A DNA stretch of 64,000 nt, from positions 2,418,001-2,482,000 of the forward strand of contig NW_026570224.1 of the NCBI RefSeq assembly GCF_019649055.1. Direction: 5' to 3'. The first letter of the stretch is position 1. Each line of letters begins with the position of its first letter. This stretch comes from Paramacrobiotus metropolitanus. Lineage: Eukaryota; Tardigrada; Eutardigrada; Parachela; Macrobiotidae. The notes beneath the pieces were generated by a model, which was not told the DNA's origin, ran no database searches, and worked only from the letters and a program-made list of their open reading frames with translations. Shown in pieces: positions 1 to 64,000 of the stretch. A program made the position numbers and the translations under genes.

Positions 1-736
1 GCAGCATTGCGACTTTGTGCCATGTCATAAAGTTTTAATCAAGTTTTGTGTTCTGTGCATGAATTGATTACACATTGTCAAATTATTTTTAATTTTGTAT
101 TCTATCTCTGCAACTGGTATGTCTGGGTGAAATGTATTAAAATCAGGAACAAGTACTTGGTGGATGTTTGTTCAAAACAGTGCGGGTGTAAAAATCACCA
201 TCCATTTAGCAGCAAGTGCAACTAATCGTGAAGTCTCCATTAATCCACTGCATCGCGAACGTATGATACAAAAAATACTCGTACTATCCGCCGCTAACTT
301 TAATAAAGTAAATTATGAAATACTGCTGTCCACAAAGGCCACGGATAAACTTTCCACAAAATTCACGTAAAACAACTGCACACAAACAATTAAATGCAGT
401 CACGACTAATAACACGTTGGAGAAACATGTTTTCCAGAAACATAAGTCAAAATGAAGCCAAAAACCAGAATGCTATGATGAGGGCTTGAAAATGAAAAAA
501 TCAAAACCAATTGAAAACCTCTGGTCTATACAACATCCGTACTCGTAGATTCGGACACAAAACCAGCAACATAACGTTCAACCATTGTACTGTATAAAAA
601 TAACTCATTTATTATAACTATGGTATTTACTTGGCAAAGTTAGTGCACGGTAATTCTTTTGTGACAAGAACGTCTGGGACGAGAAAATTAACAACAAAAT
701 GTGACACATTCTTGGGAGATTCAGAAATTACTAACA
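1..736. other. Unassigned left edge
   Basis: Downstream of the last exon of PIAS-like copy A, so it should include that gene's 3' UTR. The only open frame (164-370, plus) has no splice context or composition that looks coding. Nothing else is seen. Confidence 0.45.
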
Positions 737-3700
737 TCATTCGATGATTATGACGCTTTGGTCAGATTTCTCGCCAGTGGCTGACATACCGGCTAAATCT
801 GCAAAAGTAGAGTTGTTCTCGATAATGCCAAACTACTGTTTATAATATCTTGATAGTGATCCTTACCAAACGAATCATCAACAAATTTTCATAAAAAGGT
901 CCTAAATAATTTGTTTTAAACTTTAGCGCGACTGCCATTAACTCACAGAATCCCTGCATGAGAAACGAACACCGCACTGTTTACATTAAATTATAAGTAT
1001 GGGCATACCTACAGTACTTATACGGATAAAGTATACTGTAATAGAAAGCCATTATTTCAAGTTAAAATATTCTTACTCTTCGTAAGATCCACAACAGTCT
1101 TCTTCGCTGCATCACATTCTCGAATCGTAAAACTCTCACTATCCTGAACGATTTCAACTCGATCATTTCCGGTGAAGGACAAAACTTCCAGAACAAACCT
1201 AGCATGGAACCCTCTACAAAGCTGCTGTGATTACTGTTAACAGTTATTTTTGTACACTTACTGGTCAACTACCAGATCCTGAGGAACAACAGTCTTGGGA
1301 CACAGAGGGCAGCAAAATTTTGCTTTCGGTCCAATATTCATGAACAGAAAGCTTTCCGCATCGAAACACTGCATATGGCGACACTCCACACCGCGCACCG
1401 GAACAACAATACGCTTTTTGGAAATAGGACAGAACAAATTCATTGTGCGCGTTCCAGCCATGATATCCTGATCTGCATTTCCGCGGGCACTTTCTACGCC
1501 GCATAAACTAATTAACAAAACAGTTGTCACATTTTCAAGAACTGCGCATACCTTGTGCCAGACTTTTCGCTACCGATAAAACATTAGTTTGGACATGACG
1601 GACGATGGCCGGGAGAGGTCTCCTTCTGGCCAAATAAACATGGACGCAGTAATCCTACAACGACCAGCATCTGAATCATAACCACAGAAGCGTGCTAGAG
1701 GACAACCTGTCTTAAATAAATATTCTTAAAAAATTAAAATCTAATTTGGTGTTACGGTGGTAAATAAACTTACTGCAACACAATTAGGTAACGATTCGCT
1801 CCAAGAGATAACCAGGCTATTTTCATGGCGCAGTTCAGCAATGGGCATTTCCAGGGGAATTTGCGGATAGGGAGGCTGTTCTTTGACCTTATTAATAATC
1901 TGCAAGTTCACAAAACTGACACCCTGCTCCACGCTTGTGCCGCCTTATAAATTAAGAACAGCAAATGGGTTTAGTACTTTTCGCGCTGGTTGGTCATTCA
2001 CGGAAACTTGCAGACCTTTGGGGTGGAATTCTGGAGCAGGCACCATAGACTGATTGTTGCAAATGCTAATTATCATATATGCGTCCTTGTTTCGGACCAA
2101 TTCCTGGTGCGAAACTCGCAATAAAAAATGGCTCTTCCGATGAGTAGTGTTACCCTCCAGTCCAAAAGTGGGAATGCTAGTGGATCCTAACACAAGAGAC
2201 AATACTGAACGACAGCTTGTGAAATTTGAAAAGCGGAAGAAATGCCACTTACGAAGTTCGGGAGCAAAGAAAAGAGTACAAACCGGTTTCTCGTGCATAA
2301 GGGACGGGATGATATCACGAGGATTTCGGATCCAAGAACTCCATAACGATTTCTTGGTGGGACTATGCAAGGTGGAATCTTTGACAGGAACTAACAAAAA
2401 GCGGCGCTGCTTTCGCCCCTGCACCACCTCGATATCTGCAAAAAAATTAAGTGTATGCTTAGAAACAATTAAGTGGCAGTTTGGCAAATTAGTACGCATC
2501 GTTTTCACCTGTCACGGAACGATCACTTCCTTGCTTAGCCACAGCAGGACATTTTGTAACAGCACAGTTCCGTGCAACTGGAGCATTTGTCGCCAGTTTC
2601 TCTGTGGGCTTCTTAGTTTCAACCCGACTGTGGTGTTCCCGCTCAGAATTACTCGTTACTGTCGACGGCTGCTTTCGAGATTCCGCAATAACTGGAACTG
2701 ATACCGGATTTGCTAGACCACTTGCCTTTGTCGCTGCAGAATTCAAGCCGCCAGCCGCATCTGGACGAAGTGGTTGACGATCAGATCTAGGTTCAGGGAT
2801 CTGGCTGGACGCTGGCAGCCTTCGATTTGATTGTTGCAAATCCTTTTGGAAACCAGTTTCAGGAAAATTATGATGTGGAAGCGGAGCGCCAAACCGCTGT
2901 CGAACATCTTCCCATGGTGTCGCATGCATCGGTGGGTAGTGTGAAAAGCCATCCCACCAGTTTGGTTCCGGATAACTATTCCACCGATGCGCATGGGGAA
3001 CCGGCGGCGCAAAACCTTCCCACCAGTGCGCTTCCGAGCGGGACGTCATTGGAGTATAACCATCCCCATAGTACATCGGTGGCGGATGATGCGCTGGTGG
3101 TCCAAACCACATTGCACAGTGCATCGGCGGTCTTGGCTCGTGGATGCCATTGGCGGTACGGGCGCCTAACATGGGAGGAATGAAGTCCCCATGATAACGA
3201 GGTGGTGGTGGACATCGCGGCGGTGGTGGGTTAGCTGGCGGTGGAATACGCGGCGGGGGTGGAGGAGGCGCCGGGGCACCCGTCGGTGGCCTTGGCGCGG
3301 GAGGTGGTGGGCGCGCAGACAGCGGAACTTCTGGGGGATGAGCAGAAGGTCGCGGCGGCTGCGTCGGCGGAGCAACAGGTGGCCGCGCTGGATTTGTCTG
3401 CTGCGGAGGACGTGAAACAGAGCTAACCCCATTGGCGCTAATGTGCGATGTCGACGGGGGCGGAACGCTGTTTTGAGAAGGCGGCACCGTCGCGGATGGT
3501 CGTGGCTGCTGCGTCAACGCATCAACCGGCGCTTGCAATGTCTTAGACTGCTGTGCCAGGGGGCGTGGAATAAATTTGCCCCAATCCGCCTGCGAATTCC
3601 CCGGAACTGGAGCGGTTTTCTGAGGGACTGGCACCACTTTCGGTACGCTCGCGCTAATGGGACCCTTTCGAACTTCCACATGATTAGTCAATTTCACCAT

Positions 3701-4507
3701 GTCCTTCTTTTGCACGGCTGCGCTATGTGTAGCTGCAGACGGCGGCTGGGCAGTGTGGTCAGGCTTTTGAGATCTCCGTATGTAGTCGTTCGCTCGCTCC
3801 GGTCTGATGACTTCCGCTTTAATCACACGGCTCTTAACTTTCCCCAGAAAAAATTCGTGAAAATGTCTACGAAATGCAGCATTTTTGAAATCAATGATTA
3901 TCACTCCGCAATCGGGAAGGGCAGTTTCCATAATGCGATCGGTGAGATTCCTGGCAAAATGCACTGTCAGTTCCAGAAAAAACTTTGACCCATCATAGAG
4001 GAACCTGTCAAGGAAACATTCACGGATTTCCAAATCGTAGTTCAACTCTTTCGTCTTCTCAATGACGAGGATCCAGTCATCCTTAAGGACATCTGCCTTC
4101 AGTTTAACTTTGATACCATTCTCTATACACAAACAGGAGAAAGTCAAGTTTTTCGGTAAGCTCTGCAAACATAAAACATACAATTCCTACAAGGGATTTA
4201 CATACGTACGGTGGACAGCATTATGGAGAGCGTCGAAATATGGCGAAGTCAGTGCGCGATTACCCACTCGCACCGTTTTGACAAATATCTCCATCTGCGT
4301 GCGCTCCGATGGCCGTGGTTCGGGAACAGAGAGTTCGCGATGGCTGACTGGTAACGAAGGTCCGCTAAGAGTAGCCGGAGAATCAGCTCGACGAGGTTTC
4401 TTTGCGCGCGACTCATCATCATCGCGCTCCACGGATCGCTTACGCGTAGTGCGAGAACTCGTGATGTCCGTGGGGAAACCAGTACACGTACCGCTTCTCA
4501 GCTTCAT
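737..4507 (-). CDS. PIAS-like SP-RING SUMO E3 ligase, copy A (proline-rich N-terminus)
   Basis: Nine exons joined by phase: 4507-4202, 4162-2509, 2435-2253, 2186-1978, 1926-1774, 1654-1552, 1493-1262, 1213-1077 and 798-737, giving about 1,012 residues. I chose the ATG opening MKLRSG. Residues 1-250 are an unrecognised globular region and about 300-600 are rich in Pro (PPPP runs). A PINIT-like region follows (about 654-870, with LVISWSE matching the PIAS VVSW segment). The SP-RING sits near 885-945 with the order C-P-I, C-R-H, Q-C-F-D, C-P-L-C. The last exon encodes SVIIIE, a hydrophobic-acidic SUMO-interacting motif. PIAS proteins move SUMO from UBC9 to nuclear substrates, so a nuclear SUMO E3 is inferred. 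I see no SAP domain, which PIAS proteins normally have at the N-terminus. It lies tandem to copy B (8872-5698) with matching splice phases. The intron between exons 4 and 5 is only about 51 bp. The family call is firm; the exact start is less so. Confidence 0.82.
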
Positions 4508-5697
4508 GACGCTCGGAAGTAATACCCAGACCGCCGTTGACAAATCATCCAACAAAAAAACAGAATATCTAAAAATAAATTGAGCCTATCTGATGGCGAG
4601 AAACAGCCTGGTTAGTGAAGTGCAAAAGATGAAAACATGGAATGCAAAGAAAATGTGAAAACCCAAAGGCCAAGCGTTCGTTGACAACAAATGATTTTGC
4701 GTCACGAGCGTTGATTAAGGGGAGGTCTACCTTACCATGCCGGTAAGGCGTAGCGAGCGGCTGCTTCAAAATCAGCTGTTTTCGATGTCAGTGTCCGCGA
4801 CCGCGAGCATGGACCTGCTTATTATATTAAGCAGGTTGCGCCAAATTACAATTTCGAAATGCCGTTATGTATTAAATTTTTATCGACTAGAGTAGTGATT
4901 CAGCGTTCGGATTTTTTCTTAAGTATTCTCGATGTAGTCACCGCAAAAAAAAGTTTGAAGGGAGTTTTATTATTGTATTGTAAAAACGACCCTTTAATCA
5001 TTAATGTAACCTGTATTTCAGGGTGGGCTTCTAAAGCGGAAAGGGTCACAAATTCACAATTGACTCGCAAGTTGATAAATTACGATATGTATTACTTGAC
5101 AAGTACTTAAGAATCCCTCATTCAGTTCGTTCAGTAGCGAACGGTTAAATAGCTTCCAGACCACAAATATGTAACATTAAAAAGAACTAAAATGGTCCAT
5201 AAAGTCAAGTTTCGGCATCAAGTACAGTAACTTAACTTTAAGCTGTATTCGCTCACTTTTATTTAACCTTCCGACCTTCGTATATACGAGTACAACTCGT
5301 TCGCCACGATTCATATAAAAACCGAAAGCATGCACTGTCAAAATTCGGTTTAAACTCCACTAAATCCAAGCTAAACCGAATAAAATTAATTACTATGCCG
5401 AACGTCGGTTAAATATTATAAAAAAACTGCTGCACGATTTCGCGGAAGACAAAACCTTCTGCGCATATACTGCAGATGTATATTAGAATATCAAACTGTA
5501 AAGATAAAAGCGAAAACGGTAAAACTATACACGACTATCTGCACTTTGCTTTACGCTGTTATATTTTCTGAAAGTAGAAGATCCACCACAACAGATCATA
5601 GGCATTCGAGATTGCAAAAGCAAGCATAAGGTTATGGCCATTTATTCCGCCTTAAATTTGTAAGAACAGGCGACGGGGTGAAGCTTCCCGAATTCCG
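4508..5697. other. Intergenic, upstream of PIAS-like copy A
   Basis: This is AT-rich DNA between the start of copy A and the last exon of copy B. It must hold the promoter of copy A. I see no convincing reading frame, RNA gene or repeat. Confidence 0.5.
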
Positions 5698-8600
5698 TTA
5701 GTCAATAACAATTACCGTTCCATCCATGCGCTCATCGATTGTTATGAAACCGGTTGCATCTGTCCAATAACAAAGACATGAACAGCATATACTTTGGGAA
5801 ATATGCAAAACTAACTGCCAAATCAAAAAATTAAAAAAAAGGCCGCCATAACAAGCTGATATAACCTTTTGTGAGGTCCACGATAGTTGACTTCAGAATC
5901 TGCTCGCGGATTGTTATTCCCTTCCGATCCCCAACCAACTCAACGCGCTCTTTCTCAGTGAACGAAAGAATTGCATCAAAAAATCTGGAAACACGGTCTT
6001 GCAATTTGCAGAGTACAATACTAGTCTCACCAGCACAAAAGTAATTGTCAAAGGAGGTGTTTAGAATTCTAGAAGGTTTTAAAGTACAGAACTGAAAGGA
6101 TGCAAAATGGGTTGGCTAAAGAAATGTGTAACTTACTCATCAACCACAAGATCACGCGGGAGTACGATTTTAGCACATAAAGGACACAAAAATCTGGCCT
6201 TTGGTCCAACATTTAAGGACAGATAGCTGGCAGCATCGAAACATTCCAAATGCCGACAACCCAAACCACGAACAGGCACTACAATCCTCTGCTTAGATAT
6301 CGGACAGCTAAGTTTCAAAGTGCGTATTCCCGAAGTAACGTCTTCGTCTGAATCTTCTTCTTCCCGCGAGCTTCCACGAATACTTTCTAATAAGAAAAAT
6401 ATACAGGTACCTGGTTTCCACACACACGGCTCGCTGTAACAGTTACGACAGAATGTTCAACACTGGAAAATAACCACTGACCTTGAGCTAGGCTATGGGC
6501 TACTGATAACACATTCGTTTTTATCTTGGCTACTATGGTAGAAACAGCTTTCCGCTTTGCCAGATAAACATGCAGGCAGTAATCCTAGAATAACAAAATA
6601 AATTTATCAAACCAAGGTTATTACGATCGCAAACACAGCAGTACCATTGCAACATCTTCCACATTGCTTTCTGTCCATGAAATTATCAACGTGTTTTCCG
6701 TTTTTAGTGCGGAGAGAGGGACTTCTAATGGAACGTGGGGATACGGCGATTTGCCGTCTGGAATCATCTGGAACATCCAACTCAATATAGCAAACTAAAT
6801 CACCGAAGCATTTTATAAAAGTCATACCACATGCAACATCTTGTCGTTCAGGAACGCGCGAAAGCATTTTGGATGGTACTCTGCAGCCGGGAGAATGGAA
6901 GGCTTCTTGCAGACACTGACAATTAAGTAGGTGCCCGACACGCCCTCCGACACTTGCGCTGCAGCATACGGAAAGGATACGCGGCAAGTTCGGAGAGTAA
7001 CATTACCGTCGTTGTCCAGACCATATGTGGGAACACTAATCTTTCCTGTAGCAATAACGGAAACCTTGTAATTACAGCCAGTAACACCATGAATGTAAAA
7101 ATCGTCATACGTAGCCCAGCGACAAAAACAATAGTCTTGACGGCATTTTCATGCATGACAGACAGCTGCACATCGCGAGCACTGAAGTCTTTCACCAAAA
7201 TTTGATCAACCCCCGGTGAGCTGCCATCCGGTACCGGCACAAACAAAAACCGCCGCTCTTTGGCTTGCGAATCCTTGCAAACTAGAAAACCACAAACCAA
7301 ATGACTGGAAACGTCCCGGTGCGGTTTCACAATGAAAACACGCTTAAAGCTAACGTCTGTGAGTGCATTTACCGAAGGAAGTGAGAAACTGGAAAAAACT
7401 ACAAACCAATTCACCTGAATTTTTAACAGGGACATTTTCTTTTTGGCGCTTATTCGCAGTCACAGAAGAGCGTGCAGACTTCTGGGGCTTGTTCGTATCA
7501 GAGTGTACCGTATCTGCATTTTGAGCGCCTTTCTGCCTGGTAGCCCTGGCTTCCACCGGCTTCGGAATTCGAATCGGAGGCAGCTTCCCGTCTACGTTCT
7601 TGCGAGCATTCGTCTTGGATACGGCAGGCTGACGAGCCGGTAATACCTCCTCGTCCGACTCACCGGAGCTCGAAGTCCATTCAGAATTGCTCTCTTCATC
7701 ATCAACAATCCCACCAACAGCACCAAGTCTTTTTGTTCTGCAATAAAAACGTCCTACTTACATAGTCCATGTTAAATTTACACGTGTTAAGGCTTTACTC
7801 ACCGTTGCAACGCATTGTACTTTTCCACACGATCTTGAGTTGCTTTTGTGTAAGGTAACAGCAGTGTATTCGAAATCCATCTACGCAGCCTGAAAATGTA
7901 ATCATATAAGTTGAAATTCACATGATAACATCAAAAGCCCAAGAGTTAAGACGTAATAAATAATAATTATGCAATGAGTCTAAACATTGTAAGATATGAA
8001 CTGTTAATAATTACTGTGCTCAATACTTACGTTAGTAATACATACAATTAAATTATAAAAGAGTGAGCTCCTACTAAGCCAAGTCAGAAGAATTTCATTA
8101 TTAATTTCCCGAAAATCGAACAACATTATCACTGCCACCATTAAAAGAATGGAGACTGCAAACATAAGATGAGGGGATGAGAAACGACAAAAATCAGGAT
8201 AAGAAAATAATAAAAAACCACGGTGAAACACTGCGTGAACAACAACAGAGCGAACAGTGAAAAGCGTAGTGAACTCCGAAAAAGATTAGTAAGTTAATCG
8301 CAAACCTACCTACAACAAACAGCCATCTAAAAGCTAAAAAAAATACAGCAGTGCAAGACTTTTTTGAATCAGTACTCACTTTGACGGGCCAGAAAATTGC
8401 ACCAAGTAAGAAGCTGAGCGTCCGATGCAGCGCGGATTGGAGCCACTGACTATTTGGCATTTCCGCCATTCGCTCATTTCACCATCGCGAAACATTCCAT
8501 AAGCCATTTCGCCTAATAAATAAAAAAGTGTTTATACAGACATTATCAAAATCCAAATAACTCCCAAAAATTTAATATTAATACTATTCGGGAATTCGCA

Positions 8601-8872
8601 AAGTCCCTACCCAGTATAACATCACGCAGACGCACTGCAATATTCGCAGTTCCAGTTTTCGAAGACGAAGCCTGTGGGTGCTTGGGAGATGAAGGGCTAC
8701 CCGAATTAGACGACCTGTTAGAGCACGGGGTAGATGATGCTGAATTCGAGCCATTGTTAGCTGAACTGGAAGAGGATGACAACTCTCCGTTGCATGATGT
8801 TTCGGATTCGGACGACGAGTCAGACTCTTCCGAAGAGGACTCCAAAGCTGCACGACCGCGTTTCGAAGTCAT
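5698..8872 (-). CDS. PIAS-like SP-RING SUMO E3 ligase, copy B (Tudor-like N-terminus)
   Basis: Eleven exons: 8872-8611, 8512-8380, 7889-7803, 7737-7415, 7281-7111, 7045-6828, 6794-6645, 6584-6482, 6386-6137, 5984-5866 and 5759-5698, about 625 residues. It starts with a Ser/acidic low-complexity stretch (residues 1-70). Residues about 75-155 look like a Tudor/PWWP-type chromatin reader: aromatic and acidic residues, then YLVQFSG, W and LLPY. A charged linker follows, then the PINIT-like region and an SP-RING (about residues 495-560: C-P-I, C-R-H, C-F-D, C-P-L-C). The last exon ends in TVIVID, a SUMO-interacting motif. From the PINIT on, every intron has the same phase as in copy A, so this is a tandem duplicate. 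The N-terminal halves do not align. The donor after VDLTK is weak (GTTATA). The N-terminal exons join in frame, but they could belong to a separate gene. Role inferred: chromatin-directed SUMO ligase. Confidence 0.78.
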
Positions 8873-9225
8873 GTCTAATTTCTAGCACCAGTTTTCGAAA
8901 ATTTTACCTCAAAAATATTTATATTTGCGAGCAGTAACAGGTATTGTAACTGCCACTGGTACTTCAGCACCTGGTTAAAAATTAAAATGTCAGACACGGC
9001 AGCCCAATCACGGCCAAACTGTCCAAAACAATAGTTACAAGAGAAGACGATACGGCTTACTGATTTACGAAAGACTACTGAACGAAAGAATAATTTTGAT
9101 ACAGAAACCAGCAACAGAAACAATTATAAATCCAAAGGAAGATAGAATTCCAAAAAATTCAAGGCTGCAAGGAATCAAGCCGCAAAGCGCGTCCAGAATG
9201 CTACTAAAACTTTTTAAAGCAATAC

Positions 9226-9316
9226 CGTAGTCAAGCTGAACAGACAGAGCGATAGAGCACAGAGAGAGTATAAATAATATAAATAAAAGTAGCTCTGTCT
9301 GTCCAGCTTGACTACG
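9226..9316. mobile_element. MITE-like inverted-repeat element with 7-bp target duplication
   Basis: Two 25-bp arms, 9226-9250 and 9292-9316, are inverted copies with one mismatch. Each end reads CGTAGTCAAGCTG inward. The centre is a 41-bp AT-rich spacer. The element is flanked by identical GCAATAC heptamers at 9219-9225 and 9317-9323, as expected for a target-site duplication. Total length is 91 bp and it has no coding capacity. A hairpin RNA gene is the alternative, but the flanking duplication favours a transposon. Confidence 0.72.
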
Positions 9317-9393
9317 GCAATACTGCAATATTAAAGAGAATAAACTCGCAATATTAAGTGCTTCATATAGATATACACACTCTGCTCACATCA

Positions 9394-9525
9394 CAAAGCA
9401 AATAGCGCTGTAGCCTGTCCCTGTCGCAACCCGCGGCAGTGGCGGTACTCGACATCTCGATCAATCCGCAGCAGCGAAGGATCGCCAGGGTCCAGGGAAA
9501 ATATCTCGTATTTTTCCTTGCTCAT
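9394..9525 (-). other. Short open frame, possible orphan exon
   Basis: A 43-codon minus-strand frame begins at an ATG (MSKEKYEIFSLDPGD) and ends before the MITE-like element. It has richer codon content than its surroundings. I find no good donor or partner exon, so it may be chance or a relic. Confidence 0.2.
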
Positions 9526-9588
9526 GGTTCAAAATTAATTTTATTCATTAATTTATTTCATTAAAGTTAATTAATTCAAAATTAAAAA

Positions 9589-10233
9589 GGTGACCACTCC
9601 GTACACAACCTTTCGCTACCTTTCGTTCCATGCACAACATTTTTGGGCACTACCTTTATTTCGGTAGACTACCTTTGACTGTTTGACACTACCATTCATT
9701 CGGCACACTACCATACTTTCATATATAAATTGTATTACTTGAGAAAAGCAGAAATCGATTCCTGTCTCCATGCATCCGCGGCAGAGATTGCCCTTTATGG
9801 AAAAGACCCCGCGGCAACTACATACACAGAATTTTAGACTCACCTACGAAATTGGGTATAAAATTCGTTCAAAACCGGCACTGCCCAAACCCTGACAAGA
9901 AAAACAGGCACACGGGCGCCTAGAATTACTCTCGGGAATTCGATTTTATAACTGCCGATGATGCTTTGAATTATACAGCAATACCAGCTGTTAACGAAAA
10001 ACCGGCATTCCAATTTTTCCAGATTTAACTTTGCTGTGAAAAAATTAAAAATTAAGAGTGCACGCAGATAAAGGTAGTGCCGAATGGTTGTGTATGGAAT
10101 CAGAGGTAGTGCTCAAAAAGATAATGTACCGAATGAAAGGTAGAGCAAAAAGGTTGTGCATGGAACGAAAGGTAGTGCAAAAGATTGTGTACGGAGTAAA
10201 AGGTAGCTTAAGGTTGAGTACGGAGTGCTCACC
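9589..10233. mobile_element. Foldback element with reiterated inverted arms
   Basis: The left arm (about 9589-9720) and right arm (about 10060-10233) are imperfect inverted copies. The outer ends read GGTGACCACTCCGTAC and, reversed, GGTGAGCACTCCGTAC. Each arm is itself built from degenerate direct repeats of about 30 bp containing GGTAGTG, GGTTGTG and TGGAACGAAAG. The roughly 330-bp centre is unique. TTAAAAA lies at or near both outer ends but is too A-rich to be a secure target duplication. The short ORFs inside follow the repeats and are not genes. It is best read as a non-autonomous foldback or MITE-type element. Confidence 0.6.
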
Positions 10234-10748
10234 AGTTAAAAAAATGCCAATTAAAATCGGAAATGAATACAGCACATAGGAAGGTGTTTTTAATTTCCGT
10301 GCAGTTGCACAAACGAGCATATTTTGTGCAAATCTCAAAATAATGTATTGTCGACCCACAGGCCGCAGGCGAAGCATTTTATTTATACTCGTATAGAAGT
10401 TCTGTGTACTATTTATCGTTAGAACAAACCAACATGCGCATATGTCAATTTAACTACAACATTACAAGTATTCCTTTTACAGCGCCCTTACGTTGGTTTT
10501 CGAGAAAATTTGGTTGTACACTGCAATCCTTTACTGCACTAATCAGAGAAAAAATAAAATCATGCCTACAGCGAAACAGTTTTTTATGACAAACAACAAC
10601 AACAGCAGTTGCAAGCGGCTACAAAACGAGCCGGGCAGTGCTAATATTCAGCATAGCGCAACTGCCGGGTGATCACAACAAGAGTTCACAATTTCTACGA
10701 CAGATCGTCCAAGGACAACTTTGGTATATAAAAATGGAAAGAATCATC

Positions 10749-12458
10749 TTAGGAAAAATATCCTAACGCATCAATGTTATTGCGAGACACACACGTGTCA
10801 TATGGCGGCGGTGGACTTTCTCCGGACACTGACCGGATATCGCTATCTTCACGACGCCCGGCGCTGGAGGAAGCGCTGCCAGCCGATGATGATTGTTCAT
10901 TGGTGGTAGAGAGAGACGGATAAATTGGCTGATACACCTTCAGATATTTGCTTTTCAGTGCCTCTTCGTACTCCGGCGGTAGACCGCTAGCATCCGGCAC
11001 AAAAGCTGCATTTGTTTGTCCCGCTGCTCCCGCACTCTGAAAAACATAAGATGCATGGTATCAGAGTAATCAGACCTGCAAAACAAGCCTTAGCTCTTTG
11101 CACAAGAATTTGCATTAATTACAGTGTCAGTCCGACAGCTGCGGGGGATGCTTATTTATATAGAAAATACACCGATTTTGCAGGGAGTTTACTGTAACTG
11201 TAAGAACAGCGAGCAAAAATAAAATCAAGTGCAAATTAATTATGTTTTAATCTCGGCTTCGCTAAAGAACGTTTGACTGTCTTGGCTCAACCATTCATAC
11301 TCATAAACGATTTTGTCGAAATTCTCGTTGTGCCGATTTAATATTCTTCCTATAACACACTTCCCTTAAATATCTATTTTGAAGGTTGAAGCTGCCTGTA
11401 GGAAAAAAAAAATAAAACTGCGTAAAGACCTGGACCTGTGTATTGCTGACCTACAACAGATTATATTTGCAGTTTAATCTTGCTACTCTACGTAGGCTTC
11501 GGTCATGGAGTGCCCGCAAAAAGCGAGCGCACTCACTTTCCGGCCAGATGGCTGCCATTGTTTTGATTTCGATTCTTCAGTTATCTGATAGCAGCTCGAT
11601 CGAAAACTCGGTACCTCTACTGACGACAGTAAACACTTCCCTACTCTAGAGGTACAGTCAGCGTCAGGTAACCGGAAAGCGTTGTTAAGTAAGTAATTTA
11701 ACGGAACACACACAGATCTGGATAACAGCCACATCCGTTGCAAATACAGTCACCGTGCAGTAGACGGTACAGATATACAACTGACCAAATGCTTACTCAC
11801 GCATTCCTGCAAGTTAGGTGACAAATATGCACGAAATTATGGAATTTCTGCAGCCTTGTTTAGACAAGATTCAAAATCAAATAAAGTATTGCCGGCACAT
11901 GATCCGTGGAGGTACTGGGCATTCTGTAGTTTTAAAATTTACATTATTTTAAATTTATAAAAAAAAGCTCCTTGTTCAATCACAATATACACGAGTACGC
12001 TGCGTTTATTATACCTCCATTAAAACGTTATAAAATTTAACTCAAGTCTCAAGTACAGCAAACCAAAAAATAAGAAGTGCTCAAGGAGCACGATGATCAA
12101 AAAATAATTACTGCACGATGTAGAGGCCACAGAATATAGATTATTACTGCGAAACGATTCTGTAGTTAATTTAACTTACTAATCTTGCTGCATCTCCAGT
12201 AACTTCTGTATTACGGCTGCTTCCGCTCTCAGGATCGCTGGCTAACGCGCATTCACCGCCCGGGCACGCATTGGAATCTGACCGATTCCTGGTTAACTGC
12301 AGCCGGCTTTCCATTGCCGCAACTCCTTGAAGTATCCGGCCGACATCCTGCGTTCGTCGTTTCTTCCGTTTGCACATGATACACAGACAAACGCATAGGA
12401 GTAAGGCCACGGAGAACAGCAGACTGAAAACCACAATAAACACAAATATATCGAACAT
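10749..12458 (-). CDS. Single-pass membrane protein with two PPxY motifs
   Basis: Two exons join in phase 0: 12458-12180 and 11036-10749, at least 188 residues. Near the first ATG is a strong membrane segment (about residues 5-31, Val/Leu/Cys-rich) followed by the stop-transfer run CKRKKRR. The tail is Ser-rich and carries LPPEYEEA and PPPPYDT. PPxY motifs bind WW domains of NEDD4-type ubiquitin ligases, as in NDFIP, Shisa and Commissureless adaptors. A trafficking or ubiquitin-ligase adaptor is inferred from architecture, not homology. The frame stays open upstream of the ATG for about 19 codons, so an extracellular exon may be missing. A possible one is near 12785-12890 on the same strand, containing WYTHIGVAKSQNG, but I could not join it with certainty. 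Confidence 0.55.
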
Positions 12459-12529
12459 CGCCACAAAATAGCCAAGCAGGGCACTGATTCCAACGGCGAG
12501 GTAACAAAGGTTAATGTAACTTAATTAGA

Positions 12530-14400
12530 AAAGAGCACAATGCCGTTCTATACGACGCATCCCATCCTGCAGTGTACACTTAAATCAATCAATCTCTACT
12601 GGCAACTGCATCCAAGCAGACAACGATCTATCCGATCACACTGCCATACTCTATTCCAACAAATTTGTGCGCTATAAAATATTTTCACGACATTGCATAC
12701 CGGAACCGGCAGCTGCCGTAATCTGAATCACGCAAAAGTAATGCTTGACCGCCCTTTAATTGAATTATAATACAAATACCAATCTGACCTCGTGTCTACT
12801 ATATGTTGCGCCGACTACAATACACCTGCCATTCTGCGATTTGGCTACGCCGATATGGGTATACCATGCAGGTACGTATCCTGCACCATTCACACAGAGT
12901 ATTAATATTATACGTTACTTGCATCCATAAACAATATCAATGTCATGGGAGTCTGTAATGTATCTGTAGTTCTACAAGCTCTGACAAACCCGTGAGAGTC
13001 ACACAACCAAAAAATTAATCATGGGCGCACGAAAAAAAGTGAGCTCTAGTCACAGCAACTTACGACTCGTAATATTTCACACGAAATATTCGTCGTCAAT
13101 ATATTGCAGACCGCACATATGCGAAATCGAAACTATTAAAAAAAAGGTACATGAAAGTAGTACTCCTACTAGTACATAATTCCATTGCTAACCTCATCTT
13201 TAACACCTTTAATTGCGAACCTAATAATCATCAAATTAATAAACTTACAGCGCAATTGGTCCCGCACAACTTTTGAAATCCATACAGATAAAATAAACGG
13301 CAAAAACTTATTATAGAAAGGTGCGAGACCAGTTCACAACAATTACTGCATTGCAGTTCCAATTTGATAGCAATTTCGGGTAAGACGATAATTGTGCATT
13401 CATAATCCGAACAATTTCTTTGCACTCGGTTACACATTATCCATTCAACACTTGAACGCTTTGCACAGCAATTTTGAATTTCGAAACAGCTGTCAAAAAC
13501 GATACCGGCAAGTTCTTATCGGAAAGATGAAGAGGGGAAAGTATCGATAACCTTTACGCATGAAGTATGTATCGGAGAAATCCATCTGTCGTCGTTAAGT
13601 TACGACATTAGTATTAATATTCAGATTTTTATTTTACGCTATGTCGTCAAGTAACAAGTACGAAGCGTAACGTAATCCATCATTAACTAGATGGCAGGTA
13701 TCGCGCTGCATCAGCATGCGTAAAAATATATATCTATATACCGGCTATTCAAAAGCGAAAGTGGGACATATGTAACAGGTTTTGAATCAGCGATCGGCAT
13801 GCTCAATCATATATGGCGAGAGCACACGCTACCGGCAGACATTGGTCAGTCGCAAATTTAAATTGGCACTCCGACTGTTCAGAGGTGAGCACGCAGCAAA
13901 CGGTCAACTGTTTTTCGCATTGTTATGCAATTTCAGCGCAGGTTCGCTAGCACGAAAGAGAACGTTTCCAAACATATCTTTAGATACCTAGCCTCCATAT
14001 TACACACCTAGCTATACAGCACTGAAAGGTCACAAAGAGTTCAATACCATCAGGTCATGCGTAAATTCGTAATGCATCGAACATTGACTCTTCCACCTGG
14101 TTTCGTTTGATAATATGGATTACTTTTGCGGCAATGTATTGATGCCTCCAAACAGAAAGTACTACCCTACGCGCGCTGCAGACGTATGTAGCTGAAAACC
14201 GAAATTTCACGGGATTACGCATCGATGACCTAGTTATCATTTGTTATCCTGCGATCGACTTGCGGCTTCTTCGGCGGTGCCCACTCATACATAAAAGAAC
14301 TTGTGTAAATACACATACACTATGATGCTGTGAGCACAGGTGTAGACCGCGATTCTACAGAGTGAAAACTAGCGAAAGTGTTTAACAACACTGACCGCAG
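12530..14400. other. Mostly unassigned, intergenic
   Basis: Apart from the possible upstream exon of the PPxY protein near 12785-12890 (minus), I see no supported gene. Several short frames on both strands lack splice context. Confidence 0.35.
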
Positions 14401-14809
14401 ACACAGTGGAACAACCTGAGCCAGCCAAACACGCCAGTATCCCTGAATTATTGGGAGACCAACTCCCGCGAATGGGATTTAAGGCCAATGTAATCTGGGA
14501 CAAAACCATCATCCTATTTGCTCAGCCAACAGATGGACGGACTAGTGAACTACTAACACACTCTGCTGTGCTGCGGCTGCTGACCGACCACAAACTTGCC
14601 GGCGAAACCGGAGACCAGCTCGTGCTCGTAGTGAATGGTAATCTGTCAATCCGAAAAACATACTTCCTCGATATAAACTGGTTTGCAGAATTTACATACG
14701 CTGCTCAGTGTATATCTTGTTTTGTCTTTCAGCCTTGGTACTAAAAACGCCACAATACCGGACTTCAACGCCAAAAGCCTTCAACGCCACTACATTACAT
14801 GTAATGTAG
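14401..14809 (+). CDS. Unrecognised small gene, two exons visible, 5' end missing
   Basis: The exon 14401-14637 follows an acceptor (CCGCAG) and ends at a donor in phase 1. It joins 14733-14809 after a good pyrimidine-rich acceptor and then stops. The frame encodes about 100 residues with coding-like composition, including SIPELLGDQLPRMGF and LLTDHKLAGETGDQLVLVV. I recognise no family, signal peptide or membrane segment. An in-frame stop just upstream means either an earlier exon is missing or translation begins at the internal ATG at 14471. Nearby genes give no hint of its role. Confidence 0.38.
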
Positions 14810-14810
14810 T
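14789..14810. repeat. Perfect 22-bp palindrome
   Basis: The stretch from ACTACATTACA to its exact reverse complement reads the same on both strands. It overlaps the stop codon of the small gene at 14401-14809. Confidence 0.7.
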
Positions 14811-16864
14811 AAATGTACGTAGATACATTTCGCGAAAAAATTCCAAACAAAATGAGCAAAACCTTTTGACGAAAACAGTCTGCAAACTATGCAATTACAT
14901 ATAAAGTACAAACAATCTTTAATTAAAAAAAATTAAAACGAAAGTTAACAACGAAATAAATGAATCAAGCGTTCAGCGAGCGTTCAACTATGACACTATA
15001 TAATATGAAATCACCGCATACTCGATTTAATAACTAGCGAGGTATCGAAGTTCAAGTTGCTTCAATGATCAGCTTAAAATTAACAAAAGTTGTAAATCTC
15101 AAACTATTATTCACTTATTCAACATACCCTACCAACGTTGAACGTGTTTTTAGGTCAGCATACTGGAGAAAGTACAGTACAAGTACTTACCAGTAAAATA
15201 TAATCATGGCTGTCCATGTGGGATCCATAATTTACTGCAGTAGCGTCGTATTATGCAAAAATGTGCCGGTTTCAGTTCCCATCCAAAATGGTTAGTGAAT
15301 TTCTCCACGCCAGGATCCCCTCTGGGTTCTGTTCAACTCGGGATCACATACACACGTACAACGTGGACACCGGATGCGACAGAGTAGGATAATCTGCTGA
15401 TTACTTGGGCAATTCACGCATCGCTCGTCACCTCGGTATGATGCATAGCGAATTGTTGAGATCTGATCAGCTTAAAAAAATATCAGTGCCTGTTTGCGAC
15501 GGTGTCCGTTTGTTGGTCGTGAACCACGGAGTGTGATCATATTCATCTCCATTGAAATCTGCATGATCATAAAACACTTTATTTCAACTTCGTGCACGTA
15601 TACGAAATTGACGAAAGAGAAATAGGTATGCAAAATACCTTTTCGAAATCTGTAACCGTTGCATTCGATCGCCGGTACGCACCGGCACTGGCATATAAAC
15701 TGTAAATGGCACTCTCTACCTCATGCCAGCCAATCAAACCCCGCTATCGGACCGTCGGGCGTCGGCATGACTCTCGGTGACAGACTACGATGTACCACCA
15801 TATTTTAGGCATTTGACTTAACTTTATTTACACAAATTCAATTACTCACTTGAGTCACTTATATATTTTACCTATGAAGCGAAAATATCCTTTCCAAATT
15901 ATGCCATCCACAACACCAGCTGGAGCAGTGGCAGGAGCTCTACGTTTACCGCCGCCGCAACAAGCATCACGTCTGGGTTGCAAGCAACAACCCTCACAAA
16001 CTTCCAATTATCGGTGATTATAAGTGTCCAACAAATTCTGCACCATAAGCATAGCGAAAGATAACTGAGAATGCTTTCCCTATGTCAAAAGATATCATTC
16101 TGTGTGCCATAATTGCAAATACGGTACCTTTCATTTTACCTTGGTAACGTTACGCCGGTTACGGTAACACTGCCGGGTCACAACACCCTTCGGTGGTAGC
16201 GCGGTCCTGTTGCCTGGAGTGGAGTCTGGACTGCCGGGGGTCACCGCCAAACATCGTTTATTGCAAACAGTGATTAGCGCTTTCCGCAAGTCGTTAAAGT
16301 TATGGACGATAATGTATTCTTTCGACTTCTGCCTTTTAAGCATGTAAAACGCTACCATGCGCATTTGTGCAGTATTACGTACATAAATAAAAAACCCATT
16401 GTTTAATTCATTCCCGTACTATTTAATTCATTCCCGTACTATTCATTCCCGTAACTCCGGGCGCGCAAAGCGCAAAACACTGGAAATTACACCCAATCTT
16501 CGTTTCTAACTTGAATTGGGGGACGTCTTCTGATTCGCTGCTTTAAACACTCCCCCTCTCCACGGGGTTGCCAGCCCGTGCAGGGAGCTGAAGATTGAGT
16601 GAGACTATTTATTACTTTAGCCCGGAATGTGAGATACTTGCAAAACGCGAATCATTATCCGTCCTGACTCCGGGATATACGTATTATTCGCAACTCCGAA
16701 TCGCATTACTCGTACTGCAGTTCGTGTTGTACATTCTAGTAGCCCAAGAAATGCAAAAGCTTTTTCTTAATCTTCATGCCGATCTTCAATAAATTAGCAA
16801 TCAGAAACAAAAATAAAATTTCAGTCACCAACAGGACAGGAATAGAAAACAAATTTTCAAATCA
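14811..16864. other. Intergenic, no supported gene
   Basis: I read both strands and found no exon chain with matching phases. The 77-residue minus frame at 16131-16364 has no splice or homology support. A short tandem repeat lies at 16403-16454. Confidence 0.4.
16403..16454. repeat. Short tandem repeat, about 15-20 bp unit, three copies
   Basis: Three adjacent copies share ATTCATTCCCGTA. The first two also share the TTTA prefix and the CT suffix. Confidence 0.7.
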
Positions 16865-19800
16865 TCAGCGTCGCATTTTGCGTTCCATTTTCTTCTGTTT
16901 TTTCTCATCCATTTCCGGTGGTGCGGGGGCGAAAAAGTATGGCGCTAACACATTCTTCCAAAGCAGCTGGAATAGTCGGGCGGGTATCTGCGAAACAGTA
17001 ATGAGGATTTCGACTTATGAAAGATGAACTAAAGCGAGAGCACTCTGCGATGGGACCACTCTGATACTACTGAACCGAATTCAAACAACCGAAAACACAT
17101 TCGATCACATTGCAACTGTGTAAGACGTCTACAAATGACAGCGACACACTGCATTGCATGACTCTTCTTCATTTCCGCTTCGGAGCAGGACCACCCAAGC
17201 TCGGAAACTGTTGTTCATTGTCCAGTTCGGGCGCTTTGATCGGCTGCGGTGCGCCTGATGAAGAGGACATGAGGACGGTCTTTTCCAGCTCTTTCGGTTT
17301 GTCCCTCATATGAGGTGGAACGTAGGCACTACCACCACCATCAGATGAGCTTTTCGCAATATCTTTGGGAGTCGGCGCAGGATTCACTGGCGCTGTTTCG
17401 GGGAGGCGATTGCGCATACCAGGAGCGATGTATGCCTAACAAAAGTCAAAATGTATAATAAATGTTAATCAAGTAATGTAGTCTGCGTATTTACACGACA
17501 GCGGTATTGAGCTATTATATACTATATCATGCATTTATACTGTACGATTATGCCAGTACAATATACAGTAAAATTTCTCTGCTGCGCACTTTCGCACACT
17601 GCAGAATCTATGGAGCATTTTAAAAAAAGCGATTACCAATACGCAATAACCCATAATATGGAAATGGCTGGAAGGCAAACTAAACAATATTCTGTGCAAA
17701 TGCATCTAGAGAGCCAAAAAGGCAGTATAAATTCCGTGTAATCACAATATGAAGTGGCAAGCCACTGGTTCAACGCAAATACAGGTAGATGGTTAACGAT
17801 TAGAACTCCAAATACGCGATTATGATTTTGAAAACTGAATTTTATATCGTAGTTGGTGTACCGAAACTAACCATAAAACGTTTAACACTTAAAACCATAA
17901 ACCATAAAACGTCTAACACTTAAGTTTAACATACATTACAATTAGTTTAACAATTAAATTAGAAGAAATTTTCTTGTTGTAGCGGATTGTCTATCTTGTC
18001 TATTTTATTGAGTGTTTACATACAAATTATAAATAATTCAACTTCTAACTTCCTTAGTCTTACCAGCGTATATGTATTAATGTAAGCTCGCTGGTCTTAC
18101 CCCTTGCTGTGGGCCTGGCTTTTCCACGCTCTCAACAGTAGATTTCTTTTCGTCGGTTTCTTTGTTTTCCCCTTTGATCGCAGCATCACTGCTAGCCGCA
18201 ACCTCCTTGGGTGCTTCCGAAGCAGTTGGCTTTTCCTTATTTACTGGACTGTCACTCACAGGGCTCTTGCCAATAATCTTTTCCTCCTGTTTGGCACTCA
18301 CGTCCTTTTTCTTTGGAATGTCCCATGTTTTCGTGGTTTTTGACGGGTCGGCATTGGCAGCAGTGTTGTTTGTGTCGTACTCATCGGGCGACTGAAGGGA
18401 TTCAATCTTCAGATTGGACAGATCATAGTGGCGTTCTTCTTCGATGGGATCGGCCCATTTGGAGGCTTCCTCGGGATTCAGAACGTCTCCCAGTACCGTG
18501 CCTATGTCTCTTCGGCTCTTTCCGCCGTCGGAATCCTGATCATCCCACTGGACATTTTGAGCAGCGCTGTCAAGGACCTTGAAGAGTTCCGTCGTTTTCA
18601 GGGCGCTCTCGGCCTTCTTTGCAGGTTTCTTCTTATCTTTTTTGGCAAAAAAATCGTCTAGGTTACTCATTTTCGCGCGAAGATTAAATCAATTCGGCGA
18701 AACAGAAATCAGATAGAAAAGTCAAGCATACGGAACGATGTTTGGGAAAAACAAACTCTGGATAAATCATAAACTCACAAAATGCAGAACATTCAACTAC
18801 TGATTCAAGAAATACGTCGGACGTCGGTAAACCGTAAACTTAAAACAGGCAGAGTAATGACTGTACAGTCCTTCGGCACAGAATTTAGGGAGAGTATTGG
18901 TATGCCATAAGCTATGGGTAAACTACCGAGAAAATTTTATGGTTAGCCGTTTGGTAGCAACTTGTCTAAGCGGGTGAACCCAGCTCCATACCGGCGGTTA
19001 CTTACTACAGATAAAATTTCAAAAATCTACCGAGTTGTTAACTTGTTAGTGTTACTCGTAATCTTTTAAATCGTATCCGACATGCCGTTTGCAAAAGTGA
19101 GAGAAGTATCTGTAGAACAGTAGAAGTACTCGTAGTACAATTGTACAAATGCACGTACCATAATGTACGGTTTAAATGCTTTTCATTCATTCAAATTGAA
19201 AGAAGTAACAAAGTTAAACTGCACTAACATTTTTGCATACACCATACAATCTACATAGACGCATGTAGTCAGCTATAAAACAGATGCATTTTGTATTTAA
19301 CTGCACTGCTCAACCACGCACCGTACGCAGTATTCAAAATTTCCACAAAAAGACTAAAAGAGAATGGCGACCAAAAAATTTCTTCCGCAATATTCATTGG
19401 AAAGATCTTACTGCCAGCCGGCTGCACGTGCTTATTCGCACTGCCAAAATTAAGCGTTCGTAATACTAGTACTTATCGTACCAGTATAGGAAATACCCCG
19501 ATTTCACAACATTATTAATCCGTTACAATACATACAGTCATTTCAGCACAGTCACCTAATTCGGTCCCATCGCTTTGCTCTCCAATTTACGAGCAAGACT
19601 AGAGTAATGATCAACGAAGAAAAGTACCGTAAAAAGTGCATTCCACACCGTTTTCATGCAGCAAAAGTGCAACAATGCCGCAAAAAAACATGTAGATTAA
19701 AACGGTAAAAAAAATACGACTACAGATAAATGGCTACTCAGTAGTGGACTTACCAGCAATAACGCTAACCATACGTAATTCCACAACAATCCTAAAATCT

Positions 19801-20369
19801 GAACAATGGCCATTAAGATAATAACATCTTTCAAGTGCCTGCAACAGAAACAAATTCACAATAAATCAAATAATATTACACAGAGGCTCAATAAAGGCGT
19901 CCAGTCACGTACTCCGCCATTCCGCTCTGCATGTTCAAATCGGTTCCCGCCTCAATTAATGATCCATCCGCGGAGAAACGCGCTCGGCTCATTCTTTTCA
20001 TGATGCAACCAAAAATGAGGAATATTTTGGCGACCAAAGATAAGCTACAAAATATTGATTTAAATTAATTAAATGTAATAAGGTAATTAAAGTTCACCGC
20101 TCCGAGATAAGCTATGGAAATCAGGAAGAGCTTCCGCTACAGAGTCAGGTGAGGCCCGCGAGGGGACTTACATTTGCAACAACGGCAACAACGCTGTAGA
20201 ATAAAAGCGTGTCCTGGTTTTCCTTGTGAATCTGCTTTTGGCCCTTTGCTGCTTGCTTTTTGGGTTCCGGCTGTAAATTCGTAAAAACACAGAAACTTGA
20301 AATTTTGTTATTTTTAAACACAACAACGCGAAGACAGCAAAGTGACCGAGTCTGCTCTCTTACCGCCAT
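16865..20369 (-). CDS. TMEM208: TMEM208 (SND2-type ER protein targeting component)
   Basis: Exons: 20369-20364 (only Met-Ala), 20270-20172, 20136-20098, 20044-19913, 19838-19754 and 16987-16865. The chain matches human TMEM208 in order: a basic start with KGQKQIHKEN, two short hydrophobic segments, RMSRARFSADGSL, MAEHLKDVI, a further membrane segment ending NYVWLALLL, then LLWKNVLAP and a lysine/arginine-rich tail. TMEM208 is an ER membrane protein (hSnd2) in SRP-independent targeting of proteins to the ER. The last intron is 2.77 kb and contains the entire CDV3 gene in the same orientation. The join between exons 3 and 4 is one base out of frame with the obvious splice sites, so one boundary there is wrong. 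The start is about 500 bp from the divergent BOLA3 start. Confidence 0.85.
17169..18670 (-). CDS. CDV3: CDV3 homolog
   Basis: Two exons, 18670-18101 and 17435-17169, joined in phase 0, 278 residues. The N-terminus (LDDFFAKKDKKK) is the hallmark of CDV3. The middle is charged, Lys/Glu/Ser-rich and predicted disordered. The C-terminal exon has AYIAPGMRNR and a late QFPSL motif, matching the two conserved blocks of vertebrate CDV3. CDV3 is a small soluble protein of poorly defined function. The gene lies wholly inside the last intron of TMEM208 on the same strand, so its promoter must be within that intron. Confidence 0.82.
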
Positions 20370-20866
20370 TCTGACAAACTCTCGCAACTTCGTGCAGATT
20401 GATACCGCTGAAAATAATTTTTAGCTCGCAAAATAAATGTTCGGCTGACAAAATGATGAGATCTGCAGCACGGCTTTATGAAACTGGAGATTATTAACTA
20501 ATCCGGCACGAAACTCGCGTAAATGATAAATCGTTTGATAGTGAGTGTTATTACGCAAAGCTCGGTGATAAGACTGTTGACGTCACTGCGGTAAACCGTT
20601 TGCACAATTATTCACTGCCGTATAGGGCGGGGCGCCTTTTCCTAGCGAAGAATACACATTCCATACAAGAACGGTAGTTACCTTAATGCTTCTAGTGGTA
20701 CCGGAAGACGAGAAGAGTCAAGGATTCAAGACTGCCAAGAAGGGATAAACTAATTTTAAAAGCAGTGAGAAGTTTCATAAACTGCATAATACATAGTTAC
20801 ATACGTCCAATCTTTCCATGATTTTGTGCCTTGTCCAACTCCAAATCACATGTCGAAGTAAATTTT
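20370..20866. promoter_or_regulatory. Divergent promoter between TMEM208 and BOLA3
   Basis: The start codons of TMEM208 (minus) and BOLA3 (plus) are 497 bp apart. Between them is a perfect CRE/ATF palindrome, TGACGTCA, at 20578-20585 and a GC box, GGGCGGGGCGCC, at 20625-20636. No TATA box is evident. This is typical of housekeeping bidirectional promoters; function is inferred. Confidence 0.5.
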
Positions 20867-21978
20867 ATGAGACAGCTCGATAAAATGTTTCGCAGTTGTG
20901 TGACCAAATTCGTTTACATGCGGAAGCCGCCCGTGTATGGTTTCCGACTTGCCGGATCTGGATTGTCTGGAACTTACCACAGGAACTTGCATTTTGACAG
21001 GTCTGACAAGACTGCACATGTTCTGCAGTCTCTGCGCTCGTCGATATTCAGTTCAACGCGAAGTCTTTCTTCGACAGAAGATGCCATGTCCGAAGGAGAG
21101 AGGCATATAACCAGCTTGTTGCAGAGTAATTTCCCAGAAGCTACTGAAATTGATGTTCGAGACGTTTCTGGTAAGTTTGAAAAAAATTAACAACGTTACA
21201 GCAAGGTAAAATGATAACACGCGCTATCACAAACACGACTTACAGTGCTAAAATTTACAGTTTTGTTTGTCTTAAGAGTTTATACTACACTATTTTGCGT
21301 TCAATGTCATGCAGAAGCATAGAAGAGATGTACGTATTCAAATATTTGTCGATTTTGTATTTTGTTTTTAAGTTTTGTAAGTGATTGTAGCCATATAAGT
21401 AGGAATCTTAGATGTGCCTGGCTACAACAGCATCACTTTTCCAGGCGGATGTGGGACAATGTATCAAATTTATATCGAAGCAGAGGAGTTTCGAGGCAAG
21501 AAGCTTGTCGATCAGCAGAGGATGGTTAATAAGGTAAGTTTTGTAATTAGCCTACAAGCTTATGGTTCAGAGTTCGGCTAGTAATTTGTAAATATCCTGG
21601 CGGCAGAAATGTATGTAAATTATAGAGTGTTAATGTTTTATTTTCGATTTTCGCATTAGTATGCTTTCGAATAATTGGGTTGGAAACTAAGAGCATTATA
21701 CGTAAGTATTCATTTTTGTGTGCATACCGTAATGACGTTTGTCTCACTCACACACTCACCATCAGTAATCTGGACGTGTAATCTGTACAGATGTGTCTTT
21801 AGTTTTTCATTGTAAGTTTTGGTATACTTAGTTATGTTATATTCTTTAGACACTAAAGCGTTTTGCAACAGTACGTATTTTACGAGGTGTATCACCTATT
21901 GGGCCATTGCAGGTGCTTGAAAAGGAAATCAAAGATATGCACGGTTTAAGTCTACAGACTGTTGTACCGGTAAAGTGA
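20867..21978 (+). CDS. BOLA3: BOLA3, mitochondrial iron-sulfur cluster assembly factor
   Basis: Three exons, 20867-21170, 21445-21533 and 21913-21978, about 152 residues. The first about 70 residues are Arg/Ser-rich and fit a mitochondrial targeting peptide. The BolA fold follows: GERHITSLLQSNFPEATEI, VRDVSGGCGTMYQI, EEFRGKKLVDQQRMVNK and KEIKDMHGLSLQT. The GCG cysteine and the histidine of MHGL match the cluster-binding ligands of BOLA3. BOLA3 works with GLRX5 and NFU1 to pass [4Fe-4S] clusters to mitochondrial enzymes such as lipoate synthase. The ATG at 20867 was chosen as the first in frame; internal ATGs (for example MFRS) are possible starts. Confidence 0.88.
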
Positions 21979-22978
21979 ACTGGATGATATGCACACCGTT
22001 CGGCTTCGGCCATAAGTTGGTTGTACTGTGCTTTGTTTGTTTGGAATTGTGTAAAAGTAAAGTTTATAAGTTACCTTTTTCAATATTTATATTGAAAGTC
22101 TTCTCGGGAATTTTGACAGATGGCCAAATTTGTAAATTATTTAGCAAATAGTAATTAGTTCTGTGTCTTGTTACTGTGGTGCAATGCATTGTATATCATT
22201 ACAATTGTTGTGATACGCTGTACATTTGGCCATGGGTGAACCGTGAATAACAAGTCAAGTCAGAACATTCGTGCTCTCTTTCAGTTAGCTTTTTGAAAGA
22301 TCCATTTCCATTGAGAAGTTTTTTTTCTGTCGGAGTTAACAATATTTTATTGGGTTGCGTTAAGAACATCAGGTTAAGAAATAGATTCCGTACTATAAAA
22401 TCACTTTAACACATAGTACACTTTGTCAAGCTTCCGACCTATGCAGAAAGTTTCCTGCACACACGCCGCGTTTCCACGCATGAATGCAATACTGTTACTG
22501 ATCCGCTGTTTCAGAAACTGAGGGGATCGTTTCTCTTGTGTCCTTTCAAAAAGCAGTTTACCTAGAACAGCCATTTTAGACTTGGCTTCTTTTCACCATG
22601 CACCCATAGTTTCAGTTGTATCGGTGTTGTATCAGTTGTATTGAGAAGTTGTATCGGTGATTCGCTTTATCTAAAAAAAGATTTTTTGATTTAATTCCGT
22701 TTTACATTTCACAAATGCACCATACATGGCCACGCTTATTGTCAAGTGCTACAGGATTGCTCAAGAATTAATTGCACGTTAATTTTGCTTACAACATGGA
22801 AAAGTACGGAACAGTTATATAAAGATATTTAAACGTGCATATAGAACCCCATCTTTTTCGGTTACTTATGGAAACATGTTTTCCGCAAGGAGTGCTTTAC
22901 AAAAGCCTGGTCTCGCTCATAACACGCCCCGAATACAAACGTTTGACAATAAGTAGAAATTGTAAAAAATTGCATATT
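21979..22978. other. Intergenic between BOLA3 and the MATH-like gene
   Basis: AT-rich, convergent 3' flanks of both neighbours. No gene, RNA or notable repeat is seen. Confidence 0.5.
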
Positions 22979-25900
22979 TTAGACGCCGTTCACTAATTCT
23001 ATTCCCGATCTCGTATCTTGATCCGCCGGATGATACTGCGGCTTGACTCCGTGCTGGTACTGCAGTAATGTCCGCTCCAGGCTGTAACACTCCTTCTGCA
23101 CTGTGGCCAGCTCCAGCCGCATCTGGTGATACTGCATCCGATGGAAATCATCATAATGATGAAAATTGGCCGGCGTTAGTAAATGCAGTTGCAGCCATTC
23201 CACAATTACGGTGTAGGAATTTAGGGTGCTCTCGCTCTGTGCACTGCTTCCGTTTTCAACTTGACTTGGTCGTCTCGCCCGCACAGCCGCTAGTTCCTGT
23301 AAAACCGTTTTTATTTCTTTTCGCGTATTAATAATCAGTAGCGATATGCACTGTAAGCTGTAAGTAGGTTGCAACTCATTACTTATGGATTTGCGTATTT
23401 TACGTGATAAGTTATTTTGTAATATCAATGTAACCAAAGTTATTGTTCCACACTTCACAATGAATATCATGCGCGTAAAGCTTATCCTTTGCAATACTGT
23501 AGACTGGCATTGGTTGAGTATCATTAACGGTAAACAGTAGTAGCAAATGGCAATTATGTGTGAAGTAACGTTAATGATCTAGAGTACGGGTAGTAGTTTT
23601 ACTTCACACCTGCAACCCCGTGACGCAGCTTGCGGAATATGTTATTTTTATGAATCCTAACCCCGTTAGGAAAATAGTTTAAAATAGTAATAGCATACGA
23701 AAAAACATGCGTACCTAAATTATCTTTAATAATATTTCTATAATATAGCGAAAACAAATACATTTATTTTAAGTGCCGCATTTTTTGATAGCATCGACAA
23801 TTAACGATGTGTGAAATTTACCTTTTAGTTGTGAACTAAATGTTTAAATTAAACATGCACTTAATTTATTTGTTCAAAGGTACCGCTAATTCGCTACTGC
23901 TGATTTTTATTTGGAAGCGGTTATTGAGCAGGCGTATCGGATGAACATTGTGTATTTATCCTATGCATGTCGGTATAACAGAAGGCTTAAAATGCTGGAA
24001 CATGCAGTAATGTTGATTTACGCTGTTTGACCATCATCGAGAAGGCAATTTTACAGCTATTTCATACCTGTGAAAGTGATGCTTTTGTTGATATTTCGAA
24101 GCTAAAATCAACATCGCGCTGCTGATAATATTTAACAAAAGGCCCCAGTGTTTCCGGTTTGGATGCCGACGGACTGTTGGTGGGGTGCACCTGCACTCGC
24201 CATGATACGTAACGAGCCATCTCACGGGGGACGTTTTTTACATCACTGTAGAACATCTTCAGTTTCAACAGCTCAGTTTCACCCCTTTCGCAGGCATACG
24301 TCTGTACATGCCATCCTTGCTTATCGCGATCGTAGAAATGGACGGACTGATGCAGTGTTGGTATGATAATTTCGCTGAGCAAATTCGCCGAGAACATTTC
24401 CACTTTGACCTTTACGACGTTGTTTTCAACATAATTCTGCAAAGCTTTATAATTACAAAATCCTTGCTTACCTGAGCATTGTAATGCCCAACAAAAACTG
24501 CACGTAACTACGTTGCTGTTTTCTGCTTTTGGATAAAACAAATGTGGATCACGATGCCAACAAAGTAGAGTACATACTCGTACATGGCCATCACGTTACA
24601 CAATTAAATCAGCATCACAATTTTTTTTTAATACTAAATGAACCGCGGCGATCTCATTAATTATCCAAAATGTGCGCTTACCTCTAGCGCTAGTTTCGCC
24701 ATAATTGATTCTCCTGTCCCACTGAGATCGGAGCGACTATCCAGAATACCGGATAAAAAATGATTCCCGTGTTCGGGTCCAACGGATACTCGAAATCTTG
24801 TCTGGCAGCTATGCTCGAAATGTGTCATTCGGTTCAGCTTCAGTATCGTACCAGAAGGATTCGGCAACAAGACTAAATTCCATTCCAAATTTCCAAAGGC
24901 AAAATAAGCACTTTCCAGCCGTTCTAGAGGACGACCTTTTACTCGAGGTGATACCTTCAAACAAGCGAATGAATGAAATGAATTGCCCAGTTTATAGTGT
25001 CAACAACGTGCCCAATCAGTATCTTCTGCTAGAGTATGAATTATTGCCAATAAAATTTTAATAATCCAGAGTCTGGAATATAACAGAATAAAAGACCTTG
25101 AGAACAGAACAATGATGTAATGTGTTGCTGGTCGTTGCATTTATGTTATTTTAGCTACTCGTAGCTAAACTATTGAAATAACAATTAACGTTCCACTGTA
25201 TGCTCTGGATTGACATGCCAGAGTTTGCACCAACTTGACTCATTCAGTTTATAACGGATACAGATAGACAAGAGAACAAGAAATAAATTATTCCACTGAA
25301 GTATCATGTGTATTCACTTCGCGGCTTTCATAACTATAATTATTATTATTTTAATTATAGCGCATATAAGTATAATGTACATTGATTATATATAGCACAT
25401 TTGCAGTACAGAGGTATCTTTATGATCAGTATTTCGCAAATATTTTATAATTCTGTCTGTCATTTTGAACTGATACAATTTTCAACCAAAAGTATCAATG
25501 AAACACTAAAATTGCTTTCGTATTCGTCTCGGTTGTTGGGTTAGCCTTCTGGCCTCTCCACCGGATATTAAAGCAGTACCTGTATTGCATCTTCATAGAA
25601 ACTTCTGGGATTTCTCAAAATGAGATCAATGATAAATTCTCCTTGATCATCGGTGAATTGTCTCGAAAGTAAATCCGGTATGCCCACAAAATTCGGACTG
25701 GATTGTACCGCACATGCTGCCGTAAAGACGGCATCTTTGGCATTATAAATTTCGTTTCTGCTAAAATGTTCACGGTTGAGTAATACGATAGTGTAATCCA
25801 GTATGCAGGTCACAGCATTGGGACTGGGACTGATGCGCAGATGTAGGGATGCTGACAGGTGATGATCGGTTTTGGTAAATGACAAGAACCATCGCTGGTA

Positions 25901-26267
25901 TCCATACGAAAAATCCTGTAACGGATATCGGCGGATATTCAGCACATGAACACTTTACACAAATCAGACAAGATATTAACAGATATTAACATCTTTGTAT
26001 TAACAGAAAATAGCACGTATGCCATCAACGCTTTTGCTTTTACGTAACTTGCAAGCATTGGAAATCAGTAACGTTTTATGTCTTACTTTACTTTGGACGT
26101 CCTGGACATAATCGCTTAAAATAGTTTTCGGAACAATGAAAGTAAATATCTGAAATATACACATCAATCTGTTACATGATACATTAATTTATGTTAGTCA
26201 TTTTTTATTTTTGCACCTCCGAATGGGCTCTGTCGCGCATCTCCGTGAATCGAGAAAGGGATACCAT
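22979..26267 (-). CDS. Conserved invertebrate protein with two MATH/TRAF-like domains
   Basis: Six phase-0 exons: 26267-26217, 26149-26087, 25915-25580, 24954-24682, 24436-24068 and 23296-22979, about 469 residues. The first domain runs from FTFIVPKTILSDYVQ through DFSYGYQRWFLSF to LNREHFSRNEIY. The second runs from ESAYFAFGNLEWNL through LNRMTHFEHSC to GILDSRSDL. A third beta-rich block contains SVHFYDRDKQGWHV. The C-terminus has a helix rich in charged residues, with EWLQLHLLTPANFHHYDDFHR and YSLERTLLQYQ, which looks like a coiled coil. The W-x-L and aromatic patterns resemble MATH domains. From memory, similar long uncharacterised proteins occur in insects, but I cannot name an ortholog. 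No membrane segment is seen. All-phase-0 introns support the model. An upstream exon (26623-26390 region) is possible but not needed. Confidence 0.6.
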
Positions 26268-27129
26268 CTTTGAAGCTGTTTTTGCTGAAAATAAAAGCGT
26301 ATAATTAACTGCGTGACACGGATACTGTAGTCATGAATCTCATGATCATCAGCTGCTTGACGAACCAAAATTAACTCGAATAAAATTTATTAATTGGATC
26401 TTGTTAATAAATCACAGTATACTACTGAGACGTGACCACGTTGAAGATAACCTTTAATTTCGTTTTTCGTTGTCTCCTTTACGAGCATGTCATTGAACGT
26501 AAGTAACAGTAGACAATAGTCATTGTACTGTGTATGCCTTAATAGTGTGGAAAATACTCCATCTGTGGCAGCGTACAAATGATATAATGACATAAGAAGT
26601 TCGGAACTTTTATAATAGCTCATTTTATTAATCTGAAAACATTTACCATTTACTTAATCTTTCGCTCAGTGTTGGAATGTTACAAGTGACTTGATACGTA
26701 TTACTGCAGGATAACTTACAGTATGGTGTAAGATACTGTATTACAAGTTGTCCAAACGTTGGAAGCGATTCCCACCAATCCTATTAAAGTTGCTGTCAAT
26801 CTTTCTCAAGTGTTGCCTGCGGCTAGGTTAATTACTCTCGTCAACCGCATATTACTGTTAATTTTAAAAATATTAAGGGTAGTTCAGCGAAACTTTAGAA
26901 ATCGATAGCGCAGGAACTCACGTGGGCGTAAATTCCCAGATTCCTGTTCGACGACGCGCGTAATCAGGCACAGTAGTACGCTATCTATTTTTTCTTGTAC
27001 TCAAACTGCATATGGACACCGCCAGTCGGCTTTAAAGGCTATTTTACGCTTCTTTGGCAAAAAGTTAACGAATATATTAGCGAATAACGAAAAACCAGCA
27101 CACATTAACGAATACGTGCTGGTTTTCGA

Positions 27130-27730
27130 TAGCCCACAGCTTTTTTCTCGGCTTTAGTGGATAACTCAGTTGTATATTCAATAAATAAATGCATAAAAAA
27201 AAACCCCTCGAACATACAGTTAAAACCGAAAAGTGCAGTTAAGTCTATGATAAAATGTTGGATGTATAGTATATATCCATTTATTAGATTAAATCCATGA
27301 TCCCGTACTGTTGGATCCATCCTGAGTTTGACGGCTCTGTCCAACTGAGTTGTGCTTCGGAATACACCGGATGTGACATTTTTGCCCTTTATATTGACGA
27401 CGTTGTAAGTGCTAATTAACATTTTTATACGCGTTGATATTAATACTGAAAAATGTTTGCCGGAGAATGTAATCGTATCAAGCACACATATAAAGCCAAA
27501 AAACAATTTACATGCCGACACGAACTTGGCTTTTCTGTACAGCACTTTCACACAGCCTGACAATGGAACGAATTTTTCTACTTATTTGCTTTGCAAGTTT
27601 TTATAAGGCATCGGTTTACAACTCTGTATCGACCCATCGGAAAACAGGATGACCAAGTAACTACAGGATACACACTCCCGGAGATGTGTATTAAAGTGCG
27701 TGGCAGCGCAACTTACTACCATTACAGTAC
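27130..27730 (-). CDS. Possible multi-exon gene, unrecognised
   Basis: Several minus-strand stretches look coding and can be joined by phase. About 27720-27625 contains ECVSCSYLVILFSDGSIQS. About 27545-27500 contains CVKVLYRKAKFVSA. About 27450-27290 contains STTQLDRAVKLRMDPTVRD. No start, stop or family can be fixed. It may be the 3' part of a gene that begins near 28.9 kb. Confidence 0.25.
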
Positions 27731-28081
27731 TTACAAATGATACGATGACTACATGGCAGCTTACTGAAAAGTAGCGGGGCATTAATAATTTACACGATAA
27801 TAAACAATCGTATGAACCGCTCATTAACATTGATGGAGTTATATGTATATGCACGGTTTCAAGAAAAAAAGACACAGCAGAAATTTATTTGCAGCCCATA
27901 CAGATACTGTAATTATTTTTGTGTTGCATTGTATGAATATACAAATTTTGATACACCTAAGTCGAAATTTATCAATATCTTAATTTTCAAATTACTTTTG
28001 CACCTCAACGCAATATCTCTGATACGAAGCTACAGTAATTTTTAACTGCATCTACAGTATGCGTCTGCTGCAGCTACCGTT

Positions 28082-28890
28082 TCGTGGTGAAGATTGTAAT
28101 TATATCCACAATTACAAAAATCCCGCATAGACTGCCTAACGCTATAGAGATTTTAGCTAGTGAATGGCTCGAATGGCACACTTCACTAATTGTAACGTTT
28201 CTGATGACGAAGCCACCAAAGTTATGAAATTTAAACTTCAAATAATTCGAATGTCGAAGAGAAAACAAATATTATATTATGCACAACCATGATAGTCATG
28301 AACTGCATTTGCATACCTGGTATCTTTAGGATTTCCTTACATTCCCAAAAAAACTGGTTCTTGAGAACAGATGAATAAAATCCTTGCAGTTGTACAACTG
28401 AACTTTGTCTCGGTTCGGCAACAAACGCATGCGACAAGAACGTTCCGGTAACAAGAACGTTCTGATAAATGCACGCAACATACGCGCGTCCTGGAATAGG
28501 TAAAGTTTTTTGCGTCTTTCCCGGTTGCCGCGTCAAACCGCTCAACACAAAGAAACGATATCAATCAATTTTCACGGCAAATCAAACGGCGTTAACAGAA
28601 TAAAAAATGGCCCGCGAAATCCCACAGTTGGATACGTCGCGGTTGGTGGCCATAAGAATAGCTGAACACGCTTGTACCGCGGCCGACTTCCTGTTGTAAT
28701 GTACGACAAGGACCACTGCCAGACGATGTACGCGCGCGGCACCCTCGAATGCGACGGAAAAAGGGAATGCCAGACGCGCCGAATGAGGTTGCGCTGGATG
28801 ATGTAGTGAAAAGAAAATAAATTGCAACTAGCCACTAATAAACGCAGGAGTGACTGCAATCTCTGATAGGCAACAATGCCAGTCAGCACT
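28082..28890 (-). CDS. Possible tail-anchored or single-pass membrane protein, unrecognised
   Basis: One open stretch, about 28530-28325, encodes PIPGRAYVACIYQNVLVTG and QFFWECKEILKIP. It can join in phase to a last exon, about 28175-28082, with a membrane segment (ISIALGSLCGIFVIVDIITIF) and a short TTKR tail before a stop. Upstream frames at 28889-28575 compete and I could not choose between them. The family is unknown. Confidence 0.28.
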
Positions 28891-28899
28891 TAAAAAAGT

Positions 28900-31800
28900 G
28901 AGTTACGATCAACTCGAGTAAGTTGACTGTGACAGTTCCGACTTCTGCTTTATACCGGCTATGGTGCCACATCCTTGATGGGGTGAGAATGGGAATAATG
29001 CGGCGGCAGTTCACAGTCGGTATATATGTACAGTACTAGCCCAGTGGATATGGATACACACATTTTACACAAACGGTGTATTGGTTTGTTTACCGGGAGT
29101 CGTTCCGTATTACGCACATCACAATACGACACCTAGAAAAATGTTTTTGCATATTAAAGGTAGTAAATTGTCTACAACCAGTAACATCGTTATAATGCAG
29201 TATTTATCTTTATAGCTTACCAACAGTGTCGTTACGTTATTATTGTTCCACACGTAGTGTAGTTCCACTTTATTTCATATAGTAGTTTTTCCATATTTCA
29301 CACATACGTACGTAAAGACCGAATTGATTTTTTAATATCGGTAAGTAAATGATGTTAATTGTACTTTGCATTAGTACATTGTATTTTAGTTGCTCACAGG
29401 TAATAAATAGGAGCAAAGCAGCGCCCGAAATATAGTAAGAGAAAATTAAAGCTGATTTCTGGACTCGCAGTTACTTTCAAAAAATAAATGGTAGTGTACC
29501 CGCCACGTTGCGTATTCAACCGTACAATACGTTAACCTAACCATCAGTCGTCCCGTTTGATGGTTTGAACAGTGATATTATACTCGTATATGATTATGGT
29601 AGCTTTGCTCATTGAAAGTTTTTGAAATGTTTGGAAAATAACTGCACACAAGCTACGTTATCGGTACTAATTTAGCTTTAAGTCCGTATATTTCACAATC
29701 CGGATAAAGTATACCCATTTTTGGAGGTTTTCCAAAATACAAATTTAAATAAAATTGCAATTTTAAAACTTAACGGTGATTTAAAAAAAAAAACTGTGCT
29801 TACTGTTACTTGCGCTTATTTTTTCTGCATCGCATCTCTGTTCTGCAGGCGCTGCAGTAATGAGCCGACACAGTAGTTTGAAATGTATTAAAGTGGATGG
29901 TGACACAGAACGAAGTAATACAACCGACGTTGTAGTCTAGCAGCATTTCCAGTGCGATTAAAGTCAATAATGTCTACATGGCAAAAAAGTGAGCAGGATA
30001 TTGGTAGTTATTGTGGCGGTCACTGGCACTCATCGCCTTGCGGGCCCATCCAAGAAAACCTAGAAGAAATTAGGATCAAATCGAAGGAGGCAGTCAGCTG
30101 AGAGGCAACATACAATCCCCTTGCAGATTTTCGCACGGAGTGCACTTTGCAGTGCACATGTTCAGTTTGGCGTAAGTAAAAAATAAACTTCCTCGGTCCT
30201 ATAACTAAACAGATTACCGGATTGGCCGGAAGCCCTATGGAAATTTGTTGGCTAAATTTAGGGAGTGATCGGTGATCACACACGGGATTTCCTTATCAAA
30301 TTTGCTTATGGGATGAGTCCGTGCCGAATCATCCATCACTTGTTGACCTTACAGTTGTTGTGGGCACACACGACAGATACTACATAAATTTTTAAAAATA
30401 GTAAAAGCAAAACATGGAAAACCAAAAATCATGGGATGTTGTAGTACGTACTAAATAAACTTTTATCAAGAAAATTTTGTACAGCCTACTACACACCTCG
30501 CAACATTAATGATGTCTGAAATGATCTGGAGCAGTTGATCACGATTTAGATCGATTCATGGGAATCCGCGAGCAGTTCTCCTAACTACTCGCACTCTAAT
30601 TATTCAATTTGTAGAAGCTTGGCGCAACAATTTAATTTTTAAGCGAAAAAGCTTGTGTATACAAAATTAACACTCCGACAAATGTGCGATTGCATTACCA
30701 GCAAACCTAATTTGTGTTTGTTTTTCAAATAAAAAAATATACCAATGCATGGTTCATGTGGTCCGTGAACACGTGCAAAAAGAAAATTGCTTTATTGCGA
30801 TTGTTATCGCATGTTTAGCTTCTGCACGTCCCTTTTCCAAGAAGTGGGAAGAATTTCATCATACGATAAAAATTTCGTGAACAGTTTCTGTTTTCAGTGA
30901 AACTGCTGTAACGATAGCCACTTAACTTGTCGTGTAAATACGGATCATGTATTCATGTGTGTTTGACCTATTCGGGCGTATTGAATCAGTTCTTGACCTT
31001 TTAGTTCAGTTATGCAACAACAGAAAACTTTGACGTGGAGAAAAATTATCATGGAAATTGACAGTCAATTTTTACTATTTGCGCACTTGTTCGTGCAATT
31101 GGTAGAGGGTAATGCAACATCCTATCCAAACTTGCGATAATTCTAGTGGCAGATAAATACAGGTAATAAATGGATATTCGTCGGTACTGAGCATAAGCAA
31201 ACAGATGCAAAAACACTGATCCAAAAACCACATTATACGAAGAATCATCCCGTATTCCCGGGAACACTATGGTAAAACGTTCATCCCAAGAATAACAATC
31301 ATGTGAACCAACACTTCGCGTTTCAGATGGTAAGAGTAATATAGCTCTCGATATGCATTAATGTTTCTCCACTACGCTCGGCTATTCGACGTTAACGACG
31401 GGTTTGACGCAGACCGCGTGGTCATAGCTGACATCGTAAATAAGAAAATAATCAACTATAATTTTCCCACCAAATAACGGATATATTCACGAGCTGTGTG
31501 GCAGAAGGATAATTTATCTTGGAGCACTTTCTGACTTGTGCGAGTGCATGAAAAATTTGTGGCTCCATTAGCGCCGGGATCAGTAGAGGAAAAATCGAAG
31601 TATCGAGTGCATGTGAGCGTACATAAAACCTGTGTTGTCGATCAGAAGGCTGCGTTGACTGGGCTGATGCCTGATTGACTTGTGCACAGATGCAACATCG
31701 CTCAAGAGGACTATTGACTTTTTTGATACCACAACGGTTTTTCAACAGGTAAATGTAAAGAAAAAATGATCAAAAACGCTATTCCGAAAATTCAGTACTT

Positions 31801-32520
31801 CTAGTGCTCTGTATAATGAGAAATGCGGTGATTTTGAGAGAAGGAAAACCTTTATGAGGACAAAAATTACAACTGGTCATTATCATATGCTCCGCAATGA
31901 ACTGAATTTTCTAAATATTCGCACACCTCACAGTCAGATACAACAATTCGATGGTAAATCACCTTAAAAAACAAGTCCACTGTCAAATTTTTAAACTTTT
32001 TCCAACTTAAAAGCACTAAGAAAATACTGTTTGACATTATGGGCTATGGCAAAAATTCTTTTTCAGAAGGCGAGTATGTAATATAAGTCACGAGAACCGA
32101 TGCTAGCGGCAAGGCTTGCTAGCGGCTTGAGAAAACAACAGATGGAAAAGAGCTGTATTTTTTATAACACAATTTGACAACCACATTTATTTCCAAAAGA
32201 GGCGAGAAAATGAAAGGATCTTTTTAAAGTATAACGGACTTAAAAGTGAGATCTTCATAGAAAGGCTGGACACACAGGTGATTCCGGTAAAAATACTGTT
32301 ACATGCAGGACTATGAGAAACTACACACAGGCAAATTTTTGTACTCAACGCTAGTTACAATAAGATATGAAAACTGTTGAAGCATACATAACTAAAAGCC
32401 GATCCAAAAACGCTATAAATCGAACTTTAACGGGCTTAATTTGAGAATACAAAAAACCCTATTTGGAAAATGGGAAAAAGAGATGCAACCACATCCCGTG
32501 CAACAACTACCGGCTGTTTT
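28900..32520. other. Long stretch with no supported gene
   Basis: About 3.6 kb of AT-rich DNA. The most coding-like fragments are minus-strand 31745-31460 (NRCGIKKVNSPLERCC) and a plus-strand segment at about 30110-30156 bounded by good AG and GT signals. Neither can be built into a gene. Confidence 0.35.
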
Positions 32521-34117
32521 TCAGTCTGAAGCTTTTCTGCGTCTTCTTCGTTTCTTGACGGGTTTAGCATCGTCCGTAGGTGGAGGCTTTCGTTTTTTCC
32601 TAGCAGCAGCTCCAGATGCTTTGTTCTTAGTCACTGGACTCGTTTTAGAATCCCGGGTCAATAAATCCAGGAAACGCGATGACTTCCCTTTTTCAGCAAC
32701 TATTCCGTTGGCAGGAAATAACTCTTCAAAAACACCTTCAAGCAGATCACTAAAAACGAGGACGTATATAGATGAGTTAAATTTCAGTCAAAACGGTTAT
32801 GAATTTAATATCGCAATTTTCAAAATAAAGAATAGCCGACAAAAACAGTCGATTAAAATAGTCTTATTAATCACTTTTCCATACAAGTTTTTAATTAGGA
32901 AAAAAAAATCCACAAAAATATAGAGCTAAAGGAAGAAATTCAACGCGTCTATAAAGTAACTCAGCAGATAGCAGGTACAAGAAAATTATGTAATCCAAGA
33001 AAGGTTTCTTGTTTTAAGAAGCGTCATTAACCGCGCTTTACTCCGCAGCAAGCACGGGGTAATTTGTTATAAGACAACCCTACTCGTCAAATGCCGCTCC
33101 TGCAGCGACTTTTTCATGGAGTTTAGGGACCGAAGCGTAAAACTTCATCAGCAGAATCGTCGGCTCCTCGTTGGTGCTTCTATAATTGTCGAAGGAGTCT
33201 TCCATGTCTTTGATGTTTTTCTATAAAAAAAACCCTTAATAAATCCAACGTGATAAAAAAAGACCAAAACCTTGGTATGAAGTGCCGTTGTTATTATTGC
33301 ACCCAATTTTAACCGAAAGAGAGCACATAATACCAGAAAGTTTATTTCCAGTTACAAGGCAGCTGCGCAAGAGAAAATTATAAATAAGTAAATAACCTGG
33401 AGAAACAACAACTATTAGTCCTATAAAAAGATAAAAATAAATCAGTATGTATGAATAATTCGCTTTAAAAAACGGACATTTAAAAAGTAACGCAGAGCAG
33501 AGTTAGAAGAAGATCAAGATGTGCGCTGCATTCAATAATTACCGCAGCAGTACACGATTTATGTACATCCAGGAACTTTCTATATTGTACAGATATATCT
33601 ATAGATACACTATAGAAAGTACATACTTGGTAAATCTTATCCCAATGTGCACCACATTTGGTAGAAGGGGAATAAGAACAGAATTTGTTATAACACCCAA
33701 AGGCAGCAAACTTATCATCACAGTACGTACCTGAGTTTCCAGGACCTTCTGCGTTATGAGTTTAATAACATCGGAGAAGGACGAGGGGATATCGTCCTCG
33801 CTGTCCGATTCGCTCTTCTTCGCCCGCGATTCATCGGGCTGCGGAGGACGCGGTGGCCGTCCTCGACGCCGTCTGCGTCGGCGCACAACGCCTGGCGCTC
33901 TCGCACAGTTAGTGATCTTCTTCCGTGGCTCCTCTTGCGAAAGACGGGATTTATCGGCCTTATCGGCGGCCTGGTTGGGGCTGGTCGACAAACGGCGAGA
34001 AGTTGTCAACACTGGTGGAAGTAGCGTTAGCTGTCGTCGACGTCGTCTGTCCTTCACTTTAAATCCACCAGCACGTCGGAATGTTGGATGAGATGTAGAC
34101 TGAGCTGCTTTGGGCAT
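32521..34117 (-). CDS. Basic nuclear protein of unknown family
   Basis: Three exons, 34117-33731, 33220-33084 and 32749-32521, 250 residues, with consistent phases and good splice sites. Residues 1-115 are strongly basic, with several Arg runs (RRRRRQL, RRRRRRRGRPPRPP; the GRP core resembles an AT-hook), then an acidic patch (SESDSEDD). Residues 120-195 are predicted helical (SDVIKLITQKVLETQ, ILLMKFYASVPKLHEKV, DDDLLEGVFEELFP). The end is again basic (RKKRKPPP, KKRRRRRKASD), a clear nuclear localisation signal. DNA or chromatin binding is inferred from charge. The helical core, flanked by basic tails, could be a protein-protein interaction module. I do not recognise the family. Dense Arg codons make antisense frames open, but those are shadows. 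Confidence 0.6.
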
Positions 34118-35421
34118 ATTGTTTGATAATATGCTTATGCTCCAGATAAGAATGAGGCACTTTGTATGGAGAATGGAGAGTAAGATGCACCGTTACCACA
34201 GCACCACCATAAAGAATCAAGCCTACCATCCTATGGACAGCCGTTTCCAAGTACAGGACTTACTTATTACTCTGCAGCGTAGCACGCTACCATCCGTCCG
34301 CGTGTTCACATCACAGGTTCCACCTCATTACAGTGTCTCACACCATTCACGCCCCAATTACATTTAGTTTTTAACTTGTAGGACTTTTTTTGTCTTGACT
34401 CAAAAGAAAAAATTGAAAATGTGGGTACATATCAATATATCATAACATATGTAATAATTTTTGGAAGTTTTAGTTGGCAGTCCCAGTTTCATTAACTGAC
34501 AATTTCTACCGCCCAAGATGGCAGTAAAGAGTAAATCCACCTTCATGCTAGAGTAGACTCAGTAGAGCTACGTGAATCGACCGCCTACTAAGGACAAAGA
34601 TATAAATTTTGAGTGACCGAAACTCGCGCATGAACATAATTATGTATATAATAAAGCGAAAAATACAAAAAGATCTCCGAAGTGTTATTATTTTAAAAAT
34701 AAAGGAATCCATGTTTGTCCAGTCCGCACCCAAAGCTACACTGAGTCAAATTTTGACGGTTATTGGCCGAAAAGTCGAAAACCCTTCAATGACAAAGCGA
34801 TAAAGAAATTTAAAAAAAAGATAACGTAGGCAAAATATTTAAAGCATTTATTAAAATATTCATCGTACATAATTTTTGTGCATGATGAAGCCGGGAGTAA
34901 GTGAAACACAATTAAACCGTTTTTTAAGTATTTCATCCTGCCGATTCCGCGCACTTTTCTTGCAATGTTAAGAACTTAATAGAGTGGCTTCTACGAGAGG
35001 TTACCGTACAGCAAGCAGATCGTCTTCTGCGGCTGCGTGGGCATCATTTCAGACTGTGGGCTGTTTTTGTGAGTTTGCCGATACCGGAGATTTGTTTCTC
35101 AGCATCGCGAAGCTGCACTTTTACGAGTGCAGCGTTTTGTGCTGATTGAACTTACTTTTTGTTGACTTATGCATCCTGCATACCGTTACTTTAAAGATTC
35201 CAAGTTATAACACCAAAAATAATAAAAAATGGAATAACTTGGACTAATGCAACAGCATACTCATCAAAACAGAAGATTCCAAGCTCAGAAATCACTAACA
35301 TCTAAATCGAAAGAAATTAGTACGCTGTATGCTAGACACGCACAAAGCATTTGTGAAGCAATACAGTTTTTCACGCCATAAAAATCTGATCGTAGTAGTA
35401 CAACAAGGAGAGGAAATTTGC
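34118..35421. other. Intergenic, includes divergent promoters
   Basis: Lies between the minus-strand nuclear protein gene and the first plus-strand cadherin-like gene, so it should hold both promoters. No further gene is seen. Confidence 0.45.
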
Positions 35422-37421
35422 ATGATGCGTTCAAAGGTGATAATAGCTGGATTGCCGGCATGGATTGTATTACTGTTGTCGTTAATATTCATTACGGGCG
35501 CTTTTTCCCAGCTGACCTGTGGTGGACCTTACACAAACTCGATAAGTGCTGCCGTAACGCCGGGTACAACGGTACGAATCTAAAATAATGATACTTCTTT
35601 AGTTTTTTAAAGCGTTTTTTTTTTAATTTTTTTTTAATTTTCATGCGCGGTAAGTTTTTAAAAGTGCAAAATTATATTTTACTTGTTCTGTATTTTTATC
35701 CATTATGAATTTATTATTTTTTTAATCAGCACATAGACTATTTGTATATTATACTGAGAACATAATTATGCTATACAGACCTTTTTTTATTTTAGACAGA
35801 ATTATTGCGATGATTTTGCTTCTTTGCCAGAATTATGCATATCTATTTTAAATTGTCTTCGTGTTATCATTGTGTTATCATCGTGGTTGTTAATGTAGAT
35901 TGGAACAGTGACAACGACAAGTTCGAGTGGTCAAACCGTTTGGTATACCATTCCAGATGCCAGTGTTAATCAGTATTTGAATATCAATCCTTATACCGGC
36001 GTTATCACTACCAGCAGCATTATTCAGTCATTTAATTTAAACGGAAGAACATCCTTCCAGTTTAATGTGCAGTCCACCGACGCTACTGGAGCGGTAAGTT
36101 CCTAATAAACAATACATACTCGTTTCATGCGTACACGAGCGCAGTATGAGTATTGGTAATAATCCAGAGACTACCGCGAATAGCATTTTTCTTCCTACTG
36201 AGTTGAGTTAAAAAATGAAGAGTCAAATTTCAAATTACAGGGAGCAAATTATCTAGATATGTTTTGCTCATACCAACGTTTCCCAGAAGGACAAAATTAA
36301 TGAATGATTTTTGTTGTTGCAAAAACAAAATTTGATCATGGCCAATGGAGATTTAGTGCATGTCAAACATATTCGACGGAAATTAATGCTTGATCTTAAT
36401 ATAATTATTCATAAGCAACAAGTCGATCTAACTATTGTATATGTACAGAAGCCTTATCTTCTTATCCGATTTCATAATTCATAAATCCTTCTTATCCTAG
36501 TTCGACCAGACTTGAAGTCCCTTTGGGGTTGTCTGCTCTTTTGCCGTAATAATAGTAATAATAATGGTGAATGCATTACCATTGTAGACCTGTACGAGCA
36601 TGGTGACCTTAAACGTTGTTGGAGCAGCAGCTGCCACAGCAGTGGCTACTAGCAACACAGCGGTCAACTCTGCCCTGGGCTTCGGCAGCAGTCTGTTCGG
36701 TGGCTCCGGGCTAGTGGTCTTCGGGAATCCATATTACTACTGTGATTACTGTGGCGACGGATACTACTGCTATAACGGACAATGCTACGCTCGTGTAGAC
36801 CAGAATTACAATAACTACGGAACCGCTTTTACCCAGAATTCCTATTCTTTCTCCACATCCGGGTGCACCACCGGAAGTAGTGTGGGCACGGTGTCGTCCT
36901 CCGATAACGGCCGGTATTCCACCAGTTCCGGTCAGTTTGCCATTTCCAATTCCGGTGCGATTACTATAGCCAGCACCCTGTCTGCCGGAACGTACACGTT
37001 CTACGTGACCTCATATAGTAATTATTACGGATATCTATCAACGGCCACGGTAACAGCTACGGTTAGTTGCGGCAGTGGCACTAGTAGCAGCACCACGACA
37101 TGTGCAATTACCATTTTCGGACTATGTTACAATCAGACTACGACAACAAGTATCACGGGAACCGTGCCGACCTTTTCGTCCAGTGCGTATACTTTCACAT
37201 CGACATCGTGCTCATCTGGAACGACTGTGGGAACCGTTACAGGAGTCAATGTTACCTCGTATTCTATTAACTATGGAGGGAATAATTTTGCAATTAGCAG
37301 TGCGGGAAATGTTACATTGGCTTCGACATTAACAGCTGGAACGTACAGTGCCACGGTGGTTGGCACCAGTAGTTCCGGTATTCAAACTGCAGTACCGATC
37401 ACAGTTACGCTCAACTGTTGA
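35422..37421 (+). CDS. Secreted cadherin-like protein A with one CX4C module (new family)
   Basis: Three phase-0 exons, 35422-35571, 35899-36093 and 36588-37421, 392 residues. A signal peptide (AWIVLLLSLIFITGAFS) is followed by three beta-sandwich domains. Each has the cadherin-like order G-x-V, Y-x-I, F-x-I/L-N, G-x-I/V-T and a C-terminal strand. Each ends at a cysteine, and domains 2 and 3 have a partner cysteine near the start (TSGC, TSTSC). Between domains 1 and 2 is an Ala/Gly/Ser linker and CDYCGDGYYCYNGQC. The protein is rich in Ser, Thr, Gly and Tyr. No cadherin calcium motif (LDRE, DxNDN, DxD) is present, so calcium-dependent adhesion is unlikely. No transmembrane segment or anchor is present, so it is secreted. 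It is the first of four tandem relatives. Unlike the others, it has no clear furin-like site. A structural extracellular or cuticular role is a guess. Confidence 0.75.
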
Positions 37422-38791
37422 GTGTTACTATTTTTTTATTGATTATTTATAGCATGGATTTGTAGTGCGCGGCATTTTGTATTAACCATTGCCCATTCCT
37501 TGCAACACGAAATATAAAAAAATGTCACTAAATTATTTTCTATGTGCAAATACTGCACTTCCATTTTAAGTTATTCGGCTTACAATTAGTGCATACGCGT
37601 ATGTCCGCTACTTCAACTGTTTACAACAGTTTATTGGAGAGCGTGCAGAATGTGAATATTCTTGCACATTTTACAGTTCGTACGAGAATAATAGTTTTAC
37701 AGATGTATAAAAGTGTTACTGCAGTAGAAAAATATCGGTAGTCGTGGGTCATCATTGTCATTCCGCAATCAAGTTCAGGGTTCAGTTAATTTCTGTAATG
37801 CACTTTCAAGTCAATTTTCGAGAAATTTTGTAACAAATACTATGGTTTCTTGTTAATACTATGGTTTCTTGCGTTGCCCAAGGTATTCAGTACCGCTTAA
37901 ACATAAGTAGTACTCATATCTATACTGGTGGCGAATCGAAAACAGCACAATAATTTACAATATTATAAGCCAAAGAAACAAATAACAGTGCGATTTACTT
38001 GTACAAGAATTTTCTAGTGGATTTTTGTGCTGAGTGTTGTCTATACAGCTACGCATCAGCTCGTGAATGTTCTCCCGAAATTTCAAGGTTTACATAAAAT
38101 ATGTTGGTCGTAGTAATAGTTATGAAATATGTCCAAGAGAAGCACCTTGCATAACGTAGTCAAAACATTAAGCATATTGCACAACACAACAGTGCCGCAT
38201 ACGGATTTTGATGACCTGTTGATTACTTGCTAACGGCTCTCAGGGAGTGATGTTTTCTTTGGAGAGATACCAGGTTTAAGATATGCTCAATAAATCCCAT
38301 GCAACTTTGGATATATAAAAAATTTTGGCAGGTACCTTGAGAACTGTATTGAATTCGAACGCGCACTTTTCCGAAAGATACGATATCTCTTCGTTAACGT
38401 TACCTTGCGTACACAAATAGATAGCTCACGTTTGGCATCTACATCATGATCTTCATGGTCAAGATCACCCAAAATAAGCGAGATAAATGCCAAATCTTCG
38501 CTACTATGACACTACGTAGAACGGTCAGGGATTTAGGCGATCCGTGTTACACATTCTGTAATTATTTACAGCTTTGCGAAAACTGCTAGGATTATATTAA
38601 TGAAGTGTACTTCATATCAATCTGGTTCTCCTCCTTACGTTAGTTAATTGAAACTCGTAATCTAAATCCGTGGAATTCTCAATCCGGCATTTAAATTTAC
38701 TTTACACCTTTACGGTTTTGAACTGTGGAAAACTTGATTATTTTTTGTTTGCTGCATTGCATTTACTCTGGTTTACTTTGCTTATTTAAAG
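37422..38791. other. Intergenic between cadherin-like genes A and B
   Basis: No exon chain is found. A 17-bp direct repeat lies at 37836-37852 and 37855-37871 (AATACTATGGTTTCTTG). Confidence 0.45.
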
Positions 38792-39549
38792 ATGTTTTGG
38801 AGTATGCTTTCGGCGTTGACCTTTTTGTTCTTAGGGTTGATCCAGGTATGTACTATGTATGCAGCGGCATGTATTTTTTGATGAATATTATTATTTTACT
38901 TTTTCTAACCCGCGCCATCAGTTTCCCGAATTAATTACAGCAGCATGTACACATGGTATGTTCCGTACTTGCCTGATGACACTACTGTATTAAAAGAGTT
39001 TTTAATTTAATTATGTGCTGTAATTATCCTTTGCACACCTTGTGGAGTTAACTGCCTTATAAATGTACGGGGCAATGTAATAAACAGGGAGTGTATTATA
39101 TCTATATTTAGAGTCATCCAGTCGAAATGGACGACATCATAACTCGCGAAAGGCGCCAAATCTACAGTGGTAGCGGCGGCGGTTTGTATTGTTCTAATGG
39201 ACAATGTTTCAATAGCTTGAATTCTGTTACCGGGTTTGGAACAGTCTGCTACAATGGAAACTGCTACAGCAATTCCGTTTCGTCCAACAGGAATGGAATA
39301 GGCTGTTTCAACAGTGTGTGCTACAATGCGCCGACAAAACAGATTTGCTACAATGGCATTTGTTGCGACCCAATGTCGGCTTATAATACAACAACCAATA
39401 ATTATATGTGCTACAACGGGCAGTGCTTCCTTCTGAGCACTCCTAATTCATATCCGTGCTCTGCGTCCACTAACGGGAATGTTTATTGTGTATTCGGAGG
39501 TTGTTATACGATCAACCGACCTAATTATTACAATTCATACCTTGGATGA
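38792..39549 (+). CDS. Secreted CX4C-repeat protein B (new family)
   Basis: Two exons, 38792-38845 and 39112-39549, phase 0, 163 residues. Exon 1 is almost purely a signal peptide (MFWSMLSALTFLFLGLIQ). Exon 2 starts with a short propeptide ending RERR, a furin-type site. The rest has no cadherin-like domain and consists of CX4C modules: C-SNGQ-C, C-YNGN-C, C-FNSV-C, C-YNGI-C-C, C-YNGQ-C and C-VFGG-C, spaced by Asn/Ser/Tyr-rich loops. Its cysteine region aligns module by module with the C-terminal half of protein C (41731-42312), including CYNAPT-K/R-QIC. It seems to be a version of the family that lost, or never had, the cadherin-like domain. Function is unknown; a cross-linked extracellular material is one possibility. 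Confidence 0.72.
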
Positions 39550-40921
39550 AATTCTCTGGCAGCGAAGGTGCAAATGTCGTACCTTGTATTCTTTGTAGCT
39601 TGTACCGCCATTTGTGCTCTATATAAGCGAATTGAAACTGGGTCTTTATAAAATTATATATCTAATTAGCCTGTTGCGCAAAAAATTTTCAAGTCAGTAG
39701 AATAAACTCTTTGTAATAACGGCGATGTCTTCACCGGCAACATTACTATAAATTATTGTATCATCGCGGAAATGTTGTATGCATATCAGCGTTTTATTTT
39801 ATTCAGAAAAAATATATCTGCATAGAGTTAGTGCACATCAATTCGGCAGAACTTCAAATATGCAGCTTATCATAATGGTGAACCATAGTGCAGATTAAAA
39901 AGAAACCGGATCATACACAATCGCAGATACATACGGGTCCAGACTTACAATTAGGCTAAATAATCAAAATTACTGTAGATTTAAAAGTTGAACATCATGT
40001 ACAGCGATTTTAAGAACTACGCATTATAAAGATCAAGTTTAGCGCAAAAAACACAAAATATTTGTATATCGTATGCTTAAAACAAGTAAAGGTCACATTT
40101 CGAATCGAGCTTGCTGGAAAATCATCTCCGTAACATATAATTAACGGTGTCGACAAATTTCGTACGAAGTACTGCATGCAAATGATTGTGCTATAGATCG
40201 TACACCTAAATACGCAAGGATAAAAGTGAAACAAGACTTAAGTTTTTGCATAGTCAGACTTACTAGTTACCGTAAAAGCTTCCGCTTACCATTAGCTAAT
40301 CTAAGATGTAGTCATATATTTTTATGAGGTAAAGTCCTTTTATGCTCCTTTGACTTCGAAAACGCACTGTAAGAAAAAAGAACCTTATTTTATTCTAAAC
40401 CTGTATCAGACTGATCCGAGCACTAAACATAAACTCGAAAACAAAATCGTAACAAGGGAATGCTACGAATACTGGTTTTTCGTGCAAACTAGAAAGCACG
40501 GTATTGTTCTGATCATATGATGCAGTGGAACATTGAAAGACTGCCGGCAAAACACATGTGGGAAGCCAGGGAAGGGAAGGGGGCATACGACATATATATG
40601 TATATATAATGGTTCACGCAAAACTTGCACCGAGTTTGCTTATTGAATTCCTTCGATCTTGACTTCACTAACATCTTGCTCGGTAAATCATATTTCTCGG
40701 ATAGACTGCCATGGGATAGTCAAATGACTTAATCTAACCCACCTAAATGCTTTATTACAAATATTCCGATCAGAAATATTATAATTTAATGTTGTTATTT
40801 TGTTCCAGTCTGCACACAAGAGACTTCCGGCGTTCAAGCTATTGTATGACCGTTTTGTGATAATTCTTGATTACATCTGTGATTCTTGTGGTGGTTATGT
40901 GTAAATTTACAGACAGTAACA
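39550..40921. other. Intergenic between genes B and C
   Basis: AT-rich. Minus-strand frames at 40010-40234 and 40395-40586 have no splice or family support. Confidence 0.45.
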
Positions 40922-42312
40922 ATGTTTTTATTAGCGAAATTTTGTGTGCCCTTTTATTTTGCGTTTCGTGTGCTGGCTGTGGAGCAAGAAAACGGGATCG
41001 TCGTAAGTTAAATTCAGTTTATCATGCAATATAAAGGTTTTTTTTACTAACCATTAGCAACGCAGCAGCTACTGTAGGACGTAGGTCATCCACTTAGGCA
41101 CACTTAAGTCAGCATAAGCTCGTATAAATAAACGTTTCTGCTTTGCAGATTGAAGAAACTTTGGATCGGTACAAGCGTGCTGGAGCATCTCCCGTTTTTA
41201 GCTCGCCTAGCTATACATTCGCACAGAGCAGTTGTGGTTCCACGGGCCCAATTGGTCAGGTTTCGGCAACCAGTCCTGATGGTAGTTCTGGAATAACGTA
41301 TTACACGGATAATCCGTACTCGATTAAGGTGTGAATTGATCCATTTAAATTGCTAACGCTTTGGGAGTACCAGTGTAGCAATCTTGCTAGTAATTTATTA
41401 CTTCATAAACGTCAAATATTTATCCTTATACGAGTAGTAGCAAACTTTTGCTCTATAAAGATAAAAATTCAGCGTTCAGACTGTGTGCAAATTCTGTACA
41501 TGCTAAATGTAACCATATATCCGTCAATTTTGCTGGATAAATTATTCTGAAAACAAAATAAATGTTTCCACAAACGTGACCGCAAACGTTTCAAATAACT
41601 GTGTCAAATGATTTTTAAACAAAGTAAATGTTTCTCATAAATATTTCTGATGAATATATCTGAAAACAAGAAGGCTACGCATGTAGTAGTGAAATGAGAA
41701 AACGAGAAAATGTAATTGACCTTTTTTCAGGTGGATCCCGTAAGTGGACAAGTGTCAGTGTGGGGCGCCGCTATCAGCACGACCATCACGGTTAATGTCT
41801 TTGCGCGAAATGCCCAAGGTTCCGTCAGTGCGCCGGTAACGATCACTTCCAGTTGCGCGGCTCCGGCAGCAGCGCCCGCCGCGGCCCCCGCTGCTGTTGC
41901 AGCCGGTCCCTCGATTGTTTCTTACACATCATTCGACAACAGTCTCAACGCAGTCAACGGACTCTACTGTTATAACGGCCAGTGTTTCAATGGGTTAAAT
42001 GGAGTATCAGGCTGGGGCAGTGTTTGTTATGCCGGCACATGCCGATCGAACTCTATCCGTACACGGAATTCGGGAACCTCCGGGTGTTTCAACAGTTTGT
42101 GTTACAATGCACCAACCCGACAGATTTGTTACGGAGGAAGCTGCTGTGATCCGACGTTGGCCTATACATCGCCATCCAACAATAATTACCTGTGCTATTC
42201 CGGTCAATGCTATAATCTCAACAGTAACACGGCTGGCCCCTGCGGAACGTCGACCTGGAGAGGAAATAACTATCTGTATTATAACAATGGCATTGGTGGC
42301 AAAAAACGATAA
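40922..42312 (+). CDS. Secreted cadherin-like plus CX4C-repeat protein C (new family)
   Basis: Three phase-0 exons, 40922-41002, 41149-41328 and 41731-42312, 280 residues. The signal peptide (MFLLAKFCVPFYFAFRVLA) fills most of exon 1. Exon 2 begins with a short propeptide ending RYKR. One cadherin-like domain follows (PVFSSPSYTFAQSSC, then GQVSATSP, YYTDNPYSIK, VDPVSGQVSV, VTITSSC). Its first and last strands carry cysteines placed to form a disulfide. An Ala/Pro linker (AAPAAAPAAAP) leads to five CX4C modules: C-YNGQ-C, C-YAGT-C, C-FNSL-C, C-YGGS-C-C and C-YSGQ-C. The tail is GGKKR. There is no membrane segment and there are no calcium-binding cadherin motifs. This gene unites both parts of the family and so links A and D (cadherin-like) with B (CX4C). 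Confidence 0.78.
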
Positions 42313-43156
42313 ATGACAAATTTTGTAAATATGTAAATGTACGCAAAAATATTTAAATTTTCCTCACTCTTTGTCTCTGTATCAGACTGTATGTGTACCA
42401 TAACCTGATCAATTATGTATTTAACATAGTTAGTTAGAATCTTCCGAAACTTAATACAATTGATCTCTGCATAAAAAGCCAGCTTTAAGGTACGGTTGAA
42501 AACTAGAAGAGAACACAAGAGCAACTGTTTAAATTTTTGACAATTACATTCAACATGTATTATAAAAGCACTTCCATTATTTATTTGTTTGAAAAACCGG
42601 GAATTAATTTGTCCGGACAATGCGCTCCATAAGTATTGTAAGTGCCCAAAAATTCTACTCGTAGCTTCTCGGCTGGTACTTATATAGCTTTATTTACGCA
42701 GGGTATACCGGATTATTTTCGACATTTTGCCACTACATTTCTACCATACTTACAATACATATTATCGTAAAAATGCATCTAATACACAAGTCATAATCTA
42801 GTAATTATTATTATTGTTGCTTTGCCACAAAAAATTAATACGATTGTAGCCCGTAAACAAATTGAGCAAGTTACAGTAACAAGTTGCTTGGGCACATGTT
42901 GATTTTCTAAGTTGTCTAAACATCTGTTGTCTTAATTGATACAGTGATCAACAAAGTGTTACAGTGCCGTACTTGTTTAATGGTGCAAATGTGAAACGAC
43001 ACACATATTAACTATTGAAATTCTACAAATCGGGTAGACTGTTAAAGCGATTAGTTTAATTTGTCAAAGCTTGACATTTGCATTACGGAAGTATTGCTGT
43101 GTTTCTGGTCATACTAATAACTCGAAAAAAAAAATTCCAACACACCTATTGCTACA
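42313..43156. other. Intergenic between genes C and D
   Basis: AT-rich, with no supported exon or repeat. It should contain the 3' UTR of C and the promoter of D. Confidence 0.45.
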
Positions 43157-44073
43157 ATGCGTACGCCTTTACATTCAAGATTTTTCGTAATTGCCATACA
43201 ATCAGCTGTATTCGTAGGTCATCTCCAAAGTGCTTCGGTAAGCTGTGGAATTTACCGTAATTTTATAATTTTTTGTTTCAGAATTTTATTACCATATCTT
43301 TTCATTTTTCGTCATAAAGTTTGCTTTTTCTCACACTGCGTTCAGCAACTAATACTTTAGTCCTTATTTATTTACAGATTAACGGGGAAGATGTCAGCTC
43401 CCGACTTAAACGTGGCGGAACCGCTCCGGTCTTCAATCCTCCGGTTTATTATTTCCAAACACCAAACTGCACTTTTACGGCACCCTTTGGAAAGGTCTCC
43501 GCTGCGAGTCCGACAACCGGAACACGGGGATTGGTATACTACACAGACAGTCCGTACGTTAACGTCGATTCTCAGTCGGGATACATCTCGCCGCTGTACG
43601 ACATGAACTACAGTAATTTCGTAATCGTGGTGACGGCACAGAATGCCTATGGAACAGCCAGTGCGCCAGTGAGCATTCGGTCCACCTGCCCCAACTTTTG
43701 GAATCCCACCACCACACCGTCGCAACCCTATATCAACACCTCTCCGTATAATGGACTGGGTCCATATCAGTATGGATACAATACCGGAAGTTCGGTGTTG
43801 GTGTACAATTCGGCCAGTAATTCGAACAATATCAATGGAATGACCAGTGTCAGTGGTCCACTGTGTACCGGAAGTTATACATGTGTAAACGGACAGTGTT
43901 CGTATTCGATGGGATCAAATAACGCGCTATGCAGTGGAATAGGAAACAGCAATACTAATGTCGTGAACAGCAACAGTATGTACTCCAACGTTGGAGCACA
44001 ACCAGCTATGGGAACAATAGGACGGCAGTATTTTAATTACGCATATGGCATGCGCAGCAATGAACGCTATTAA
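43157..44073 (+). CDS. Secreted cadherin-like protein D (new family)
   Basis: Two exons, 43157-43237 and 43378-44073, phase 0, 258 residues. Exon 1 is 81 nt, the same length as in gene C, and encodes a hydrophobic leader (FFVIAIQSAVFVGHLQSAS). Exon 2 opens with a propeptide ending RLKR, a furin-type site, then one cadherin-like domain: PVFNPPVYYFQTPNC, FGKVSAASP, YYTDSPYVNVD, GYISPL, VSIRSTC. The two exons that encode this domain in gene C are fused here, so one intron was lost or gained. The rest is Asn/Ser/Tyr/Gly-rich with one cysteine module (CVNGQC) and few other cysteines. There is no membrane anchor. Of the four, it is the nearest to the Fat-type gene. Confidence 0.76.
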
Positions 44074-45630
44074 TTCAATTCTTTTGTGTGTATTGCGCAT
44101 TTGACGTTTTGTTCTTGTCAAAAACAACATTTCCTTAATTAAAACAGAATACTTTAGAAACCGTAATTACAATCGATAAGGAAATACATTGTACATGGGT
44201 ATAGCGGCTATGATTTTCATTGTACGTATCTACTACATTACTACTTAGTAATTCGCATCCATAGGCGGTCATACCTAAATGTTCTCAGCAGGTATTCTGC
44301 ATTTAATCTAGTTTACAGTAACTGTAATCTGATAACAAAGTATTATTATTGCCTTGAAAAGATTTTAATAAAGGAAGCCGGCGAATAACAAATAATTATA
44401 ATGATAAAAGTAGAAAGTAAAAATCAGATAGGCGTTTCTCCTTGCTCTGGCTTCTCTATTTTTGATACACGCCAATAGCGTCTTGCCAGTCAGCGATCAT
44501 CTTCCCGATCCCGCCTCCCCCGTTCGCCCGCCTCTGCAGGCTTGCACTGTGTTCCAAACTGCATATTTCTGCCGGACTGGTCAGTTCACTACGTACAAAG
44601 CTGAACTTGATCTTCTTAGTGGATTTGGACTTCGAAATTCAATCAGCTTTGCTGAGCCACTTCATTCCTACGATATACTTTTGTGTCTCAGAAGCCACAG
44701 TTGGTCGCCATAAGTAAAGCTAATCATGCTCTTTGCAAATCTTGCATATTGCACATTTTGCATATCGTGTTTCCAGTTGTCGGTAATATCGCACAACTGC
44801 TGGTGCTAATTAGAAAGCGCTGATCAGTGCCAGCAAGACATTATCCCAATAATTTGCCTGAACCGGCGCATCGACTTTTTGCAAAATTGTGGAATATCGT
44901 TTTGCATGTTGGTGGATAAGCACAGAGGTAAGTCACAACACTGCTTACGCTTTATATAATTGTCAGTAAATACTCTGTAATTCAGAATTAATGCCACTCG
45001 TGCTGAGTTTAATTTCATCTGAAAGTTACTTTTCTGTCATTTCTATAAATTCTATAATCGTCTGTTTTTCGAAACAAAAAGTTCATGAGTTTTGCTAAAT
45101 CCGCTATCATCTTTAATAAACTACCGTTGTTTTAAAAGTTTCGTTTAAAGGTCACGAATATCCTTTGAATACGTACGAAAATATGACAATATTCAAATAA
45201 TTGCTCACTTTAATTAATCTTCTGTTACTTACCGAAATAGGCAATAATTGCGCAAACAGTTAATGGTATTGTTGGTATAAAGCATAAATCGTAGAGAAAT
45301 ATGTGATAAAAACGGTTCATTTTAATTCTAGTTCACTTTTCAGTGTATAAAGTTCTGGTTATAGCAAGTAGCACGCAGCCGACTACTTTAATGTGTTACA
45401 AACGATACAATAAGGCTAGGAATTCTTTGACACATGTGTTTCTGCAGGTTGCAACGTTTTATTAGTATCCTTCTTCTTTGTCCTGATTTCACGCAGATCA
45501 AACAGCGAGTGTTTGCCCAAACGTTTCTGACACGACGCTGTTACAATATATTCGGACCGTCCATGAAGCAATATCTTTTATTCCGTTATCCTTTTCATCA
45601 TCTGTCCGACTTTCTCACGCCGGCCGTATA
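44074..45630. other. Intergenic upstream of the Fat-type cadherin
   Basis: Should hold the 3' UTR of gene D and the promoter of the giant cadherin. Short frames at 44462-44713 and 45434-45631 (plus) have no support; the second ends exactly at the cadherin start codon. Confidence 0.45.
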
Positions 45631-48600
45631 ATGAGCAAAACCATCACAATGCCGTTAAGCGGTCGTCTGTGGCCGTTATTCCTATTATTTTTTATGTATC
45701 TTTTTCACCCATCGTTCCCGGCATCCTCCACCGCCCTCCACTTCAACGTTCCCGAGGAACTTCCGGCCGGAACATTAATCGGACGCATTCCGTTGCGTTC
45801 TAATGAGCGTTATCATCTGACCAACTATCACGATCTCTTCGCGCTCCATACAAACGGAGAGTTGTCGCTAATGAAAAAAATCGATCGCGACATTCTGGTC
45901 AAAGATAGCTTTGAATTGGTGATTGTCAATCAAGATCGGACCGGTTTCCCCATAACGGTCGTCCTGCATGTCATGGATATCAACGATAATGCACCGATAT
46001 TCCCCCATCGCGTCGCCAGTATTACATTCCCCGAGACCGATCAGCTCGGGCAACGGGTGTTGTTGGAACCGGCAGTCGATGCGGACCGACCCCTATACGG
46101 GACCATTGCCCAGTATGATATCGTTGCGGGCAACGAAGAAAAGAAATTTCGCTTAATTAAAACCCAACAGTTTCTCCATATTGAAAACATCGCAGTACTG
46201 GACCGCGAAACCAGGGAATTTTACATTTTAAATATTAGCGCCACGGACAATGGCTTTCCCCCGCTCACCGGCTATTTCCTGTTGAATGTGACGATCGGGG
46301 ATATTAACGACAATGCGCCGGTTTTTGATCCCTCTGAATATGTGGTGGCGGTCAGTGAGAATGCACCGGCGAATTCACCGGTGCTGAAAGTGCACGCCAC
46401 GGACAACGATCAACCGGAAAGCGCCAATTCCCGAATTCTGTACACTCTGACGAATGCGTCACAATTTAGTATCGATCCGCATGGTATAGTGCGGACTACC
46501 GGAAGTAAAACACGCTGTCCGCGGAATAAATGCCAGAATTCGGAGTGCACACGGACATGTGTCCTGATGGTGGAGGCACGGGATGCCGGACAACCGTTTC
46601 TGACGGGAAGGGCCTACGTCTACATTACCCTTATAGATGAGAACGACAATGCACCGGAAATTACATTTCGCTACTATCCATCGTCAGCCGAATATGCAGC
46701 AGTGGCCGAAGATGCCGGTAAGTTCAAAACTTATTAACTTGAAAGTGTTTGGCTTTTATTCTCCGTGAAACCATTAGTTAATTAATTTGTAAATTTAATT
46801 AAATTTTTAATTTTGCGTAGGTTGTTGGCATTTGCGGTTTTATTGATTTGAATGGCTGTTGCCTAATAAATCCTTTAAATTAATTTTAAAATTTTATGCG
46901 TCGAGTTAGTAAATCAACTTCCGTTAGATACGGTATCAGTAGGAATTTACGAGGAAATCAGCTGCAGTTGCCATAATAATTCTGCCGGTCGTTTTTAATA
47001 ATCTGAATTTGCATAATAATGTTTGACAGCGAACGGCACGACGGTAGCGGTGGTGAGTATCCGGGACCAGGATGATGGCATTAACGGGCAACTCGAGCGA
47101 TTATTTATCAGTGGTGGTGATGCGGCCAATCAGTTCCGTATCGATATGTCCCCCATGAACAATAAGCACAATCTGGAGGCATATTGGAAATCGTCTTCCG
47201 CACCAGTGCAACAGTTGGCCTACCTGCGAGTCAACGGGAAACTTGACCGCGCCCGTATGTCCAAGTACAATCTCTGCATCACTGCCGTGGACAGTGGCCA
47301 TCCATCATCACTTAACAGCACCAAATGCCTAATGGTACTTGTCAATGATCTTAATGACTATGCACCGCAATTCCAATCTGCCCAGTATTCGGCCACTATC
47401 AATGAGAATGTTCCAGTGGGAAGTTTCGTTCAGGCGGTATGTGTATATTTCTCAAAATCACTTTGCGTGCCCCAGCGCTTTAATATGAGTATATTGACCA
47501 CAACTTGAGATAAATACGAAGTGACTTCAGTCCAAGCCAAATATTTGGAGCGCTGAATTTAGCTTTTACTACGCGTATCGTACAAAAACTGGTCATAATT
47601 GCAGAGAATCACTTTAAATCTAAATTTTTGTGGCACATTTAGAAAACATGACTATTCAGTATAGTTAAAATGACTGCATCCCACTGATTAATGAAAATAA
47701 AATTAGTCAGTTTTTAAAGTATAAATACAATATCCATATATATATGTTGCTGTTTTGATTGAAAAGATTTAGTGTGTCTATGGATTGGGACATAGGTTTG
47801 GGCAACCGATGCCGATGGGACCGGCATTAACGGACAAGTCGTTTACTCCATCGTTAGCGGTGATACGTTCAACTGGTTCTCCATTAATCGGGAAAGTGGC
47901 CTAATTAGGACCATTGGACGACCTGATCGGGAAATGACATCATCCCTGCAGCTAAACATTTCCGCCCGGGATTCGGCGCCCAATCCACGCATTAACTACA
48001 CGACAGTCCATATTAGCATCCAAGACGCTAATGACAATGCCCCGCGGTTCACAGAGTGCCCCAGAGAATTGCTGGTCACCGAGTCCAGTTTGTACACAGG
48101 GAATGCGGTTTTTGCATTCCGAGCAACCGATCGGGATAGTGGCGAAAATGCACATATATCATACCGAATGAAGACGCAGCCGGCTGATCAAAGTAGCCGG
48201 AAACTGTTTGCTTTAGATGAACAAAGTGGTCAAATGACCACTCGACACCAGCTGGACCGTGGAAAGCTGGCGGAACGGGAACATCATCGATTTACGGTAA
48301 GTACAACGCACAATTAATTACTGCACCAGTTCGGCAGATTTGCGGGTTTCATTTTGCAGTCAACAGAAAGATGAAATCTAGCCATACGGCATGATCATAA
48401 ATAATAATTAAGGTTTATGCAGTCACACAGATAGTATCAGAATATACACAAAGTCGTAAACGATGCACTACAAGTTTTTATTATGATTTGTTTTCTGAAA
48501 TCAGAAACTAAATTACTAGTAATTGTAACCTAAAACAACTGTAGTCTTACAAAAACCTTTGGCTGAAATGTTTATATGCCAATTGCAATGCACCGTTTTC

Positions 48601-51600
48601 TATGCATGTTTATGCAATATGCGGCTCCAGCATTGAGCCTACTAATAACAGTGCTAATAAGTAGTCAAAAGACTGCCGTCTCTGAATAATTAATCTGTTA
48701 TGCACCGCTTGGCAATTTGTGCGTTCTGGCAGGTCATCGCTAACGATCACGGCTTCCCGGCACAATCGTCCACCTGTGTTGTCAGTGTACGCATAACCGG
48801 CCGGCAGAATAAAGCGCCGGTTTTTTCTCCAATCCACTATGTCGTGCCAGTGCCGGCAAATGATGGACACGGCTTGGCCGCCGGCCATAAACTGACCACA
48901 GTGACAGCTAATGATGTTGATGAGGGAGACGTGATCCACTATGCAATTGTCCATTCTTCACATGATGGGATTATTGTGGATCAATTAACCGGTCTCATCA
49001 CAACTAATCACCACATTCCTTTTACATCCAAATCTGACCTCGTTACTGTACAAATTACCGCCACTGATTCCCGTGGCGCAACTGCGGCCGACCGTGCCAG
49101 TGTCCTAATTTTTCCCGTACTTCCGGAGAAAGTCTTTTCTTTCGAAACCTCAGCGTATAATTTTTCCATCAAAGAAAATTTGGCAGCACCAATTACTGTT
49201 GGTCGAATACGTCTAATCGAATTCAGCCGACATGTGCGGTACTTCTTGGACGGGAATCTTACCGAAGTAAGTTTCGTTATTTTAGATTGTGCACGTGCCG
49301 GGGAAATCTGCCTTTCGTAAAATAATTAGTTTTGTTAAAGTGAATTCTGCTTTTAACTGCTTGAATAAAAATATAAGACATCGGAGCGAGTCTGCCTTAA
49401 TTGTATAGCGTACATTACTTGTGTATTCTACAGTACAACAATGCATACAATATTTTGATATCTAAATTCTCGTGCTTGCTAGATGATGCGTATCCGTAAA
49501 GCAAACAGAATCATAATTCTATTAATAAAAGTGATATAGTGTCGTTCTCATCGCAATACTGAGTGCCGACAAAATTTCTGGTGCCGGTTTTGCGGCTTGC
49601 TCAATATTTTTATGGCTTTTTAAACAGGGAATATTCGCCTTTGATGCATCTACGGGATTTTTAATTGCCACAAAGCCACTTGACCGTGAAGAAAGAGGCT
49701 TTTACCGTATGATCTTATCGGCCGTATGTCCGCCGCATTACACGGAAACCGTCATCAGTCTCACGGTGGAGGACGAGAACGATAATGCGCCGGTGATTAG
49801 CAATCTTAAAGGCCAGCATTGTGACTACGATTGTCAGGACGACATTCCACTGCCCCTATCATACCCGCTGGGACAAGCAATTGTTACGATAGACGCTTAC
49901 GATGCCGATAACGACGGTGCCGAGCGTTTACGCTACTCTCTTCTCAATTACACCACCGATGCGCCGGCCGGCCACAGACCGGCACTGGCCGTCAATCAGA
50001 CCAGCGGATCTGTTTATCTATCGCATCCTCTGGATGTGCCACTTAACTGGATCAATATAACGGTTCAAATTTCCGATGCCGACCCAACCGGAAAGGACAC
50101 CCGGCACACTATGCAACAGTTGCGATTCCGTGTGCACTACGATGTATGTCCGGCAATGGGATTTGCACAATCCCATCGCCACATGTCACTTCCGGAAAAC
50201 ACACCACTCAACACTCGAATTATGACCTTTGAGCTACAGTGGCCGTGTCCGTGGGTGCAGTATCGCGTCGCGAAGGGGAATGATGCCGGGCATTTTGCCA
50301 TTTTCCCCGACGGACAGCTGCTGGTCAATGGCACGTTAGATAAGGAGACGCTGCCCTATTACCAACTGCAAATTGAGGCTTACACTGTAAACAGTTCCAC
50401 CTCCGTTACGCTGACACTCACAATTACTGATGTCAATAACCATGCGCCGCAATTTAATAATCATACTTATTGGTTCGAATTGGATGAAAATATGCCGGTC
50501 GGGTCAGTGGTCGGGACGGTGCAGGCCCGAGACGCCGATAACGGGCTGAATGGCCAAATCGTGTACAGGTACATCGCTAATGAATAACTACCGTATAATA
50601 TCTTTTGGCAGTGCTTAAAGAACTGCGCGTGATGCACATGTCTCCAGATCGTTACCCTTTGGATTAATTAGCTATTATTAATTTTTATGCATAACAAATA
50701 TTCAAACAAAAATAATAAATTAAACTTTTGGTTATCTGTTAAAACAACCAATCAGTGAATTTTGTAAAAATATTATTTCGAAAACATGAAAGCTAGAGAA
50801 TGTGTTTCGTGCCAACAGTAATTATTAACTTTTAATGACAGGATGCAAGGAGCCGCCGAACAGAATTATTTTGCTGTTGACCCTGATTCTGGGCACATCC
50901 GAAGTCTGGTAATGTTTGACCGCGAACGCATGCCCACGACAGCTTCCAACACATCCGGCTCTTTCCCGATAATTGTCCTAGCTAACGATCGATCGCCATC
51001 TGCCGCCCAGCATACCAGCTCCGTTAGTGTCCACGTCCACATCCGCGACCAGAACGATAACCAGCCCATATTTACACAGGAAGTTTACCAGCAAAGTGTC
51101 CGCGAGAGTTTACCAGTTGGTCAGCGCATCATCCAGATAAGAGCCCTTGATGGGGATGCATCCGCCGCCAATCGTCAAGTGACATACAGTATTAAATGTC
51201 CCGAAGAACAGCAAGTGTTTACATTGGACCCGTTGACAGGCGTCATTTCACTCTATCGTCCGCTTAATTACCACAGTCGATCGCGCTACGATTGCCGACT
51301 GTACGCATCCGATGGACACGATGTGCTTCACACATCGTCAGCTCGATTCAGACTGGATGTTATTGATGAGGATAATCAACCGCCGCGATTCCTCGCCGCT
51401 GATTACACCAAAATTTCCCTTCCGGAATCCCTTCCGGCTGGCGCGTTGCTGGTCCAAATCCAGGCCTATGATATAGATACACTGGCTTCGGAGATAGCGT
51501 ATCAGATCACCAATGGAAATGCTGATAAAACATTCCGCATTAATCGCTTTGGTCAGATTTATCTCAATTATCCCATGGATTACGAAAAAACGAAATTTCA

Positions 51601-54600
51601 CAACCTGACAGTATCGGCATGCAAAAACACTTCCGGTCTGTGCACAAGCGCCACAGTTGAAATCCAGGTGGAAGATCGAAACGATAATGCGCCGAAATTT
51701 TCGGCTTTTATGAAAAGCGCGGTAAAAATTCCGGAAAACATTCCCAACGCTTCTGTAGTAGCTACAGCGGTTGCACATGACGACGACAGCGGTTTAAATG
51801 GCGAAATTCGATACTCCATCCTTTATGCCGAGCCGGTCAATGGACATTTTGTGATTGACGAAGTCAGCGGAAAAATCATCAATACAATCGTATTGGATCG
51901 GGAACGATATAACAGCTACCGCCTCGTGCTTCAGGTCTGACTAATGAAGCTGCTCACATAATTATTAATTACAGAACGTTATATTTGTAAATTTATGTAG
52001 AACGATTTATAAGTGTGAGAATATTTCAAAACGAATGGTACAACCACGACATTATTAATTGTGTTATTCGGTGTACAGGCAATGGATTTGGCCGTACCCG
52101 AGTCTAACCGGCACACCAGTGAGAAAGTGCTGGTAATAACCATCGAAGACATTAACGATCATGCCCCGGTCTTCACGATCCCACGCTCGGTCATCGTTCC
52201 CGAATATGCCAGTTCGGGATATCGCCTGCTGACCGTTACAGCTACCGATCCCGATGCCGAACGCAATGGTCACGTGACCTATGACCTCACCCGCACAGCG
52301 GACATGGAGCGCTTCCATTTGGACCGCTACGAAGGCCACGTGTATCTCCGAGGGGAACTGGACCAGTTGGCTCCCTCGTACGCCCTCACCATCGCAGCAC
52401 GTGACCAGAGCGGCGAGGGATCACTGGCTCGCCAGAGTGTGATGACGGTGGATCTGATTGTTGTGTCTTCGCAACGCTCCGCACAATCACTAGCGCTGTT
52501 GGAGCGAGTTGAATGGACGGTGTACGAAAATGAGACACAAGGATTTGTTATCGGGAAACTGGCTGCAAAGAGCCATTCATCACACCTTGGCCCGGTGGAG
52601 TATTTTATAACGGCCGTTTCCAATTTCGCCGGAGAGGCGGTTCCGTGTGTTTTTACTATGGATCGCTTGACCGGAAAGATTGTATTGAGTGGTCAGTTGG
52701 ATGCGGATCAAGGCACAACGGGATACATTGTGAATGTATTTACGGGAATAAAAAAAGACAGAAGTTACGAGGGCATCACAAATCAGGTAAGACCCCCAAT
52801 TTGAATTCGTTATTACTCAAGAGTATTTGATGCACTCAATGATGTGTTTTGGCGCAGTACCACATCTGAAAGCTTTTAAACTTTTAATAACACGATCTGG
52901 CATATTGTAAAAATGGGTCAAATAAACTTTTCAAGGTGTAACCAATTTTTAGTGGTCTGCGGCCATCTGACAGAATTTTTATTGACTAGCGCAGTAGATT
53001 TGACCGTAAGCTAACTTTAATGGTGCAGCTGCTTGTCCTATCTTCACTGGGAGCCATTAAGTGTTTCGCTACCGCATATTATTCTTTATTTTCAAGGATT
53101 TGAGCATGCGGTGTTTATTGGCTTAGCGGTTACAGTGTAGTGGCTATTTTGGAGAATTTGTGTGAAAGAGTCGATCATAATAAGACCGCGGCCGGCAGGC
53201 CGGCGAATCGAGCTTTTTAGAGCCGCATGTCAGTCTAGGCAGGTGGGATTAGCTTGAGAGTCTGAGTTAACGGTTATTTAAAATGTCCTGCCGAGACCGG
53301 AATGACCAGTTAGTGACTATCTGCCGAGCCAATCTACATTCTTTTAAGTTGTGGATAGCGCTTGTCATAACTGGAATGGCACCAGTACCTTTGATGTCTC
53401 AAAGTAAAATTGATTAATCTACTCAAAACCATTAGACAGATCTGCTGGAAGATCGCAGCCGATACATCCACTGCGACACAAATAATATTGGGCTGTAAAA
53501 GTAGCGAAATATGTACGCTTGTACGCGTCCACCTTGCTCATTGCGCAGTGCTCAGTGGTCAGCCGCGAGGTGATGTTCACCGATCGAAGTACAGATATGG
53601 CTGGATGATCTGTCGGGCTTAAACCCGCAATTATGTGTGTAATTTCCTTTTATCGAAATTGAAAGTCTTGTTCAGAGGATACCAATACGCGTCGCTCTTT
53701 ATCTTCTGATACCACCTGCCTGTGCTGTTCAATGGCATAAGCTGGTTTTCTCGAATAATGTCGGGAATCTGGACGATTTCCTTCGGGTGCTCAGATTTTT
53801 GACATACTTCGCACTTCGAGGTATTGATAAACTTATAGCAACGCACAAAATATTCAAATGCCCTAACAATTTACATTTATTTTGAACTGCCGCCCCGTTT
53901 AAAATTTTAACTCGTCCATCTGCGCGTCTTCGAATTACGGGATGTTTTAAACTTTAAACATACCCACAGGTGAATCGATTGCGGTTCTCAAAGTTTTGGT
54001 TTATGTTCGGCAACGTAAATAACTTTTACCAAATAAATATTGAGTGAACGTGTTGTGAATAACACCGCTTTATGTTTGCATCCGATACATTTTAAAACTG
54101 CCTGAATTGGTTTTGATTTGGAATGAACCGTTAATCCTGGGCGCAGCAAGGCATGGGAACGAGGCAGAGTTTAGGCTAAACAAAAGCCCGCCGTTCCTTT
54201 ACAAATTGTTTCATTTTGTCAGGATACTCAGTTATACATTGTCACTCTTTGCAGGCTGCAGTAGTCTCTCGAAGGCTTGTATCCTTTGGCACATTTGTGT
54301 ATAATTCCATTATGAATTGATCTACGCGTCAACTGCAGTGTGCAGCACTAGTAAACACTCTATCGAACATGTTATTGTCCAAGGAGCAGGTCAGGTGTAG
54401 CTGATACACTGAGGTTTAATAAAGGCTCGGGAAAATCTTATAAAGCGGTTCTACCTATGGTTTGGGCTTAGCAAAAGATCGGCAGATTTACCTATGGGAA
54501 TTCATTGACGCGAACAAAAGGTCATTGCAAGTAGTTCAACGTAAGCGAGCTTACTCCGGCTTGCACACTGTTGCTTGTTTCAACATCTGCTTTTGGGAAA

Positions 54601-57600
54601 CCACCCGTAGCGCCCAATGAATACCGCTCAAAAGTTCGGTTAATTATAAGCAGGCTGCGTGTTCTGCGGTTTTAAGTGGACTTCCTGCTGGTACGAAACG
54701 CTTGTATTGATACTCCCAAGTATGTGGCGAACGCTGTTTGAATTGATGGTAAACTACCTAATCCCGAAACGAGAAAAGGGGTTGGAGGTATGGGTGCAGC
54801 AGGAGGGAGCTTTTTTGTTACGAATCCAGCTATTTATGTATAATCATTTACTGGTATTAATTAGCATATCTGTATATATGTGCGAGTACAAGTTCAATGC
54901 GTGAATACAGACCCCAGACAACTATATTTTTCGGAATTAAATGTACAGCTGTCTTGAATTTTAATATGTACTCATATATTATACATAAAGCTTGATCGAA
55001 TAAAATAAAACAGCAATCTAATGCGCACAAGTACTCGTATATGCAGCCCAAATCAGCAGCGCATTCGACTAATGATTTTCCCGTCTGTTGAATCCTTGAA
55101 GCCACTTGCAAAGCGCAAAGACCGAATGCATTATTTGTCCTATTTGTCAGATTAAAAGGGATTACTTAAGAAAATTGTCCGGATTGTCAGGACATGAAGC
55201 TCAGTCAATTACATCCCCTATTTGATCACCCATGCCTGTTTTTAGAGTTGCCGTTGTGCAGAACAATACAGTTCATGCTTGGCTGACCCAGTCGGAAATA
55301 TTATAACAAGTTATAGTAGCTAAATCAGACTTAATACATAATCACTGGCAGCTGGTGGGTATTTTTGCAGTATCTCCGCCAAAATGCTTGACCATACACT
55401 AGCTCGTATACACTAGCTCGTGTTTCCGAAGATCAAAATTGCGCTGCGCGTTTAGTAGGCAACATGTTTATGCTGGCCTGATTTCTTTTTCTCATTAGTG
55501 ATATTACTGGCCTAAGTGGCCGCCGAATGTGTTATCTCAATTAACCCTCTGCAAAGAGTACCTGCTGCTTGATTTCTCATCGGTTTTGGGATATCAAATG
55601 CGTGCATAGCAATTAAGTAGTCTCCAAAAACACAATAAATTCACCAAGTTGCCTGCGCAATATGACAAATGCAGTTCATAGGCGCCTGTTTAACTGTTGG
55701 GAAAAAATACGGTGACTGAGCGAGTAATGTATCCCTTGGGTGTATCCTGCTGAGAGCCACTGCAATTAAGTCTAATTTTGGCTGGGTGTAATGCATATGC
55801 CATGTCCACAGCAATTTTTGGAACTCTTCTTATGTCTGTTGCAGAAGCTGTACTGGTCAGCAAAACTCGCATGCAGTGTCCGATACGAATGCATGCGTAA
55901 ACAGTCTCGCGTCCATTGTTCGACTTGTTTCATACGCCTACACGGTTTGAGAGGCACTTCAATACTTTGCGTCGTGTTCACTAATATGCATAAATCACAG
56001 GTAAAGAAATACCAATTCTGAAGTGTTTACTACGACAATGCTCCCGAATTTTCAAGTTACGTTGCTGTTTCTCACGCGTATTGGCGATCATGTCGCGGCT
56101 TACAACTTTCGAAACGTGTAATGATTGTGCTCCTTTGTTTCTTGTCCCTGTACGTATTTATCCACAGTTCTAGAAAATCAGGTAAACAACTGAATAACGC
56201 TAAGCCCAAAAATGATATTCAAGCGTTAATTTCGGTTAAGAAACTGTGAAAGCACTGCAACAACTGCCGTGCGGCATAATCAGTGTTAAACGTTATAGGA
56301 TGAAATTTGCCTCCCGGTTGTAAAATAACAAAATTGTCCATCACCGCACAAAACAGAGATTCACAAAACTTATTATTAGTTTCACAAAATTGGGAAGAGA
56401 ATATAGCGTGATCGCCGTTATTTATCTATGGAGTGCGGTCAATAAATCATAGTCCAGCTGGCATCCGTTTCGTGGGAACAGGATAATCAAATCAGTGTGT
56501 GGCTGACCTGTTACTTTTCGTGATCACATCCCTGAATTCCCGATTCAAGCTTCCTCTAACACGGTGGCAAATGTGCAACGATTGATTTGAAAATTTGTGG
56601 TTTGCTTGTCGGGCACATCACGACACATCCTGTGGGCTGCTGAATACGATAATATAAGGTCACGGGAGATGCGATTAGCCATTAATTTGTGGATCATTAT
56701 TAACAGAATGATAGCTATTTTGCCGTAGTAAGTAAGTCCTGTTACAGACTGCACTAGTAGCATTAAATGCAATGATTCTTGCTCGTCGCACTCGAAAAAA
56801 ATGTGTTTTGAAAGATACTGCATGCTGAGATACGTAGGAAATGAACCTTACGTGCATTTTTTACTTGTTTAAATGCCTTTTCGAGTTTTTCCCACACGTC
56901 TCCGACAATTTGCAGCATAACCTTCTTCGGGTCTCAGTACTTCTATTTTAGGCTCCTCTGTATCATGTATGTACACACATTATGTTATTTATGACCGCCA
57001 TTACTTTTGTAAATTACGGCATATTTGTTATTTAACATATGCTTCCGACGGCTGAACATGATTACAACAAGTTGGATTTACGCTACACAAAATTTCGAAA
57101 GCTGCGGCCTTATTTGCGGCTTTTCATGCCTTAGTTAACTTTTCTTATAACTCGTATTCGATGCATACCTAGTAAATCAGTCCGTTTGCATTAAGTACTT
57201 ATAAGTTATACATACGTTCAGTCACAATGTCAGCATTCCGTATTGTAGATTCGCATTCGAGTCCTCTCTGTGAACAATCGCACTCCAGTCTTCTCATCGC
57301 CATTTTATCGTTTTCGTCTGGAAGAAGGCATGGGCTTGGGATCGAAGCTCGGACAAGTGGCTGCAACTGATCTGGATCGCGACGATGTGGTGACTTTCGC
57401 TATTCGATCTCCGTCAGCTAGTCAGTACTTCCGCGTTAACCAAGAAACCGGTGAAGTGTTTTCGAAATCCGCTGTTCACAACAGTACGGGCAGATTGTGT
57501 TTCCCAATTGTCGCTGATGATTCTGTACACCAAACGGAAGTCACATGCTGCATAGATGTCAACATAGCATACCCAACAAAAACCCTACCCAGTTTCACAC

Positions 57601-60600
57601 AGGATCAGTATGTGTTCACTGTCATTACGGATGGTCTGGAAGATGGCGAGCAGATCGGTGCAGTGTCCGTTACCGGTAACGCCGACAACTACGTTTTCCA
57701 TCAGGCATCGGACTGGACTAACAACTGGTTTCATGTGGAACGGCGTACTGGTGCCATTTCAATAACCAAAGCGAAATATCTCAATAGTATCGAAAATCAG
57801 GTATAATTACACAAATTCTCGGCCAGTATAATAACGATACTTACAGTGTTCCTTATGGGTTTGTAGGAGAAGACGATAGTTCTCCAGATACAGGCTGCTG
57901 ACCCGGCACATTTTGCTTATTTCGCTTCCGCGAAAGTTTTCATCAAATTGATCCGCGCGCAGTATAATCATAAAGCCTACTTTTATGCCGATTCGAAAAT
58001 TTTGGAAAGTATTTCTATCGGCAGTTGCTTCTTGGATTTGTTCCGCACTGTGGGCGCACCACAGTTGCAAAGTAAGTCTTGTTTTGTGTTTCTTGAAATA
58101 ATTTAATAAACACAGAAAAGCTTCATGCGTTGTAATAATTTATAATTGTTTGTCTTCATCGTTAGACGACCATATTTTAAATTGGGAGATCCATGCAAGT
58201 GAGCCAGAGTTGTTCGAAGTTAGTAGCCAAGGCCATCTTTGCATTCGTTCTCAGCTGGACCGAGAGACCGACTCTTCGCACGAAATCACACTGATAGGCA
58301 TGTCCGGCGTGTATCGCTCCGTTTATTACGTGAATATTACTGTCGAAGACGTCAATGACGAAGCACCAAAATTTTCGCCTGTATACCCAGACAAGCTCGT
58401 CATTAGCCAGAACACCCTGGTCGGCAGTGAAGTCACCAAGGTCACTGCGGTAGATGCCGATACCGGAGCCGGTGGCGACGTCGAATACATGCTAGCAGAG
58501 GAAACAGAAACCTCACAGTTTTCTATTGATCCGATTACCGGGGCAATCCGGTTAGAAGAAAAGCTCTTCGACATCAACAGTGATGAGAAACAGTTTTCCC
58601 TGGTGGTGGTTGCTTCGGACAAAGGCACACCTTCCCTGACAAGTACCACAACAATTTCTTTAGTGATTTCAGCCGAAAATGACCATCCTCCACGGTTTGC
58701 CCACAATGTTTACCTGATTTCACTGTGGGATAATGCTACCGCTGGAAGCCTAGTGGTGTCGCTATCCGCTGCGGACGAAGATCCCGGCCGGAATGGAGAC
58801 TTGCGATATTGGATAGTCGGAGGAAACGATGAGGAAATGTTCGAAATTGATTGTGCTACGGGGCAGATATTCCTAATGGAAAACGTTGATGCCCGAAGTA
58901 TTTCGCGATACATGCTGACTGTTACCGTAGAGGACGGCGGTATTGTTAAACGAAACGATTCTGCAACCGTAAACATAGAAGTTTTGCCGACGCCAGGAGT
59001 CATCCGGCCTTTGGCATTTTTAAGAAGCATGTGGAATGTCGAGATACTTGAGGTACGGCGAGTCTAAAGTTAAGAAAAAGTTTTTTATTCTGTGATTTTG
59101 TATGCAGCTTTTTTCCTTCCCTTTTCGCCGATAGTGAAAGCATTGTGCTCTTGAAATTTCAGAATTTCTTCCAGTATCCAGAGTTTCCCTTGATACAGCT
59201 TGAAGTTAGAAACTCCAGCAGGTCGTCTTCAAACGACTACACCCTGACCTACCGTATACGAACCGGTGACCTATCCTTGTTCCATATTGATGAGGAAACT
59301 GGAGTGATCTCGCTTAAGCAGCCATTAGATCGCGAAGAGCAAGATGTCCACCGGTTGGCGATCGAAGTTGTAGCGGAGAATAATGGAGGTAAAGCTGTTT
59401 GTCCATCAGATGGTTACTCCAAGGCTTTCCAATTTAACGAACTTGTTAACAAGTTTCGAAATATGTACATTATATTCCATTTATTCCACTAATCCTTGTC
59501 AAATACCAAAATGCATTTGGTGGCTCATTTCCCTGACAAAAGACCGGTCATCCAGGCAGCTTCAAGGGCCTGCTGCAGGAGAATTGAACGTCTACCCTAG
59601 TGCTACAGGCAAAAAAGAATGCCAGAAACGAAAGGGTCAAGGGTGTGAAATAGATGATAGGCTAATCCGGGCAAATGAGATCAGAGTGGTCGAAACACTG
59701 GACATGGCGGCGTGATGGTTGAATACTTAGGTGTACGGAAAAGTGTATAGATTTTCGTGGAAGAATAGCCTGCGGGTAGCTGTAGAAATTATTATCCAAA
59801 GCACCTTACCACAATTGCTCTACATATTGATCGGCGGATAATTGGGAGTACTTGTGCAAATAGTGACTGCTGCATCCAGCCGAGTGGTCGCTGTCCAGCA
59901 GACCGTCTAACAAGCGATCGGACACGCAGATATACGGGTATTTCATAACCTTTTTATGCTCTCATTATGCTGGCTACAGCGCTATCATGATGGGAAGTGC
60001 AAATATGAAAGGTGTCACAGGCAGATAATTAGACTGGGCAGCGCGCCCGTCGCAGACGCGCAGGTGGTATAAATTTCCATTTTTGCATATTAATTATGGG
60101 ATAGTGTAAGCAGATTATTCCGGCTAATCTAATCACGCTAACGAAATTTTGCTGCAACATGGTGTGGTCTGTGTTTGCAATTGCAAATATGCGTCTAACT
60201 GGTAAATGTGACAAAGCGCATGCAGGGTCACCATTTTTATGGGAGACTACACATAGCACGATACACACCGTATTATTTTACATGCTGCCATAAAATGTTG
60301 AAAACCTAATTAAATGCGCGAACAAATTTGCAGATACTCCTACGACGGCTACAACTTTTGCCACAATAACGGTTATCGATGTTAACGATAATCCTCCAGC
60401 TATTTCAGGCAAAACAGATTTTTATATAAAAGAAAACAATCACAAAGGAGCTTCCGTGGGATTTCTACAAGCCTTCGATCGTGATCAGAACAACAAATTA
60501 AGGTATAATTGCATCACCACATTTTCACAACTATTAATGAAACATGTTTATTTAATGCTCCGTTCTCTGCTTAATAGTTTTTCTGTATCGCCAAACTTTT

Positions 60601-63600
60601 GGTTTTCGATCAACCAAACAACCGGCGAAATAACAGCCTCGGAGCAACTAGATCGGGAAATCCGCTCGGTGTACACGTTACTTGCCACGGTAAGCGATGG
60701 TCAACATTCCGTGGACACCAATGTTACAGTTCATGTCCTGGACGATGACGATAACGTGCCAACATTCACCGAAAGCCGCCGTTTTTGCTATATGCCTGAA
60801 GACCATAACGAAGGTAAGATCTTTCTCAAAAAGCGAAAGAGGCTATCGCGGCTCGACTGTTTTTGTTAACGAAAGCGTTAATACCAGTGCAGTGTTATTA
60901 CTGAAAATAATGTCGTACTCGTACAATATTATGATCAGTAGCTGAGGGAGCACACGCTGCACAGAATGTAAAGGCAAGTTTTGCAATAAATCGCTTTGTG
61001 ATTAGTTTCATTACACTCGCTGTGAAAAGTTTGTCTAGAATTGACTAATAATTTAAATTTTTTTTGCTCCAGGAAATTTCCTGTGTGCGGTGAACGCCTA
61101 CGACGAGGACGAGTACGGTTCCGCGGGGTTGCGTTATACACTGACGGGCTCATCGGAGTTGGTTGTCTTAGCTGAATCTACCGGGATTCTCTCTGCCCGC
61201 TCCCGTGTTCCTTCGGGAACCATACTGGAGATTCAGGCCATCGATCCTGCCGGTCACACCAATACCACCCTAATCGAGCTAATTACAGCCAAGTCTGACC
61301 TCTTTCCTGTGTTCCTACCTGGATCCTACCAATTTAGATGTGCAGAGAACAGCAACATCGACCGAATAACACAGATAACAGCCAAAGCAGTTGGACGGGC
61401 TTCGGTAAAATACCAAATTATTAGCGGGAATACTTTGGGAGTATTTTCGATAAACGAGGACAATGGTGTCCTGCGGAGAGTTGGACGTCTGGATTACGAA
61501 ACAGCTTCGGTTTATGATCTATGGATAGCGGCGACATCAATGCACGACAGTAAGCCATTTGTAAGTGCAGTAAGAATCCAGATTACTCTGGACAACACGA
61601 ATGACAACCCACCACGATTTATTGGCACTGATATAACCGCCGTCTTGGAAGAAGAATCAGCTCCAGTTGACGTAATCAGGTTAAACGCCACGGATTCAGA
61701 TGGCGATAACATCAAGTTTTATTTGATTAACGCAACAAATCGATTCTCCATTGATGCTCATTCCGGCATTTTGCGATGCATTGCACCAGTGGATAGAGAA
61801 AAAGTGCCGTTGATAACCGTTTCCGTTGGTATCACGGATGGGCTTTTTACAGCGACAACAAAAGTTCAAATAACTGTCCTGGATAAAAACGACAATCCTC
61901 CAAAATTTAGCCGGCAGTTCACAGCAAACATAACGGAAGCCGCCACTCGCGGCGCTTTCGTATTGAAGGTCACTTCGACGGATGCCGATCTGGGAGAAAA
62001 TGCCGTAGCGCTGTACAGTTTGACTAACAGTTCTGACGGCATGTTTGTCATCGAAGAAACTACGGGAATCATCACACTTAATCGCGACAACGACCGGGAT
62101 GCCGGGACGGAGATTCCGCTGGAAATCGTGGTGCGGGATGGAGCCTGGCAGTCGAAGTCTTTAGTTATGGTGACAGTGCTACCGGACAGCAATGACCAGC
62201 CGGCGTTTGAGGAAGTCCAATACATTTTCTACGCGAATAGAAGCACTGACGTCGGAGCAATTGGCATGGTGTCGGTTGTTAAAAAGAACCTCGAAACAGC
62301 TGCAGTTACGTATTCCCTGAAGTACCCAAGTGTTTTCTTCGCTGTTGATCGTGTGAGCGGCCAAATCAGCGTCAAGCATTCGCTGCAGTTTGCGCCGAAA
62401 AGTCATCGACTGATTATCAGAGCTGCACGAAATAATCCTGGAGGCAAGAAAGGAGAAGTAGAAGTGCTGGTTACTGTTCTTTCAGGAGATCTCGTATCGA
62501 TGCCGCAGTTCACCAGATCCAACTACCTTGTTGAAGTAGCCGGCAATTCCAGCAATGCGCTAGCTCAAATAGATCTCAAAACAGGGAACTCCAGTGAAAA
62601 TGGACCGAGGTTTTCCATTTCCCATTCCAAAGTAAGTGTTAAGTGGAAGAAATATTCAATAAGTTAGGCTCTCTGAATTTCGCTTACACACAACATTGGT
62701 TGGGTCGAATGCTTATTCAGTAATCGTTTACTGTCTTTACAGGAAATTTCGAAAGATTGTTTTGGTGTCAACACTACAACTGGGACCGTGCATGCAAAAA
62801 CGAAAAGTTTCTGTCTACCTGGCGATTACAACCTGACTGTCGATGCTTTCTATACCGATGCCCACTCCAGCAACAGCGCCGTCTTGACCTTACGCATCTT
62901 GCCAGCCAACCAAAACGCCTTTATACCACGCTTTCCTGCCGAACATTACGAAATCAGTGTTTCGGAAAGCACACCCATCGGAAGTCTGTTGTTTACGCTG
63001 CCAGTCGACATTAAAGATTCTCCTCCGCACAAAGATCAAGTGCGATATTTGCTGGACGACGCCGCAAATGTCTTCCAGATCGAAACGACAACTGGTTCGG
63101 TATATTTGCGAAAGCAGCTGGACTTCGAAGAGAAACAACAGTACATGTTAATCATTACTGCATCGGATTACGGGGTCAACACACCTTCCGCGACAACGTC
63201 GATGTTGGTATCTGTTGTTAACGAAAATGATAATCCGCCTCAGTTTGCAAAAACATCGTATTCCGTTATTATTCTGGAGACCGAGCAAACCAACCAACAT
63301 ATCGGCCAGGTTATCGCTGCAGATCCAGACGATGCAAATCAGCACATTTATTACACCATTGAACCAGATAGTTCATATTTTGTCATCGATTCCCTTAAAG
63401 GAACGATCACCAACATTCAGGCACTGGATTACGAAGCCCATGCAAACCATACCTTGGTCATTCGAGCCACCGATCCTACAGACCCTTCACTGTACTCCGA
63501 AGTCAACTTTCTCATCAATATAGCAGAGAGAAACGAATATGCGCCGCAGTGTTTAGCCGGTGTCTCCCGGTTTACCGTTTCCGCCAAAGCGCCGGTGGGC

Positions 63601-64000
63601 AGTCGGATCGGCCGGGTCATGGGTGCCGATAATGATAAAGGCGTTGCAGGAATGCTGGGATACGCATTGGTCGGACAGTCTAACAGTTTTGAGATCGACA
63701 ATAAAACGGGTGAACTGATTCTCGTCGGTGATTTGGGTGGCTTTGTGTCCAATGAAGTGATTATGCACGTTCTGCTGTCCAACTCGGCATTCCCACCGGC
63801 TGTTGGCGTGGTGTGCGATGTGTTTGTCCATGTGGTGGACGGGAACAACATGCCGTACTTCATGCAGCGCGAATACATGGTGCGGGTGAGAGAGGACGCA
63901 CAAATCGGGTCGACCGTTATCAAAGTGCAAGGTCGAATCGAAGGTGACCGGCGTCTGCAGTATATGTTAGTGGCCGGCGACGAGCACGGACGTTTTGCCG
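45631..64000 (+). CDS. FAT4: Fat/FAT4-type giant cadherin, 3' end beyond window
   Basis: Fifteen exons: 45631-46717, 47030-47436, 47796-48296, 48733-49266, 49628-50568, 50842-51934, 52079-52786, 57249-57800, 57867-58071, 58166-59052, 59163-59388, 60334-60502, 60578-60813, 61073-62631 and 62743 to the edge, about 3,450 residues. All joins agree in phase. A signal peptide (LWPLFLLFFMYLF) is followed by 32 complete cadherin repeats and part of a 33rd, with LDRE, DxNDNAP and AxDxD motifs. I favour Fat/FAT4 over Dachsous because of the length (Dachsous has 27 repeats, Fat and FAT4 have 34) and family-specific segments such as EITFRYYPSSAEYA, like FAT4. Fat is a transmembrane receptor for Dachsous acting in planar polarity and Hippo growth control. 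The EGF, laminin-G, membrane and cytoplasmic parts lie outside. About ten linkers lack the DxNDN calcium motif (for example after repeats 6, 7, 9, 15, 17 and 18). Confidence 0.88.
52787..57248. other. 4.46-kb intron of the Fat-type gene
   Basis: By far the largest intron of this gene; it interrupts one cadherin repeat in phase 0. I found no further cadherin exon or convincing nested gene. A minus-strand frame at 53846-53631 (CEVCQKSEHPKEIVQIPD) faintly resembles the zinc-binding end of a retroelement integrase and may be a relic. Confidence 0.5.
59389..60333. other. 945-bp intron of the Fat-type gene
   Basis: Joins a phase-1 donor after ENNG to a phase-1 acceptor before TPTTATTFATITV. A 110-codon plus frame runs across the donor into it but has no cadherin character and is not coding. 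Confidence 0.6.

What the first reader, a model, noticed from the sequence alone, without database searches (positions are those of the whole stretch)
35422..44073. A tandem family of four secreted proteins mixing cadherin-like domains and CX4C modules
Four adjacent same-strand genes share a signal-peptide exon that ends in phase 0, a cadherin-like beta-sandwich (A, C, D) and C-x4-C modules typified by C-Y-N-G-Q-C (A, B, C, weakly D). Gene C carries both parts and shows they form one family. I know of no named family with this architecture.
Basis: partly seen in the sequence, partly recalled or inferred. Interest (0 to 1): 0.85.

Follow-up and report, generated by a model that had tools for sequence, protein, structure and literature searches.

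The report
Disulfide-stapled, calcium-free cadherin-like matrix proteins
Four neighbouring genes of what is most probably a tardigrade make secreted proteins built from cadherin-type domains that have lost their calcium motifs and mostly carry cysteines near those places, and they belong to a much larger genome-wide set that looks like building material for a tough outer coat.

Summary
The four genes are there as described (392, 163, 280, 258 aa; six GT-AG, phase-0 introns). The beta-sandwich in A, C and D is a cadherin relative: a 28-domain profile finds cadherin structures (best chain E 1.1e-30) and matches the classical repeats of the neighbouring gene (98%, E 1.5e-13; 60 column shuffles reach at most 0.2%).

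"A family of four" is too narrow: 126 matches to the broadened domain profile (43 partial) lie in 80 open frames on 16 contigs. The genome is probably Paramacrobiotus metropolitanus. C and D group with genes of two other contigs, A with another branch.

Full-length domains lack the LDRE and DxND calcium motifs and nearly all charge; 51 of 54 carry two cysteines, two residues after the calcium-ligand Glu and at the linker Asp. B, C, D have furin-type sites. B and C share a CX4C block without Pfam or PDB match.

Best reading: secreted, convertase-processed structural proteins of cuticle or eggshell. That role is inferred; structure prediction was off, and no expression data were at hand.

The parts
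35422..35571 (+). gene A exon 1: signal sequence plus start of cadherin-like domain 1
   Evidence: hydrophobic 11-mer KD 3.11 at residue 15
35899..36093 (+). gene A exon 2: middle of cadherin-like domain 1
   Evidence: spliced A matches Pfam Cadherin at residues 44-125, E 1.5e-5
36588..37421 (+). gene A exon 3: end of domain 1, CYNGQC, domains 2 and 3, stop
36768..36785 (+). CYNGQC of A
   Evidence: pattern search; shuffles
36828..37070 (+). A cadherin-like domain 2 with two cysteines
37167..37418 (+). A cadherin-like domain 3 with two cysteines
38792..38845 (+). gene B exon 1: signal sequence
   Evidence: KD 2.29
39112..39549 (+). gene B exon 2: propeptide, CX4C block, stop
39145..39156 (+). 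furin-type site RERR of B (followed by Q)
39181..39477 (+). CX4C block of B (57 of 95 aligned residues identical to C)
40922..41002 (+). gene C exon 1: signal sequence
   Evidence: weak hydrophobic core, KD 1.90
41149..41328 (+). gene C exon 2: propeptide and first half of cadherin-like domain
41167..41178 (+). furin-type site RYKR of C
41731..42312 (+). gene C exon 3: second half of domain, AAPA spacer, CX4C block, stop
41959..42264 (+). CX4C block of C
43157..43237 (+). gene D exon 1: signal sequence
   Evidence: KD 2.41
43378..44073 (+). gene D exon 2: propeptide, cadherin-like domain, S/N/G/Y-rich tail, stop
43402..43413 (+). furin-type site RLKR of D
43426..43689 (+). D cadherin-like domain with two cysteines
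43882..43899 (+). CVNGQC of D
   Evidence: sequence

Best explanation
A-D are secreted structural proteins of an extracellular coat and belong to a lineage-expanded superfamily. Shown or strongly supported: a hydrophobic N-terminal signal sequence; in B, C, D and 11 paralogous frames a basic convertase-type site before the first domain or block; cadherin-homologous domains that, where full-length, lack the main calcium motifs and nearly all charge and mostly have a cysteine near each end; no membrane helix in A-D; Tyr/Pro/Gly/Thr/Asn-rich spacers and tails. Inferred: after secretion a convertase removes the propeptide; each such domain is closed by a disulfide between the A-B turn and the end of strand G, that is, where a classical repeat is stiffened by calcium, so the repeat becomes a neutral, calcium-independent bead; CX4C loops (B, C) and tyrosine-rich spacers let the beads cross-link (disulfide, perhaps dityrosine or quinone) into an insoluble layer. 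The most likely site is cuticle or eggshell; the data do not choose between them.
For: Cadherin homology: (score 70.2 against at most 10.5 in 60 column shuffles). Among full-length domains of the first loci: two cysteines in 51 of 54 against 0 of 9 classical repeats of the window; D+E 1.3% against 12.8%; LDRE-type motif 0 of 54 against 4 of 9; DxND/NDN 0 of 54 against 7 of 9; DxD 3 of 54 against 6 of 9; PE 1 of 54 against 2 of 9. One domain on C3 lacks both cysteines together. The Cys columns fall two residues after the conserved Glu and on the first Asp of DxNDN (the first also). Even cysteine numbers in the four mature proteins: 12, 14, 14, 6. Pro-sites; [KR]RQ in 11 of 56 paralogous frames before the first domain, 0 of 56 after the last (many of the 56 are internal exons). 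No membrane helix in A-D. Spacers of ten frames: P up to 30%, G up to 32%, T up to 33%, Y 7-16% in nine of them. Purifying selection in one paralogous pair: dN 0.042, dS 0.936 over 82 residues.
Against: No expression, proteomic or localisation data; no structure (prediction switched off). None of A-D matches a curated cuticle or eggshell family in Pfam; DEC-1_N on C is E 0.28. The cysteine pair and low charge do not hold for the whole set: the N-terminal-type domains (8 frames, and domain 1 of A) are outside the counts because they do not reach the far end of the profile; those 8 match only to position 71-82, have one cysteine, at another place, and 11-16% charged residues. In the wider set 8 of 68 complete domains lack one or both cysteines (5 N only, 2 none, 1 C only) and charge reaches 14% in one. 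dS is saturated for B-C and C-D, so no dN/dS for them. The loci were found with a Ser/Thr/Gly-rich query, which may favour uncharged members. The Cys placement rests on five classical repeats, one of them badly bounded (global alignment probability 78%).
Confidence: 0.6

Rival explanations
1. Secreted adhesion or recognition proteins (lectin-, immune- or gamete-type) that use the cadherin-like domain to bind partners rather than to build a coat.
For: The parent fold is an adhesion fold; the set is large and diverse; A to D differ in architecture; N-terminal-type domains keep charge.
Against: Near absence of charge in full-length domains, low-complexity P/Y/G/T spacers and no membrane helix in A-D fit a coat better. 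The one recent pair tested is conserved (dN/dS about 0.045), not fast-evolving.
Confidence: 0.2
2. Secreted products of a gland (salivary, cement or silk-like secretion) that act outside the body.
For: Signal sequence, convertase-type site, silk-like spacers such as YPYTTGT and PSYSAPP repeats.
Against: Nothing in the sequences tells gland from epidermis or ovary; the same data are equally compatible with the best explanation.
Confidence: 0.15
3. The beta-sandwich is not cadherin but a bacterial-type Ig or PKD module (He_PIG, Big_9, PKD) gained by transfer.
For: Some members match He_PIG (4 of 28), InlK_D3 (4 of 28), Big_9 (2 of 28), K319L-like PKD (2 of 28, best 2e-6) in Pfam at E up to 0.1.
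Against: 13 of 28 match Cadherin, best 1.1e-8; of the 60 PDB rows shown all but BT_4661 and MCG133388 bear cadherin-family names; the genes have introns; classical repeats of the same genome match.
Confidence: 0.04

Closest known systems
Cadherin repeat (Pfam PF00028; CELSR1, protocadherin-15, cadherin-23)
   Same: Profile similarity over nearly the whole domain, with the shared P-x-F start and F-x-I...G core
   Different: Full-length domains lack LDRE and DxND motifs, have hardly any charge and mostly two cysteines; no membrane helix in A-D
CREMP, cysteine-rich eggshell membrane protein of birds (PMC3068167; abstract and outline seen)
   Same: Coat protein built from short Cys modules that contain C-X4-C
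   Different: By its abstract the CREMP module is C-X4-C-X5-C-X8-C-X6; the B/C block has other spacings
Insect chorion and hard-cuticle proteins with AAPA or PSYSAP-like repeats (recalled)
   Same: Low-complexity A/P and P/S/Y spacers
   Different: No significant Pfam match to such a family among A-D (DEC-1_N on C, E 0.28)

Membership tests
Cadherin superfamily | sequence-profile similarity to the cadherin repeat | tested here: met
   Pfam cut-off (28.8 bits) passed by a C14 and a C29 frame (41.2 and 33.3), missed by A (25.8); no hit for C and D
Cadherin superfamily | calcium-binding motifs (LDRE, DxNDN, DxD) | tested here: not met
   full-length domains: LDRE-type 0 of 54, DxND/NDN 0 of 54, DxD 3 of 54; classical repeats of the window 4, 7 and 6 of 9. 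N-terminal-type domains not counted
Classical cadherins and protocadherins | membrane anchor and cytoplasmic tail | tested here: not met
   A-D: best 19-mer KD after residue 35 is 1.53 (A), others lower. Five paralogous frames on C2 (two), C12, C14 and C32 stop within about 3 to 20 residues of the last domain; not checked by transcripts
Cadherin superfamily | seven-strand Greek-key fold | not testable with these tools
   structure prediction switched off
CREMP | C-X4-C-X5-C-X8-C-X6 module | tested here: not met
   B/C spacing begins C-X4-C-X13-C-X4-C
Insect chorion or cuticle families in Pfam | match to a curated model | tested here: not met
   A-D: none at E up to 1 except DEC-1_N 0.28 on C, below its cut-off
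Coat (cuticle or eggshell) proteins in the functional sense | presence in an insoluble extracellular layer | not testable with these tools
   no proteome or expression data

The most novel reading that the evidence does not exclude
In one animal lineage the calcium-stiffened cadherin repeat was turned into a calcium-independent, nearly charge-free bead with a disulfide where the calcium site was, and multiplied into a new class of secreted coat proteins, joined to silk-like spacers and, in B and C, to a CX4C cross-linking block that has no relative in Pfam or PDB.
Probability: 0.45. Interest if true: 0.8.

Novelty: new variant of a known kind. Interest (0 to 1): 0.62.

Why it matters
Cadherin repeats are the textbook calcium-dependent adhesion module. 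A large secreted branch in which covalent staples stand at the calcium site would show how an adhesion domain can become a building material. It would also give named candidates for the protein make-up of tardigrade cuticle and eggshell, and a ready test: reduce the disulfide and see whether the domain unfolds with or without calcium.

Tried and rejected
Taxon by lipocalin/SAHS: PF00061 gave 3 matches and the best one is an ordinary fatty-acid-binding protein, which says nothing on the phylum; the assignment rests on assembly statistics instead. Genome-wide search for the CX4C block: B finds only itself, C and two weak places (E 0.13 and 0.47). The codon pattern for C[YF]NGQC occurs 8 times in the genome against 4 for the reversed control, so it is not clearly enriched; three are in A, B and C, and the other five lie in frames of 15, 15, 15, 18 and 81 aa that I take as unrelated by eye. 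Pfam scan of seven further window frames: only one weak match (ETR1_N, E 0.0077, below cut-off).

Considered and rejected: that A-D are a closed family of four; that the cadherin match is a composition artefact (shuffle and reversal controls); that the four are exons of the large downstream cadherin gene (each has its own start, signal sequence and stop; the downstream gene has its own N-terminal FAT4-type domain).

Cautions on my own counts. The profile iterated took in classical repeats of the window, so the counts come from a widened model; the homology claim rests on the A2 profile, built without them from 28 domains that I chose out of the hits. Complete domains (profile positions 6 or lower to 84 or higher) are 54 of 92 non-classical matches and 68 of 126; the rest, N-terminal-type domains included, are in no motif or cysteine count. 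For the 9 classical repeats the far limit was position 80. In the tree one classical repeat with a long branch falls among the others.
Full report
What was checked. The four genes were modelled from the raw sequence: A 35422-35571, 35899-36093, 36588-37421 (392 aa); B 38792-38845, 39112-39549 (163 aa); C 40922-41002, 41149-41328, 41731-42312 (280 aa); D 43157-43237, 43378-44073 (258 aa). All six introns are GT-AG and phase 0. Spliced A matches Pfam Cadherin at residues 44-125 (E 1.5e-5, below the curated cut-off), across both of its exon junctions, which supports the joins; the two halves of the C domain, joined across the intron, align with the unbroken domain of D (44% identity).

The genome. 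The window lies on contig C4 of a 169,799,020-base assembly of 533 contigs. The published Paramacrobiotus sp. TYO assembly (PMC8277472, passages seen) has 170,483,395 bases in 684 scaffolds, the longest 4,484,941; here C1 is 4,484,719 and C533 is 10,170, as expected if short scaffolds were left out and the rest slightly revised. PMC11191345 (passages seen) gives 170 Mbp for P. metropolitanus; its main text has no 'cadherin', 'cuticle' or 'eggshell'. I take the genome as this tardigrade; this is an inference from assembly statistics, and no marker gene was tested with success.

The domain is a cadherin relative. Single members score weakly in Pfam (A exon 3 alone 0.017; C and D none), but of 28 chosen members 13 match Cadherin at E up to 0.1, best 1.1e-8. 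A profile of these 28 matches PDB cadherins at the top: CELSR1 1.1e-30 for the chain (best repeat of that chain 1.6e-5), protocadherin-15, cadherin-23; 149 sequences reach E 1 and of the 60 shown all but BT_4661 and MCG133388 bear cadherin-family names. Profile to profile, it matches 11 classical repeats of the neighbouring gene with 98% probability, E 1.5e-13, score 70.2 over 84 columns. In 60 column shuffles the best probability was 0.2% and the best score 10.5, and the reversed alignment gave 0.2%. Used alone against the window frames, the same profile picks seven classical repeats in five frames at E below 1e-3.

What changed in the domain. In the first loci 54 complete domains were compared with 9 complete classical repeats of the window. 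Two cysteines: 51 of 54 against 0 of 9; of the other three, two have the first only and one has neither. D+E 1.3% against 12.8%; K+R 1.0% against 8.4%. LDRE-type motif 0 of 54 against 4 of 9; DxND or NDN 0 of 54 against 7 of 9; DxD 3 of 54 against 6 of 9; PE 1 of 54 against 2 of 9. In the wider set of 68 complete domains 60 have both cysteines, 5 the first only, 1 the second only, 2 none; mean charge is 2.3%, the highest 14%. These counts leave out the N-terminal-type domains: the 8 found match only as far as position 71-82, have a single cysteine at another place and 11-16% charged residues, and domain 1 of A is of that type. In a global profile alignment with five extended classical repeats (78% probability) the first cysteine falls two residues after the conserved Glu of the A-B turn and the last one on the first Asp of the DxNDN linker; the first placement is the same. 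In classical cadherins these residues come together round the calcium ions between repeats (recalled). The cysteine pair therefore stands about where the calcium cluster would be. That the two are bonded is inferred from position, joint presence and the even cysteine counts (12, 14, 14, 6).

The family is genome-wide. Searches with A exon 3 (35 matches at E up to 1), a C157 protein (33 at E up to 0.01) and a C2 protein (48 at E up to 0.01) led to the loci. In these (L015-L018 and the later L031-L035 not included) together with A-D, 126 domain matches at E below 1e-3 lie in 80 open frames on 16 contigs, counting C4; 43 of the 126 span fewer than 70 profile positions and some are halves of domains split by introns. 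The profile used for that count had been iterated and reaches classical-type domains, so it is a count of the broad set; frames are exons, not genes; C340 looks like a near copy of C116. Long members have a domain of the N-terminal type and go on with arrays of cysteine-bearing domains split by spacers such as YPYTTGT, PSYSAPP and GGYGG repeats. Five frames were looked at for their ends: on C2 (two), C12, C14 and C32 they stop within about 3 to 20 residues of the last domain, three of them with the C-terminus DIG. No membrane helix was seen in A-D.

Place of A-D. In a tree of 80 domains (91 columns, most forks weak, one long-branched classical repeat inside the others) C and D join (SH-aLRT 92) and go with the three domains of C13 and C157 (94); A2 and A3 are closest in identity to C29 domains (52 and 53%); A1 lies with five N-terminal-type domains of other contigs (86). 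The C13 and C157 genes have the plan of D: one domain, then a Y/N/G-rich tail; the two C157 frames have C-x4-C strings in the tail (CIGNSC, CFNGYC; CYGNWC), the C13 frame has none. Putative signal exons that end in phase 0 were seen upstream of several of these genes by a simple hydrophobicity scan. So B, C and D are one local set, with C linking B (CX4C block, 57 of 95 identical) to D (domain, 40 of 87 identical); A is a neighbour from another branch that carries a single CYNGQC.

Propeptide. B, C and D hold R-X-K/R-R (RERR, RYKR, RLKR) between residues 30 and 39, just before the mature part; A has none. Of 56 paralogous frames whose first match starts at the beginning of the profile, 11 have [KR]RQ in the 30 residues before it and none in the 30 after the last match; many of the 56 are internal exons. 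Cleavage by a furin-type convertase is inferred from the motif.

The CX4C block. B and C share 57 of 95 aligned residues; dS is saturated. There is no PDB match at E up to 1, no Pfam match in B and no further copy in the genome beyond two weak places.

How it probably works. See the best explanation. Shown: architecture, homology, loss of calcium motifs and charge in full-length domains, cysteine placement, pro-site motif, absence of a membrane helix in A-D. Inferred: the disulfide, the cleavage, cross-linking, the coat role and its site.

Novelty. Paper searches, of which only the listed part was seen: tardigrade/secreted/cadherin-like/cuticle (15 of 64 listed), tardigrade/eggshell protein/chorion (15 of 95), tardigrade/cuticle protein/proteome/cadherin (3 of 3), tardigrade/secretome/cuticle/eggshell terms (12 of 24), tardigrade with cadherin (25 of 27), cadherin-like structural proteins (12 of 143), tardigrade/cuticle/chitin/sclerotization terms (10 of 658). 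None of the listed titles or abstract starts describes such a family. PMC9145152 names Cadherin_repeat once in a list of domains (passage seen). The library lacks most subscription journals, and no eukaryote protein database was at hand, so presence in other animals, and an earlier description, remain possible.

Noticed in passing
window 45487-64000, + strand: A large classical cadherin gene (many PF00028 repeats, FAT4-type N-terminal domain, E 2.3e-15) begins about 1.5 kb downstream of D on the same strand and seems to run beyond the window.
   Followed up: partly
L021, L027, L028 (contigs C2, C12, C14): Three unlinked frames of the wider set end in the same short C-terminus, D-I-G then stop, after G/P-rich or short sequence.
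   Followed up: partly
L024 and L025 (C116 and the 42-kb contig C340): Very similar members on two contigs, possibly two haplotypes or a recent duplication; the C340 copy is split over more frames than the C116 copy.
   Followed up: no
L010:1825-2256 (contig C3): A domain that lacks both cysteines while keeping the rest of the profile, as expected if the two form one bond.
   Followed up: partly
L005, L009, L010, L011, L022, L028, L030: Eight N-terminal-type domains (a C near the start, then YT[GA]) keep 11-16% charge and have one cysteine; the following exons of several begin with YCE or YCD, a possible partner.
   Followed up: partly
window 18080-18688, - strand: A 203-aa frame that resembles CDV3 homologues from memory; Pfam gave no match at E up to 0.01.
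   Followed up: no
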